The notes beneath the pieces were generated by a model. It was not told the DNA's origin, did no database searches, and worked only from the letters and a program-made list of their open reading frames with translations. 45,120 nucleotides of DNA, from the NCBI GenBank assembly GCA_945902075.1, contig CAMDMA010000029.1, positions 1 to 45,120 of the forward strand, written 5' to 3'. This document shows positions 1 through 45,120 of the stretch, one piece after another. The translations under genes were made by a program, and so were the position numbers. Source of the DNA: Candidatus Kuenenia stuttgartensis (GTDB lineage: Bacteria > Planctomycetota > Phycisphaerae > Phycisphaerales > SM1A02). The stretch's first letter is position 1, and each line of letters opens with the position of its first letter.

Positions 1-32
1 GGAAACGGAGCGCGCGGCTTTACTATGTGCCG

Positions 33-1217
33 ATGCCGACCTTCGCCTACATCGCCAGAAGTGCTGACGGACGCCGCGTCGCAGGTCGCGCGGATGCGGC
101 CAACGAGTCGGCGGTGCTTGGTGATCTTGCGGTGCGTGGGCTGTCGCCCATTAGCATTGCAGTCGCGGCCTCTCAGCGACCAGGTGGTCGCGTGAGCGTG
201 CGCGCGCTCTCTGGAAGCTACCGCCAACTGTCTGAACTCCTGCGCTCTGGCGTGCCACTCCTTCGCGCGCTTCGCCTACTTGCACGCGGGAAATCGAGTC
301 CTCCGCTTGCGCGAGCTTGGGGCACGGTTGCCGACGGGCTCGCCGCGGGCGAGCGCCTTGGCGATGCGATGGCAAAGGAAGAGCGGACCTTCGCACCAGT
401 ACATGTGGCGATGGTGCGCGCGGGCGAGCGCGGAGCATTTCTTGAGCCGGTACTCGCTCGTCTCGCAACGCTGCTCGAGCAGCAAGCCGATTTGCGCGCG
501 CGTGTCGTTGGAAATCTCCTCTACCCCGCGGTACTCCTTCTTGTCGGCGTCGGTGTGGTCATCGCGTCACTCATCTTCTTTGTGCCGAAATTCGAGGAGT
601 TTTTCTCGAAGATGCCTGATCTGCCCTTTGCGACACGGCTGCTTCTCGGCGCAAGTTCAGTGTTGACCGCCAATGCCGCAATATCGACTGCGATGATCAT
701 CGGTGTCGGCATCGCTGCATTCCTCACGCTCCGAAATGCACGCGTACGCATGAGCCTCCTCAAGCGCGCGATGCGGCTTCCGTACCTCGGCTCGCTCTTT
801 GCGGCGATCGCAGTCGCCCGGTTTGCGCGCATGCTCGGGACACTTCTTGAGAACGGAATTCCGATGCTGCAGGCTCTGGAGATTGCCCGTGATTCCGCAG
901 GAAATCCAATTCTTGCTGCCGCTATCACTCGTGCCGCGGAAGCGGTCAAGCATGGAGAGCCGCTCTCTGCGCCGCTTTCCGCCAGTGGTCTCTTTGCAGA
1001 TGACGTGATTGAGATGATCGCTGTTGGCGAAAGCGCAAACAATCTGCCATCGGTGCTCGTTCGGCTCGCGGATACGCTTGAGTCGCGCATCGATCGCATG
1101 CTCGCGATGCTCTTGCGGCTCATGGAGCCAGCGATGCTTCTTGTCATCGCAGGTGTCGTAATGTTCATTTTCCTCGCGCTGGTCGTGCCAATGATGCAGC
1201 TGTCATCGCAACTTTGA
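33..1217 (+). CDS. gspF: Type II secretion inner-membrane platform protein GspF
   Basis: GspF is the polytopic inner-membrane platform that couples the GspE ATPase to pseudopilus assembly. The 394-residue product has the family layout. A first cytoplasmic helical domain (about residues 60-155) is followed by a membrane segment near 160-188 (core LLLVGVGVVIASLIFFV). A second hydrophobic segment lies near 216-233. The second copy of the F domain (ARFARMLGTLLENGIPML) starts near 263, and a last membrane segment lies near 366-387. The N-terminus MPTFAYIARSADGRRVAG is typical of GspF, so I chose ATG 33 over GTG 27. The frame stays open to the left edge, but no GspE C-terminus is recognisable there. 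It is the first visible gene of the T2SS operon. PilC of type IV pili is a homologue, but the following gspG-K genes favour GspF. Confidence 0.93.
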   Translation: MPTFAYIARSADGRRVAGRADAANESAVLGDLAVRGLSPISIAVAASQRPGGRVSVRALSGSYRQLSELLRSGVPLLRALRLLARGKSSPPLARAWGTVADGLAAGERLGDAMAKEERTFAPVHVAMVRAGERGAFLEPVLARLATLLEQQADLRARVVGNLLYPAVLLLVGVGVVIASLIFFVPKFEEFFSKMPDLPFATRLLLGASSVLTANAAISTAMIIGVGIAAFLTLRNARVRMSLLKRAMRLPYLGSLFAAIAVARFARMLGTLLENGIPMLQALEIARDSAGNPILAAAITRAAEAVKHGEPLSAPLSASGLFADDVIEMIAVGESANNLPSVLVRLADTLESRIDRMLAMLLRLMEPAMLLVIAGVVMFIFLALVVPMMQLSSQL

Positions 1218-1274
1218 GCGACTGATAAGTCTCGATATCCCCAGCATGATTTCGATGGCGCTTCTCTCACCCAG

Positions 1275-1320
1275 AGGGGACCGAAGTCGATACCCGGTTA
1301 CACTTCGAATCCCCTTTCTG
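1275..1320 (+). terminator. Stem-loop between gspF and gspG (attenuator or mRNA-stabilising hairpin)
   Basis: AGGGGA (1275-1280) pairs with TCCCCT (1310-1315), and CGAAGT (1282-1287) pairs with ACTTCG (1302-1307). Together they form a 12-bp stem with a small internal bulge and a 14-nt loop. A T-rich run (TTTCTGTTTC) follows, and the gspG Shine-Dalgarno GGAG lies at 1325-1328. The structure sits in the only sizeable gap (117 bp) among the early gsp genes. It could be a partial terminator or a 5'-stabilising hairpin that lets the major pseudopilin be made at a level different from gspF. The pairing is seen directly; the role is inferred. Confidence 0.5.
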
Positions 1321-1334
1321 TTTCGGAGTCATCC

Positions 1335-1844
1335 ATGCGCCAAATCCGTCGTCGCGGTTTCACCATCCTAGAGCTCCTCATTGTCATCGGCATCCTGCTT
1401 GCGATTGGGAGCCTTGTGCTCGTCAACGTCCTCGGAGCGAGCGAGAAAGCCGATCTCAAGTTGGCGCGTGCGCAGTTGCAGGCATTCGAGAACGCCCTTG
1501 AGACCTTTCGGGTCGAGATGAAGCGTTGGCCGACGGACGACGAGGGCCTCGCCGTGCTTTGGTCGAAGGAAGCGGTTTCTTCTGATGAGGAGAAGTCCAA
1601 GTACGGAGGGCCGTACTTGAAGGAGCCGAAGCCAAACGATACGTGGGGTAGCGCATGGATTTTCCGCGCACCAAGCACGATTATCGAGGGCGCAAACTTC
1701 GACATCATTTCGATCGGGCCAGACAAGCAAGAAGGCACCGAAGACGACATTACGAATCACGATGCACGCAAGGAGTCTGGTGACAGTGAGTTCAGTGACT
1801 TCTCCGGCTCGTCATCAGGTGGAACCGCTCCGGCGGGCGGATGA
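1335..1844 (+). CDS. gspG: Major pseudopilin GspG
   Basis: GspG is the major subunit of the T2SS pseudopilus, processed by prepilin peptidase at the inner membrane and stacked into the filament that pushes substrates through the secretin. The class III signal is clear: RRRG at 5-8, cleavage after Gly8, Phe9 at +1 and Glu13 at +5, then a hydrophobic stretch (LLIVIGILLAIGSLVLV). Further on are family features: RWPTDDEGLAVLW near 63-75, the GGPYL-K motif near 91-96 with DTWG just after, and an acidic segment (GPDKQEGTEDDI) that in GspG belongs to the calcium-binding region. The Ser/Gly-rich tail after residue 145 is longer than usual. ATG 1335 has a GGAG site six bases upstream. Confidence 0.95.
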   Translation: MRQIRRRGFTILELLIVIGILLAIGSLVLVNVLGASEKADLKLARAQLQAFENALETFRVEMKRWPTDDEGLAVLWSKEAVSSDEEKSKYGGPYLKEPKPNDTWGSAWIFRAPSTIIEGANFDIISIGPDKQEGTEDDITNHDARKESGDSEFSDFSGSSSGGTAPAGG

Positions 1845-1874
1845 TGCCGCTGTGAAAGTCGCAAGTTGAAGACG

Positions 1875-2741
1875 ATGATGCCTGGTCAATCTCACCACCG
1901 TCAATTCCCACGCCATCGCGGCGTGACGCTTCTTGAGCTGCTTGTCGCACTCGGCATTGTGATGGCGCTCGCGGCTGTGGCTATTCCATGGACATTTGGA
2001 TGGCTCGGCGGGCGCGAACTCGACAACGCCGAGGATCGGCTTGCGATGCAGATGATGATGGCCCGAGCTGCTGCGCGCGAGGGTGGCAGGGCAATCGAGA
2101 TCGTGGCCGACCAAGAAGACGGATCGGGCAACATTGAGGCAAGGTGGATGCAAGTCGATGCTGGCCGCGACGCCGACGACGTTGGCGGTGATCCATCCGG
2201 AGGAAGCATCTTTTCCTTTGACGAGGCGGAGGCTGATTCGTCCATCAAGGCCGATTGGGCGCGGCTCGAACTTCCACGTGGTATTCACATTGCTTTCGGA
2301 ACTGGAGAGGCCACCGAGAGTACCCAGCGCAACAAAGGTGACGCTGCACGTGACGCGGTTGAAGCACTTGAGGATTTGGGCACTGCAGATTTAAGTACTG
2401 CAAGTTCAAGAATCGCAAGCTCACGACTCGCAAGCTCACGACTCGCAGACACAGGAGTTTCATCCAACGGGGCCGTCGACGAGGAGCCTCATCAGGAAGG
2501 ATCTGGCCAGACACTGGCAATTTTCTTGCCCGATGGAAGCGTCGTTGTTGCCCCGATCTTCATGCTTCGAACGGACGCCGGATTAGCACGCAAGATGCGC
2601 GTTGATCGCACAACTGGCCGTCCGCGGATAATCGAGGCCTCTGTCTCGAAGGACGACGATGGGGCTTCGCGCCCCGAGTTTGATGACGTCGACACGCGCC
2701 CAAAATCCGACAAGAGCGGGCGCTCAGCCACGACGCGCTAA
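1875..2741 (+). CDS. gspH: Minor pseudopilin GspH, long form
   Basis: Minor pseudopilin of the T2SS tip region. The prepilin signal HRG/VTLLELLVALG puts cleavage after Gly16 with Glu at +5, followed by a hydrophobic helix. The 288-residue product is clearly longer than usual GspH (about 170-200). Extra length comes from an acidic middle part and from a Ser/Arg/Leu/Ala repeat near residues 175-191 encoded by a short tandem DNA repeat. Near the C-terminus, residues around LAIFLPDGSVVVAPIFML resemble the final strands of the GspH fold. Frame continues upstream to TTG 1866, but ATG 1875 or 1878 is more likely; I list 1875. The order G-H-I-J-K supports the H assignment; a generic GspH/FimT-like pseudopilin is the fallback call. 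Confidence 0.82.
   Translation: MMPGQSHHRQFPRHRGVTLLELLVALGIVMALAAVAIPWTFGWLGGRELDNAEDRLAMQMMMARAAAREGGRAIEIVADQEDGSGNIEARWMQVDAGRDADDVGGDPSGGSIFSFDEAEADSSIKADWARLELPRGIHIAFGTGEATESTQRNKGDAARDAVEALEDLGTADLSTASSRIASSRLASSRLADTGVSSNGAVDEEPHQEGSGQTLAIFLPDGSVVVAPIFMLRTDAGLARKMRVDRTTGRPRIIEASVSKDDDGASRPEFDDVDTRPKSDKSGRSATTR
2396..2447 (+). repeat. 15-bp tandem repeat inside gspH
   Basis: A 15-bp unit of the form ACTCGCAAGCTCACG is present as two near-identical copies (2411-2425 and 2426-2440), with a partial copy after and a decayed copy before. The phase is in frame, so copy-number change adds or removes five residues (SSRLA) without a frameshift. It encodes three successive SSR(I/L)A pentamers. 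Confidence 0.75.
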
Positions 2742-2762
2742 TCGCGCGAAACATGAGAAAAA

Positions 2763-3197
2763 ATGCACCGTATGTCGCCGACCGCAGCAAGGCAGGGCCG
2801 CGTAGGAGCCATCGGTGGTGTGATGCTCGAACTACTCCTCGCGATCGCACTTTTTGTTGCGGCAGCGATCTTCACGCTCGCCGCACTTCGGAACGCACTT
2901 GATGGAACGCGGCGTGCTGAACTGCGGGCCCGTGCGACTGATCTCGCTGAGTCGCGCCTTGTCGAACTTGATGCAGGACTTGTGAGTGCAGGCGAACTTG
3001 GCGATCCGCTTTCCAACGCATCATCAAGCGAACTCTCGGTGACCGTCGAGTTGATTGCATCGTCGACAGCGTCCAGCCTTGCGCTCGCGCGGGCGACCGT
3101 GCGCGAGGTGGTCGGCGGTGTTCCGGGGCCGGTCATCGCGACCGCGGAGCGTCTTGTGGCAGCGGACGCGCGTCGTGGGGAGGAGCCCTCGCCATGA
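2763..3197 (+). CDS. gspI: Minor pseudopilin GspI
   Basis: Minor pseudopilin of the GspI-J-K tip complex. The N-terminal signal reads GAIGGVMLELLLAIALFVAA; to place Glu23 at +5, cleavage must follow Gly18, which leaves Gly19 as mature residue 1. Most pseudopilins have Phe or another hydrophobic residue there, so this is a small oddity. The following helix (residues 20-45) and the short 144-residue length match GspI. The stop overlaps the gspJ start by 4 bp (ATGA), implying translational coupling. Assignment depends on the signal, size and position between H and J, because downstream sequence similarity in this family is weak. Confidence 0.8.
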   Translation: MHRMSPTAARQGRVGAIGGVMLELLLAIALFVAAAIFTLAALRNALDGTRRAELRARATDLAESRLVELDAGLVSAGELGDPLSNASSSELSVTVELIASSTASSLALARATVREVVGGVPGPVIATAERLVAADARRGEEPSP

Positions 3198-3853
3198 ATA
3201 CGAAATTGCGCGGATTTTCACTACTCGAGGCGATTGTGGCAGTTGCGATTGCGACTGCTTTTCTCTCAGCACTTGCCGTTTTCACGACGAATCTAGGTGA
3301 TGCGCGCGCACGACTTGGAAAGCTCGTCGATCGCATCGAATGCGTTGATGCGGTGTTCACAGCGTGTGATCGTGCGATCGCCACTGCCGTCGTTGAGGAT
3401 CCTGATCTTGGTAGCGGGATCACAGGCGAGCAAATGTCGATCCGTATCGTGCGAACGACGGTCGGACTTGGCGGTGACGGCGCAGAGCTTCTCAGTGATC
3501 GAGAGATCCACGAGCTCCGCTTTGATGAAGCATCACGAACGATTTTTCTTCGCCGAGGCGAACGCGAGGACGCACTTCCCATGCCAGCACGTGCGCTGCG
3601 GATTCGTTACCTCGCGTCAGACGGCTGGGTCGACTCGTTTGATAGTGCTGAAAGGGGGGCGTTTCCCGTTGGAATTGAGGTTTCCATTTGGTTCGACCTC
3701 GCGACTCCCGACGATGACCCGTCCGCAGGAGTTCCGCCGTTGGGTGTCGCCGACCGCACGCGCCTCTTTCGAGTGATGGGTGCACCTCGTATCGACGCAC
3801 TGGCAAGACGTGCCATTCGTGATGACACCAATACAAGCGAGGCACCACAATGA
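3194..3853 (+). CDS. gspJ: Minor pseudopilin GspJ
   Basis: Minor pseudopilin that joins GspI and GspK at the pseudopilus tip. LRG/FSLLEAIVAVAIATAF gives cleavage after Gly7, Phe8 at +1 and Glu12 at +5. The 219-residue body carries beta-strand-rich segments such as IHELRFDEASRTIFL and a C-terminal GIEVSIWFDL strand, matching the GspJ plan. It overlaps gspI upstream and gspK downstream by 4 bp each, so the three tip proteins are probably made in fixed proportion. Confidence 0.85.
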   Translation: MNTKLRGFSLLEAIVAVAIATAFLSALAVFTTNLGDARARLGKLVDRIECVDAVFTACDRAIATAVVEDPDLGSGITGEQMSIRIVRTTVGLGGDGAELLSDREIHELRFDEASRTIFLRRGEREDALPMPARALRIRYLASDGWVDSFDSAERGAFPVGIEVSIWFDLATPDDDPSAGVPPLGVADRTRLFRVMGAPRIDALARRAIRDDTNTSEAPQ

Positions 3854-5340
3854 ATCGTCGAGGCTTCGTGTTGTTGGCGGTTCTCGTCGTGGTGGCAGCA
3901 GCCATTCTTGTGGCAACCGGCGGCATTTTCGCTGCGCGCTCTGTCACCGCAAATGCGCGTGCAGCTCAATCCGAGCAACGCATGCGCGATGCTGCTCTTG
4001 ATGGCGTCGCGCTGGCAATGGACGCCCTTGGACAACAACGTCGCGCGATTCTCCGAGGCGCAAATCCGTTGCTCGATCCATCGTTACTCGTTCGTGGTGA
4101 GGGCAGCGAGCGGATCGAAGTCACCCTTTCGCCGATGTCGGGCGGGGCATTGTTTGAGAGCGAATCTGCCAAGCTCGACTTCAACGTGGCTTCTGAGGCA
4201 TCGATTGATCTACTCCTTCGCGATTCCAACGAAGAATGCCGCATGCTTGTGGACGCAATGTTGGCCTCGCGCCCGCGAACCTCGATCGATGGAAGTGCAG
4301 TGTTGCTTCCGGTTTCTGAGCGTGTTCGTGTGCTGCGTGATTTGCTCGGGCCATTGCGGGAACTCGATGCAACGAACCTCTCTTCGGGGAGGCGCGATAC
4401 CCAGCAAGTATCGGCTGGAAGCACTCCGCCACTCGTCTCGATCTTCACGGTGCATGCGCGCGAGTCGCTTGTCGATCGTGATGGGAATGTACGGCTTGAT
4501 GTACCTTCAGCACTTGGCGGTGACGGCGTTGATGCCGAGCGTGCGGCGGCGGCGCTTCGTGCTTTCGACGACACGGAGACTGAGGCGCTTGAGCAGGCAG
4601 CGCGCACAAATGGCGTCGAGCCAGACGATGGCGCGATCGCAAAGGAACTGCTCGCGCGCGGCGTTGCCATCAATCGTGTCGCAGAGATTCTTGATCGAGC
4701 GACACTTCACGCGGGAGTCCTTGCTCCCGCTCGGCTTGACGTCCTTCGTGCGGAAGAAGCGGTGCTTTCTGCAGCCGACGGACTTGGTGCGGAAATCGCG
4801 AGCCGCATTGTCGACGTCCGCGACACGCTCGACGATGCTGAGCGTGCAGACACCTCATGGCTCGTGACGCGGCGCGTCCTCTCTGGCGAAGAGTACGCCA
4901 TCATCGCGGGTCGTATTGCCAGTCGGTCGTTGACATGGCGGTTCAGAATTGTCGCAAGCGTGGTCGCTGTGCGCGACACGAACGATGGTGACGCACAGAG
5001 TCGAATGGCTGCGGTACCGGACACCGAATCTCGCGGTCCGCTCGCGGTGTACGACGCGATCGTGGATATTGGGCAACCGACACCCCGGCTCGTGTATCTC
5101 CGCGACGTTTCACTCGCGGATACGGCACGGTCACTCGCACGCGCTTCCGGTCGAGAGGAGTCGATCGCGAGCGTCGAGCGCGAGGTCGCATCGTCTGAGC
5201 GCTTTCCGCTCGCCGCATCTGCCGAATCTCCGCCAGAACTATTTTCTTCCTCTGTTGAACCTGCGACACTACCGAACCCTGATCTTCCATCGCGCGCACG
5301 TTTGAGAGCTGTGGGTCGCGATGTCGGCGGGGGGCGTTAA
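3850..5340 (+). CDS. gspK: Minor pseudopilin GspK
   Basis: GspK caps the pseudopilus tip. The signal MNRRG/FVLLAVLVVVAAA has Ala instead of Glu at +5, the hallmark that separates GspK from the other pseudopilins. The 496-residue product also has the large inserted alpha domain of the family: helical, hairpin-like segments near 280-340 (LDVLRAEEAVL, LGAEIASRIVDVRD) precede the final strand region (WRFRIVASVVAVRD, near 361-374). It is longer than the usual 300-330 residues, with a low-complexity Ser/Ala/Pro C-terminal tail after about 430. Start overlaps gspJ; a 15-bp gap follows before gspL. Confidence 0.88.
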   Translation: MNRRGFVLLAVLVVVAAAILVATGGIFAARSVTANARAAQSEQRMRDAALDGVALAMDALGQQRRAILRGANPLLDPSLLVRGEGSERIEVTLSPMSGGALFESESAKLDFNVASEASIDLLLRDSNEECRMLVDAMLASRPRTSIDGSAVLLPVSERVRVLRDLLGPLRELDATNLSSGRRDTQQVSAGSTPPLVSIFTVHARESLVDRDGNVRLDVPSALGGDGVDAERAAAALRAFDDTETEALEQAARTNGVEPDDGAIAKELLARGVAINRVAEILDRATLHAGVLAPARLDVLRAEEAVLSAADGLGAEIASRIVDVRDTLDDAERADTSWLVTRRVLSGEEYAIIAGRIASRSLTWRFRIVASVVAVRDTNDGDAQSRMAAVPDTESRGPLAVYDAIVDIGQPTPRLVYLRDVSLADTARSLARASGREESIASVEREVASSERFPLAASAESPPELFSSSVEPATLPNPDLPSRARLRAVGRDVGGGR

Positions 5341-5355
5341 GTTTTCTGGATTTTT

Positions 5356-7002
5356 ATGCAGACCCATCGCTCCGCAACAATTTCGTCGACGGACTTACCG
5401 CGTGGGCCAAGTGTCTTGTTCCGACTCCGCCGTCGGGTCGAACCGCGGATGCTCGCTTTAGAGATTGGTTCCGCTGCGTTCCGGGCGGTTGGTTGCACGC
5501 GATCTGGTTCGCGCATCGCGATTACGGCAGCAACGGAATCAGCGATTGGTGAGGGCGTGAATCTCGCGGATGTGCTCGAAACTGCTCGAATCAAGCAAAC
5601 GCCCGCGATCCTCGCGCTCGCGCGCGATACCGCGCTTGTCGGAACCACCGAGTTGCCCGCCGAAGACGAGGCGGAATTGCGCGGAATGGCTCGCATCGCT
5701 CTTGCTCGCGACTACACCCCGGACGGCGTGGAGAGTCTCGGCGACTTCCAGTTTGCCCGCCGAGAAGGTGGTAGCGCGACGGTCGTCGTTGCTGCGGCTG
5801 CGCGCACCCAGATTGATCAGGCGCGCAATCGTGGCGACATCAACATTGCGCGTGTTTCGGTTCGAACGCTCGGCACGCTGGTGTTGATCCGAACCTCCGA
5901 CCCACTGCGTCGTGGTACGACATTGGTTGTTGATATCGCAGGTGAGACTGTTGAATTCACTACGGCACGCGATGGCGTGTTGCTGAATTCTCGCGGTGTT
6001 TCAATCGCGGCTGACAGCAGCGAAGTTGTCGCGGCTTCAGTTATCGCGGAGTTTCGTCGGCTCCTCGTGGCGTTACGCGGCATGAGTGAGGGCTTCACAC
6101 TTGATCGCATCGCCGTGTTTGCTGAGGAGAAGGTTTCGATTCTGCTCTCGGTTGAGCTCTCACGCATCGCGTCGTGCGCGGCCTCGCGGTTTGTGTCCCA
6201 TGCGATGGTTGATTTGCCAGGAGTTTCCGCGAGCGAGGCTGTGCGCGGCAGTCTTGAAAAAGAGCTGAATTCAGCGCGTTGCGAATCGTTTCTCTCGTTT
6301 GGATGGCCACTTGCGGGGCTCCTTCTTGAAGATGAAGCCGCACTACGTGGTGACGGTTCCGCGATCGATCTTCTGCATCCAACGCCCTTGATCGATGTCG
6401 GTGCGCGCAGTCGCCAACGTGCTTTGGTTATCGCGGGTGTTGTCGTAATCGCTTCGTTGGCGGGTTGGACGGTCGGCTCACAAAGCTGGAGTGCCCTAGA
6501 GGATCGTCGCGACGAGCTCAAAGACAAGGCGCGCAACGCACTTCCAGATCTTCGCCGTGCAAAGCGCGATGAGTTTCGTTTAAGGCATATCGACGCATAC
6601 GCATCACTCGCGCCCGCCTGGCTTGGACATTTCGAGACCTTGCGCCGCTTTGCGCCAGATCCCAATTCGGTGGTTCTCGATGGGATGACTGCGCAACTGC
6701 TCTCAGCTGAGGTCGAGTACGGAAGCGATGGTGCGTTTTCGACCCGCCCGGAATTGCGGTTTGTGATTGATGGCGAAGCCAAGGACCGTGCGACGGCCGA
6801 CGCGCTACGTGACACGCTTGTGAAGGAGAAGGGGTACACCCTGGGCTCGACAGGCGCGGATGCGCGCGGTGGACGAAGGCTTCCCTCGCCGTTTGCCTAC
6901 ACGCTGCGGACGGGCGATCTCTCGCCACGTGGGATTGATTCCACAAGCCCGGCCTCATCCGGTAAGCCATCCGCAGAGAAGACGGAAGGGAAAGCACCAT
7001 GA
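5356..7002 (+). CDS. gspL: GspL-like assembly protein (PilM-like domain, one TM, PilN-like domain)
   Basis: GspL links the cytoplasmic ATPase GspE to the inner-membrane platform. The N-terminal cytoplasmic part (about residues 30-340) looks like the actin/PilM-type fold: MLALEIGSAAFRAVG near 32-46, LVVDIAGETVEF near 194-205. A single membrane segment lies near 353-373 (ALVIAGVVVIASLAGWTVG), and a periplasmic coiled region starting with ALEDRRDELKDKARNAL is followed by a ferredoxin-like PilN/GspL segment with VVLDGMTAQLLSAEVEY. At 548 residues it is longer than enteric GspL (about 400). ATG 5356 gives a Ser/Thr-rich lead of some 30 residues before the fold. It overlaps the next gene by 4 bp. 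It can equally be described as a PilM-PilN fusion. Confidence 0.82.
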   Translation: MQTHRSATISSTDLPRGPSVLFRLRRRVEPRMLALEIGSAAFRAVGCTRSGSRIAITAATESAIGEGVNLADVLETARIKQTPAILALARDTALVGTTELPAEDEAELRGMARIALARDYTPDGVESLGDFQFARREGGSATVVVAAAARTQIDQARNRGDINIARVSVRTLGTLVLIRTSDPLRRGTTLVVDIAGETVEFTTARDGVLLNSRGVSIAADSSEVVAASVIAEFRRLLVALRGMSEGFTLDRIAVFAEEKVSILLSVELSRIASCAASRFVSHAMVDLPGVSASEAVRGSLEKELNSARCESFLSFGWPLAGLLLEDEAALRGDGSAIDLLHPTPLIDVGARSRQRALVIAGVVVIASLAGWTVGSQSWSALEDRRDELKDKARNALPDLRRAKRDEFRLRHIDAYASLAPAWLGHFETLRRFAPDPNSVVLDGMTAQLLSAEVEYGSDGAFSTRPELRFVIDGEAKDRATADALRDTLVKEKGYTLGSTGADARGGRRLPSPFAYTLRTGDLSPRGIDSTSPASSGKPSAEKTEGKAP

Positions 7003-8042
7003 TTGGCGCGTCCACTCTGCGAAAGTTTCGTCGCCACTGGCTTGCCGCCGCCGTCGGTAGCGCGGCGCTGATCGCGGGTTCGATGGGCTTCGTCGTTGGC
7101 GAGCGGCGACTCGCGGAAGAGCGCATCGTTGCACTTCGCGATATCGATACCTCAATCGCCGTGCTGACCGCCGCCCGCAAAAACCGTGACGAGCGATCGG
7201 CGCTCGACGCCCGAACCCAACGCGTGGTAAACAAAACGCTCGGACCTTCGCTGGAGATTGTGGATAGTGAGGTTCGACGCAGACTCAACCGCGCGTGCGA
7301 AGAATTGGGGATGTCGGAGTTCTCAGTCACGACTGGGACAACGACGATTCGAGGAACCCCCGCCAAGAAAGAGTTCAGGCGACCCGAAGAGCGGCCCTTA
7401 CGCGACGAGCCAGACTTTGTTGAGGTCCAAGCGACCGTTAGCGCAAGTGGTTCCGCCGCAATGGTTTACCAACTTCTTTTTCGCATCGACGTCGAGCCGT
7501 GGACGAAGCGAATTGAGTCGGTTCGGCTCGATCCGACTGCGGATGGCGCCTCAATCAAGACCAACATCAAGCTGACAACCATCTTCTTGCCCGGGCGCGT
7601 CGCTGCGGCTCCGCTGGTGGTCGACCCTCTGGCGCTCGCTTCCGCCCAACGGTTTGCGGAATTGTTTGGGTCAAACCCGTTCCGAATCCCGCCTCCCCCG
7701 ATCGCGCCGGTTGCCGCAGTGGCCAATTCGGCATCAGATGTCGGCCTCAAGCCGCAGTCCCCGACCGCGGTAGGTGCACCACTTCCAGTTACGAATCCCG
7801 CGAGTCCATTCCCTTATGGAGAGTGGCAGTTGACCGGCGTAGTTGAGGGCCCAAGCGGACCCGAGGCCTGGCTCCGTCATCTCCCGTCCGGTGCACTACT
7901 TACATTGAAGCCAGGATCCTCAATTGGCGAGCTCATCTTCCGCTCGGTCGAGTACGATTCTGGAGTATTCGACGGACCCGGCGGAACCTGCCGCGTTCAG
8001 ATTGGAAGCAACCTCACCCAGCGGGCCTCTGCCGCCGGGTGA
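6999..8042 (+). CDS. gspM: GspM/PilO-like protein with C-terminal GspC/PilP-like domain
   Basis: Inner-membrane partner of GspL. After a short cytoplasmic start it has one membrane segment (residues 14-34, LAAAVGSAALIAGSMGFVVG), then a coiled region and a PilO/GspM-type ferredoxin-like domain to about 210 (VEVQATVSASGSAAMVYQLL is the typical strand-helix region). A Pro/Ala-rich linker (about 226-272) leads to a small beta domain at 276-340 (WQLTGVVEGPSGPEAWLRH, then LTLKPGSSIGELIFRSV). That last part resembles the homology region of GspC and the PilP domain, which contact secretin N domains. No separate gspC is seen in the operon, so this gene may supply both functions. The domain calls come from pattern recognition and need profile searches. 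Confidence 0.7.
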   Translation: MIGASTLRKFRRHWLAAAVGSAALIAGSMGFVVGERRLAEERIVALRDIDTSIAVLTAARKNRDERSALDARTQRVVNKTLGPSLEIVDSEVRRRLNRACEELGMSEFSVTTGTTTIRGTPAKKEFRRPEERPLRDEPDFVEVQATVSASGSAAMVYQLLFRIDVEPWTKRIESVRLDPTADGASIKTNIKLTTIFLPGRVAAAPLVVDPLALASAQRFAELFGSNPFRIPPPPIAPVAAVANSASDVGLKPQSPTAVGAPLPVTNPASPFPYGEWQLTGVVEGPSGPEAWLRHLPSGALLTLKPGSSIGELIFRSVEYDSGVFDGPGGTCRVQIGSNLTQRASAAG

Positions 8043-8095
8043 TCTTGTCTTTGCAGGCTCGTATTCGCATCTCTGCGGGTCACGGGTCATGTGGC

Positions 8096-8121
8096 GTCAG
8101 TGTGACTGACACGTCGAGGAG
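8096..8121 (+). promoter_or_regulatory. Small hairpin and strong ribosome binding site ahead of gspD
   Basis: GTCAGT (8096-8101) and ACTGAC (8105-8110) form a perfect 6-bp inverted repeat with a 3-nt loop. Five bases later GAGGAG (8116-8121) sits six bases before ATG 8128, an excellent Shine-Dalgarno that fixes the start of the giant gspD gene. The hairpin could modulate ribosome access; that part is inferred. Confidence 0.55.
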
Positions 8122-8127
8122 CGAACC

Positions 8128-11100
8128 ATGAAGAAGCGAACCGCGCGCAGTGCAGCACTTGTGGTCCCAACGATTGTTGGGCCGATTCTTGCAGCAGCAC
8201 TCGCGGGTCCTGTGGGTGGAGCGCAGGTCGGCGGAACGCAACCCGATGTTGGCCAGGACAGCGCATCGTCGCAGTCATTGCCGACACCGACAGCTGCCCC
8301 CCAATCGACAAGCCCTCGTATTCGCTTCAACTTCAAGGGTCAGACCTACGACCAGATCCTCGACTATTTCAGCCGGGTCTCCGGCTACCCGATCGTGCGC
8401 GAGGTTGACGTGCCGAAGGGCACGGTCGACTACATCTATCCGAAGGAATACACGCTCGATGAAGCGCTGCAGACTCTGAATGTCTTGCTTCAGACACAGA
8501 ACTGCATGCTTCGCGTTGAAAGCGGTCGGATGTTTCTTCAGAAGCTCGATGACATGAAGCGCGAAAATGTGCCGACGTTCGTTGGCACGCTCCCCGCGCA
8601 GGTGACCGACGACACGATCGTGACCGTCGTACTGCCGCTTCTCAATGCGCAGGCAAAGGGTGTCGCGGAACAACTCAAAAACCTCGTCGCAACCTACGGC
8701 TCGGTGACGGCGCTTGAGCAGCAAAACGCCGTGCTCGTTGTTGAAACCGCGGCGCAAGTTCGTCGACTTCAACTCATCATTGACGAGCTCGATCGACAGG
8801 ACGTGGAAAACGTCATTGAGTTCATCCCCATTCGCTATGCGAAGTCTGTCGAGCTGATGAAGAGCCTGCAGGCGCTCATGGGTGAACGGGTTGTTGAATA
8901 TGTCGTAAATCCCGCCGACGGTAAGAAAACGAAGATCGAAGAGAACCGTGTCGCGGGACTCGTCGTCGCTGCCGATGAGCGAACGAATGCGATTGTTGCG
9001 CGCGGCTCGCGTGCAAAGATTGATCAACTGAAGCAGTCGATTGAGTTGCTCGACGTGCCGATCGCCGGGGGCGCGGAGCCAACGGCTTCTGGTGGGCGCG
9101 GGATGAAGACTTTCCAGGTTGCGAAAGTCAAAGCGCCGATTGCAAAGGAGCGGTTGGAGCAGCTTTTTGCCGCATATCCCGCAGATAAGAAACCCACGAT
9201 TGTTGCGTTGCCTGAAGCGGAGCGCGTGACGATTGTCGGTGACCTCGGGTCGATCGATGACGCGGAACGGTTTATCGGTGAAATGGAGGGGTTCGAGCCG
9301 TCGCGGCTGAAGCCGTCGGCCACAGTGCGCGAGCGTCTTCGCGGCGATCGCGCGATCGCTGCACTTGAACTTCAGAGCGCGTCGCCCGAAGCAATTCTTG
9401 TTGCTGCGAAGTCGCTGCTCTCGAAGCGTCAGCAGGACGAAATTTCACTCGTGGCCGGACCCGACGGCCGCACGATACTCGTCGCGGGTGATTCCGCAGA
9501 TATTGCAGGAATTCGCGCGGTGATCGAAACGCTTGATCGTCCGACCAACGTGGATCGCCAGGTGCGCTTGATGCGTGTTGCGAGTCCCGATCCTGAAAAA
9601 TCCGTCGTCCGAGCGCGCGAACTCTACGAACAGCAAACGCCTGCTGCAGACCCTGCCCGAAGCCTTCGCATTGAGCTCGATGCATCGAGCCGTGAGCTTG
9701 TACTTGTAGGCAGTGCGCAGTCAATCCAACGCTTCACTGAACTGCTGAATCAAGTCGATGGAGTTCGAGTCGTTGAGCGAGAGACCCGACGCATCGCCCT
9801 CAATAATGCGTTGCCATCAGCGATTGCGCCTCAGCTGCGCGAACTTGCGAAGCAGGTGCTTGATCCACGTGATGGAACGGCATTCGTCGCTCCAATCGTC
9901 GAGCCGCTCGATGCGACGCGATCGATTCTCGTGAGCGGTTCGCCTGCGGAAGTTTCGGAACTTCAATCTCTCGCCTCCGGACTTGATCGTCCCGCACGGG
10001 ATGCTTTCAGTTTCCGTGTCATTCCCGTACCGGGCCTCGAGGCGCAGAAGCTCGTTGATCGCACAAACCTTGTCTACGCGCAGCTTGCGAAGGGCGGGGA
10101 CGCTGAACTCGAATCGCCAGCGGTTGAGATTGACGCCTCAAGCGGTGCGCTCTTGGTGAGCGGTCGGCGCGAGGCTGTTGCGATGTATGAAAGTGCTATC
10201 GCGCAGGCACGTCAGTTGATGCCACCTACGCGAACCGGGAAGATCGTGCCAATGCGCGCGGCACTCGCTGGCGACGTTGCCACGAAGCTCGCGCCACTCC
10301 TCGCGTCTGCTGTGCCGGTTGATCCATCGCGCACGATCGCGCCAGCGGAAATCAAGGTGATTGAGCCGACCAATGCGCTCTACATCGTCGGCGAATCAGC
10401 GCAGATCGCGTTGGTTGAAAGTTTCATTCGCGACCTTGACGTGGCTGCGCCCGATGCGCTTCCACCACTGCGACTGCTTCAACTTCGCGGCGGTGATGCC
10501 GTGCAAGTCGCCGCAATGCTCGCGCAACGGTACGACACGCGCGCGCCAGAGTTGCGTCGATCGCAGCCAGTTCGAGTCGAAAGTGACGCGACGACCAACA
10601 CGCTCGTTGTCACAGCGCATCCCGCAGTGTTCGAGGAAATTCGCACACTCGTCGACGATATGAATCGTGCGGGCGATGCTGGAACCGGCCCGACGCGCGA
10701 GACTTTTGTCGTCGCGCTGAAAACCGCAAAGGCAGCAGAGCTTGCGATCGCGCTTGACCGCCTTTACCCAGCCCCGCCTGTTCCACTGGATGCGCGCGGG
10801 CGCCCGCTCCCGCATCTTCAGAAGCAAAAAGAGGTGTTTGTCGCAGCCGATCCAACGACGAACTCGCTCATAGTTGAGGCGCCGGCGGAGCGCCGCGCGA
10901 GTTTTGAAGAGCTCGTGTCCACTCTTGATCGCACACCACTTCCGCCGCTTGCGGAACTGCGCACCTATCGCGTTGAAAAGGGAGATATTGAGCGCATTGC
11001 CCAGAGTTTGCGGGATCTCGCCGCGCGTGGCATGCTCGCCAAGCCGGGCCTTGACGGCGCGAAACCTGTTGATGTGCTCATTCAACCTGAACCCGCGAGC

Positions 11101-14100
11101 CGAACGCTCATTGTTGCGGGTGACGCGACAACATTTGAGAAGACCGAGCAACTCCTGAAGCAACTACAGGCGATTCCCGCAAAGCGTGGGGTTCGTGTCG
11201 TCGATGTTGGTGCAAGTGATCCAACACAACTCGTTGCAAAGGCGATGAAGCTCGCTGCGCTCGAGCCTGTGGAGGGCGCGGCGCCGCCAGTCGAGTTGGA
11301 GATCGACATTCCAAACGGCATGATCGTCGCAAGCGGCGAGGAAGAACCGCTCGCGCGTTTTGCAGACGCCTGTCGGCAACTGCTCGCAGCGACCGCTCCT
11401 GGCGCCGATGTCCGTGTGATTCCTCTCGCACACGCGAAGGCCGTTGATGCGAAGGCTTCTATTGAAGGCCTCGCCGCGAGTCGACTCGGGCAAGCGGCAG
11501 GCTTTGCGCGCGAACCCGCGATTGAGGTGCTCGAGAAAACGAACTCTCTGCTTGTTGCTGCCGATGGGCGCCAACACGAACTTTTAGCCGTGCTCGTCAA
11601 AAATCTTGATGTGCCGTCGGGCGCGACGCCGCCGATGCGCATTCTTCAGCTTCGAACGGCCGACGCGTCCACGCTCGCGGCAGCCCTGAATGCGCAGTTC
11701 GCGCAACGCTCGCCCGACGAAAAGGGTGCGAAGCCAGTGCAGATCACCGCTGAGCCGCAAACAAATGCGCTTATCGTTGCAGCGCATCCTGATTTGCTGC
11801 CCGAAATTCAGCAAGTCATCGAGGATCTCAACGGCTCGACACGGCAATCAGCGACGGATCGTGAGATTCGAATCTTCTCTCTGAAAGTCGCGCGAGCCGC
11901 GGAACTCGCGAAGACCATCGATGAGATGTATCCGGCCCAGCCGATTCCTGTCGATCCACGCGGTCGTGCGCGACCGGAACTGCAGCCGCCGCGGGATGTG
12001 GTCGTGCGCGCCGATGCGCAGACCAACTCGCTCATCGTGGACGCACCAGTTGCGCGCATGGCAGGTTTCGACAAACTCGTCGAGCAGCTCGATCGCGCGC
12101 AGGCGACGCCCGAAGCAGAGATCCGCACCTGGCGCGTCTCCGATGCAAACATTGAAACATTGGCAAAGACCATTCGTGAGCTCGCGACAGCTGGGCAACT
12201 CGGCAGCGAGGGTTCGTCGACGGTGGTGAGTTTTGAGCCGGTGTCAAAAACGCTCGTTGTCAGCGGTGCACCCAGCGTGTTTGCAAAGGTCGAGCAAATC
12301 GTGCGTGGCGTTGAAGGCGCGGCGCAGCCTGCGACGACGCTTCGGGTGTTCAAACTCAAAGTCGCCCGCGCAGAAACGCTCGCGCCGCTCGTTCGGAGTG
12401 CGCTCGAGGGTCGGCTCGCGCAGATTGAGCCGACGCTCGCAGGAAAGTCGGAACGGGTGCTTGACGTCGCAGCAGACAAACGTTCCAACGCGCTGATCGT
12501 GAGCGCACCAGACGCCCTCATGCCCGTCGTGGAAGAACTTGTGCGGCAGCTTGATGACGGGAGCGCGAGCGCGGGCGATCCAGTCGTGCGCGTGCGACCG
12601 CTCTCTTACGCAGATGCAACGCAGGTGTCGACGAGCCTCACGCAAGCACTCGCAGCTGCCACAAATCCGACGACGCGCGAACCGCTTTCAGTCAAAGTTA
12701 TTCCTGCTACTGGCGCAAATGCGCTGCTTCTCGTGGGTCCGGTCTCCGATCTTGACGAGGCTGAGAAACTTGTTGCGCCGCTCGATGAGCGGCCGGCGCT
12801 CGACTCCGTAGATGCGAAAACGTTTCCGCTCGTGAATGCAGACTGCGCGCGTATCGCACCGCTTGTACAGCGTTTGCTCGCCGATCAACAGGAAACTGAC
12901 CCGCGCATCGTGTTGGAGCGGATGCGCCGGAATCGCGGCCAAGCCGACTCGACGCCGCCTGTACGCGTTGAAGCCGACACGCGTACGAATGCACTCATTG
13001 TCTCAGGTGCAGCGCGCATCATGACGGTTGCTGAAGGACTCATCAAACAACTCGACCGCGAGGGCGATGTCTCAGCGCGGACGTGGGCGGTCTTCACCCC
13101 AACGAAGGCGGTGGTCGCGAATCTTGTGGACGAGGCTCGGAGAATTCTCGACGCGACCAATGCGTCGGCGCTCGCGCGTGTTGAACTCTCGGCTTTGCCG
13201 CAATCTGGCACGATTGTGATTGTCGGAACATCTGAGGGCTCGGCCCAGGCGCGCGCGCTGCTTGCTGAACTCGACGAGAAAGCATTTGCTGCACCTGCCG
13301 CGGATTTCCGTGTGGTGCAACTTCGTCATGTGGCGCCTGATGTTGTCGTGAGCGCACTCAACGCAGTGCTCCTCGATCGCTCGCGTTGGCCTTCACAACT
13401 TCTCGCAGCGGCGAAGGCTGGTGCGCCTGTGGTTGAACCGAAGGTCGTGGGCGATGTACTGAACGCGCGTGTTGTCGTGACGGCGCCAACTGAACTTATG
13501 TCGGTCGCTTCGGAGGTAATCGCGCAACTGGACAAGCCCCGCGATGGGGATGCGCCGACTGAGATTCGGGTGTATCCGCTCACGCAGGCAGGAGCCGCGG
13601 ATGTTGCGAAGGCTGTAGAGCAAGCACTTTCCGCCCGAGCGGCCACGCAGCCGAATCGTCGGCGGGCGTCTGTGAGTGCAGAGCCTACGAGTAACTCGCT
13701 CGTTGTTGCTGCGGATCCAGCGCAGCTCGACGAGGTTGACGCTGTGATTCGCGCGATTGATGTGCGTGGGCCTCGCGATGCAGCCCGCGTGCGCACGGTG
13801 TTTCTTAAGAATGCGCGCGCGGGCCAAATGGCTCCGCTCGTTGAGCAACTGCTCGCTGGAGAAGAGCGGCGCGCCGACCGCGCTCGACCGACAGCGGCTG
13901 GCGTGCCAGCGAATGAGCCGCCGCTGCGCGTGATCGCAGACGAGCGCATCAACGCAGTCGTCATTTCTGCAACACCAAGCGCGCTTGATGCAGCGGAAGA
14001 AATGCTCGAACAACTTGATGTTGCGCCGGGTAAGGAGACGGATCGAACCGTTCGCGTGCTATCGCTGCGCAATGCAGATGCTGCGGAAATCGCCAAGAGT

Positions 14101-17100
14101 CTCGTTGATTTGTTTGAAACAGACGATGGGACCGAAACGCCACCTGTCGTACGGGTCAATGTCGCAAGTAACAGCCTGCTGGTCCGTGCAACAGAGAAGC
14201 AATTTTCGACGATAGAAGGCATTGTGTCGAAGCTCGACGGAGCGTCGATTGCAACGTCACGGACTCTGCGGTCGGTCCCGCTTGATCCGACAAAGGGCGA
14301 CGCCGAAGAGATGGCGCGACTTCTCCGGCGTTTGATGGAAAATTCCGATGGTGATGTCGAGGTGATCTCGGTCGAAGAGTTACTCAAGCGCTACGAGCCA
14401 GAGAAAAAGCCCGCCTCAGGAACACAAGGTCGGCGGTTCGACCTTGATGGATTACCGACGCTCACATCGTCGATGGTCGAGCCGACATGGCCACCACGAC
14501 TCCCGGCGCGCCTTGCTTTTGTTGCGCAGATTTTTGCGCAGTCGCCCTCGGCCGCTGAGTCGCAATCAACGCCAAACGTCTCGTCACCACCGATTCCAGA
14601 GTCGCTCATTCCGAAAGACGGAGAACTCGGCGCAGATACACAAGGCGTAACGGTTGCAGTCGACAAGGAATCCAACTCGCTCCTCCTGCTCGGATCGCCT
14701 CGTGAGATTGAACGGGCAATGCGACTCATTGAGCAGGCATCGAAATCATTACCGGGTGAGGGCTCGCGTATTCGCGCGATTAAGCTTCCCGCATCGAGCG
14801 ATCCAACTGCGCTCGCATCCGTGGTCGTCGGTGCACTTGCGCGTATGACTCCCGCTGGCGGCGCGATCGGCGATCTCGCCAAGCGTGTGGCCATCGTTGC
14901 GGATCCGGATACAAGATCGTTACTTGTTGTCGCGAGTGATCGCGACTTCGATGCGGTTGGACAGCTCGTCGCGACGCTCGCGCGTGGCCAACAAACGGAG
15001 ACTGTTGTTGTCAAGAGCTATGTGCTCCGCAATGCAGGTGCCGAACGTATCGCTGAGGCGTTGCGGTCAGTGGTCACACAAGGTGGCGGCACGAAGTTGC
15101 GCGCACTTGCGGTTACGCTCGCAGGTGATGCGCCCGGCACGAACGGCGAGATCACGTTTGATCCGACGAAACTCCGAGTCATTGCGGAGAAGGGTGCGAA
15201 CGCAGTCACTGTGGTTGGTTCACCTGAAGCAATCGCGTTCGCCGACCGATTCATCGCTTTCACCGACCGTGAAGAGCGCTCGATCGCGCCAGAAATGCGG
15301 TTGCTTCCGCTTCGCTACGCGCGCGCCTCCGAACTTGCGCGCACGCTACAGCTGATTTTTGCGGCACGTGGACGAGCACTTTCCCAGCAGGGGATTGTGG
15401 TGTCGATGCCGGAATTCTCCTCCGATGAGCGAACCAATACGCTCGTGGTTTCGGGCGGCGCGGAGGTCGCACCCGAGATCGAGCGGATCGCAAGCAAGCT
15501 CGATGAGCCATCAGCGAGCGGGAAAGCTCCCCTAGAGACAATTCCCCTCACGCATGCTCGTCCAACAGAGGTCGCTGCGACTGTAGAAAAACTCGTGGTC
15601 TCCGCAGACCCAGCGCGCAAAGAGCGCACGCAGATCGTCGCCGATGATGCAGCTGGGGTCATGATTGTGCGGGCAGAGCCGCTCGTGCTTGAAGAGATTC
15701 GCGCAATCGCGAAAGAGGTCGATCGTGTTGGCGCACGCCAATTCGCAATTCGCCCGATCAAACTTGAGCGCGCTGATGCGCAGCGCGTTTCGGTTGCGTT
15801 GCAGAAACTCTTTGATGATCGCGCGCAGATCACGGGCGCATCTCGGCAGCGCGGGCAGCGAGTTGTCTCCATCGTCGGTGACTCGCGAAGTGCAACGGTT
15901 TTTGTCGCGGCGAGTGACGACGATTTCAAAGAAATCTCTGAACTCGTTCAGGGCTTTGACGCGCCCGAAGTTGCGCCGTCGTACGAATTCAAGGTGTATT
16001 CATTGAAGTTTGCCCGTGCAGGCGAACTCGCGCGCACAGTGGAGCAGATGCTCAGCGAAATGGGCGAAGCAAGCGCTGAGGATGCTGCGACGGTTCGCGG
16101 CGATGAGAAGCGTAATGCTCTCATCGTTGTTGGTAGAGGTGATCGTTTTGCGCTCGTTGGTGAGATTGTTTCGACACTTGATGTTGAGCCGACCGCGGGC
16201 GACTCGCGCAGTGTGAAGACGTATGACACGCGCTTCGGTGATCTCGAGCAGGTCGCGGCGTTGGTGCGCGATACTCTTGGCGAGCGGCCGCAGCGGCCAT
16301 GGGAAACGCAGATTGCAGTTGCCGGTTCGCGCGTGATTCCTGTTCTGCGCGCGGGTCAAATCGTTGTACGCGCGACTGACGCACAGCATGCTGAGGTCAA
16401 AACGCTTCTTGATTCTCTTGCGAAAACCCTGGTTCAAGAGGGTCGCGAAACGTCGGTCATTCCTGTTGAGTTCGCATCACCTGCTGAACTCGCGCAGACC
16501 TTGAGAACGTTCCTTGACGATCGCGCTGCCGGTGCAGGCGCCGGTTCGACGTCGGCCACTATTGTCCCCTCTGCATCGGGTGGCGCACTACTCGTCGCTG
16601 GAACTGCGGAGGAAGTGGCGACTGTGCGCGACCTTGTTTCCCGCATCGACCAGCCACAGTCTGGAGGCGATCGTCAGAGCGACATCGTGGTTCTTCGAAA
16701 GGGCACCGCTGCTGAAATCGCACGTATGGTCGCTGATCAGTTTCGTGGCCGTGGTGGAGCGCAGGGTGTGACGGTGACGCCTGATGTGCGAACAAACAGC
16801 ATCCTCGTTAGCGCGCCCGCATCGCAATTCGTACAGGTTCGCGCGCTGATCGAGCGGCTTGATGCGCCAGCGAGTGCAGAGGAAACGATCATCCGCACAT
16901 TCGCACTCAAATCAGCGAAGGCGGATGAAGCCGTACGCGTACTCACACAATCATTGCAGCTTGATCCGAAGGGGCGCACGCAGGGTATTGCTGTCAAAAT
17001 CGACCCGAATGCTGCTGCGGTGCAGGTGAATGCACGCATCGTCGCAGATCGTCGGTCAAACGCATTGGTTGTGACGGCGACCGCGGAAAGTCTTCCCGTG

Positions 17101-20100
17101 ATCGAGAGTCTCCTGGCGCAACTCGATGACGCTCCAGCGAAGAGTCCGGTTGAGTTTCGCATCATCGATCTGAAGCATGCGATCGCGAGTGATGTTGCAT
17201 CGACGCTCGAGCGACTCGTTTCTGGAGACGCGTCGAAGGTTGAAGGTGCGGAGGCTCCGCGGATCGAGGCCGATACCGCGCAGAATCGTCTCATCGTTGC
17301 GGCTGGTCCGGAACAGTTCGCGACAATTCTTGAAGTTGTAAAAGCTGTCGATGTGCCGAGTGAGCGCAAGCGCGTGACCGATTTTGTTCCACTCGCCCAT
17401 GCGAAAGCGCGCGGCGTCGAAGAGGCGCTCGGTTATTTCTACGGACGATTCGCCATCGACGCGGATTCGCCAGCAAAGCAATCGGTGCGGATCGTCGGTG
17501 ACGAAGCAACCAACTCGCTCGTCATTTCTGCCGATGAGTCAGAGTGGCCAGCGATTCGTGAGCTCGTCGCGAAACTCGATAGTGAGCAGTACGACGGCTC
17601 GCGACAGTTGCGGGTTATCGCGATGAAGCACGCCGACGCGAAGAGTGTGGCAACTGCAATCAATGAAGCGTTCCGTCTCACGGCGAACCAAACCGCGCAG
17701 CCAGCTCCGGCGAAGCAGGGCGAGCCAGCAGCCCAACCTGCTGTTGTGACGCAAGCGAAGCCCGAAGAGATCGTGAGCGCAAGTGCAGACGAATTCTCGA
17801 ACAACATCGTGATCGCTGCCAGTCCGGCGAACATGAAGAAAATCGAGGCGATCATTGAGCAACTTGATCAGCCTGACTTTGCGCAACTCCCGCCGCCTCG
17901 GCTGATCGAGGTTCGTTACGGAAATCCCGAGCAACTTGCGCGTGCGATTGAGCGGGTGTTCGGCCCTGGCCGTGATGCTGGTCGCGATCGCGGGTTGCGC
18001 ATCGTTGGTGACTCGACGAGTAACGCACTCATCGTCCGCGCAAGCGAAGAAGACTTCGCAAAGATTGCCGCGATTGCTGAGGCGCTGCAACAACAGGCTA
18101 CGGAGCAGGGGCTTCAAGTCCACCTCATTCGGCTCAAGAGCGCACCAGCCGCCCGTGTAGCGGGCGCGATCCGTGAGGCATTCGCCCAGCGCGCGCGTCA
18201 AGCTGGGCTCTCGCTTTCGATTCAAGTTGACACGGTCGCCAATGGACTCGTCATCGCGTCCACCGGACCGATCTTTGATGAGATTAAGTCGATCGTCGAA
18301 CAGATGGATGCGCTCGCTCCGGACTCAACCAAGGGCATCTTCATCATCGATCTGGTGAACACGTCGCCGGAGGCAGCAAAGAAGATCATCGAAGAGATCG
18401 GGCTTGATCGTCCGCAGCCGCTTGACAGTGTCTCGAAGGTGATTTCTGAACCATTGAAGGTTTCGGTCGCGAGCGGCCGAAGCGCGCTCGTCATCGTTGC
18501 GAACCCCGCTGATCGCGACACGATCGTGTCGCTCCTTAAGTCCATCGATACCGATCCGCCGATGGCCGATGCTGATGTGCGCATCGTGCGAATGAAAAAT
18601 GCAGCGGCAACGAGCATTGCGGCGACGCTGAATGCAATGGTCGCCCAGTCGGTTGCTGCGGTGCAAGGGGGAACGGCGAAACAGGGCGAACTCGCACGCG
18701 CGCTTCAAGAGCAAGTTCGTCGCCTACAGATTCAACCAGACGGCGCGGCGGCGCCGATCGCACTCGATCTTCAGAAGCCGATCAAAATTCTTGCAGACGC
18801 AACGAGCAATGCACTCGTCCTTTCGTCGACTTCCGACAACGTGCGCGCCCTTGAAGAGGCCGCGAAGCTCTTTGACACGCTGCCAGTCACAGACGCAGCA
18901 ACTGTGCGCGTTTTTCCGCTTGAGAACATTCAGGCAACGCAGTTCGCGCGCATCGTGCGCGAGCTCTTCACGCAGGGGAAGCAACTCGGCGTGCTGCAAG
19001 GGACGCAGGTGAAGGCTCAAGCCGGTGGCGCAACGGGCGAAGCACTCGCGCAGGATGTCGCGATGTCAGTTGATGATCGAACCAACACCGTCGTGGTGGC
19101 TGGAAAGGAGGAGGCGGTTGCACTCGTAGAAGTACTGCGCGATCGTCTTGACTCGCAGGTGTCCGTCGGATGGATCGAACCGCGTATCGTCAAACTTCAA
19201 TACGCGGATGCTCGTGAGATCGCGGAGATGCTTCGCACGGTACTGGTTGAGGGCTCAACGAAACTTCCCGAGAGTGGTCCGTTGCAGAAGCAGGTTGGTC
19301 GGATTCGTATGGCGCGGGCGGGCGATGGAACGGTGCCGCCAACCGTCCTTGAGAGCGACATCTTTGCACCACTCACCCAGTTGGTGATCCGCCCGGATAT
19401 GACGACGAATTCGCTCGTACTCGTTGGGAGTACGCAGAACCTCGAAATTGTTGGCGCGTTGATTCAGCAGCTCGACACGGAGGCGGCTGCGCCTGGCGCT
19501 CTTGTACGCATTTATCCCCTTGAGAATGCAAGTGCGTCGCGCATTGGCCCACTGGTTGTGCAGCTCTTTGAGCAGCAGTTCGCGGCGAAGACCATTCGCG
19601 CCGAGGACCGTGTGCGTGTCGTTCCGGATGAGCGGCTCAATTCTCTTGTGGTGTCGACAAGTGTTCGGAGCTTTGCGGTACTCGATGAATTGCTCAAGAG
19701 TCTTGATCAGAAGGTGACACCCGACATTCGCGAGATTCGCACGATTGATCTGAAGCATGCAAGCGCACCAAGGCTCGCGGTCATCCTTCAGCGGATGATG
19801 GATGCGCGTGTGGATCGTCTTAAGAAAGCAAGTCCGGAGACAGCGGATCTCGAGCGCGCGACCATCGCTTCAGATGAGCGCACCAATCAACTACTTGTTG
19901 CAGCGGGTGCTGACGCATTTGATGTGCTTCAGTCGCTCATCAACGATCTCGATACCGCGGAGCTCCTCGAGGAGTCCGGTGTTGAAGTTGTTCCGGTGAA
20001 GAAAGCAAATCTTGATCGGCTCTCTGGGGCAATCGCGCAGATCCTCAATCGGCGCTTCGCAGAACTGACGCCCGAAGTCGCGAAGCGCGTCAAGCCGCTG

Positions 20101-22512
20101 GTCATTGCTGATCCACGAACTTCGAGTTTGCTTGTCGCTGGTGGACCGGAGGATGCGGCGCTCGTGCGGCAGATCGTAGCGAAGCTCGACGAGATCCCTT
20201 CGAATCCAGCGATTGGCGTTCATGTGCTTCCGCTTGCCGCTGCGCGGGCTGAGGCTATCTCGCCCAGGCTCCAGCAGTTGATGCGCGATCGAGCCACCTC
20301 GCTTGGTGTTTCGCAGACGCCGTCGGATGCCGTGTCCATCGCTCCCGACGTCGCGTCGAACTCGCTCATCGTGGCCGCAAGTGAAGAGAATCTTGAAGTG
20401 GTGAAAGGGCTCGTCGATCTCCTCGCAAAGGCCGCGCAGGACCAGCTTGCGGATAAGCCATTCGAGATCATTGTTCTCGCGAAGACCACGGCACCCGACA
20501 TGGCGCGCATGCTTGATGAGATGTATGTCGCTGAGGAAAATCGTCGTCGCGGCGACAATACGGTTCAGGTTTCGTCTGACTCTCGACTCAATGCAATCAT
20601 TGCAAGTGGCCCCGAGGCTGACATCGCGGCGATCCGTCGGCTTGTCGCTCAGCTCGACGGAGCGAAGCCACAAGCAGTCGTCGAGATTAAGTACATCCCT
20701 TTGCAGGGCGCGAACGTGCAGGAAACGGTCGGACTCATTCAGAGTGTGCTGTCTGGGAATTCGCTTGCCGGTCGCAATGGCCAACAGGCGACGATTCTCA
20801 AGTACCTGAAGGAGATTGAGGGCGGATCCTCCGATGGCGAGGTTGAAATGGAGATTTCGACCGCGACTCGTCAGTCCATCTCGCTCGTACCCGATGTTCG
20901 AACAAACACCGTGATCGTACGTGCGCCTAGGGATTCGATGGCGCTCATTGAGCGCATGATTCGCGATCTCGACACCTCGACAAGTGGCGCGCAAGACATT
21001 CGAATTTTCAAGTTGGTCAATGCCGACGCTGACTCCATGGGCCGGCTTCTCAAGGAACTCTTCAATCTTCGCCAATCCGGCAATCTCTATGTGCTGAAGC
21101 CGCGCGAAGAGGCGTCGGATGCAACTACCACCGCCGCATCAACGCGCAACGCGGAGCCTGTGCTCGCGAGCGAGGGCACGCTGGGTTCTGATCTCACGCT
21201 TGTCCCCGACGATCGTCAGCAACTCTCGATCACCGTCGACGATCGCACGAACTCGCTACTTGTCTCGGGCACGCCAAATTATCTTGAGCTCGTTGAGAAG
21301 GTGGTGAAGGAACTTGATCTTCAGCCAGCGAACGAGCGTGATACCTTTGTGTACAAACTGAAGAACGCCACAGCCGCGGATGTTGCGCGCGTCGTGAATG
21401 AGTTTGTGAGCGAGGATCAGCGAAAGATCCTGCAGACACTTTCCGCAGACGAACTCCCGAGCGCGACCAAACTGCTCGAGCGCGAGGTGACGGTCGTCGG
21501 CGATTTGAAGTCGAACACTGTGTTGGTAAACGCGAGCCCCAAGTATCTTGAGAAAGTTCGCACGATCATCGGTGAACTCGACATCGATCCACCGCAGGTG
21601 TTGATTCAGGTTTTGCTTGCAGAGGTCTCGCTTGACTCAAGTGAATCAATTGGCCCAGAGTTTGGTCGCGCACGCTTTGGCGATTTCACCGCCGCTGCAG
21701 GCATGGGCAACATCAAGGGCATCGGTGGGCGTACAGGAAATCAGCTGCTTGGATCTCTGTTCTCAAATTCGGGAACGCCGAACGTCGCGATTGGTTCAGA
21801 AGATTTCGAACTCCTTATCAATGCGCTCGCTTCACAGAGTCGTGTGCAGGTGTTGTCCAATCCGTCAGTGATGGTCGAGAACAACTCTGAGGGCTTCATC
21901 CAAGTTGGTGAAACCGTGCGGCTTCCGGACGCGGTGAGTTTCTCAAGCGCGGGGCAACAATCGAGCGTGACGCCGGAAGACATCGGCATTCTGTTGCGAG
22001 TGACACCCTCGATCAATCCTGATGGCTTTGTGCGCATGGCTATTGAGCCAGAGATTTCGCGCTTGTCGCTTCAAACCACGCAGATTTCAGAGAACTTCAA
22101 CTCTCCGGTTGTGACCCGTCGTCGTGCCACCACGACGGTGACAGTGAAGGACGGACAGACAGTGGTGATCGGCGGCTTGATCAGCGACCGTTTCGAGCGC
22201 ATTGATCAGAAGATTCCGCTGCTTGGCGACATCCCAATTTTGGGCGCGCTGTTTCGGCAGTTCCGCGAGAACGCGTCGAAGACTGAACTTCTCATTGTGC
22301 TTACCCCGCATGTCGTTCGCTCGCCATCTCAGGGCGGTGGCGACACGGCTGCTGCACTCTCCGAAGCGGCGCTGCGCAAACTCACGCTCCCGCCAGAACT
22401 TCTCGAGCAGATCCGGAAGGGCGAGTTGGAGGGCGCATCGATGAACGTCGGAGGAAGCGCAAAACCTGTTGCCGTTCCTGAAGACACCGATGCATCTGAG
22501 GTACCGAAGTGA
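8128..22512 (+). CDS. gspD: Giant type II secretin GspD with about 52 N1-type domains
   Basis: Outer-membrane secretin of the T2SS, but 4794 residues long against about 650-750 for usual GspD. Residues 1-31 look like a signal peptide. An N0-like domain spans about 65-141 (FKGQTYDQILDYFSRVSGYP). From about 161 to 4488 runs an unbroken chain of about 52 units, mean length near 83 residues, each with the N1/Secretin_N pattern: a lead strand (like RVIPLKHA), a helix, a variable loop, the strand motif D-x-x-(T/S)-N-(S/A)-L-(I/L)-V-x-A, and a closing helix ending in LD. The core (about 4490-4735) is a normal secretin beta-barrel domain: VLIQVLLAEVSLD, VQVLSNPSVMVENN, GETVRLPDAV, VIGGLISD, PLLGDIPILGALF, LLIVLTPHVVRS. 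The frame is clean, with no internal stop and with uniform codon use. A Ser/Pro-rich linker interrupts the chain near 2075-2175. The stop overlaps the lipoprotein start by 4 bp. Confidence 0.95.
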   Translation: MKKRTARSAALVVPTIVGPILAAALAGPVGGAQVGGTQPDVGQDSASSQSLPTPTAAPQSTSPRIRFNFKGQTYDQILDYFSRVSGYPIVREVDVPKGTVDYIYPKEYTLDEALQTLNVLLQTQNCMLRVESGRMFLQKLDDMKRENVPTFVGTLPAQVTDDTIVTVVLPLLNAQAKGVAEQLKNLVATYGSVTALEQQNAVLVVETAAQVRRLQLIIDELDRQDVENVIEFIPIRYAKSVELMKSLQALMGERVVEYVVNPADGKKTKIEENRVAGLVVAADERTNAIVARGSRAKIDQLKQSIELLDVPIAGGAEPTASGGRGMKTFQVAKVKAPIAKERLEQLFAAYPADKKPTIVALPEAERVTIVGDLGSIDDAERFIGEMEGFEPSRLKPSATVRERLRGDRAIAALELQSASPEAILVAAKSLLSKRQQDEISLVAGPDGRTILVAGDSADIAGIRAVIETLDRPTNVDRQVRLMRVASPDPEKSVVRARELYEQQTPAADPARSLRIELDASSRELVLVGSAQSIQRFTELLNQVDGVRVVERETRRIALNNALPSAIAPQLRELAKQVLDPRDGTAFVAPIVEPLDATRSILVSGSPAEVSELQSLASGLDRPARDAFSFRVIPVPGLEAQKLVDRTNLVYAQLAKGGDAELESPAVEIDASSGALLVSGRREAVAMYESAIAQARQLMPPTRTGKIVPMRAALAGDVATKLAPLLASAVPVDPSRTIAPAEIKVIEPTNALYIVGESAQIALVESFIRDLDVAAPDALPPLRLLQLRGGDAVQVAAMLAQRYDTRAPELRRSQPVRVESDATTNTLVVTAHPAVFEEIRTLVDDMNRAGDAGTGPTRETFVVALKTAKAAELAIALDRLYPAPPVPLDARGRPLPHLQKQKEVFVAADPTTNSLIVEAPAERRASFEELVSTLDRTPLPPLAELRTYRVEKGDIERIAQSLRDLAARGMLAKPGLDGAKPVDVLIQPEPASRTLIVAGDATTFEKTEQLLKQLQAIPAKRGVRVVDVGASDPTQLVAKAMKLAALEPVEGAAPPVELEIDIPNGMIVASGEEEPLARFADACRQLLAATAPGADVRVIPLAHAKAVDAKASIEGLAASRLGQAAGFAREPAIEVLEKTNSLLVAADGRQHELLAVLVKNLDVPSGATPPMRILQLRTADASTLAAALNAQFAQRSPDEKGAKPVQITAEPQTNALIVAAHPDLLPEIQQVIEDLNGSTRQSATDREIRIFSLKVARAAELAKTIDEMYPAQPIPVDPRGRARPELQPPRDVVVRADAQTNSLIVDAPVARMAGFDKLVEQLDRAQATPEAEIRTWRVSDANIETLAKTIRELATAGQLGSEGSSTVVSFEPVSKTLVVSGAPSVFAKVEQIVRGVEGAAQPATTLRVFKLKVARAETLAPLVRSALEGRLAQIEPTLAGKSERVLDVAADKRSNALIVSAPDALMPVVEELVRQLDDGSASAGDPVVRVRPLSYADATQVSTSLTQALAAATNPTTREPLSVKVIPATGANALLLVGPVSDLDEAEKLVAPLDERPALDSVDAKTFPLVNADCARIAPLVQRLLADQQETDPRIVLERMRRNRGQADSTPPVRVEADTRTNALIVSGAARIMTVAEGLIKQLDREGDVSARTWAVFTPTKAVVANLVDEARRILDATNASALARVELSALPQSGTIVIVGTSEGSAQARALLAELDEKAFAAPAADFRVVQLRHVAPDVVVSALNAVLLDRSRWPSQLLAAAKAGAPVVEPKVVGDVLNARVVVTAPTELMSVASEVIAQLDKPRDGDAPTEIRVYPLTQAGAADVAKAVEQALSARAATQPNRRRASVSAEPTSNSLVVAADPAQLDEVDAVIRAIDVRGPRDAARVRTVFLKNARAGQMAPLVEQLLAGEERRADRARPTAAGVPANEPPLRVIADERINAVVISATPSALDAAEEMLEQLDVAPGKETDRTVRVLSLRNADAAEIAKSLVDLFETDDGTETPPVVRVNVASNSLLVRATEKQFSTIEGIVSKLDGASIATSRTLRSVPLDPTKGDAEEMARLLRRLMENSDGDVEVISVEELLKRYEPEKKPASGTQGRRFDLDGLPTLTSSMVEPTWPPRLPARLAFVAQIFAQSPSAAESQSTPNVSSPPIPESLIPKDGELGADTQGVTVAVDKESNSLLLLGSPREIERAMRLIEQASKSLPGEGSRIRAIKLPASSDPTALASVVVGALARMTPAGGAIGDLAKRVAIVADPDTRSLLVVASDRDFDAVGQLVATLARGQQTETVVVKSYVLRNAGAERIAEALRSVVTQGGGTKLRALAVTLAGDAPGTNGEITFDPTKLRVIAEKGANAVTVVGSPEAIAFADRFIAFTDREERSIAPEMRLLPLRYARASELARTLQLIFAARGRALSQQGIVVSMPEFSSDERTNTLVVSGGAEVAPEIERIASKLDEPSASGKAPLETIPLTHARPTEVAATVEKLVVSADPARKERTQIVADDAAGVMIVRAEPLVLEEIRAIAKEVDRVGARQFAIRPIKLERADAQRVSVALQKLFDDRAQITGASRQRGQRVVSIVGDSRSATVFVAASDDDFKEISELVQGFDAPEVAPSYEFKVYSLKFARAGELARTVEQMLSEMGEASAEDAATVRGDEKRNALIVVGRGDRFALVGEIVSTLDVEPTAGDSRSVKTYDTRFGDLEQVAALVRDTLGERPQRPWETQIAVAGSRVIPVLRAGQIVVRATDAQHAEVKTLLDSLAKTLVQEGRETSVIPVEFASPAELAQTLRTFLDDRAAGAGAGSTSATIVPSASGGALLVAGTAEEVATVRDLVSRIDQPQSGGDRQSDIVVLRKGTAAEIARMVADQFRGRGGAQGVTVTPDVRTNSILVSAPASQFVQVRALIERLDAPASAEETIIRTFALKSAKADEAVRVLTQSLQLDPKGRTQGIAVKIDPNAAAVQVNARIVADRRSNALVVTATAESLPVIESLLAQLDDAPAKSPVEFRIIDLKHAIASDVASTLERLVSGDASKVEGAEAPRIEADTAQNRLIVAAGPEQFATILEVVKAVDVPSERKRVTDFVPLAHAKARGVEEALGYFYGRFAIDADSPAKQSVRIVGDEATNSLVISADESEWPAIRELVAKLDSEQYDGSRQLRVIAMKHADAKSVATAINEAFRLTANQTAQPAPAKQGEPAAQPAVVTQAKPEEIVSASADEFSNNIVIAASPANMKKIEAIIEQLDQPDFAQLPPPRLIEVRYGNPEQLARAIERVFGPGRDAGRDRGLRIVGDSTSNALIVRASEEDFAKIAAIAEALQQQATEQGLQVHLIRLKSAPAARVAGAIREAFAQRARQAGLSLSIQVDTVANGLVIASTGPIFDEIKSIVEQMDALAPDSTKGIFIIDLVNTSPEAAKKIIEEIGLDRPQPLDSVSKVISEPLKVSVASGRSALVIVANPADRDTIVSLLKSIDTDPPMADADVRIVRMKNAAATSIAATLNAMVAQSVAAVQGGTAKQGELARALQEQVRRLQIQPDGAAAPIALDLQKPIKILADATSNALVLSSTSDNVRALEEAAKLFDTLPVTDAATVRVFPLENIQATQFARIVRELFTQGKQLGVLQGTQVKAQAGGATGEALAQDVAMSVDDRTNTVVVAGKEEAVALVEVLRDRLDSQVSVGWIEPRIVKLQYADAREIAEMLRTVLVEGSTKLPESGPLQKQVGRIRMARAGDGTVPPTVLESDIFAPLTQLVIRPDMTTNSLVLVGSTQNLEIVGALIQQLDTEAAAPGALVRIYPLENASASRIGPLVVQLFEQQFAAKTIRAEDRVRVVPDERLNSLVVSTSVRSFAVLDELLKSLDQKVTPDIREIRTIDLKHASAPRLAVILQRMMDARVDRLKKASPETADLERATIASDERTNQLLVAAGADAFDVLQSLINDLDTAELLEESGVEVVPVKKANLDRLSGAIAQILNRRFAELTPEVAKRVKPLVIADPRTSSLLVAGGPEDAALVRQIVAKLDEIPSNPAIGVHVLPLAAARAEAISPRLQQLMRDRATSLGVSQTPSDAVSIAPDVASNSLIVAASEENLEVVKGLVDLLAKAAQDQLADKPFEIIVLAKTTAPDMARMLDEMYVAEENRRRGDNTVQVSSDSRLNAIIASGPEADIAAIRRLVAQLDGAKPQAVVEIKYIPLQGANVQETVGLIQSVLSGNSLAGRNGQQATILKYLKEIEGGSSDGEVEMEISTATRQSISLVPDVRTNTVIVRAPRDSMALIERMIRDLDTSTSGAQDIRIFKLVNADADSMGRLLKELFNLRQSGNLYVLKPREEASDATTTAASTRNAEPVLASEGTLGSDLTLVPDDRQQLSITVDDRTNSLLVSGTPNYLELVEKVVKELDLQPANERDTFVYKLKNATAADVARVVNEFVSEDQRKILQTLSADELPSATKLLEREVTVVGDLKSNTVLVNASPKYLEKVRTIIGELDIDPPQVLIQVLLAEVSLDSSESIGPEFGRARFGDFTAAAGMGNIKGIGGRTGNQLLGSLFSNSGTPNVAIGSEDFELLINALASQSRVQVLSNPSVMVENNSEGFIQVGETVRLPDAVSFSSAGQQSSVTPEDIGILLRVTPSINPDGFVRMAIEPEISRLSLQTTQISENFNSPVVTRRRATTTVTVKDGQTVVIGGLISDRFERIDQKIPLLGDIPILGALFRQFRENASKTELLIVLTPHVVRSPSQGGGDTAAALSEAALRKLTLPPELLEQIRKGELEGASMNVGGSAKPVAVPEDTDASEVPK
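8605..21593 (+). repeat. Array of about 52 diverged N1-type domain repeats in gspD
   Basis: I counted the units by the recurring strand motif (for example TNALIV, TNSLIV, SNSLVV, SNALIV, TNTVIV) and the terminal LD that closes each unit. Pairwise identity is low for most neighbours, so this is an old protein-level repeat rather than a DNA satellite. Some sets are closer: the four-unit block at about 10232-11185 resembles the block at about 11407-12330 unit by unit. The count could shift by one or two because a few units (for example those at about 9100-9300, 16210-16430 and 14280-14740) are degenerate or carry insertions. Confidence 0.85.
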
Positions 22513-23069
22513 GGCGCCTGCGCAGGGTTCGATTGTTGATAGTTGCGGTGCTTGGACTTGCTTCGTGTCAGACCACCGTCACAACATCGGACGGTACGCG
22601 CGCTGCGCCGAAGCCTCGCGAATCGCCGGTAGCGCCCGTGGGCACCATGCCGAATGCAATCGCGATTACCTTTGCGCCCAAGCCTGCGGATACCGACGGC
22701 AATCTGTTGCCCGACTCACTGCAAGTTACGGCTTATCTCTTTGCGCGCCCACATCCTGCGCCGCTCTTTGCCGATGGATCATTTCACTTTTCAATCTATC
22801 GATTGGGGCAGGCAGCGAGTGCTGAATCGGACGGTGGCGAACCGCTGAGAACTTGGGAGTTCTCCGCCGAATCCGTAGCGCTCGCGCGGTCGATGGCACT
22901 CGCCGGACCGTGTCACGAGTTTGTTCTGTCGCTACTCGCGAATCGTGGAATCGACTCGTTGCCGGTCGAGAGTGTCGACTTGATCGCCTGGTTTGAGCCA
23001 AGCGACGGCTCCGCGAAGGTGTGGCTGCGTGGAGTCCGCGGGGTCCAGTTTCCAAAACCGGAGCGCTGA
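22509..23069 (+). CDS. Small lipoprotein downstream of gspD, candidate secretin pilotin
   Basis: A 186-residue predicted lipoprotein. Basic residues at 2-8 precede a hydrophobic stretch and a lipobox L17-A18-S19-C20. The next residue is Gln, not Asp, which by the enterobacterial Lol rule would favour the outer membrane. The rest shows alternating strand-like segments (NAIAITFAPKPADTDGN, SLQVTAYLFARP, HFSIYRL, SVDLIAWFEPSDGSAKVWL) and no family I recognise. It starts with GTG 22509, which overlaps the gspD stop (GTGA), so it is translationally coupled to the secretin and is the last gene of the operon. A pilotin-like role (targeting or stabilising GspD in the outer membrane) is inferred from lipidation and position, not from similarity to GspS. 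Confidence 0.8.
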   Translation: MRRLRRVRLLIVAVLGLASCQTTVTTSDGTRAAPKPRESPVAPVGTMPNAIAITFAPKPADTDGNLLPDSLQVTAYLFARPHPAPLFADGSFHFSIYRLGQAASAESDGGEPLRTWEFSAESVALARSMALAGPCHEFVLSLLANRGIDSLPVESVDLIAWFEPSDGSAKVWLRGVRGVQFPKPER

Positions 23070-23080
23070 TCGCACAGGCA

Positions 23081-23138
23081 ACAAAACGAACAACGCGAGC
23101 CGAGGCATACTCCTGTAGCTCGCGTTGCTTTTGTTTTC
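23081..23138 (+). terminator. Bidirectional intrinsic terminator
   Basis: CAACGCGAGC (23091-23100) and GCTCGCGTTG (23118-23127) form a perfect 10-bp GC-rich stem with a 17-nt loop. On the plus strand CTTTTGTTTTC follows. On the minus strand the stem is followed by the complement of ACAAAACGAA, again T-rich. It therefore closes the T2SS operon on one side and the tRNA-Gln (and possibly asd) transcript on the other. Confidence 0.88.
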
Positions 23139-23165
23139 ACGCTCTCAAGTTCGTGAGCGTTGGAG

Positions 23166-23236
23166 CTGGGGATCCTAGATTCGAACTAGGACAAAGTGAA
23201 CCAGAATCACTTGTGCTACCGTTACACCAATCCCCA
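23166..23236 (-). tRNA. tRNA-Gln (anticodon CUG)
   Basis: The minus strand folds as a 71-nt tRNA. A 7-bp acceptor stem (TGGGGAT with ATCCCCA) is joined by a D arm with GTG/CAC and loop TAACGGTAG. The anticodon arm is AGTGA/TCACT with loop TTCTGGT, giving anticodon CTG and therefore glutamine. The T arm is CCTAG/CTAGG with loop TTCGAAT. The discriminator base is G. A CCA end is not encoded directly after it (CTCCA follows), so CCA would be added by the nucleotidyltransferase. An upstream promoter and the downstream terminator frame it as an independent unit. Confidence 0.95.
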
Positions 23237-23250
23237 ATCGTTGAGTCGGC

Positions 23251-23278
23251 ATGATAGCCGCGGACGACGAATCTTCAA
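23251..23278 (-). promoter_or_regulatory. Sigma70-like promoter of tRNA-Gln
   Basis: On the minus strand, TTGAAG (23278-23273) and TATCAT (23256-23251) are separated by 16 bp and lie 14 bp upstream of the tRNA 5' end. Four of six -35 and five of six -10 bases match the housekeeping consensus. The position fits a short 5' leader for RNase P processing. It lies in the 82-bp gap after asd. Confidence 0.65.
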
Positions 23279-23318
23279 GCCAACGAGACGGCCCCTTCGA
23301 CTCGCAAGGGTCGATGTT

Positions 23319-24368
23319 TCATGCAGGATTATCAGCGACGGTTTGCGGAAGAAAGTGCTCCGCGATCTGAATGGCGTTGAGTGCTGCACCCTTCCGAATC
23401 TGGTCGCCGCAGACGAAGAGGGCTGCGCCCCGGTCGCCGACCACGCTGCGGTCCATGCGTATCCGACCGACCAGAATGTCATCACCACCAGCCGCCATCA
23501 ACGGCTCCGGAAACCGATTCTGTACGCGGTCGTCTATGACAGTGACGCCCGGCGCGTGCGCGAGGAGCGCACGAATCTCCTCCTCAGTAGTCGCGCGCGC
23601 AAACTCGAGGTGAATTGCCTCCGCGTGTGCTCGAAGCGTGGGAACGCGGACACACGTCGCAGAAACGCGGACCGCGGTCGAGCCCCAGATGCGCTGGGTT
23701 TCGGTGAGCAACTTACGCTCCTCTTCATTCGAGCCATCGGCACCGATCGCGGAGTTGTGACTGAACACATTAAACAGATATTGTCGCCCGAAGATGGTGG
23801 TGTCCATGGTCGTGCCCGCCGCGAAGGCGCGGGCTTGTGATTCAAGTTCGGCCATCGCGGCAGCACCGGCCCCGGACGCCGCCTGATAGGTCGCAGCAAC
23901 CATGCGCTCGACTCCGATCGCGCGGTGGAGTGGGGTGACGGCGACGAGTGCAATGATCGTTGAACAATTTGGATTCGCGATGATCGTCGGTCGGTCGATC
24001 GCGTCGAGCGCGTGTGCATTGACTTCAGGCACCACAAGTGGGCAAGAGGAATCAGCCCGAAATGCGCTTGAGTTATCAACGACGAGCGCGCCAGCGTCGC
24101 GGAACTTCGGCGCCCACTCCTTCGAAATACTCTTGCCCGCAGAGAAGAACGCGAGGTCGACTTTCTCCGGCATCCCATGATCAAGCGTCTCGCAAGCGAT
24201 GTCGCCGCCCGCGAAGGCGATGCGCGAACCCACTGACCGGGGCGAAGCAAAGAGCCGCAGCGATCTCAGCGGAAATCCTCGACTTTCCAGGATGGTGATC
24301 ATCTCGCGCCCAACGGCACCGGTGGCACCGACGATCGCGACGGTTGGGAGGTTTGGCATTCGCATCAT
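23319..24368 (-). CDS. asd: Aspartate-semialdehyde dehydrogenase
   Basis: Reduces aspartyl phosphate to aspartate semialdehyde with NADPH, the branch point to lysine/diaminopimelate, threonine and methionine. Signatures are the Rossmann motif VAIVGATGAVG near residue 9, the catalytic cysteine in ANPNCSTI (Cys135), YQAASGAGAAAM, and RVPTLRAHAEAIHLEF, which holds the substrate-binding Arg and the general-base His. The frame is open upstream to 24461, but that would run into apaG, and the family N-terminus begins right at MMRMPNLPTVAIVG, so I start at ATG 24368 (349 residues, normal length). It is divergent from apaG with a 54-bp gap and is followed by tRNA-Gln on the same strand. Confidence 0.94.
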   Translation of the reverse strand: MMRMPNLPTVAIVGATGAVGREMITILESRGFPLRSLRLFASPRSVGSRIAFAGGDIACETLDHGMPEKVDLAFFSAGKSISKEWAPKFRDAGALVVDNSSAFRADSSCPLVVPEVNAHALDAIDRPTIIANPNCSTIIALVAVTPLHRAIGVERMVAATYQAASGAGAAAMAELESQARAFAAGTTMDTTIFGRQYLFNVFSHNSAIGADGSNEEERKLLTETQRIWGSTAVRVSATCVRVPTLRAHAEAIHLEFARATTEEEIRALLAHAPGVTVIDDRVQNRFPEPLMAAGGDDILVGRIRMDRSVVGDRGAALFVCGDQIRKGAALNAIQIAEHFLPQTVADNPA

Positions 24369-24422
24369 GAGCGGTCGATCGTATCGCGTCGCCCGCGTCG
24401 GCGGTGCGACTATGCTGTCCCT

Positions 24423-24833
24423 ATGTCTGCTACCGCCGCCACGCCCTCCGTTCCCAAGCATGGTTCAGAAGCCGTCACTGATGGTGTTCGCGTGATCGTG
24501 CGACCGTCGTTTATGCCGTCAGAATCGTCGCTCGAGGCCAAGCGCTTCTTATTCAGTTACAGCGTCACCATCCGGAATGATGGACTCGCGCGTATCCGAC
24601 TTGCAGCGCGGCACTGGCGCATCATCGATGGAGACGGTGAAGAGCGAATCATTGAAGGTCCGGGCGTCGTGGGCGAGCACCCCGAACTCGGGCCCGGCGA
24701 TAGTTTCGAGTATTCAAGCTTCTGTCCGATGTCGACTCCGTGGGGCACGATGGAAGGACATTTCACCTTCGAGCGCGAAGGGAAGCCATTCCAAGTGGCG
24801 GTCGGTCGGTTCTATCTGGTTGCTTCAGCCTGA
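24423..24833 (+). CDS. apaG: ApaG domain protein
   Basis: A 136-residue protein made almost wholly of one ApaG (DUF525) domain, a fibronectin-III-like beta sandwich. The family signatures are visible: FLFSYSVTIRNDG near 40-52, ARHWRIIDGDGE near 62-73, VVGEHPELGPGDSFEYSS near 80-97 and CPMSTPWGTMEGHF near 99-112. In enterobacteria the gene sits by apaH and ksgA; here it is a single gene between divergent asd and convergent trpS, so context gives no hint about role. The molecular function of ApaG remains unclear. A TATGCT element lies only seven bases before the start, which might mean a very short leader. Confidence 0.9.
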   Translation: MSATAATPSVPKHGSEAVTDGVRVIVRPSFMPSESSLEAKRFLFSYSVTIRNDGLARIRLAARHWRIIDGDGEERIIEGPGVVGEHPELGPGDSFEYSSFCPMSTPWGTMEGHFTFEREGKPFQVAVGRFYLVASA

Positions 24834-24872
24834 TGCGTGACTCAAACCGCGACGTGCAGTAACGCGTAATCC

Positions 24873-25952
24873 TCAGGTGTATCGCAGCGTGCGCGGCCAT
24901 GAGACGAGATTCGCGTGGTGTTTGACCCGCTCAAGCGTTGCTTCGGCAACCTTGTTCGCGCGCTCGCACCCTGCCTTCAAGATCTCAAGCACCAGGTCAT
25001 CGCGACCTTCATACTTTGCTCGGCGGTCGCGCATGGGCTCAAGTAGTTCGTTGATCGCAGCTGCGACTTCAAGCTTCACGTGCCCATCACCAATATCCGC
25101 GCCTTTCGCATACTTGTCCTCAAGTTCGGCGATGCGTGCGGGGTCTTTGAGGAATGTGCGCACATACTGAAACAGCACATTGTTCACATCACCCGGCTCC
25201 GTCGCGCTCTGGCGACCCGTGAAGATCTTCTTAACCTTCTTCTCGACTTCCTTTGCCGGATCCGCAATGAAAATCGCGTTGTTGAGCGACTTCGACATCT
25301 TGTTGACGCCGTCGATCCCAGCAAGTCTGCCGACTTCACCAACATCTGCACGCGGAATCGGAAACACACCACCAGCACTCACGTGGTCGTTGTCCTCAGT
25401 GTGCTCATCGATGCTGCAGAAAAGTTGATTGAACCGCCGCGCAACCTCGCGCGTGAGTTCGAGGTGCGGCACTTGGTCTTCACCGACTGGCACGCCGACA
25501 GGGCGGAACGCGAGGATGTCGGCCGTCTGTCCAACCGCATAGAGGGGGAAGCCGAATGAGTAGGTTTCGCCCAGTCCTTTGAGTTCAATTTCGGTTTTCA
25601 GTGTGGGGTTTCGCATCACTCGGTTGAATGGCAAAAGCATTGCGAAAAGAAACGTGAGCTCCGCGATCGCCGGAATCTCGCTTTGGAGAAAGATGGTCGC
25701 GTGCTCTGGGTCGATTCCCATCGCCAGATAGTCGCGAACAATCCCGATGGAATCGCGCTTGATCTCATCAGACTTCGCAAGCCGCGTGGTGTACGCGTGC
25801 ATGTTCGCGATGATGAAGTAGCAGTCGTGGGTGCGTTGCAGTTCGACGCGGCGCTTGACGCTGCCAACCCAGTGGCCGAGATGCAGGCTTCCGGTTGGCG
25901 TGTCGCCGGTAAGAATGCGGGGCTTGTGGGCGATGGCTTCGGCAGTACTCAT
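24873..25952 (-). CDS. trpS: Tryptophanyl-tRNA synthetase
   Basis: Class I aminoacyl-tRNA synthetase that charges tRNA-Trp. The HIGH-type signature lies at TPTGSLHLGHWVG (about 18-30) and the KMSKS loop at NKMSKSLNN (about 216-224). In between are family motifs MRNPTLKTEIE, YPLYAVGQ-like FPLYAVGQTADIL and VPVGEDQVPHLELTREVARRFN. The length of 359 residues is slightly above the usual 330. ATG 25952 has GAGGAAA on its upstream side at good spacing. The CPBP protease gene lies 73 bp upstream on the same strand. Confidence 0.97.
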   Translation of the reverse strand: MSTAEAIAHKPRILTGDTPTGSLHLGHWVGSVKRRVELQRTHDCYFIIANMHAYTTRLAKSDEIKRDSIGIVRDYLAMGIDPEHATIFLQSEIPAIAELTFLFAMLLPFNRVMRNPTLKTEIELKGLGETYSFGFPLYAVGQTADILAFRPVGVPVGEDQVPHLELTREVARRFNQLFCSIDEHTEDNDHVSAGGVFPIPRADVGEVGRLAGIDGVNKMSKSLNNAIFIADPAKEVEKKVKKIFTGRQSATEPGDVNNVLFQYVRTFLKDPARIAELEDKYAKGADIGDGHVKLEVAAAINELLEPMRDRRAKYEGRDDLVLEILKAGCERANKVAEATLERVKHHANLVSWPRTLRYT

Positions 25953-26025
25953 AGTGTTTCCTCATGCGTGCGGCGCGGGAAGCGCCGATCGCGGGGAGCA
26001 GAGGATATCGGCAAAAACAGGCAAT

Positions 26026-26907
26026 TCAGCCGAGGGCGATTGCGACATTCGCAGCATTGAAGAGCGCGTGGAGCAGGATTGGTGCGAGGAGGCCGCCGGT
26101 TCGATCACGCAGAATGCCGAGTGCCATGCCGAGGAGAAAGAGCATCGCGAGTCCAGCGACGCGGCCTTCCGGCGCGAGTACCGACCAGTGCATGAGCGTG
26201 AAGATCGCAGAAGTGCCCGCGGCAGCCGCAACGCCGCCCAATCCGGCTCGGCGAATGGCGCCTTGGAGAAGTGCGCGGTATCCAATCTCTTCAGCCACGG
26301 GCACGAGCACCACGACGTGTGCAAGCGTCAGGGTGGTGAAGAGCAGTTCGCGTCGATCGCGGAGAATGGCCAGTGTTTCGTGCGTAACTTCCGGAACCGG
26401 TGGGTTTCCGAGCGCAGTCATGGCAAGGCTGATCACGATTGCAACTCCAGCGACGATGGGTGCAACGAGTAAAAAGCCAACGACCCCTGAGAGAATCGCG
26501 CGATCGGCCGACATAGGCAATCGATTTCCAGAAACAAAGAGCTGCGATCGCATCATCAGAAGTGCAGCAATGGCCTGGGTGAGATTGCCAGCGGCTCCGC
26601 GGAGAAGCCGCGCATAGTCGATGTCCATCGACGGACTCCCGGCGATGATTGCGTCAGCAACAACAATTCCAAGCGCACCCACGAGATAGAAGCCAATCCA
26701 CGCAAGCACGCCAATCGCCGTATCGGCGGGGATTCGCCCGGACGCGGCAGCGGGGCACTGAAGCAGTCGGCGGCGCCCAATCACTGTGACTGCCGCCAAC
26801 GCAGCAGCCATCACCGCTGCTGTTGCTAGCGGATTGGGAGAAGTCGGCGATCCTGACTGCAGCAGGATGCCGGGGATGTCGATGGATGGAGCGGATATAA
26901 ATGGCAT
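26026..26907 (-). CDS. CPBP-family intramembrane metalloprotease
   Basis: A polytopic membrane protein of 293 residues with several hydrophobic segments (for example AAVMAAALAAVTVIG, ADTAIGVLAWIGFYLVGALG, GVVGFLLVAPIVAGVAIVI). The CPBP (Abi/CAAX-type) glutamic protease motifs appear in order: EEIGYRALLQG near 204-214 (EExxxR), FTLMHW near 233-238 with the conserved His, and HALFNAANV near 279-287. Members process prenylated or other membrane peptides or act in immunity to bacteriocins; the substrate here is unknown. The open frame continues into trpC on the other strand, so the N-terminus must be later; ATG 26907 leaves a 45-bp divergent gap to trpC. An in-frame ATG at 26946 is an alternative. 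Confidence 0.85.
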   Translation of the reverse strand: MPFISAPSIDIPGILLQSGSPTSPNPLATAAVMAAALAAVTVIGRRRLLQCPAAASGRIPADTAIGVLAWIGFYLVGALGIVVADAIIAGSPSMDIDYARLLRGAAGNLTQAIAALLMMRSQLFVSGNRLPMSADRAILSGVVGFLLVAPIVAGVAIVISLAMTALGNPPVPEVTHETLAILRDRRELLFTTLTLAHVVVLVPVAEEIGYRALLQGAIRRAGLGGVAAAAGTSAIFTLMHWSVLAPEGRVAGLAMLFLLGMALGILRDRTGGLLAPILLHALFNAANVAIALG

Positions 26908-26952
26908 CGTCGCCCAACGGGAGTCCGGCACAGTACACAAGCGCATTCGCCT

Positions 26953-27759
26953 ATGCAGTCGGTCTTGAAGGACATCGTCGCGAGAAAAATCCGTGAGGTC
27001 GAGCGCGCCCGTGAGGTGGTACCGCTTGAGGTGCTCAAGGAACGCATCGCTGAACTCGGCCGACCGCGGAATTTCTTCGGAGCGGTCGTCGATCGCCGAC
27101 ACCCAGACGTCACACACGTCATTGCCGAGGTAAAACGGAAGAGCCCATCTGCTGGTGTGATCCGTGAGGACTTCGATCCGGTCGCCATCGCGAAGGCCTA
27201 CGCGGCAAACGGTGCAAGCGCGATTTCCTGTCTCACGGATGAGTTCGACTTTGGCGGCAGCCTCGAGTACATCCACATGATTCGCGATGCGGTGAAGTTG
27301 CCCGTGCTGCGCAAGGACTTCATCGTGGACATGTATCAAGTGTGGGAGTCGCGCGCGGCTGGTGCCGACGCGATTCTTCTGATTGGTGAAGTACTCCCCG
27401 AGCGTGACATCATCGACTTTCAGATTCTCGCCACCGAACTCGGAATGACCACGCTGCTTGAGGTTCACGATGTCGACAATTTGCTGCGCGCGGTCAATGT
27501 CGTCGGGTTTCCTCACGCGAGCTATTCATTACTCGGGATCAACAACCGTGATCTTCGCACGATGAAGACGTCGCTCGAGCATTCGATGCGGCTCGCGGAA
27601 ATGCTCGACGATACGAGCGTACTTGTGAGTGAGTCGGGAATCCGTACTCCAGAAGATCTTCGTCGACTCCGCGCGCACGGTATTCACATCGTTCTTGTTG
27701 GTGAGCATCTCATGCGACAGCCCGACCCGGGGCTTGCCCTGCGCGCGCTTCTCGCCTAG
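26953..27759 (+). CDS. trpC: Indole-3-glycerol phosphate synthase
   Basis: Closes the pyrrole ring of tryptophan biosynthesis, converting CdRP to indole-3-glycerol phosphate. The (beta/alpha)8-barrel motifs are all present: AEVKRKSPSAG near 58-68 with the catalytic Glu/Lys, LPVLRKDFIVD near 116-126, TLLEVHD near 173-179, LLGINNRDLRTM near 194-205, and SESGIRTPED near 226-235. At 268 residues it is a standard monofunctional enzyme. No other trp gene adjoins it; trpS lies 1 kb away on the other strand, with the membrane protease between. It converges with flgH with a gap of 43 bp and no clear terminator. Confidence 0.96.
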   Translation: MQSVLKDIVARKIREVERAREVVPLEVLKERIAELGRPRNFFGAVVDRRHPDVTHVIAEVKRKSPSAGVIREDFDPVAIAKAYAANGASAISCLTDEFDFGGSLEYIHMIRDAVKLPVLRKDFIVDMYQVWESRAAGADAILLIGEVLPERDIIDFQILATELGMTTLLEVHDVDNLLRAVNVVGFPHASYSLLGINNRDLRTMKTSLEHSMRLAEMLDDTSVLVSESGIRTPEDLRRLRAHGIHIVLVGEHLMRQPDPGLALRALLA

Positions 27760-27802
27760 TTTCGCGTGTCGCTCTTTGCACCATTTTCATTGCAGTCGCG
27801 AC

Positions 27803-28579
27803 TTAGAAGGCGAAGATCGTATCGATGATCTTTGCGAGGACGCCCTTCTCCGCGGTGTTGCGCAGCTCGCCAGTCGTGAGCTTCTTCACAACGGCATCCG
27901 CGACTCGTTGTGAAAGCACCTGATTGCTTGCATCGATGTCCTCGGGTCGACAGATGCCGGAGAGCGTAATCACTTGCGATTCACCGTCGTTCACGATTTC
28001 ACGCCGCGCTTCAAGTACGAGGAGTCCATTCGGACGAACATCCACGATTTCCGCGGTGACGCGCGCGGTGAAGTCATCGCTTCGCGCGTAGGCACCTTTG
28101 CCCTTGAAACTCTTTTCCCCCGCGACGCCGACCTCTGGGAGTTCACTTGAATCGACAGGGCTAAAGAAGCCATCACCGAAACTTGTGGGGTCCATGCTTA
28201 TCCAAGCATCCACTGCAGCCGTCATTTCGTAGGTCTTGTCTGCCTTCGCATCTGAGGCGCTCTTCGACTTACTCGACTCGCTTACGACGATCGTGACCAG
28301 ATCATGGATTGCGAACGCGCGAGGCTCTGGCTCCTGCACGGCGAACAGACTGCCGGGATCGTTGACTGGTTGTCCGCGCTTGTTCACCACATCGGGTTCC
28401 TGTGTCGAGATGGCTTGTGCGGCGAGCGAACGTGTCGGTTGCGCCGCTGGTTTTTCGTCGTCGCGTAGCACTCGATTTTGCGACGCAGGCTTAGCCTCAG
28501 GAAGTGGCGAACGCACGGGGACATCGTTCGTTGCGACGCAAAGCGTGAGAAGGATGACGGTGGGAGTGGTGACTGGCAT
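27803..28579 (-). CDS. flgH: Flagellar L-ring protein FlgH
   Basis: Outer-membrane ring of the flagellar basal body. FlgH signatures include PGSLFAV near 75-81, AIHDLVTIVVSESSKSKS near 89-106, GKGAYARSDDFTARVTAEIVDV near 160-181 and PNGLLVLEARREIVNDGE near 183-200, then LSGICRPEDID and the VADAVVKKLTTGEL tail. The usual lipobox is not clear: the hydrophobic start reads ILLTLCVATN, where Leu rather than Gly, Ala or Ser precedes the Cys, so lipidation is uncertain. Length (258) is slightly above average. It is the last gene of the leftward flagellar operon; flgI, which often follows, is replaced here by trpC on the opposite strand. Confidence 0.93.
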   Translation of the reverse strand: MPVTTPTVILLTLCVATNDVPVRSPLPEAKPASQNRVLRDDEKPAAQPTRSLAAQAISTQEPDVVNKRGQPVNDPGSLFAVQEPEPRAFAIHDLVTIVVSESSKSKSASDAKADKTYEMTAAVDAWISMDPTSFGDGFFSPVDSSELPEVGVAGEKSFKGKGAYARSDDFTARVTAEIVDVRPNGLLVLEARREIVNDGESQVITLSGICRPEDIDASNQVLSQRVADAVVKKLTTGELRNTAEKGVLAKIIDTIFAF

Positions 28580-28626
28580 CGTGGTTTCCGTCGTGTATGA
28601 GTGTGTTGATTCGGGGCCGCGATCAC

Positions 28627-29715
28627 TTAGCGGATGACGGCGCGTCCGCGCCCGACAACTTCGGCCGACAGTGGCTGCGCGTCGCGACTTCGCCCTTTGT
28701 CAGTGCGCTCAAGTGCGATGACATCGCCGGCTGAGCCATCTTCAAGTGCGATCGCCTCAATTTCGATGGCGACCATGCCGACTTCACGACGCACCATCAC
28801 ACGATCGTTGCGGTGAATTGCGAGTTCATGCGCGAGATCATCGCGCTCGAGAAGCGCGCCCTCAGGAACCGTGCGCGCGAGCACCTCGCCGATCGCCTCG
28901 CCAGGTGCCGCCACGCGCTCAGCAGCCCGCGGCGCCAGCAGTCGACGCTCAGTCGTGATGGACTGCGCGTCCAGAGACGCACCTCGACGACCGTCACAGC
29001 GGATGACGCAAACCTCGCGTAAAAGTCGGGGTTCAACACGAATACGCTCACGAGAGACGATGCGGGTGTCATCGAATGCAACAACCTCGATGTGCACACA
29101 ATCACTGCCAAGCGCTGTTTTTGCATCGATCTCGTAGCGCAGACCGGGCTTGGGTGCGAGTTTCGCGAGATCATGCTCGCGGATGAACAGGCGCATCGTC
29201 TTGGACTCGTCGGGAAAAGCATTCGACACCAGATTGCAGGCAACACCAAGTGGAGTCGCTTGATCTGCGTACGCACTTGGATCAACCAGATTTTCAATCA
29301 CTTTGGCGGGTAGCGCGATTGGCGCGGCGACAGCAATCACTGCGGGATTTTCAACTGTCGGTCGCTTTGGTGCGGCGTTCAAATCGGCGACACGCCCGCG
29401 TATCGGTCGCACCACTGTTGTGTCGCCACGAATGCGAATCGCACGAAGCTCCGCGCCAGCAGCCGCAAGCTTTTGCCGCAGATTTTCAGCGGAAATCTCA
29501 AAGGCACCACTGTCTGCGCGTGCGATTTCGAGCGTTGAAAATTTCACCAGCGCATCCCCGTCGAGACTTGCAAGGTCGGCGAGCGTCACTGCGCTTCCGT
29601 GTGCGACGCGCACGGACGGACGCAGCGTGACCGTGTCGGCGAGCGCGCTCACAGCAGCCACAAGTGGCGAAAGTGCGACGAAAGCGTGAAGCGTGATGTT
29701 GAGCATGATATTCAT
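28627..29715 (-). CDS. flgA: FlgA, P-ring assembly chaperone (long form)
   Basis: Periplasmic chaperone that aids polymerisation of the FlgI P-ring. A signal peptide covers about residues 1-26 (ending SALAD). The C-terminal third (about 225-360) holds the SAF-type FlgA domain: RREVGMVAIEIEAIALEDGSA and the ending SAEVVGRGRAVIR are typical. At 362 residues it is well above enteric FlgA (about 220), with an extra N-terminal region of two strand-rich segments, as seen in several non-enteric phyla. ATG 29715 has GAGGAG eight bases upstream, which fixes the start. It lies 15 bp after flgG and 47 bp before flgH. Confidence 0.88.
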   Translation of the reverse strand: MNIMLNITLHAFVALSPLVAAVSALADTVTLRPSVRVAHGSAVTLADLASLDGDALVKFSTLEIARADSGAFEISAENLRQKLAAAGAELRAIRIRGDTTVVRPIRGRVADLNAAPKRPTVENPAVIAVAAPIALPAKVIENLVDPSAYADQATPLGVACNLVSNAFPDESKTMRLFIREHDLAKLAPKPGLRYEIDAKTALGSDCVHIEVVAFDDTRIVSRERIRVEPRLLREVCVIRCDGRRGASLDAQSITTERRLLAPRAAERVAAPGEAIGEVLARTVPEGALLERDDLAHELAIHRNDRVMVRREVGMVAIEIEAIALEDGSAGDVIALERTDKGRSRDAQPLSAEVVGRGRAVIR

Positions 29716-29730
29716 GATCGCGGCTCCTCT

Positions 29731-30540
29731 TTAGCGGATGGCGAGATTCGTGATGTTCTGCAGCGTTTCATTCGCAGCTTGGATGACCTGGCTGTTCATC
29801 TCAAAGTTGCGCTGCGTCTTGATGAGTGAGACAAGCTCTGTCACCGGATCAACGTTTGACGCTTCAAGCGAACTTTGGAGTAACGCGCCCGCACCATCCT
29901 CGTTTGGCTGGAGTTCGAGCGGCTCGCCGCTTGCTTCCGTCTGGATATAGGTGTTGTTGCCGACACTCGCGAGTCCCGCGGGATTCACAAAGCGTGCGAG
30001 CAAAATCGTGCCGCAGTCGACTGGATCAGTTTGTCCAGGGATCGACGCGGTGACCACACCATTCTGTGCGATCGACACAGTCAGCGCATTTTCAGGGATC
30101 GTGATGGGCGGTTCGAGGAGATAGCCGGCAGAATTGGCGAGCACCATTTGGCCGTTTTCATTGAGCGTGAAATTGCCAGCGCGCGTGTAGCCGATGCCAT
30201 CGCCGAGACTTTCCGGAACTTGAAGCTGGAAGAAGCCGTCGCCTTCAATCATGATGTCGTACGGCTTACCCGTCGGTTCGGCCGGACCCTGTGCGAAGTC
30301 GAGCTGCGTGCCAGAGATCTGCGTGCCAAGGCCGACGTACAGGCCAGTCGGGCGTTGCGTCGCGTCACCTGCAGGAAGGCCGGGCTGCGCAAGCTCCTGG
30401 TAGTAGAGATCCTCGAAGTTCGCACGTGAACTCTTGAAGCCAGTCGTGCTTGCGTTCGCGAGATTATTCGCGATCACGTCGAGGCTTGTCGAGCAGGCAG
30501 TCATGCCACTGGCGGCGGTATTGAGGGCGATGTAGCTCAT
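29731..30540 (-). CDS. flgG: Flagellar distal rod protein FlgG
   Basis: Forms the distal rod between the MS-ring side and the hook. The N-terminal rod motif is complete (ALNTAASGM, then VIANNLANASTTGFKSS near 22-38). The middle has GDGFFQLQVPE and YTRAGNFTLNENGQMVLANS, and the C-terminal helix ends SNVDPVTELVSLIKTQRNFE, then NSQVIQAANETLQNITNLA. The 269-residue length is nearly the standard 260. It follows flgF at 45 bp. Confidence 0.96.
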   Translation of the reverse strand: MSYIALNTAASGMTACSTSLDVIANNLANASTTGFKSSRANFEDLYYQELAQPGLPAGDATQRPTGLYVGLGTQISGTQLDFAQGPAEPTGKPYDIMIEGDGFFQLQVPESLGDGIGYTRAGNFTLNENGQMVLANSAGYLLEPPITIPENALTVSIAQNGVVTASIPGQTDPVDCGTILLARFVNPAGLASVGNNTYIQTEASGEPLELQPNEDGAGALLQSSLEASNVDPVTELVSLIKTQRNFEMNSQVIQAANETLQNITNLAIR

Positions 30541-30585
30541 GGTGAATTCCGTGTCGTGTCGAGTGAAGTCGGGTTATTCCAACGC

Positions 30586-31371
30586 TCAGGAGAAGCGGCC
30601 CATCGTGTCAATCAGTCGACCCGTGGTTTGATCCTGGTACTGCATGATGCGCGTCGAGAATTCGATGCCGCGCGACACCTTGACCAGCTCAGCGAGTGCA
30701 GCGACTGGGTCAACCGTGCTTTCTTCGAGATGGTTTTGACGAACGATCGTGCTATCCGATGCGGGCTTGGTGCGACCACCAGCGACGCGCATCGCATCGC
30801 GGCCCTCTTTCCGGAGGTTCGTCAAATCCTGCGGCATGACGACGGCGATCTGCGCCACCTCGTCTCCCGATTGGTAAACGCGTCCATCGTCGTCGATTCG
30901 GACATCCGGATCATTCTGGTCGAGCTTGATCGGCTGTCCGGTGGTGCTCAGAATTGCGGCGCCAGACGTTGCCAACACCAGGCGTCCAGCTGGATCACGG
31001 GTGAGCGCGCCGGCGCGGGTGAGAAGCGCATCTTTCGAGCCGTTGCGCTCAGATTTCGGCATTTCAAGGCGCAGAAATCCGTCACCCTCGAGCGCGATAT
31101 CGAGTGGTGATCCGGTTTGGCGCAACGTGCCTTGGCGAAGATCGATGGTGTTCGGATGAAACAGCGTTCCGCCACCAAGCGCGTCAAGGGTGGCGTTGGT
31201 GTCCGCGAAACCACCGGGATTGGAGACGTTCTCCGCCTCGCGCGGTGCCATCGCAAGCATGTCGGGCTTGAAGCCCACAGTTGTCGCGTTCGCGAGGTTA
31301 TTCGCGATCGTGTCGAGTCGGCGCATACCAGTGATGGCGCCGGTGGTGGCAAGGTGGAATCCGTAGTTCAA
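30586..31371 (-). CDS. flgF: Flagellar proximal rod protein FlgF
   Basis: Proximal rod component with the same axial-protein plan as FlgG: ATTGAITGMRRLDTIANNLANATTVGFK at residues about 8-35, GDGFLRLEMP and LLTRAGALTRDPAGRLVLA in the middle, and the end EESTVDPVAALAELVKVSR followed by the EFSTRIMQYQDQTTGRLIDT helix. I start at TTG 31371: the codon is followed by NYGFHLATTG, the usual start of rod proteins, GGAG lies seven bases upstream (31382-31379), and the TTGA overlap with the preceding stop implies translational coupling. The open frame extends upstream to 31440, but without rod-protein sequence. FlgF rather than FlgE is supported by size (261 residues) and by position before flgG. Confidence 0.9.
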   Translation of the reverse strand: MNYGFHLATTGAITGMRRLDTIANNLANATTVGFKPDMLAMAPREAENVSNPGGFADTNATLDALGGGTLFHPNTIDLRQGTLRQTGSPLDIALEGDGFLRLEMPKSERNGSKDALLTRAGALTRDPAGRLVLATSGAAILSTTGQPIKLDQNDPDVRIDDDGRVYQSGDEVAQIAVVMPQDLTNLRKEGRDAMRVAGGRTKPASDSTIVRQNHLEESTVDPVAALAELVKVSRGIEFSTRIMQYQDQTTGRLIDTMGRFS

Positions 31372-31742
31372 GCGCGTGCTCCGTCGGCGGTGGGAGCAAT
31401 GCACGGGCCAGCGCTGGCAGGGGCGGCGTGGAAGCGCCAAAGAAAGCCCTGTTGAAGTCCATCGACCGCGAGAATGCGGCCTTCCTCAGCATTGAGGTCC
31501 GCGAAGAGCGCGTCCAACTCATTGCTGGAGGCCTTTATCAGTCCAGAGGCTTGGGTGTTTGCGAGGGCGAGTCCGGGGCGCCGAGCACGATCCTGCGCGG
31601 CTGCGATGCGGGAGGCGCGCGCAATCGCTGCGCCGATGAGGTCGAGCGCGGGCAATTCCTGCGCATCGCGGTACGACGGCCGGTTTTCAGCTGAAATCGC
31701 TGAGAAAACGAGGCGCTCAGCTGCTGTGGTATCTCGTGACAT
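31368..31742 (-). CDS. Unknown 124-residue protein, first gene of flagellar operon
   Basis: I do not recognise a family. The product is 124 residues, soluble-looking, and rich in Ala, Arg, Asp and Glu; helices are likely across ALDLIGAAIARASRIAAAQ (about 31-49) and ASSNELDALFADLNAEEGR (about 70-88). No signal peptide or membrane segment is seen. The gene is well supported: ATG 31742 has AAGGAG six bases upstream (31754-31749), its stop overlaps the flgF start by 4 bp, and a sigma54-type promoter sits about 65 bp upstream. A role in rod assembly, as a small chaperone or regulatory protein, is inferred from position only. Confidence 0.78.
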   Translation of the reverse strand: MSRDTTAAERLVFSAISAENRPSYRDAQELPALDLIGAAIARASRIAAAQDRARRPGLALANTQASGLIKASSNELDALFADLNAEEGRILAVDGLQQGFLWRFHAAPASAGPCIAPTADGARA

Positions 31743-32047
31743 GCGGCACTCCTTGCCTGTTTCGCCTTGGACCTGACGTCCTGTCGGGTCGCTCGGCTCA
31801 GAGGGTGCAAGCGGTGTTCCACCTTCTCGCGGTCGCAGCTCTCCGCTCTACGCCCAAGTTCACCGTGTCGCGCGCCGCGTCTCTGAGCGGGTTTGGGAAT
31901 ACGCCCAATCCTGTTGGCATCTTTCCCGACTTCCCCCGCCGAATGCCGATTCTCCGGAGCTCGCGATGTCTGCTCGTCCCGCCATTTGCCCTCGCTTCGA
32001 AGCCCGTGATCCTCGCTGTGGATCACGGACAACGCTCGGCCACCTCG
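31743..32047. other. Divergent intergenic region between flagellar operon and xer
   Basis: A 305-bp stretch between the two start codons. It holds the Shine-Dalgarno of the leftward gene at 31749-31754 and a sigma54-type promoter at 31806-31821. On the plus strand the recombinase frame is open throughout, so part of the region may still be coding if the recombinase starts earlier (for example ATG 31943). I see no repeat or terminator. Confidence 0.5.
31806..31821 (-). promoter_or_regulatory. Sigma54 (RpoN)-type -24/-12 promoter of the flagellar operon
   Basis: On the minus strand the sequence is TGGAACACCGCTTGCA. Against the consensus TGGCAC-R-N4-TTGCW only one position differs (A for C), and the key GG and GC doublets have the required spacing. 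Transcription would start near 31795, giving a leader of about 53 nt before ATG 31742. Sigma54 control of rod and hook genes is known in several bacteria, so the site fits its operon. An enhancer-binding-protein site was not identified. Confidence 0.65.
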
Positions 32048-33247
32048 ATGAAGTCTTCCGATACTGCACCAGCGAATACGAATCCTGCCCTGTCTTCGGA
32101 GGCGCAAGTCACGACGAGCTTGGTGGCGGGGCTGTCATCGACGCGCCCGAACACCGAGAACTCGGAGCCTTCCGCCTTTGCGACGGTCCCCTCCCGGACG
32201 ACGTCGTCGCGAGCCGGGAAGGTGAAGCCCACCAGCAAAAGCACGCGCAAATCGGTCAGTCGGTCATCGAACTTACCATCGGCGGCGTCGGACTCACCAA
32301 CGCAGATGGCTCCGCGGGGAACTGCTGCGGAGACGCCCGGATTCACCGCGTCGCTTCGTAGTTTCCTTGCCTACATCCGCATTGAGTGCGGGCTCGCTTC
32401 ATCCACGATCGAAACCTACGGGCGTGATCTTGACGACCTTGTCGGAGATCTCCTCGTGCGCGGAGTTTCTACGCCGCGCGATGTGCGCGCGGAACATCTT
32501 TCTGAACACGTACGCTTTCTCTCGCGCGATCGCAGCCTTGATCCGTCGACGATTGTTCGTCATATTTCGACGGTGCGCGTCTTCTTTCGATTCCTACACG
32601 CAAGTCGCTTCATCGACGAGAATCCCGCACGCTTGCTTGAACGTCCCACCAAGTGGCGGAAGGTTCCAAACGTCATTTCGCCCGCGCAGATGCGCAAACT
32701 CGTCGAATCGCCGACTGCGGATACGGGCGAACTTTGGATTCGCGATCGAGCAATCCTTGAGCTCATGTACGCATCGGGCCTTCGCGCAAGCGAGGTTGGA
32801 AGTGTGCGGCTCAATCAGTGGTTTCCCGTGATCGCATCACTGTCTGTTGTCGGAAAGGGATCGAAGCAGCGCATCGTTCCCGTCGGCATGCATGCGGCGC
32901 AAGCACTTACGCGATGGCTTGAGTATCAGCGTCCCGACCTTGTGAAAGGAAATGAAATCCATGCGGATCACCGCTTGTTCGTTTCGAATCGAGGGAAGCC
33001 GCTTGAGCGCGTCGCAGTATGGATGCTTGTCAAAAAGTACGCTGCCGTCGCTGGGCTTCACGACATCCATCCGCATGTCCTTCGGCATAGTTTTGCGACA
33101 GATCTCTTGCGTGGTGGATGCGATTTGCGCACTGTGCAGGAGTTTCTTGGGCACGCCAGTGTCGTTACCACGCAAATCTACACCCATGTCGACAAGTCGC
33201 GATTGCGCGAGATCGTGACAAAGTTTCATCCCCGTTTCGACCGCTGA
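32048..33247 (+). CDS. XerC/XerD-type tyrosine recombinase with N-terminal extension
   Basis: Site-specific recombinase, probably for chromosome dimer resolution at dif. The core spans about residues 104-399: an N-terminal SAM-like DNA-binding domain (SLRSFLAYIRIECGL then STIETYGRDLDDL) followed by the catalytic domain. The active-site residues are all visible: Arg in YASGLRASEVG, Lys in VGKGSKQRIVP, HVLRHSFATDLL, His in FLGHASVVTT, and nucleophile Tyr in QIYTHVD. I start at ATG 32048; this leaves about 90 Ser/Thr/Arg-rich residues before the core, unusual for Xer proteins (about 300 residues). ATG 32306 would give a standard 313-residue protein, and ATG 31943 a longer one. None has a good Shine-Dalgarno. 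XerC and XerD cannot be told apart here. Confidence 0.85.
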   Translation: MKSSDTAPANTNPALSSEAQVTTSLVAGLSSTRPNTENSEPSAFATVPSRTTSSRAGKVKPTSKSTRKSVSRSSNLPSAASDSPTQMAPRGTAAETPGFTASLRSFLAYIRIECGLASSTIETYGRDLDDLVGDLLVRGVSTPRDVRAEHLSEHVRFLSRDRSLDPSTIVRHISTVRVFFRFLHASRFIDENPARLLERPTKWRKVPNVISPAQMRKLVESPTADTGELWIRDRAILELMYASGLRASEVGSVRLNQWFPVIASLSVVGKGSKQRIVPVGMHAAQALTRWLEYQRPDLVKGNEIHADHRLFVSNRGKPLERVAVWMLVKKYAAVAGLHDIHPHVLRHSFATDLLRGGCDLRTVQEFLGHASVVTTQIYTHVDKSRLREIVTKFHPRFDR

Positions 33248-33314
33248 TCGGATCGCGGATTCGACCGCGCATCCGCTACAACACGCCCGCCTCTCGAGAA
33301 GGTAGTCTCACGCC

Positions 33315-34826
33315 ATGCTTCAGACCGATCCGTGCGTCCTCGTCATCTTCGGTGCCTCCGGAGACCTCACCAAACGCAAGCTCGTGCCAGCGATGTACGA
33401 GATGCACGTCATGGGACAGTTGCACGCATCGTCGGTCATCCTCGGAACGGCGCGTTCGCCAAAGTCTGATGACGAGTGGCGCACAGAACTGAAGACTTGG
33501 GTCGCCGAACAAGCGCACGGCTTTGACGAAACAAAGTGGGCTGATTTTGCCAAGCGAATCTTTTATTTCGCTGGCGATGCGACCACCGCAGAGTGTTACC
33601 CACCGCTCTCGGCGCGGCTTGATGAACTCGCAAGCGCCCACGGAACCAAGGGTAATTTGCTGTTTTTCCTGTCGGTCGCAGAGACGCTCTATGAACCGAT
33701 CGTGGAACAGATCGACGCGGCTGGACTTGTCGTCGAGGGCAAGCGTTGGTGTTCGATTGACCCAAGCGCAAAGAGTTGGCAGCGGATCATCGTTGAGAAG
33801 CCATTTGGCCGCGACGCTACGAGCGCCGCGAGTCTGAATCGCACGCTCGGCCGCGCGTTCGAAGAAGAATCTATCTATCGCATCGACCACTATCTCGGTA
33901 AGGAACTCGTGCAGTCGCTGTTGGTCCTTCGTTTTGCGAACTCAATCTTTGAACCACTTTGGAATTTCCAGTACATCGACCATGTACAAATCACCGCCTC
34001 GGAGACAGTGACGGTTGGTCAGCGCACCGCGTTCTACGATCAAACCGGCGCAATTCGCGACATGATCCAGTCGCATCTTTTTCAAGTGCTCGCATTTGTT
34101 GCGATGGAGCCGCCGAGCCTCTACACGCCGGAAAATGTGCGCGCGGAGAAGATCAAGATCATTGACGCCATCTCCATTCCGGAGGCAGACGAAGTTGCGG
34201 CGCATTGCGCGCTCGGACAGTTCGCCGCCGACGGAAAGGAGGCTGCCTATGACACACTCACTGGAGTCGCGGCTGGGTCAACCACAGAAACGTACGCAGC
34301 CATCAAGATCCACTTCGACAACTGGCGCTGGGCGGGAACGCCGTTCTACATTCGAACAGGTAAGAAACTCGCGGTGAAGCGCACCGAAGTCGTTGTGCAA
34401 TTCAAACCTCCGGCAGCAAATTTGTTTCGAAAGGTTCCCGGCTTCGGCACCGAGACTCCGAACCGTCTCGTAATCGAGATTGCACCTAACGAGCGAGTCA
34501 ACCTTCGCTTTGAGGTCAAGGTTCCGGGCTTTGGGCTTCGCGGCTCGAATGTCGACATGGAACTCAATTACGCAGACCACTTCAAGGCAGAGCCAGTGGA
34601 AGCCTACGGCCCGCTCATCATCGACGCGATGCGTGGCGATCAGACGCTCTTCAAGCACCGCATCGAGGTCGAGGGCGCGTGGAACGCCGTGATGCCGTTC
34701 CTTGACGAGCGCTCGGCCGCGGCGCGCGCCGGAATCCACGCGAACTACGCGTGCGGATCGTGGGGCCCAAAGTCGGCGGACGAGCTGCTTGCGCGCGACG
34801 GCCGCACGTGGCGCAACGAGGCGTAA
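33315..34826 (+). CDS. zwf: Glucose-6-phosphate 1-dehydrogenase
   Basis: First enzyme of the oxidative pentose-phosphate pathway; oxidises glucose 6-phosphate to 6-phosphogluconolactone and makes NADPH. The coenzyme-binding motif FGASGDLTKRKLVPA lies near 12-26, EKPFGRD near 165-171, and the active-site signature YRIDHYLGKE near 188-197 with the catalytic His. RTGKKLAVKRTEVVVQF near 351-367 is also typical. The length of 503 is normal. An AGAAGG site lies about 12 bp upstream. It is followed by pgl, which takes the next step, so the pair is likely one operon. Confidence 0.97.
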   Translation: MLQTDPCVLVIFGASGDLTKRKLVPAMYEMHVMGQLHASSVILGTARSPKSDDEWRTELKTWVAEQAHGFDETKWADFAKRIFYFAGDATTAECYPPLSARLDELASAHGTKGNLLFFLSVAETLYEPIVEQIDAAGLVVEGKRWCSIDPSAKSWQRIIVEKPFGRDATSAASLNRTLGRAFEEESIYRIDHYLGKELVQSLLVLRFANSIFEPLWNFQYIDHVQITASETVTVGQRTAFYDQTGAIRDMIQSHLFQVLAFVAMEPPSLYTPENVRAEKIKIIDAISIPEADEVAAHCALGQFAADGKEAAYDTLTGVAAGSTTETYAAIKIHFDNWRWAGTPFYIRTGKKLAVKRTEVVVQFKPPAANLFRKVPGFGTETPNRLVIEIAPNERVNLRFEVKVPGFGLRGSNVDMELNYADHFKAEPVEAYGPLIIDAMRGDQTLFKHRIEVEGAWNAVMPFLDERSAAARAGIHANYACGSWGPKSADELLARDGRTWRNEA

Positions 34827-34907
34827 GTTTGAAGGGTTGCTCTGTCGGATACTCCGCGGGAACTCGCAGACGATCTCGTCGTGGTACGAGCAGCGGTGAG
34901 CCGGCCT

Positions 34908-34913
34908 GAGGAG
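34908..34913 (+). promoter_or_regulatory. Ribosome binding site deciding the pgl start
   Basis: GAGGAG with a six-base spacer to GTG 34920. No comparable site precedes GTG 34881, ATG 34932 or ATG 34944, which is why the shorter GTG start is preferred over the longest frame. Confidence 0.6.
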
Positions 34914-34919
34914 CACGTC

Positions 34920-35732
34920 GTGCGGTCGTATATGCTGCGCGAAATGACGGACGGTGGAACCTACGAACTTGCGAATGACCTGCCCGAGCTGCCGCGACTT
35001 CCCGGGCACGTGGTCCTCGTTGATACGGCCGATGAGGCGCTCGACGCGATTGGCACCGATATGCTCATGCAGGCGAAGGCGTGCGTTCGGCAGTTCGGTG
35101 ATTTCCATCTCGCGCTTTCCGGAGGCGGCACGCCGATGCCGCTCTACGAGCGCTTGATGATTGATCCGCGGTTTCGCGACTTCCCATGGCGTCGTACCCA
35201 TCTCTGGATTGTCGATGAGCGTTGCGTTCCGTTCGATCATGAAAAATCGAACTACCGACAGATCCGCGAGATCATTGTGGATCACGCGGATATACCGCCG
35301 TCGCAAGTGCACCCAATGCTCGCGTACGAATCAGACGCTGATGTCCGCTACGAAGCAGAGCTTCGGGAGATACTCGGTTGGCGTGAGAAGGGCCACGATC
35401 GCCTCGATTTCGTGCTCATCGGCATGGGTGACGAGGGTCATACCGCAAGCATTTTCCCGCATTCAGCAGCTCAGTCGGTGCATGATCGCTTGGTGTGCTT
35501 CAATCGCGGGCCAACCGTGGTGCCGCCCGATCGACTGACCATGACTTACACGCTTCTCAACGGTGCGCGGCTCGTGGGAGCACTTGTGCTTGGCGCGAAA
35601 AAAGCATCGATGATCAACCGCATCGCAACGGGCGCTGATCTAGCGAGCGAAATTCCAATCAAGGGAGTTTCGCCGATCGGCGGCGAGTTGCGCTGGTACC
35701 TCGACGCAGATGCTGCGCGATGGCCCGTCTGA
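34920..35732 (+). CDS. pgl: 6-phosphogluconolactonase
   Basis: Hydrolyses 6-phosphogluconolactone produced by Zwf. Glucosamine-6-phosphate isomerase-like fold: HLALSGGGTPMPLYERL near 62-78, WRRTHLWIVDERCVPFDHEKSNYRQ near 87-111, and the signature GMGDEGHTASIFPHS near 164-178. The open frame begins at GTG 34881, but GAGGAG (34908-34913) lies exactly six bases before GTG 34920, so I take that as the start (270 residues). ATG 34932 and 34944 are alternatives. This DevB/Pgl type is distinct from the beta-propeller YbhE type. It lies 93 bp after zwf on the same strand. Confidence 0.93.
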   Translation: MRSYMLREMTDGGTYELANDLPELPRLPGHVVLVDTADEALDAIGTDMLMQAKACVRQFGDFHLALSGGGTPMPLYERLMIDPRFRDFPWRRTHLWIVDERCVPFDHEKSNYRQIREIIVDHADIPPSQVHPMLAYESDADVRYEAELREILGWREKGHDRLDFVLIGMGDEGHTASIFPHSAAQSVHDRLVCFNRGPTVVPPDRLTMTYTLLNGARLVGALVLGAKKASMINRIATGADLASEIPIKGVSPIGGELRWYLDADAARWPV

Positions 35733-36065
35733 ACAAAACGCCGAGGCAGGGCTTGGCTTGGTGCTCTCGCCCTTGGTGAACATGCGGGCACTACAACTCT
35801 GCTGACGACGCGCCTCTTGATGTTTGCATCCGCACATTCTTGAACTAGTGTGACTTCATTCGTGCACCACGCTCAGCTAGGCGTGGAACCGAGCCACATC
35901 ACGCGATCAGTTCATTTGCCACGTGGCTCACAGAGGCTGTGCCTCTGTTTGTCTCAAACGATGTCAATTTGCTGCTGAATTTGCCTTGCACTTATCCTGT
36001 TTACACCATGCGCATCAACTGTCTCTCGAACGCCGTGTGTGATGCGGATGGGTGCGCGCTCAGCG
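35733..36065. other. Gene-free, hairpin-rich intergenic region between pgl and the helicase gene
   Basis: A 333-bp stretch between convergent genes with visibly lower GC at its centre. It contains CCACGC/GCGTGG (35867-35872 with 35881-35886), GAGCCAC/GTGGCTC (35891-35897 with 35923-35929), a 10-bp palindrome GCCACGTGGC (35918-35927) and an 8-bp perfect stem ACAGAGGC/GCCTCTGT (35930-35937 with 35941-35948) followed by TTTGTC. The last could terminate pgl transcription. A small open frame from ATG 36008 reads into the helicase on the other strand and has no ribosome site, so I do not call it. Confidence 0.5.
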
Positions 36066-38105
36066 TCACTCCATCGCGCCGCGGCGTGACTGGTGCTTCG
36101 AACCTGCGCCGACAGAAGGTGAACGCGCCTGTGCGCCAAGTGCATCACGTAAAAAGCGCGAGCGCGTGTCTTCATCACCACAACTTAGAAAACACGTAGT
36201 GCGTGCGCGGGTGATACCGACATAAAACAGCCGGCGTTCACTCTCAATCGCGGGGCTTCGGCCAAGCGTGGTGATCTTCGATGTCGTATCGAAACAGCCC
36301 GACTCCTCGTCGCCCGGAAGCGGCATCCATCCTTCGTCACATTCTGGAATGAAGACGTAATCCCACTCAAGTCCCTTGACGCGGTGAATGGTCGTGACGC
36401 GAATGCAACGCTCCTTTGGCTCGCCTTGTGTGGTATCGATCGAGGCAAGCCTCGCATCGAGATCAGCAAGCGTGCACTGCGCCGCGCGCGCGAAATCTTC
36501 AAAGACCTCGTATGCGCGAAGGCACTCGGCGACACTTGCCTCGCTGCGATGCGCACTGAGGGCCTCTCGAAAATCGATTTCGTTGCGAAGGAGACGAATG
36601 GCATCAGCCGCGCCCGTTGAACCCGTATCGCGACGCATTGCCTTTGAGAGCGTCTGCCCGAGCGACTTCAGTTCAATCCGGGCACCTCCATGGAAACCAA
36701 CAATCTTGTGGAGGTCGTCCTCAAAGCAAATGTCAGCAAGGGTAAGCCCGTCGCCGCGGGCATCGCGCAGAAGTGCGTCGATACCCTTTCGAGAAAGTCC
36801 ACGAAACGGCCGATTCAGGATGCGCGAAGCGTTCCGAGCGAGTGCGTCTCCATCCGCGCCACTGAACGGAGTTCGGAGCGTACGCACTGCCTGCGTATAA
36901 GCGAGAAGGAGCGAGAGCGACGGGTCTTCGGCGAATACTGCGTGTTCATCCATCAAGAATGGGATGCGCGCGGCGAGCATGCGCCACTCCATCGCGAGTA
37001 GTTGCGCCCAGGATCGACCGAGTACGACGATGTCTGACGCGGGCGTTCCGCGTTCGAGCAGCCCGCGGAGTTTTTCCACGAGTGGATCAAGCGCAGCCGG
37101 CGATTTGCCTGATGCGGTCACAACCTCAAGCCGTGAATCTTGCGAAGGATCTGCAGCGACGATGTGCTTTGGTACGCGCCCATGTCCCGGTGCAATCGCG
37201 CGTTCGGCGCTCGCCGCAAGCGCGGGGCCGAAGCGGAACGAAGTCGATAGCGTGAAATTGAGGTGCTGATGTGTTGTCATCCGCGCTGCGAAGCCGCCGC
37301 GGATAAATGCGCTGCGGGCGCCGCGCCACTCGTGGATTGTCTGATCGTCGTCCCCGACGACCGTCACGCGCGCGCGCGATCCGGCGATAAGTTCAAGCAA
37401 ACGAAACTGTGCATGGTCGACATCCTGAAATTCGTCAGCAATGAGGTGCTCAAAGCGATTGGTGAGCCCGTGGCGCGCAGGATCAGCATCGAGAGCGGCT
37501 ACGGCATCAGGCACAAGATCGTCGAAAGTTCGGAACCCATCGCGCGCGCGTCGGCGCTCGAATCGCGCATAGACGCCGACAAGAAACTCATCGTCCGCGT
37601 GTCCAGCCCGCGCAGGGGGGACAAGCATCGATTTCCATTCACGAATTGCTTCGATGCAACTTTCGCCGTCGCGTCCATCCTCCTCCTCGGGATGTTCGGC
37701 GCGCTCCGCAAATTCTTCCCGAATGCAGTCGCTAAGAATGCGGAGAATCTCACCGCCGTCGGTGACGAGGGGCCTGCGCGCAAGCAAAGCGACATTCTCA
37801 AGGTGACGGACGATGCCAAATGCGAGAGCGTGCCACGTTTGAACCCGAAGCGCATGGGTGGAAACACCGATTGTCGTGAGACGAGATTCAAAGCTGCGCT
37901 GGGCGGCCTTGTTAAACATCACGGCGCGCATGTGCGTTGGAGCAACGCCGCGACTCACGAGTTCCGCAAGTCGATGCACCATCGTTGTCGTTTTCCCACT
38001 TCCCGCAACAGCGAGCACGGTGATGTGTGCGTCGTCGGGTGCTTCGACCACGGCACGCTGCTCAGTCGTGAGCGCGGTTCGCGCAGCTCCCGCGTCGACG
38101 TTCAT
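36066..38105 (-). CDS. UvrD/Rep-family ATP-dependent DNA helicase
   Basis: Superfamily 1A 3'-5' helicase of 679 residues. The motifs appear in order: Q motif LTTEQRAVVEAP at 12-23, Walker A AGSGKTT at 34-40, motif II IADEFQDVD near 222-230 (DEFQD in place of the usual DEYQD), motif III GDDDQTIHEWRGA near 247-259, motif IV STSFRFGP, motif V TIHRVKGLEWDYVF near 570-583, and motif VI RRLFYVGITRAR near 622-633. It is shorter than E. coli UvrD (720), with a compact 2B region and a Ser/Arg-rich tail. The start overlaps the ruvX stop by 4 bp, so it is the last gene of the plsC-ruvA-manC-ruvX unit. UvrD, Rep and PcrA cannot be distinguished with confidence. Confidence 0.92.
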   Translation of the reverse strand: MNVDAGAARTALTTEQRAVVEAPDDAHITVLAVAGSGKTTTMVHRLAELVSRGVAPTHMRAVMFNKAAQRSFESRLTTIGVSTHALRVQTWHALAFGIVRHLENVALLARRPLVTDGGEILRILSDCIREEFAERAEHPEEEDGRDGESCIEAIREWKSMLVPPARAGHADDEFLVGVYARFERRRARDGFRTFDDLVPDAVAALDADPARHGLTNRFEHLIADEFQDVDHAQFRLLELIAGSRARVTVVGDDDQTIHEWRGARSAFIRGGFAARMTTHQHLNFTLSTSFRFGPALAASAERAIAPGHGRVPKHIVAADPSQDSRLEVVTASGKSPAALDPLVEKLRGLLERGTPASDIVVLGRSWAQLLAMEWRMLAARIPFLMDEHAVFAEDPSLSLLLAYTQAVRTLRTPFSGADGDALARNASRILNRPFRGLSRKGIDALLRDARGDGLTLADICFEDDLHKIVGFHGGARIELKSLGQTLSKAMRRDTGSTGAADAIRLLRNEIDFREALSAHRSEASVAECLRAYEVFEDFARAAQCTLADLDARLASIDTTQGEPKERCIRVTTIHRVKGLEWDYVFIPECDEGWMPLPGDEESGCFDTTSKITTLGRSPAIESERRLFYVGITRARTTCFLSCGDEDTRSRFLRDALGAQARSPSVGAGSKHQSRRGAME

Positions 38106-38602
38106 TCGTCGTCCTCGGAGACGATGCCTTCAACATCAGTCGGATCATCAGTCTGATCATCAGCATGGCTACGCGCCGAATCGCGCTTCGCGCGGAGGAA
38201 ATCCTCCAGAATGGCACATGCCGCGAGTGCATCGCGCAACGCCTTTTTTTCTCCGTGCGTACGTCCGGTGCGATTGAGCTTCTCTTCGGCTGCGAAACTG
38301 GAGAGCCTCTCGTCTTGGTACTCGAGGCGGACACGCACTCCCGTACCGAGTCGCGCGAGAAGTTCCTCGCCGAATGCGCGCGCGAGTTTCGCGCGCGGTC
38401 CTTCTGATCCGTCCATGTTGTAGGGCATACCTAGGACGATTCGGTCAGGACCGTACTCATCGATCGCCTTCAGTGCCGCTTTCAATTGCAGCTCTCGCGT
38501 GTGCGCCTCCACGACAAACAGCGGCTGTACGAGAAAGAGCACATCATCGCCTGAAGCAAATCCAGTGCGCTTGTCACCGAGGTCGATCGCGAGGTAACGC
38601 AT
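38102..38602 (-). CDS. ruvX: Putative pre-16S rRNA nuclease / Holliday-junction resolvase-like RuvX (YqgF)
   Basis: RNase H-fold protein; the family trims the 5' end of 16S rRNA and has also been described as a Holliday-junction resolvase homologue. MRYLAIDLGDKRTGFA carries the first catalytic Asp, DRIVLGMPYNMDGSEGPRA near 54-72 the GLPxxxDG-like motif, and LEYQDERLSSFAAEE near 93-107 the second acidic site; a DALAACAILEDFL helix with a further Asp follows. I start at ATG 38602, where the family N-terminus begins (166 residues); ATG 38623 would overlap manC by 10 bp. The acidic tail contains a short in-frame repeat. The neighbours ruvA and a UvrD-type helicase fit a DNA-maintenance setting. 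Confidence 0.9.
   Translation of the reverse strand: MRYLAIDLGDKRTGFASGDDVLFLVQPLFVVEAHTRELQLKAALKAIDEYGPDRIVLGMPYNMDGSEGPRAKLARAFGEELLARLGTGVRVRLEYQDERLSSFAAEEKLNRTGRTHGEKKALRDALAACAILEDFLRAKRDSARSHADDQTDDPTDVEGIVSEDDE
38135..38163 (-). repeat. 12-bp tandem repeat in the ruvX tail
   Basis: Two and a half copies of a 12-bp unit (plus-strand ATCAGTCGGATC, then ATCAGTCTGATC, then ATCAG). In frame they encode the acidic DDQTDDPTD stretch of the RuvX C-terminus. Confidence 0.7.
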
Positions 38603-38613
38603 GATGTGTGAGG

Positions 38614-39765
38614 CTAGCGCCACGCCTCCGGCACCTGCTCGGCAAGTTGCTTGACACGCTCGGCCTCGGCGCGTGGACAGACAAGCGTTGCATCACGGGT
38701 GTGAACGACGATGAGTTCTTCGCAACCGAGTGTCGCAATCAGGTGTTCGGGGTCGTCCGAAATCACGGTCATTCCGCGCGAATCGATATCGCACCAGTGG
38801 GCGTTTGAACGATTGCCCGCGTCGTCTGGGAAAATTGTTTCGGCGAAACTTGTCCAGCTTCCAATGTCGAGCCACGAAAGTTCCATCGGCAGTGTGCAGA
38901 CTTCATTTGCGACTGGCGCACCGGTTTCACCACCGCGCGATGCTGGCTCCATCACGCCAACATCAATGGAAAGTTTGGGAAGCAGCGGATACACACGTGC
39001 GAGCACCTCGTGTCGCGCGGCGGTGTCGTAGGCGCGCGCGATTTCCGCAAGCCCTGCGGCACATGCTGGTTGATGACGCGCGATCACATCGCGCATTGTG
39101 GCGGCTGCGAAGACGAACATGCCCGAATTCCACGAAAACGTTCCGGCCGCGAGGTAACGCTCGGCCATTGTGCGCTCCGGTTTTTCGACGAAGCGCTGCG
39201 CGCGAAACACGCGGTCGAAACCATCGATCGCGGCACCGCGTTCGACATAGCCGTAGCCCGTCGCTGCGTGGGTTGGCGCAATCCCAAAGGTGACGAGTCG
39301 AGTGGGATCGCTTTCAACGACGCGAAAACCCTCAGCGAGACGCGCCCGAAATGCATCGGCAGGTTCAATGATGTGGTCGGCGGTGAGTACGCAAAACACA
39401 GCGCGTGGATCGCGCTCAGCGAGCACGAAGGCAACGAGTCCGACCGCGTTGAGTGTGTCTCGTCCTATCGGTTCGCCAAGAAAGTTGTCGTCGTCAAGTC
39501 CGGCAAGCGCCGCACGAATCTGCGCGCGAAATGGTTCTGCCGCGCACACCATGCGGCGCTCTCGCGGCACGACTCCTTCGACGCGATGCCACGCATGCTC
39601 AAGGAGCGACATGCCCCCTGCGACTGGCAGCAGTTGCTTGGGCCGCATCCGCCGTGAAAATGGCCAGAGCCGCGTTCCCGATCCGCCGGCAATGACGCAG
39701 GAATAGCGATGCTTTTCAGCGCGATTTTCAGAATGGCGTTCGGATTGGATTTGCTCTGTCAGCAT
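38614..39765 (-). CDS. manC: Mannose-1-phosphate guanylyltransferase
   Basis: Makes GDP-mannose from mannose 1-phosphate and GTP, for polysaccharide or glycoprotein synthesis. The nucleotidyltransferase signature AGGSGTRLWPFSRRMRPKQ lies at 26-44, GEPIGRDTLNAVGL near 97-110, VLTADHII near 125-132, RFVEKPERTMAERYL near 190-204 and SWNSGMFVF near 210-218. SWLDIGSWTSF near 303-313 is also typical. At 383 residues it lacks the C-terminal cupin phosphomannose isomerase half of bifunctional enzymes (about 470). ATG 39765 has AAGGA about seven bases upstream. It sits 10 bp after ruvA and 11 bp before ruvX, an unusual mix of sugar-nucleotide and recombination genes in one transcript. Confidence 0.93.
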   Translation of the reverse strand: MLTEQIQSERHSENRAEKHRYSCVIAGGSGTRLWPFSRRMRPKQLLPVAGGMSLLEHAWHRVEGVVPRERRMVCAAEPFRAQIRAALAGLDDDNFLGEPIGRDTLNAVGLVAFVLAERDPRAVFCVLTADHIIEPADAFRARLAEGFRVVESDPTRLVTFGIAPTHAATGYGYVERGAAIDGFDRVFRAQRFVEKPERTMAERYLAAGTFSWNSGMFVFAAATMRDVIARHQPACAAGLAEIARAYDTAARHEVLARVYPLLPKLSIDVGVMEPASRGGETGAPVANEVCTLPMELSWLDIGSWTSFAETIFPDDAGNRSNAHWCDIDSRGMTVISDDPEHLIATLGCEELIVVHTRDATLVCPRAEAERVKQLAEQVPEAWR

Positions 39766-39775
39766 CGGTGATCCT

Positions 39776-40426
39776 TCATCCCACGCCGCGCGTTCGCAGC
39801 GCTCGCGTCACGATTTCATCCGCTCCAAGAGTGCTGCCGTCCGCAGCAGCCAGCACCCGCTCGACTTTCGATCGCGCCGACGCACGCGGCTCGCCGAGCG
39901 CAACCAACACATCCTCTGCGTCGCCGGCTGGACCGCTTGGTACCGAGACAATCGGACTCGCAGCAACCGCCTGTCGCCGCGAGACCGTCGGGTCTTTCAA
40001 AAACGCATCGAGCTTCCCCTTCAATTCGACGATCGTGCTCTCAGCCGTTCGCTTTCCGATCTCAGGCAATGTCGCGAGAAATTTCGCATCGCCAGCGGCA
40101 ATTGCTTCTGCCATGCGCGCGTGCGAAACCTGCATAGCGCGCAATCCCTTGCGGTTTCCAATGCCCTTCACAGTCGTTAACAGCTCGAAGAATGCGCGTT
40201 GCTCGCGCGAACTGAATCCGATCAAGCGCGGCACAAAATGCGAACCCTGCCCTTGACTCTCCAAGTAGTGCAGGGTGAAGAACCCGATTTCGCGCCCTTG
40301 CTTCGCGAGTAAATCCCCAGCGTCGCACGCAGGTACGAGAAGTTCATAGACAAAGCCGCCCGGTACGCGCAGTTCTGCGACGCCGTCAGCTACGTCCTCC
40401 AAGATTCCTTCGATTTGCGCGATCAT
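39776..40426 (-). CDS. ruvA: Holliday junction DNA helicase subunit RuvA
   Basis: RuvA binds four-way junctions and loads the RuvB motor for branch migration. Domain I (OB fold) begins MIAQIEGILEDVADGVAELR; domain II has the two helix-hairpin-helix motifs, LTTVKGIGNRKGLRAM near 83-98 and LATLPEIGKRTAESTIVELK near 117-136; after a Pro/Ser/Ala linker domain III starts near 165 (DAEDVLVALGEPRASA). At 216 residues it is slightly long. Several usually conserved residues of the motifs differ (GNRKGL for GPKxAL), so the protein is somewhat divergent. ruvB and ruvC are not in the window. Confidence 0.9.
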   Translation of the reverse strand: MIAQIEGILEDVADGVAELRVPGGFVYELLVPACDAGDLLAKQGREIGFFTLHYLESQGQGSHFVPRLIGFSSREQRAFFELLTTVKGIGNRKGLRAMQVSHARMAEAIAAGDAKFLATLPEIGKRTAESTIVELKGKLDAFLKDPTVSRRQAVAASPIVSVPSGPAGDAEDVLVALGEPRASARSKVERVLAAADGSTLGADEIVTRALRTRGVG

Positions 40427-40459
40427 GCGGGCCGCATCCTACGGCGTTGCAGTGCGCGC

Positions 40460-41278
40460 TCACCGACCAGAGAGGAACACGCGCAGATTTCTGTCTCCAA
40501 CCTCGAAGTTCGGGGGCGCGGGCGGTTCTGTATTGACCGGCCAACCGGTCGCTTCGCGCATCATTTCGAAGATGCGCTCGGCGGTGTCGCGGCCATGACC
40601 ATTTGGACCAGCCTCGACGAGAGCGATGAAGCGGAGTTTGGGGTGAAGCGGCTTCATGAGCGCGCCATACGCGCCGCCCTCAACAGGATCCTGCTCGATG
40701 GTCGCGACAAGCACCGGAGCTTTTGTGCGTGCAAGAATGAGACGCAATCCGCCCGAAAAAGGCCGCAATTGTCGTGCAGGGACCTCAATCGCGCCTTCAG
40801 GAAAAATCGCGAGCGCACCACCCGAATTGACGTGGTCGATCGCGGCCTTCAGTGCGGAGACGTCGCGGCTGTCGAAGCAAACGGGAATGATTCGCATGCG
40901 TCGCCAAAGCCATGCCATGACGGGAACCATCATTTCCGCACTCATCATCCAACGAATCGTGAACCGCAACTGTGACTGCAGAACGACTGGATCAAGTCCG
41001 GCGCCGTGCGTCGAAACCAGAATGAAACCCTCAGGACCAATTTTCTTCGGAATGAAATGCCGACCCTCGACCTTGAGTCGCTGGAAATAGCGCACATACG
41101 GAATCGTCAAGAGACGGCACCAGCCGCACACGGCGTCTTCCGGCTGCGACCGGCGCCCAATGGCCCGCGCCGCAATCACAAACGCAACCGGCAAAACAAT
41201 CAGTCCTCCGAGGAGGAATGCCGCCGCGAGTGACGGCGGAAGCGTTGATTCCGTGAGTACGGTGGAGACTTGTTTCAT
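40460..41278 (-). CDS. PlsC-type 1-acylglycerol-3-phosphate acyltransferase-like membrane protein
   Basis: The acyltransferase motifs are clear: block [12 protein letters not shown] holds the HX4D catalytic pair, [16 protein letters not shown] is block II-like, and [19 protein letters not shown] is block III. An N-terminal membrane segment ([21 protein letters not shown]) anchors it in the inner membrane. PlsC enzymes transfer the second acyl chain to lysophosphatidate; the exact acceptor here cannot be told. The frame is open to 41476, but the longest version has unlike, low-quality N-terminal sequence. ATG 41278 gives 272 residues, near family length, and ATG 41392 is possible. It precedes ruvA by 33 bp on the same strand and is divergent from carB across 239 bp. 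Confidence 0.82.
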
Positions 41279-41517
41279 TTCGGGTCCAACGGCAGTCACG
41301 TGGCGCACAGTCGCGTGGACGGAGCGCGCTGTCAACTTCAGAAAATCCGGGGAATTCACGCGTCCGTCGCAGACTTTCAACTCATGCGTCATCGCACGCA
41401 ACCCACGCTTTCGGTTATGCTTCCACGGATTTTGCCCCGCGCCCGCTTCATCGGCGGCGACCGTTCGACAGCCCATTTCACCGCCCCGCAGGACGGTCTC
41501 ACCGACCGACGACGCTC

Positions 41518-44500
41518 ATGCCTCGCCGCGACGACATCCACACGATCCTCATCATCGGTTCCGGCCCCATCGTCATTGGTCAGGGCTGCGAGTTCGACTA
41601 CTCCGGCACGCAGGCTTGCAAGAGCCTCCGCGAAGAGGGCTACCGGATCGTCCTTGTCAACTCGAACCCTGCGACGATCATGACCGACCCGGCCTTCAGC
41701 GACCGGACGTACATCGAGCCGATCACGCCGGAAGCGGTCGAGAAAATCATCGAGAAGGAAAAGTCGCTCGGTACACCGATCGATGCTCTCCTTCCGACGC
41801 TTGGCGGGCAGACTGCGCTCAACTGTGCGTGCAACCTTTTCGACAAAGGAATTCTTGACAAGCATGGCGTTGAGATGATCGGAGCCGATCGCAGGGTGAT
41901 TCATCGCGCCGAAGATCGCGAAGAGTTTCGCCGGATCGTTGAAGCACTCGGCCTGCGCCAGCCCAAAGCGAAGACGGTCACCAACATCGAAGATGCCCGC
42001 GAATTCCTGCAGGAAATTGGCCTTCCCGCCATCATTCGTCCCGCATTCACGCTTGGCGGTACTGGTGGAGGCATCGCCTACAACCGCGAGGAGTTTGACG
42101 ACATCATCCGTCGTGGACTCGCCGCGAGCATGATTGGTCAGGTGCTGATCGACCAGTCAGTACTCGGGTGGAAGGAGTACGAACTCGAGGTCGTTCGCGA
42201 CAATCGAGACAACTGCATCATCGTCTGCGGTATTGAAAACATTGATCCGATGGGCGTGCACACTGGCGATTCCGTCACCGTTGCGCCAATCATGACGCTG
42301 ACCGACAAGGAATATCAGCGCATGCGCGACGCGGCGTTTGCAATCATGCGAGCGGTCGGCGTGAATTGCGGCGGATCCAATGTGCAGTTTGGAATCGACC
42401 CGCAGTCGGGCGAGATGGTTGTGATTGAGATGAATCCGCGCGTCTCACGGAGTTCGGCACTCGCGTCGAAAGCGACAGGATTTCCGATCGCGAAAATCGC
42501 AGCAAAACTCGCGGTCGGCTACACGCTCGACGAACTCAAGAACGACATCACTGGCACGACGAGTGCGTGCTTCGAGCCGTCGATCGACTACGTCGTGGTG
42601 AAGATCCCACGTTGGACATTTGAGAAGTTCCCTGAGGCCGACGAAACGTTGACGACACAGATGAAATCTGTTGGCGAGGCGATGTCGATTGGCCGCACCT
42701 TTAAAGAAGCGTTTCAGAAGGCCATCCGTTCGATGGAGGTCAAGCGCTTCGGCTTTGGCCTTGATCGCAACGACAAGTGGCTTGCGGCGCAGCGCGCGAG
42801 TGAAGTCGAACTTGCCAAGGGTCTGCAGGTCGCGGACCGCTCGGTGGTGGAGTGGCCGATTCCTGAGGGCAAACTCACACGTAAGCTTGCGGTTCCATCG
42901 CAGGGACGGCTCTACTACGTGCGCTATGCGCTGAAAATGGGCTGGAGCTGCGAACAGATTCACGCGCTTTGCAAGATTGACCCTTGGTTCCTCGAGGAAT
43001 TCCGCCAGTTGGTCGCGTTCGAAGACGTGCTCGCGGGATACGCCACTCTTGAATCGCTCCCACGCGAGGTCTTTTTCGAAGCCAAGCGGCTCGGCTACTC
43101 CGATGCGCAGTTAGCAAATCTCTATCTCGGCTCGATCTCGCCTTCAACGATTCTTGAAGTGCGCGCGCGGCGGAAGTCATTTGGTATCGAGCCGGTCTAC
43201 AAGTTGGTTGATACATGCGCCGCTGAGTTTGAAGCGTTGACGCCGTACTACTACTCAACCTATGAGTCACCGTTCACGATCGACGGAAAGTCCGTGCTTG
43301 ACGACGAGATTCGCGTGTCCGCGCGCGAAAAGATTGTGATTCTCGGCGGCGGCCCCAACCGCATCGGGCAGGGCATCGAGTTTGATTATTGCTGCTGCCA
43401 AGCGGCGTTCGCCTGCGAAGATATGGGCTTCGAGAGCGTGATGATCAACTCGAATCCTGAAACGGTTTCGACGGACTACGACACCAGCGATCTGCTGTTT
43501 TTCGAGCCTCTCACACTTGAGGATGTACTCAATGTCATTGAGCGACTCAACGGCGGCGGCATCGACCGCGCTGAGCGCACTGGCAAGGTTGCCGGCGCCA
43601 TCGTGCAGTTTGGCGGGCAAACGCCGTTGAATCTCGCCCACGGGCTTGCCAAAGCTGGCGTTCCCCTTGTGGGAACCGGGCTCGACTCGATCGACCTCGC
43701 CGAGGATCGCGATCGATTCAAAGCCTTGCTCGAGGAGATGGGACTCAAGCAGCCGCCAAGCGGTATTGCTCGTTCGCTCGACGAGGCTGTCACCAGTGCG
43801 TCACGCATTGGATACCCCGTACTCGTGCGGCCAAGTTACGTGCTCGGCGGCCGCGGCATGGAGATTTGCTCCGACGAAAGTGCGTTGCGAACCTACATGA
43901 CCAGTGCGGTGAATGTGAGCGATCTCGCAAATGCCCCGGTGCTCATCGACTGCTTTCTCAGCGATGCGACCGAGGTCGACGTCGACGTCGTCGCTGACTA
44001 CGAGCCAAGCGATGGCACGCGCGCGCGCATGATTGCCCACGACGCTGATCGGCCGAAGGGCATCGTTTGCGGTGTCATGGAGCACATTGAGGAGGCCGGC
44101 ATTCACTCTGGCGACTCGACGTGTATCGTTCCGCCGTTCTCGCTCGCGCCTGCGATTGTCGATGAGATTCGAACCACAGCACTTCGCCTCGCTGAGCGTC
44201 TGCGCGTGCGCGGACTCATGAACGTGCAGTTCGCGGTCAAGGACGAAAATGTCTACATCCTCGAGGTGAACCCGCGCGCATCGCGGACGTCTCCTTTTGT
44301 CGGAAAGGCAAAGGGCGTCGCGTGGCCATTCATCGCGGCACAAGTGATGATGGGCCGTTCGCTTGAGTCGCTTGGAACCATCGAGATACCGGCGACAGGC
44401 TTCTACGCGGTAAAGGAGAGCGTCTTTCCGTTTGCAAAATTTCCAGGCGTCGACGTGGTGCTTGGGCCGGAGATGCGCTCGACGGGCGAAGTCATGGGCG

Positions 44501-45015
44501 CCGATCGATCACTCCCAATCGCATTCGCCAAGGCCCAGATGGCTGCAGGTGTGCACCTGCCGACGAAGGGCAATGTCTTTCTCTCGGTCCGGGATGGCGA
44601 TAAGGACGAGGCGATCGCGATCGCGCGCGATCTGCGTGCGATGGATTTCGAGGTTTACACATCGAAGGGCACCGCGATGTTCCTGAAATCCCACGGCGTT
44701 GAGACTCGATCGGTGAACAAACTCAGTGAGGGTGCGCGACCGACAGTGCTCGACTTGATTGCCAACGGCGAGATTCACCTCATCATCAACACGCCAACCC
44801 GCAAGGGAGCGAAAACCGACGAGGGACGCATTCGTGCGACCGCTGTTCGCGCGGGGATTCCGATGATTACCACAATGTCTGCTGCGAAAGCCACCGTGGA
44901 CGCCATCGCAGCATTACGTGCGGGGGCTTGGACGGTTATGGCGTTGCAGGACTATTTTGGGGCGGGCGCGGCTGCGGCCGCTTCCTCTGGAGTTGTCCGC
45001 ACGGTTGGTGTGTGA
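41518..45015 (+). CDS. carB: Carbamoyl-phosphate synthase large subunit
   Basis: Makes carbamoyl phosphate for arginine and pyrimidines with the glutaminase subunit CarA (not in the window). Two homologous halves are seen: the first begins [20 protein letters not shown] near 10-29 and has [10 protein letters not shown] and [13 protein letters not shown]; the second begins [18 protein letters not shown] near 606-623 with [10 protein letters not shown] near 778. ATP-grasp metal sites appear as [21 protein letters not shown] near 301-321 and [20 protein letters not shown] near 916-935. The C-terminal MGS-like allosteric domain (from about 1015) includes [18 protein letters not shown] and [10 protein letters not shown]. 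At 1165 residues it is about 90 longer than E. coli CarB, mainly through a longer oligomerisation region near 430-530. The last 17 residues (Ala/Ser/Gly/Val) lie within a 55-bp tandem repeat. Confidence 0.96.
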
Positions 45016-45120
45016 CTCAGGCGCGGCTGCGGCCGCTTCCTCTGGAGTTGTCCGCACGGTTGGTGTGTGACTCAGGCGCGGCTGCGGCCGCTTCCTCTGG
45101 AGTTGTCCGCACGGTTGGTG
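44965..45120 (+). repeat. 55-bp tandem repeat covering the carB stop and running to the window end
   Basis: Copies at 44965-45019, 45020-45074 and a partial third at 45075-45120 appear identical apart from the first flanking base. The unit contains a GCGGCCGC palindrome and, in the first copy, the end of carB with its TGA stop at 45013-45015. The array is cut by the window edge, so its real length is unknown. Confidence 0.9.

Follow-up and report, generated by a model that had tools for sequence, protein, structure and literature searches.

Few bacterial machines have been studied as thoroughly as secretins, and the number of their N rings has been treated as small. In known systems the N0 domain contacts the inner-membrane platform, and each secretin ring adds ~3 nm. 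In the open-access literature searched, neither a secretin bearing tens of N domains nor a split secretin was found described. The longest secretin found described is the PilQ of Thermus thermophilus, with six rings (PMC5745081, in excerpt); that excerpt describes its N0–N5 stack as crossing most of a wide periplasm and counts this PilQ among the largest systems yet characterised (PMC5745081). Here we analyze a window, meaning the whole stretch of DNA under study (contig C29, 45,120 bases), from a source genome of 3.31 Mb (97% complete, 70 contigs), in which a single secretin gene encodes about 52 N1-type domains.

The gene lies at 8128–22512 on the forward strand and runs from an ATG start through a stop-free frame of 4,794 amino acids (511 kDa). 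Its product begins with a signal peptide (by eye) and an N0-like domain (8323–8577, forward; residues ~66–150, bounds by eye), continues through two long arrays of N1-type domains, and ends in a secretin core (21823–22320, forward), where Pfam Secretin (PF00263) matches residues 4566–4731 at E = 3.8e-48. The N0-like domain is best seen across relatives: PF21305 (type_II_gspD_N0) matches at E ≤ 0.1 in 24 of 28 N-termini (the window and 27 relatives, the alignment omitting L048 and L060, two of the 29 relatives, whose excised stretch missed the region), with a best value of 1.5e-7, and it matches the window N-terminus alone at E = 0.0073, under the Pfam cut-off. A profile search of the PDB for N0 reaches PilQ at E = 0.11 only, and a PDB search with the window N-terminus alone gave no match.

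Pfam Secretin_N (PF03958) matches the protein in 45 stretches (1355 bits), and a profile built by iteration on this protein finds 53 contiguous matches over residues 158–4492. Two of the 53 are partial, at 2041–2075 (model positions 3–35) and 2131–2211 (model positions 25–80), and are taken as halves of a single interrupted N domain; the domain count is therefore 52, with 51 whole and one interrupted. The same profile finds three matches in each of three canonical GspD proteins of the same order (L115, L123, L125), and the count is thereby calibrated. Module A consists of 24 complete N1-type domains plus the interrupted domain's strand-helix half (8599–14400, forward; residues ~158–2091), and module B carries the strand-strand-helix half and 27 whole domains (14647–21603, forward; residues ~2174–4492). 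Neighboring domains abut, the median gap between aligned ends being −3 and the largest 12, besides the 55 of the interrupted domain. Two predicted segments (1,010 and 1,019 amino acids) show a repeating strand-helix-strand-strand-helix secondary structure, at moderate confidence (pLDDT 66 and 74, pTM 0.35 and 0.31) and with unreliable inter-domain geometry. An earlier note, made from the letters alone, had described a single clean frame of 4794 residues with an N0-like domain, about 52 N1 units, and a secretin core; the profile matches agree with it, and the Pfam count and segment predictions that it had proposed turn up the repeated fold and no mere handful of N domains. The bisected N domain and the split genes described below had escaped it, and what is new here is the colinearity of the array, its spread, and a two-module build with an interrupted N domain.

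By sequence comparison the protein is most likely a GspD-type secretin of a type II secretion system (T2SS), as the earlier note had also held. The best solved relative is GspD 6i1x (E = 2.8e-49 over residues 4368–4735), and Foldseek with a predicted segment finds GspD 5zdh (E = 2.5e-22); an inner segment finds N-domain structures of GspD and XcpQ (E = 1.7e-9 and 1.1e-6). GspD entries rank above PilQ, the best of which is 9sh1, and a type IV pilus secretin (PilQ) was rejected as GspD ranks first (2.8e-49 vs 7.4e-28). Upstream, all on the forward strand, are gspF, the T2SS inner-membrane platform gene (27–1217; PF00482 E = 1.9e-53; TIGR02120 289 bits, below its 424-bit cut-off), and gspG, for the major pseudopilin (1335–1844; PF08334 E = 5.8e-25; TIGR01710 99.6 bits, over cut-off). 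Minor pseudopilin genes follow in the GspH position (1866–2741, TTG start as listed; PF07963 N_methyl E = 1.2e-5; TIGR01708 7e-5, below cut-off), the GspI position (2763–3197; TIGR01707 E = 0.0049, below cut-off, and gene order), and the GspJ position (3194–3853; N_methyl E = 0.0003, below cut-off, and gene order). The GspK-position gene (3850–5340) is placed by gene order only, being without a Pfam or NCBIfam family match; next come a GspL/PilM-like gene (5356–7002; TIGR01175 pilM E = 0.0015, below cut-off) and a GspM-position gene (6999–8042), which has a conserved C-terminal domain, is without a Pfam or NCBIfam family, and is present in 18 of the 22 related genomes, at 21 of 27 loci, some of which overlap. 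An idea formed by eye, that the C-terminus of this last product is HR/PilP-like, found no search support.

Directly downstream of the giant gene is a lipoprotein gene (22509–23069, forward; lipobox seen by eye), starting with a GTG that overlaps the giant gene's end. It is without a Pfam or NCBIfam family, similar sequence occurs in 20 of 22 related genomes, and its product may be a candidate pilotin of a new family. The earlier note's "complete gsp operon" is borne out in part: F, G, three short pilin-like genes, the K-, L- and M-position genes, D, and the lipoprotein gene are in the window, and E is absent from it. The GspC model PF11356, a narrow one with matches in 2 of 14 control genomes, has no match in the source genome. 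There are 11 T2SSE-type (GspE) matches in the source genome, one of which reaches base 12 of contig C56 and is consistent with a contig adjoining the window start. In G492 a T2SSE gene lies upstream of F and G, and in G009, a single contig, F, G, and the next frames precede the giant gene in the same order. At the other end of the window, a perfect 55-bp tandem repeat (44965–45120, 2.8 copies) lies at the contig end within and beyond a carB-like frame (named by eye) and is probably an assembly end artefact.

The giant gene is not an artefact; it is old and under selection. DNA repeats of at least 40 nt within it form one family whose copies are 61%–71% identical to the reference copy, and copies no more than 71% identical at the DNA level mean neither a recent expansion nor a collapsed repeat. 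Against the same-genus relative L025, codon positions 1, 2, and 3 differ at 0.18, 0.12, and 0.56 of sites, and fourfold sites at 0.56, differences that show purifying selection. Recent tandem expansion is also rejected at the protein level, where internal copies average 28% identity (stretches of at least 60 amino acids) and orthologous positions match best. A count of 53 units recurs in seven of 38 relatives compared, and in these seven 52–53 of the 53 domains best-match the same index, so the array is old. Identity to the window domains is 73%–74% in two same-index relatives of the same genus (L027, L028) and 45%–48% in the other five (L029, L038, L051, L056, L057). Most other relatives among the 38 keep the order with shifted numbering and missing blocks, and colinearity is weaker in other families (L046 and L047 of f2, 20/53 and 19/53; L048 of f4, 4/53). 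Internal similarity gives no clear fixed or short super-period beyond one block duplication; the commonest best-partner offset across relatives is 5, which in the window is due to an old duplication of the block 9–11/14–16.

An assembly chimera, a collapsed repeat, or a decayed gene would be the trivial explanation, and its chance is vanishingly small. In its favor, the contig comes from a 70-contig assembly and the arrays of L066 and L114 show frame breaks; against it, long relatives occur in many genomes, including single-contig ones, DNA identity between copies is low, and selection is purifying. For the family as a whole, artefact or decay is refuted by the relatives, the low copy identity, and the purifying selection, and the earlier note's judgment that this is no decayed copy stands. 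The frame breaks themselves (one in L066; in L114, from G447, an array in several frames of 782 [cut], 1,710, and 1,519 amino acids with 10, 19, and 13 units) may be sequencing or frame errors or real splits, and neither locus was counted as a split gene.

The earlier note had suggested a search of related genomes for the same architecture. Among 151 genomes searched, secretin frames of at least 2,000 amino acids occur in at least 31 of the 45 sampled genera of the family, and long relatives occur also in other families, both of the order and of the class, which is probably Phycisphaerae, among the planctomycetes. Five single-contig genomes (G009, G032, G245, G504, G476) contain the giant. Fused relatives without a contig-end cut have 30–56 units within the own family, 37–50 in f2, f3, f4, and f94 of the same order, and from 21 up to at least 63 in additional families of the class. 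The largest member seen, L127/L158 of G508, has an open frame of 6,169 amino acids and at least 63 units, L127 being cut by the fetched stretch. Very long open frames also lie antisense to the giant gene in L026 and other loci, the one in L026 reaching 4,361 codons before the contig ends, and these are probably a codon-usage effect.

The junction of the two modules consists of a strand-helix half, a long insertion (14401–14646, forward; residues ~2092–2173, bounds partly by eye), and a strand-strand-helix half, so that one N domain and its profile match are split between helix 1 and strand 2. Loops of 30–41 residues interrupt four other domains of the protein, and the junction is distinctive by its bisected profile match and by the gene split found there in relatives, not by loop length. 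Within the insertion is a short hydrophobic stretch (14500–14562, forward; residues 2125–2145) that is signal-peptide-like, weakly so in the window. Of 39 sequences, 32 yielded a parsed linker and 7 did not; compared with shuffles, junction hydrophobicity reaches p ≤ 0.05 in 24 of these linkers, with p = 0.09 for the window.

In genus g29 (G082, G028, G060) there are two genes with the break at the junction, the second gene having a signal peptide (by eye) and, in one case, an ATGA overlap with the first. The first gene, read complete only in G082, ends at model positions 2–35 or 2–36 (10.5–14.5 bits), and the second begins at 26–31. In f105 (G492, G509, G524; a fourth genome, G529, was left out of the sample) both genes are complete, and both products start with a signal peptide as judged by eye. 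The pair comprises an upstream gene of 2,742–3,062 amino acids with 22–24 units and without a core, and a downstream gene of 1,676–1,843 amino acids with 12–16 units and the core. The downstream genes begin at model positions 39–42, and the half domain that ends the upstream genes scores weakly (1.3 and 1.9 bits) or not at all. G484 (f104), whose first gene is cut off, resembles the f105 split. The form of the f1 and f105 junctions suggests that they may be the same by descent; the number of domains from junction to core is 24–28 in f1 vs 12–16 in f105.

On the core tree the split state requires three changes, two of them forced by well-supported branches. Origin by simple fusion of two old genes is not favored by the core trees, in which the split genus nests inside the fused family. 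The short canonical GspD proteins branch among giant lineages, in a weakly resolved part of the tree. Two Secretin_N arrays in which Pfam detects no secretin core were also seen, L062 (G302, 3774–11876, reverse strand; 2,701 amino acids, 15–19 matches) and L151 (G317, 4809–9353, reverse strand; 1,515 amino acids, seven matches). Coming from other families or classes of the phylum, they resemble module A alone as free-standing N-domain arrays and would be in keeping with giants that arose from separate array genes.

A first rule for signal-peptide-like stretches gave 23 matches, one of them (L133) away from junctions, and missed the window. A second rule, applied to the 387 long uncovered segments of 61 fused proteins, picks out 40 of them and none in 28 of the proteins. 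Within the own family, where junctions were defined by orthology to the window and the counts are non-independent as the proteins are related, the second rule picks out 20 of 35 junction segments (34 fused proteins) vs 3 of 182 other long segments. Outside the family, 13 more proteins have a signal-peptide-like stretch in the presumed junction loop, these loops having been chosen partly for that stretch and so giving no independent test. The strongest junction stretches are those of L129–L132 (family f96), and that of L127 is low-complexity. In L129, L130, and L131 a second hydrophobic, signal-peptide-like stretch follows unit 7, which suggests a possible third module.

One version of events would have the pre-protein cut at the internal signal peptide, its halves rejoining through the bisected N domain to form a very long channel; two-gene relatives would then make the same two parts directly. 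The contrast between 20 of 35 junctions and 3 of 182 segments elsewhere, and the strong cases in f96, favor such cleavage, and it is weakened because 14 of the 34 own-family fused proteins, the window included, fail the second rule at the junction. We consider this version unlikely, at about one chance in several.

The reading that we prefer, and hold at roughly even chances, is a GspD with ~52 N1-type domains whose two modules form stacked rings and a very long periplasmic channel. We infer that 12–15 chains would assemble as in other secretins and that the consecutive, linker-free domains would stack as rings, making a channel well over 100 nm long if each ring contributed ~3 nm. N0 would face the inner-membrane platform, the core would sit in the outer membrane, and the channel would carry cargo and pseudopilus across an enlarged planctomycete periplasm. 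Module A (N0 and ~25 domains) would meet module B (~27 domains and the core) inside one N domain. In fused forms A and B are joined by the long insertion; in the two-gene relatives, most simply, their half domains would complete each other, and this joint would be non-covalent because A and B are separate exported proteins. It counts against this reading that domain numbers run from 21 to at least 63 among fused forms of the class, so that the channel would have no fixed length.

A less ambitious structure would be a normal secretin with a long tether, in which ring formation is confined to the core and the final few N domains and the rest hangs or folds back, its domains binding, for example, cargo, peptidoglycan, or envelope-bound enzymes. 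We regard this as rather improbable, if well short of remote. In its favor, domain number varies widely and the other secretins of the genome are short. Against three same-genus relatives, identity is 0.47–0.79 for domains 28–37, lower than at either end (0.68–0.96 for domains 1–5 and 0.70–0.89 for 40–53), and the units absent from shorter relatives are interior (by eye). Yet neighboring domains abut, unlike beads on a string, positions are individually kept among relatives of equal count, and N0 is retained at the far end.

Many domains per chain might instead pack helically or build wide rings, a chamber or basket serving, for example, as a polymer store, and this we think quite doubtful. 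A 15-mer would be ~7.7 MDa, 15 being the number of chains in the top GspD structures, and crateriform envelope structures are described in Planctopirus and Gemmata in an excerpt of PMC5394234; the internal similarity, without a clear fixed super-period, speaks against such packing.

A channel of this length raises the matter of periplasm width. A greatly enlarged periplasm is presented as possible in planctomycetes in the same excerpt, for Planctopirus, Gemmata, and Rhodopirellula, which belong to other groups than this class (PMC5394234). The other secretins of the source genome have 4, 1, and 0 N domains, its TolC-family frames measure 434–719 amino acids, and a uniformly wide periplasm is therefore not favored. 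Near the T2SS operon, at 27803–31440 of the window on the reverse strand, are flagellar flgH, flgA, and two flgF/flgG-type rod genes; rod and L-ring genes suggest an outer membrane within rod reach, at least locally. Short secretins, TolC frames, and flagellar genes together point to a periplasm that is normally wide in some places at least, and it is possible that a long channel stands at local enlargements or that the array is partly flexible.

Nine non-giant secretins of the family were profiled, of which seven have 4 N units and the others 1 and 0; one of the seven belongs to the source genome, the other six to genomes for which no giant is listed. The pseudopilin family T2SSG was found in 29 of 30 chosen genomes of the order, and in all 12 of the family genomes without a giant among the matches listed (G001, G002, G004, G005, G007, G008, G013, G017, G018, G025, G039, and G042). 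In eight of these (G002, G004, G007, G008, G013, G018, G025, and G042) it lies 8.9–9.9 kb from a secretin frame of 882–1,076 amino acids. The source genome thus carries, besides the giant, a short secretin of the 4-unit type (989 amino acids, contig C31), ~10 kb from a weak T2SSG match.

Tens of N domains in one chain raise the question of the distance between outer and inner membranes, and of whether a secretin can act as ruler or conduit; they give a genetic handle on the long debate over the enlarged planctomycete periplasm. An envelope-spanning channel might be built in two halves, as the bisected domain and the split genes suggest. Very long single frames are not foreign to the phylum: the genome table of the Mucisphaera paper has a count of genes longer than 15 kb, and a 13,493-amino-acid product is mentioned in the text (PMC8882080, in excerpt). 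The giant secretin is likewise a very long single frame, and at 14.4 kb falls below the 15-kb limit of that excerpt, which may be a reason why such genes went unremarked.

Among described secretins, GspD, PulD, XcpQ, and EpsD share with the giant the secretin core, N1-type domains, an N0-like start, and a T2SS operon. Elsewhere in the phylum, L150, L152, L153, L154, and L157 combine a core with 4–8 N domains in frames of 1,302–1,430 amino acids. The PilQ of T. thermophilus, a type IV pilus secretin with six rings in the excerpted description, has about one-ninth of the giant's domain number, and 52 stacked rings, if formed, would be far longer than any secretin found described. Canonical GspD of the same order has three N1-type domains, whereas the giant has about 52, one of them interrupted, and in some relatives takes a two-gene form.
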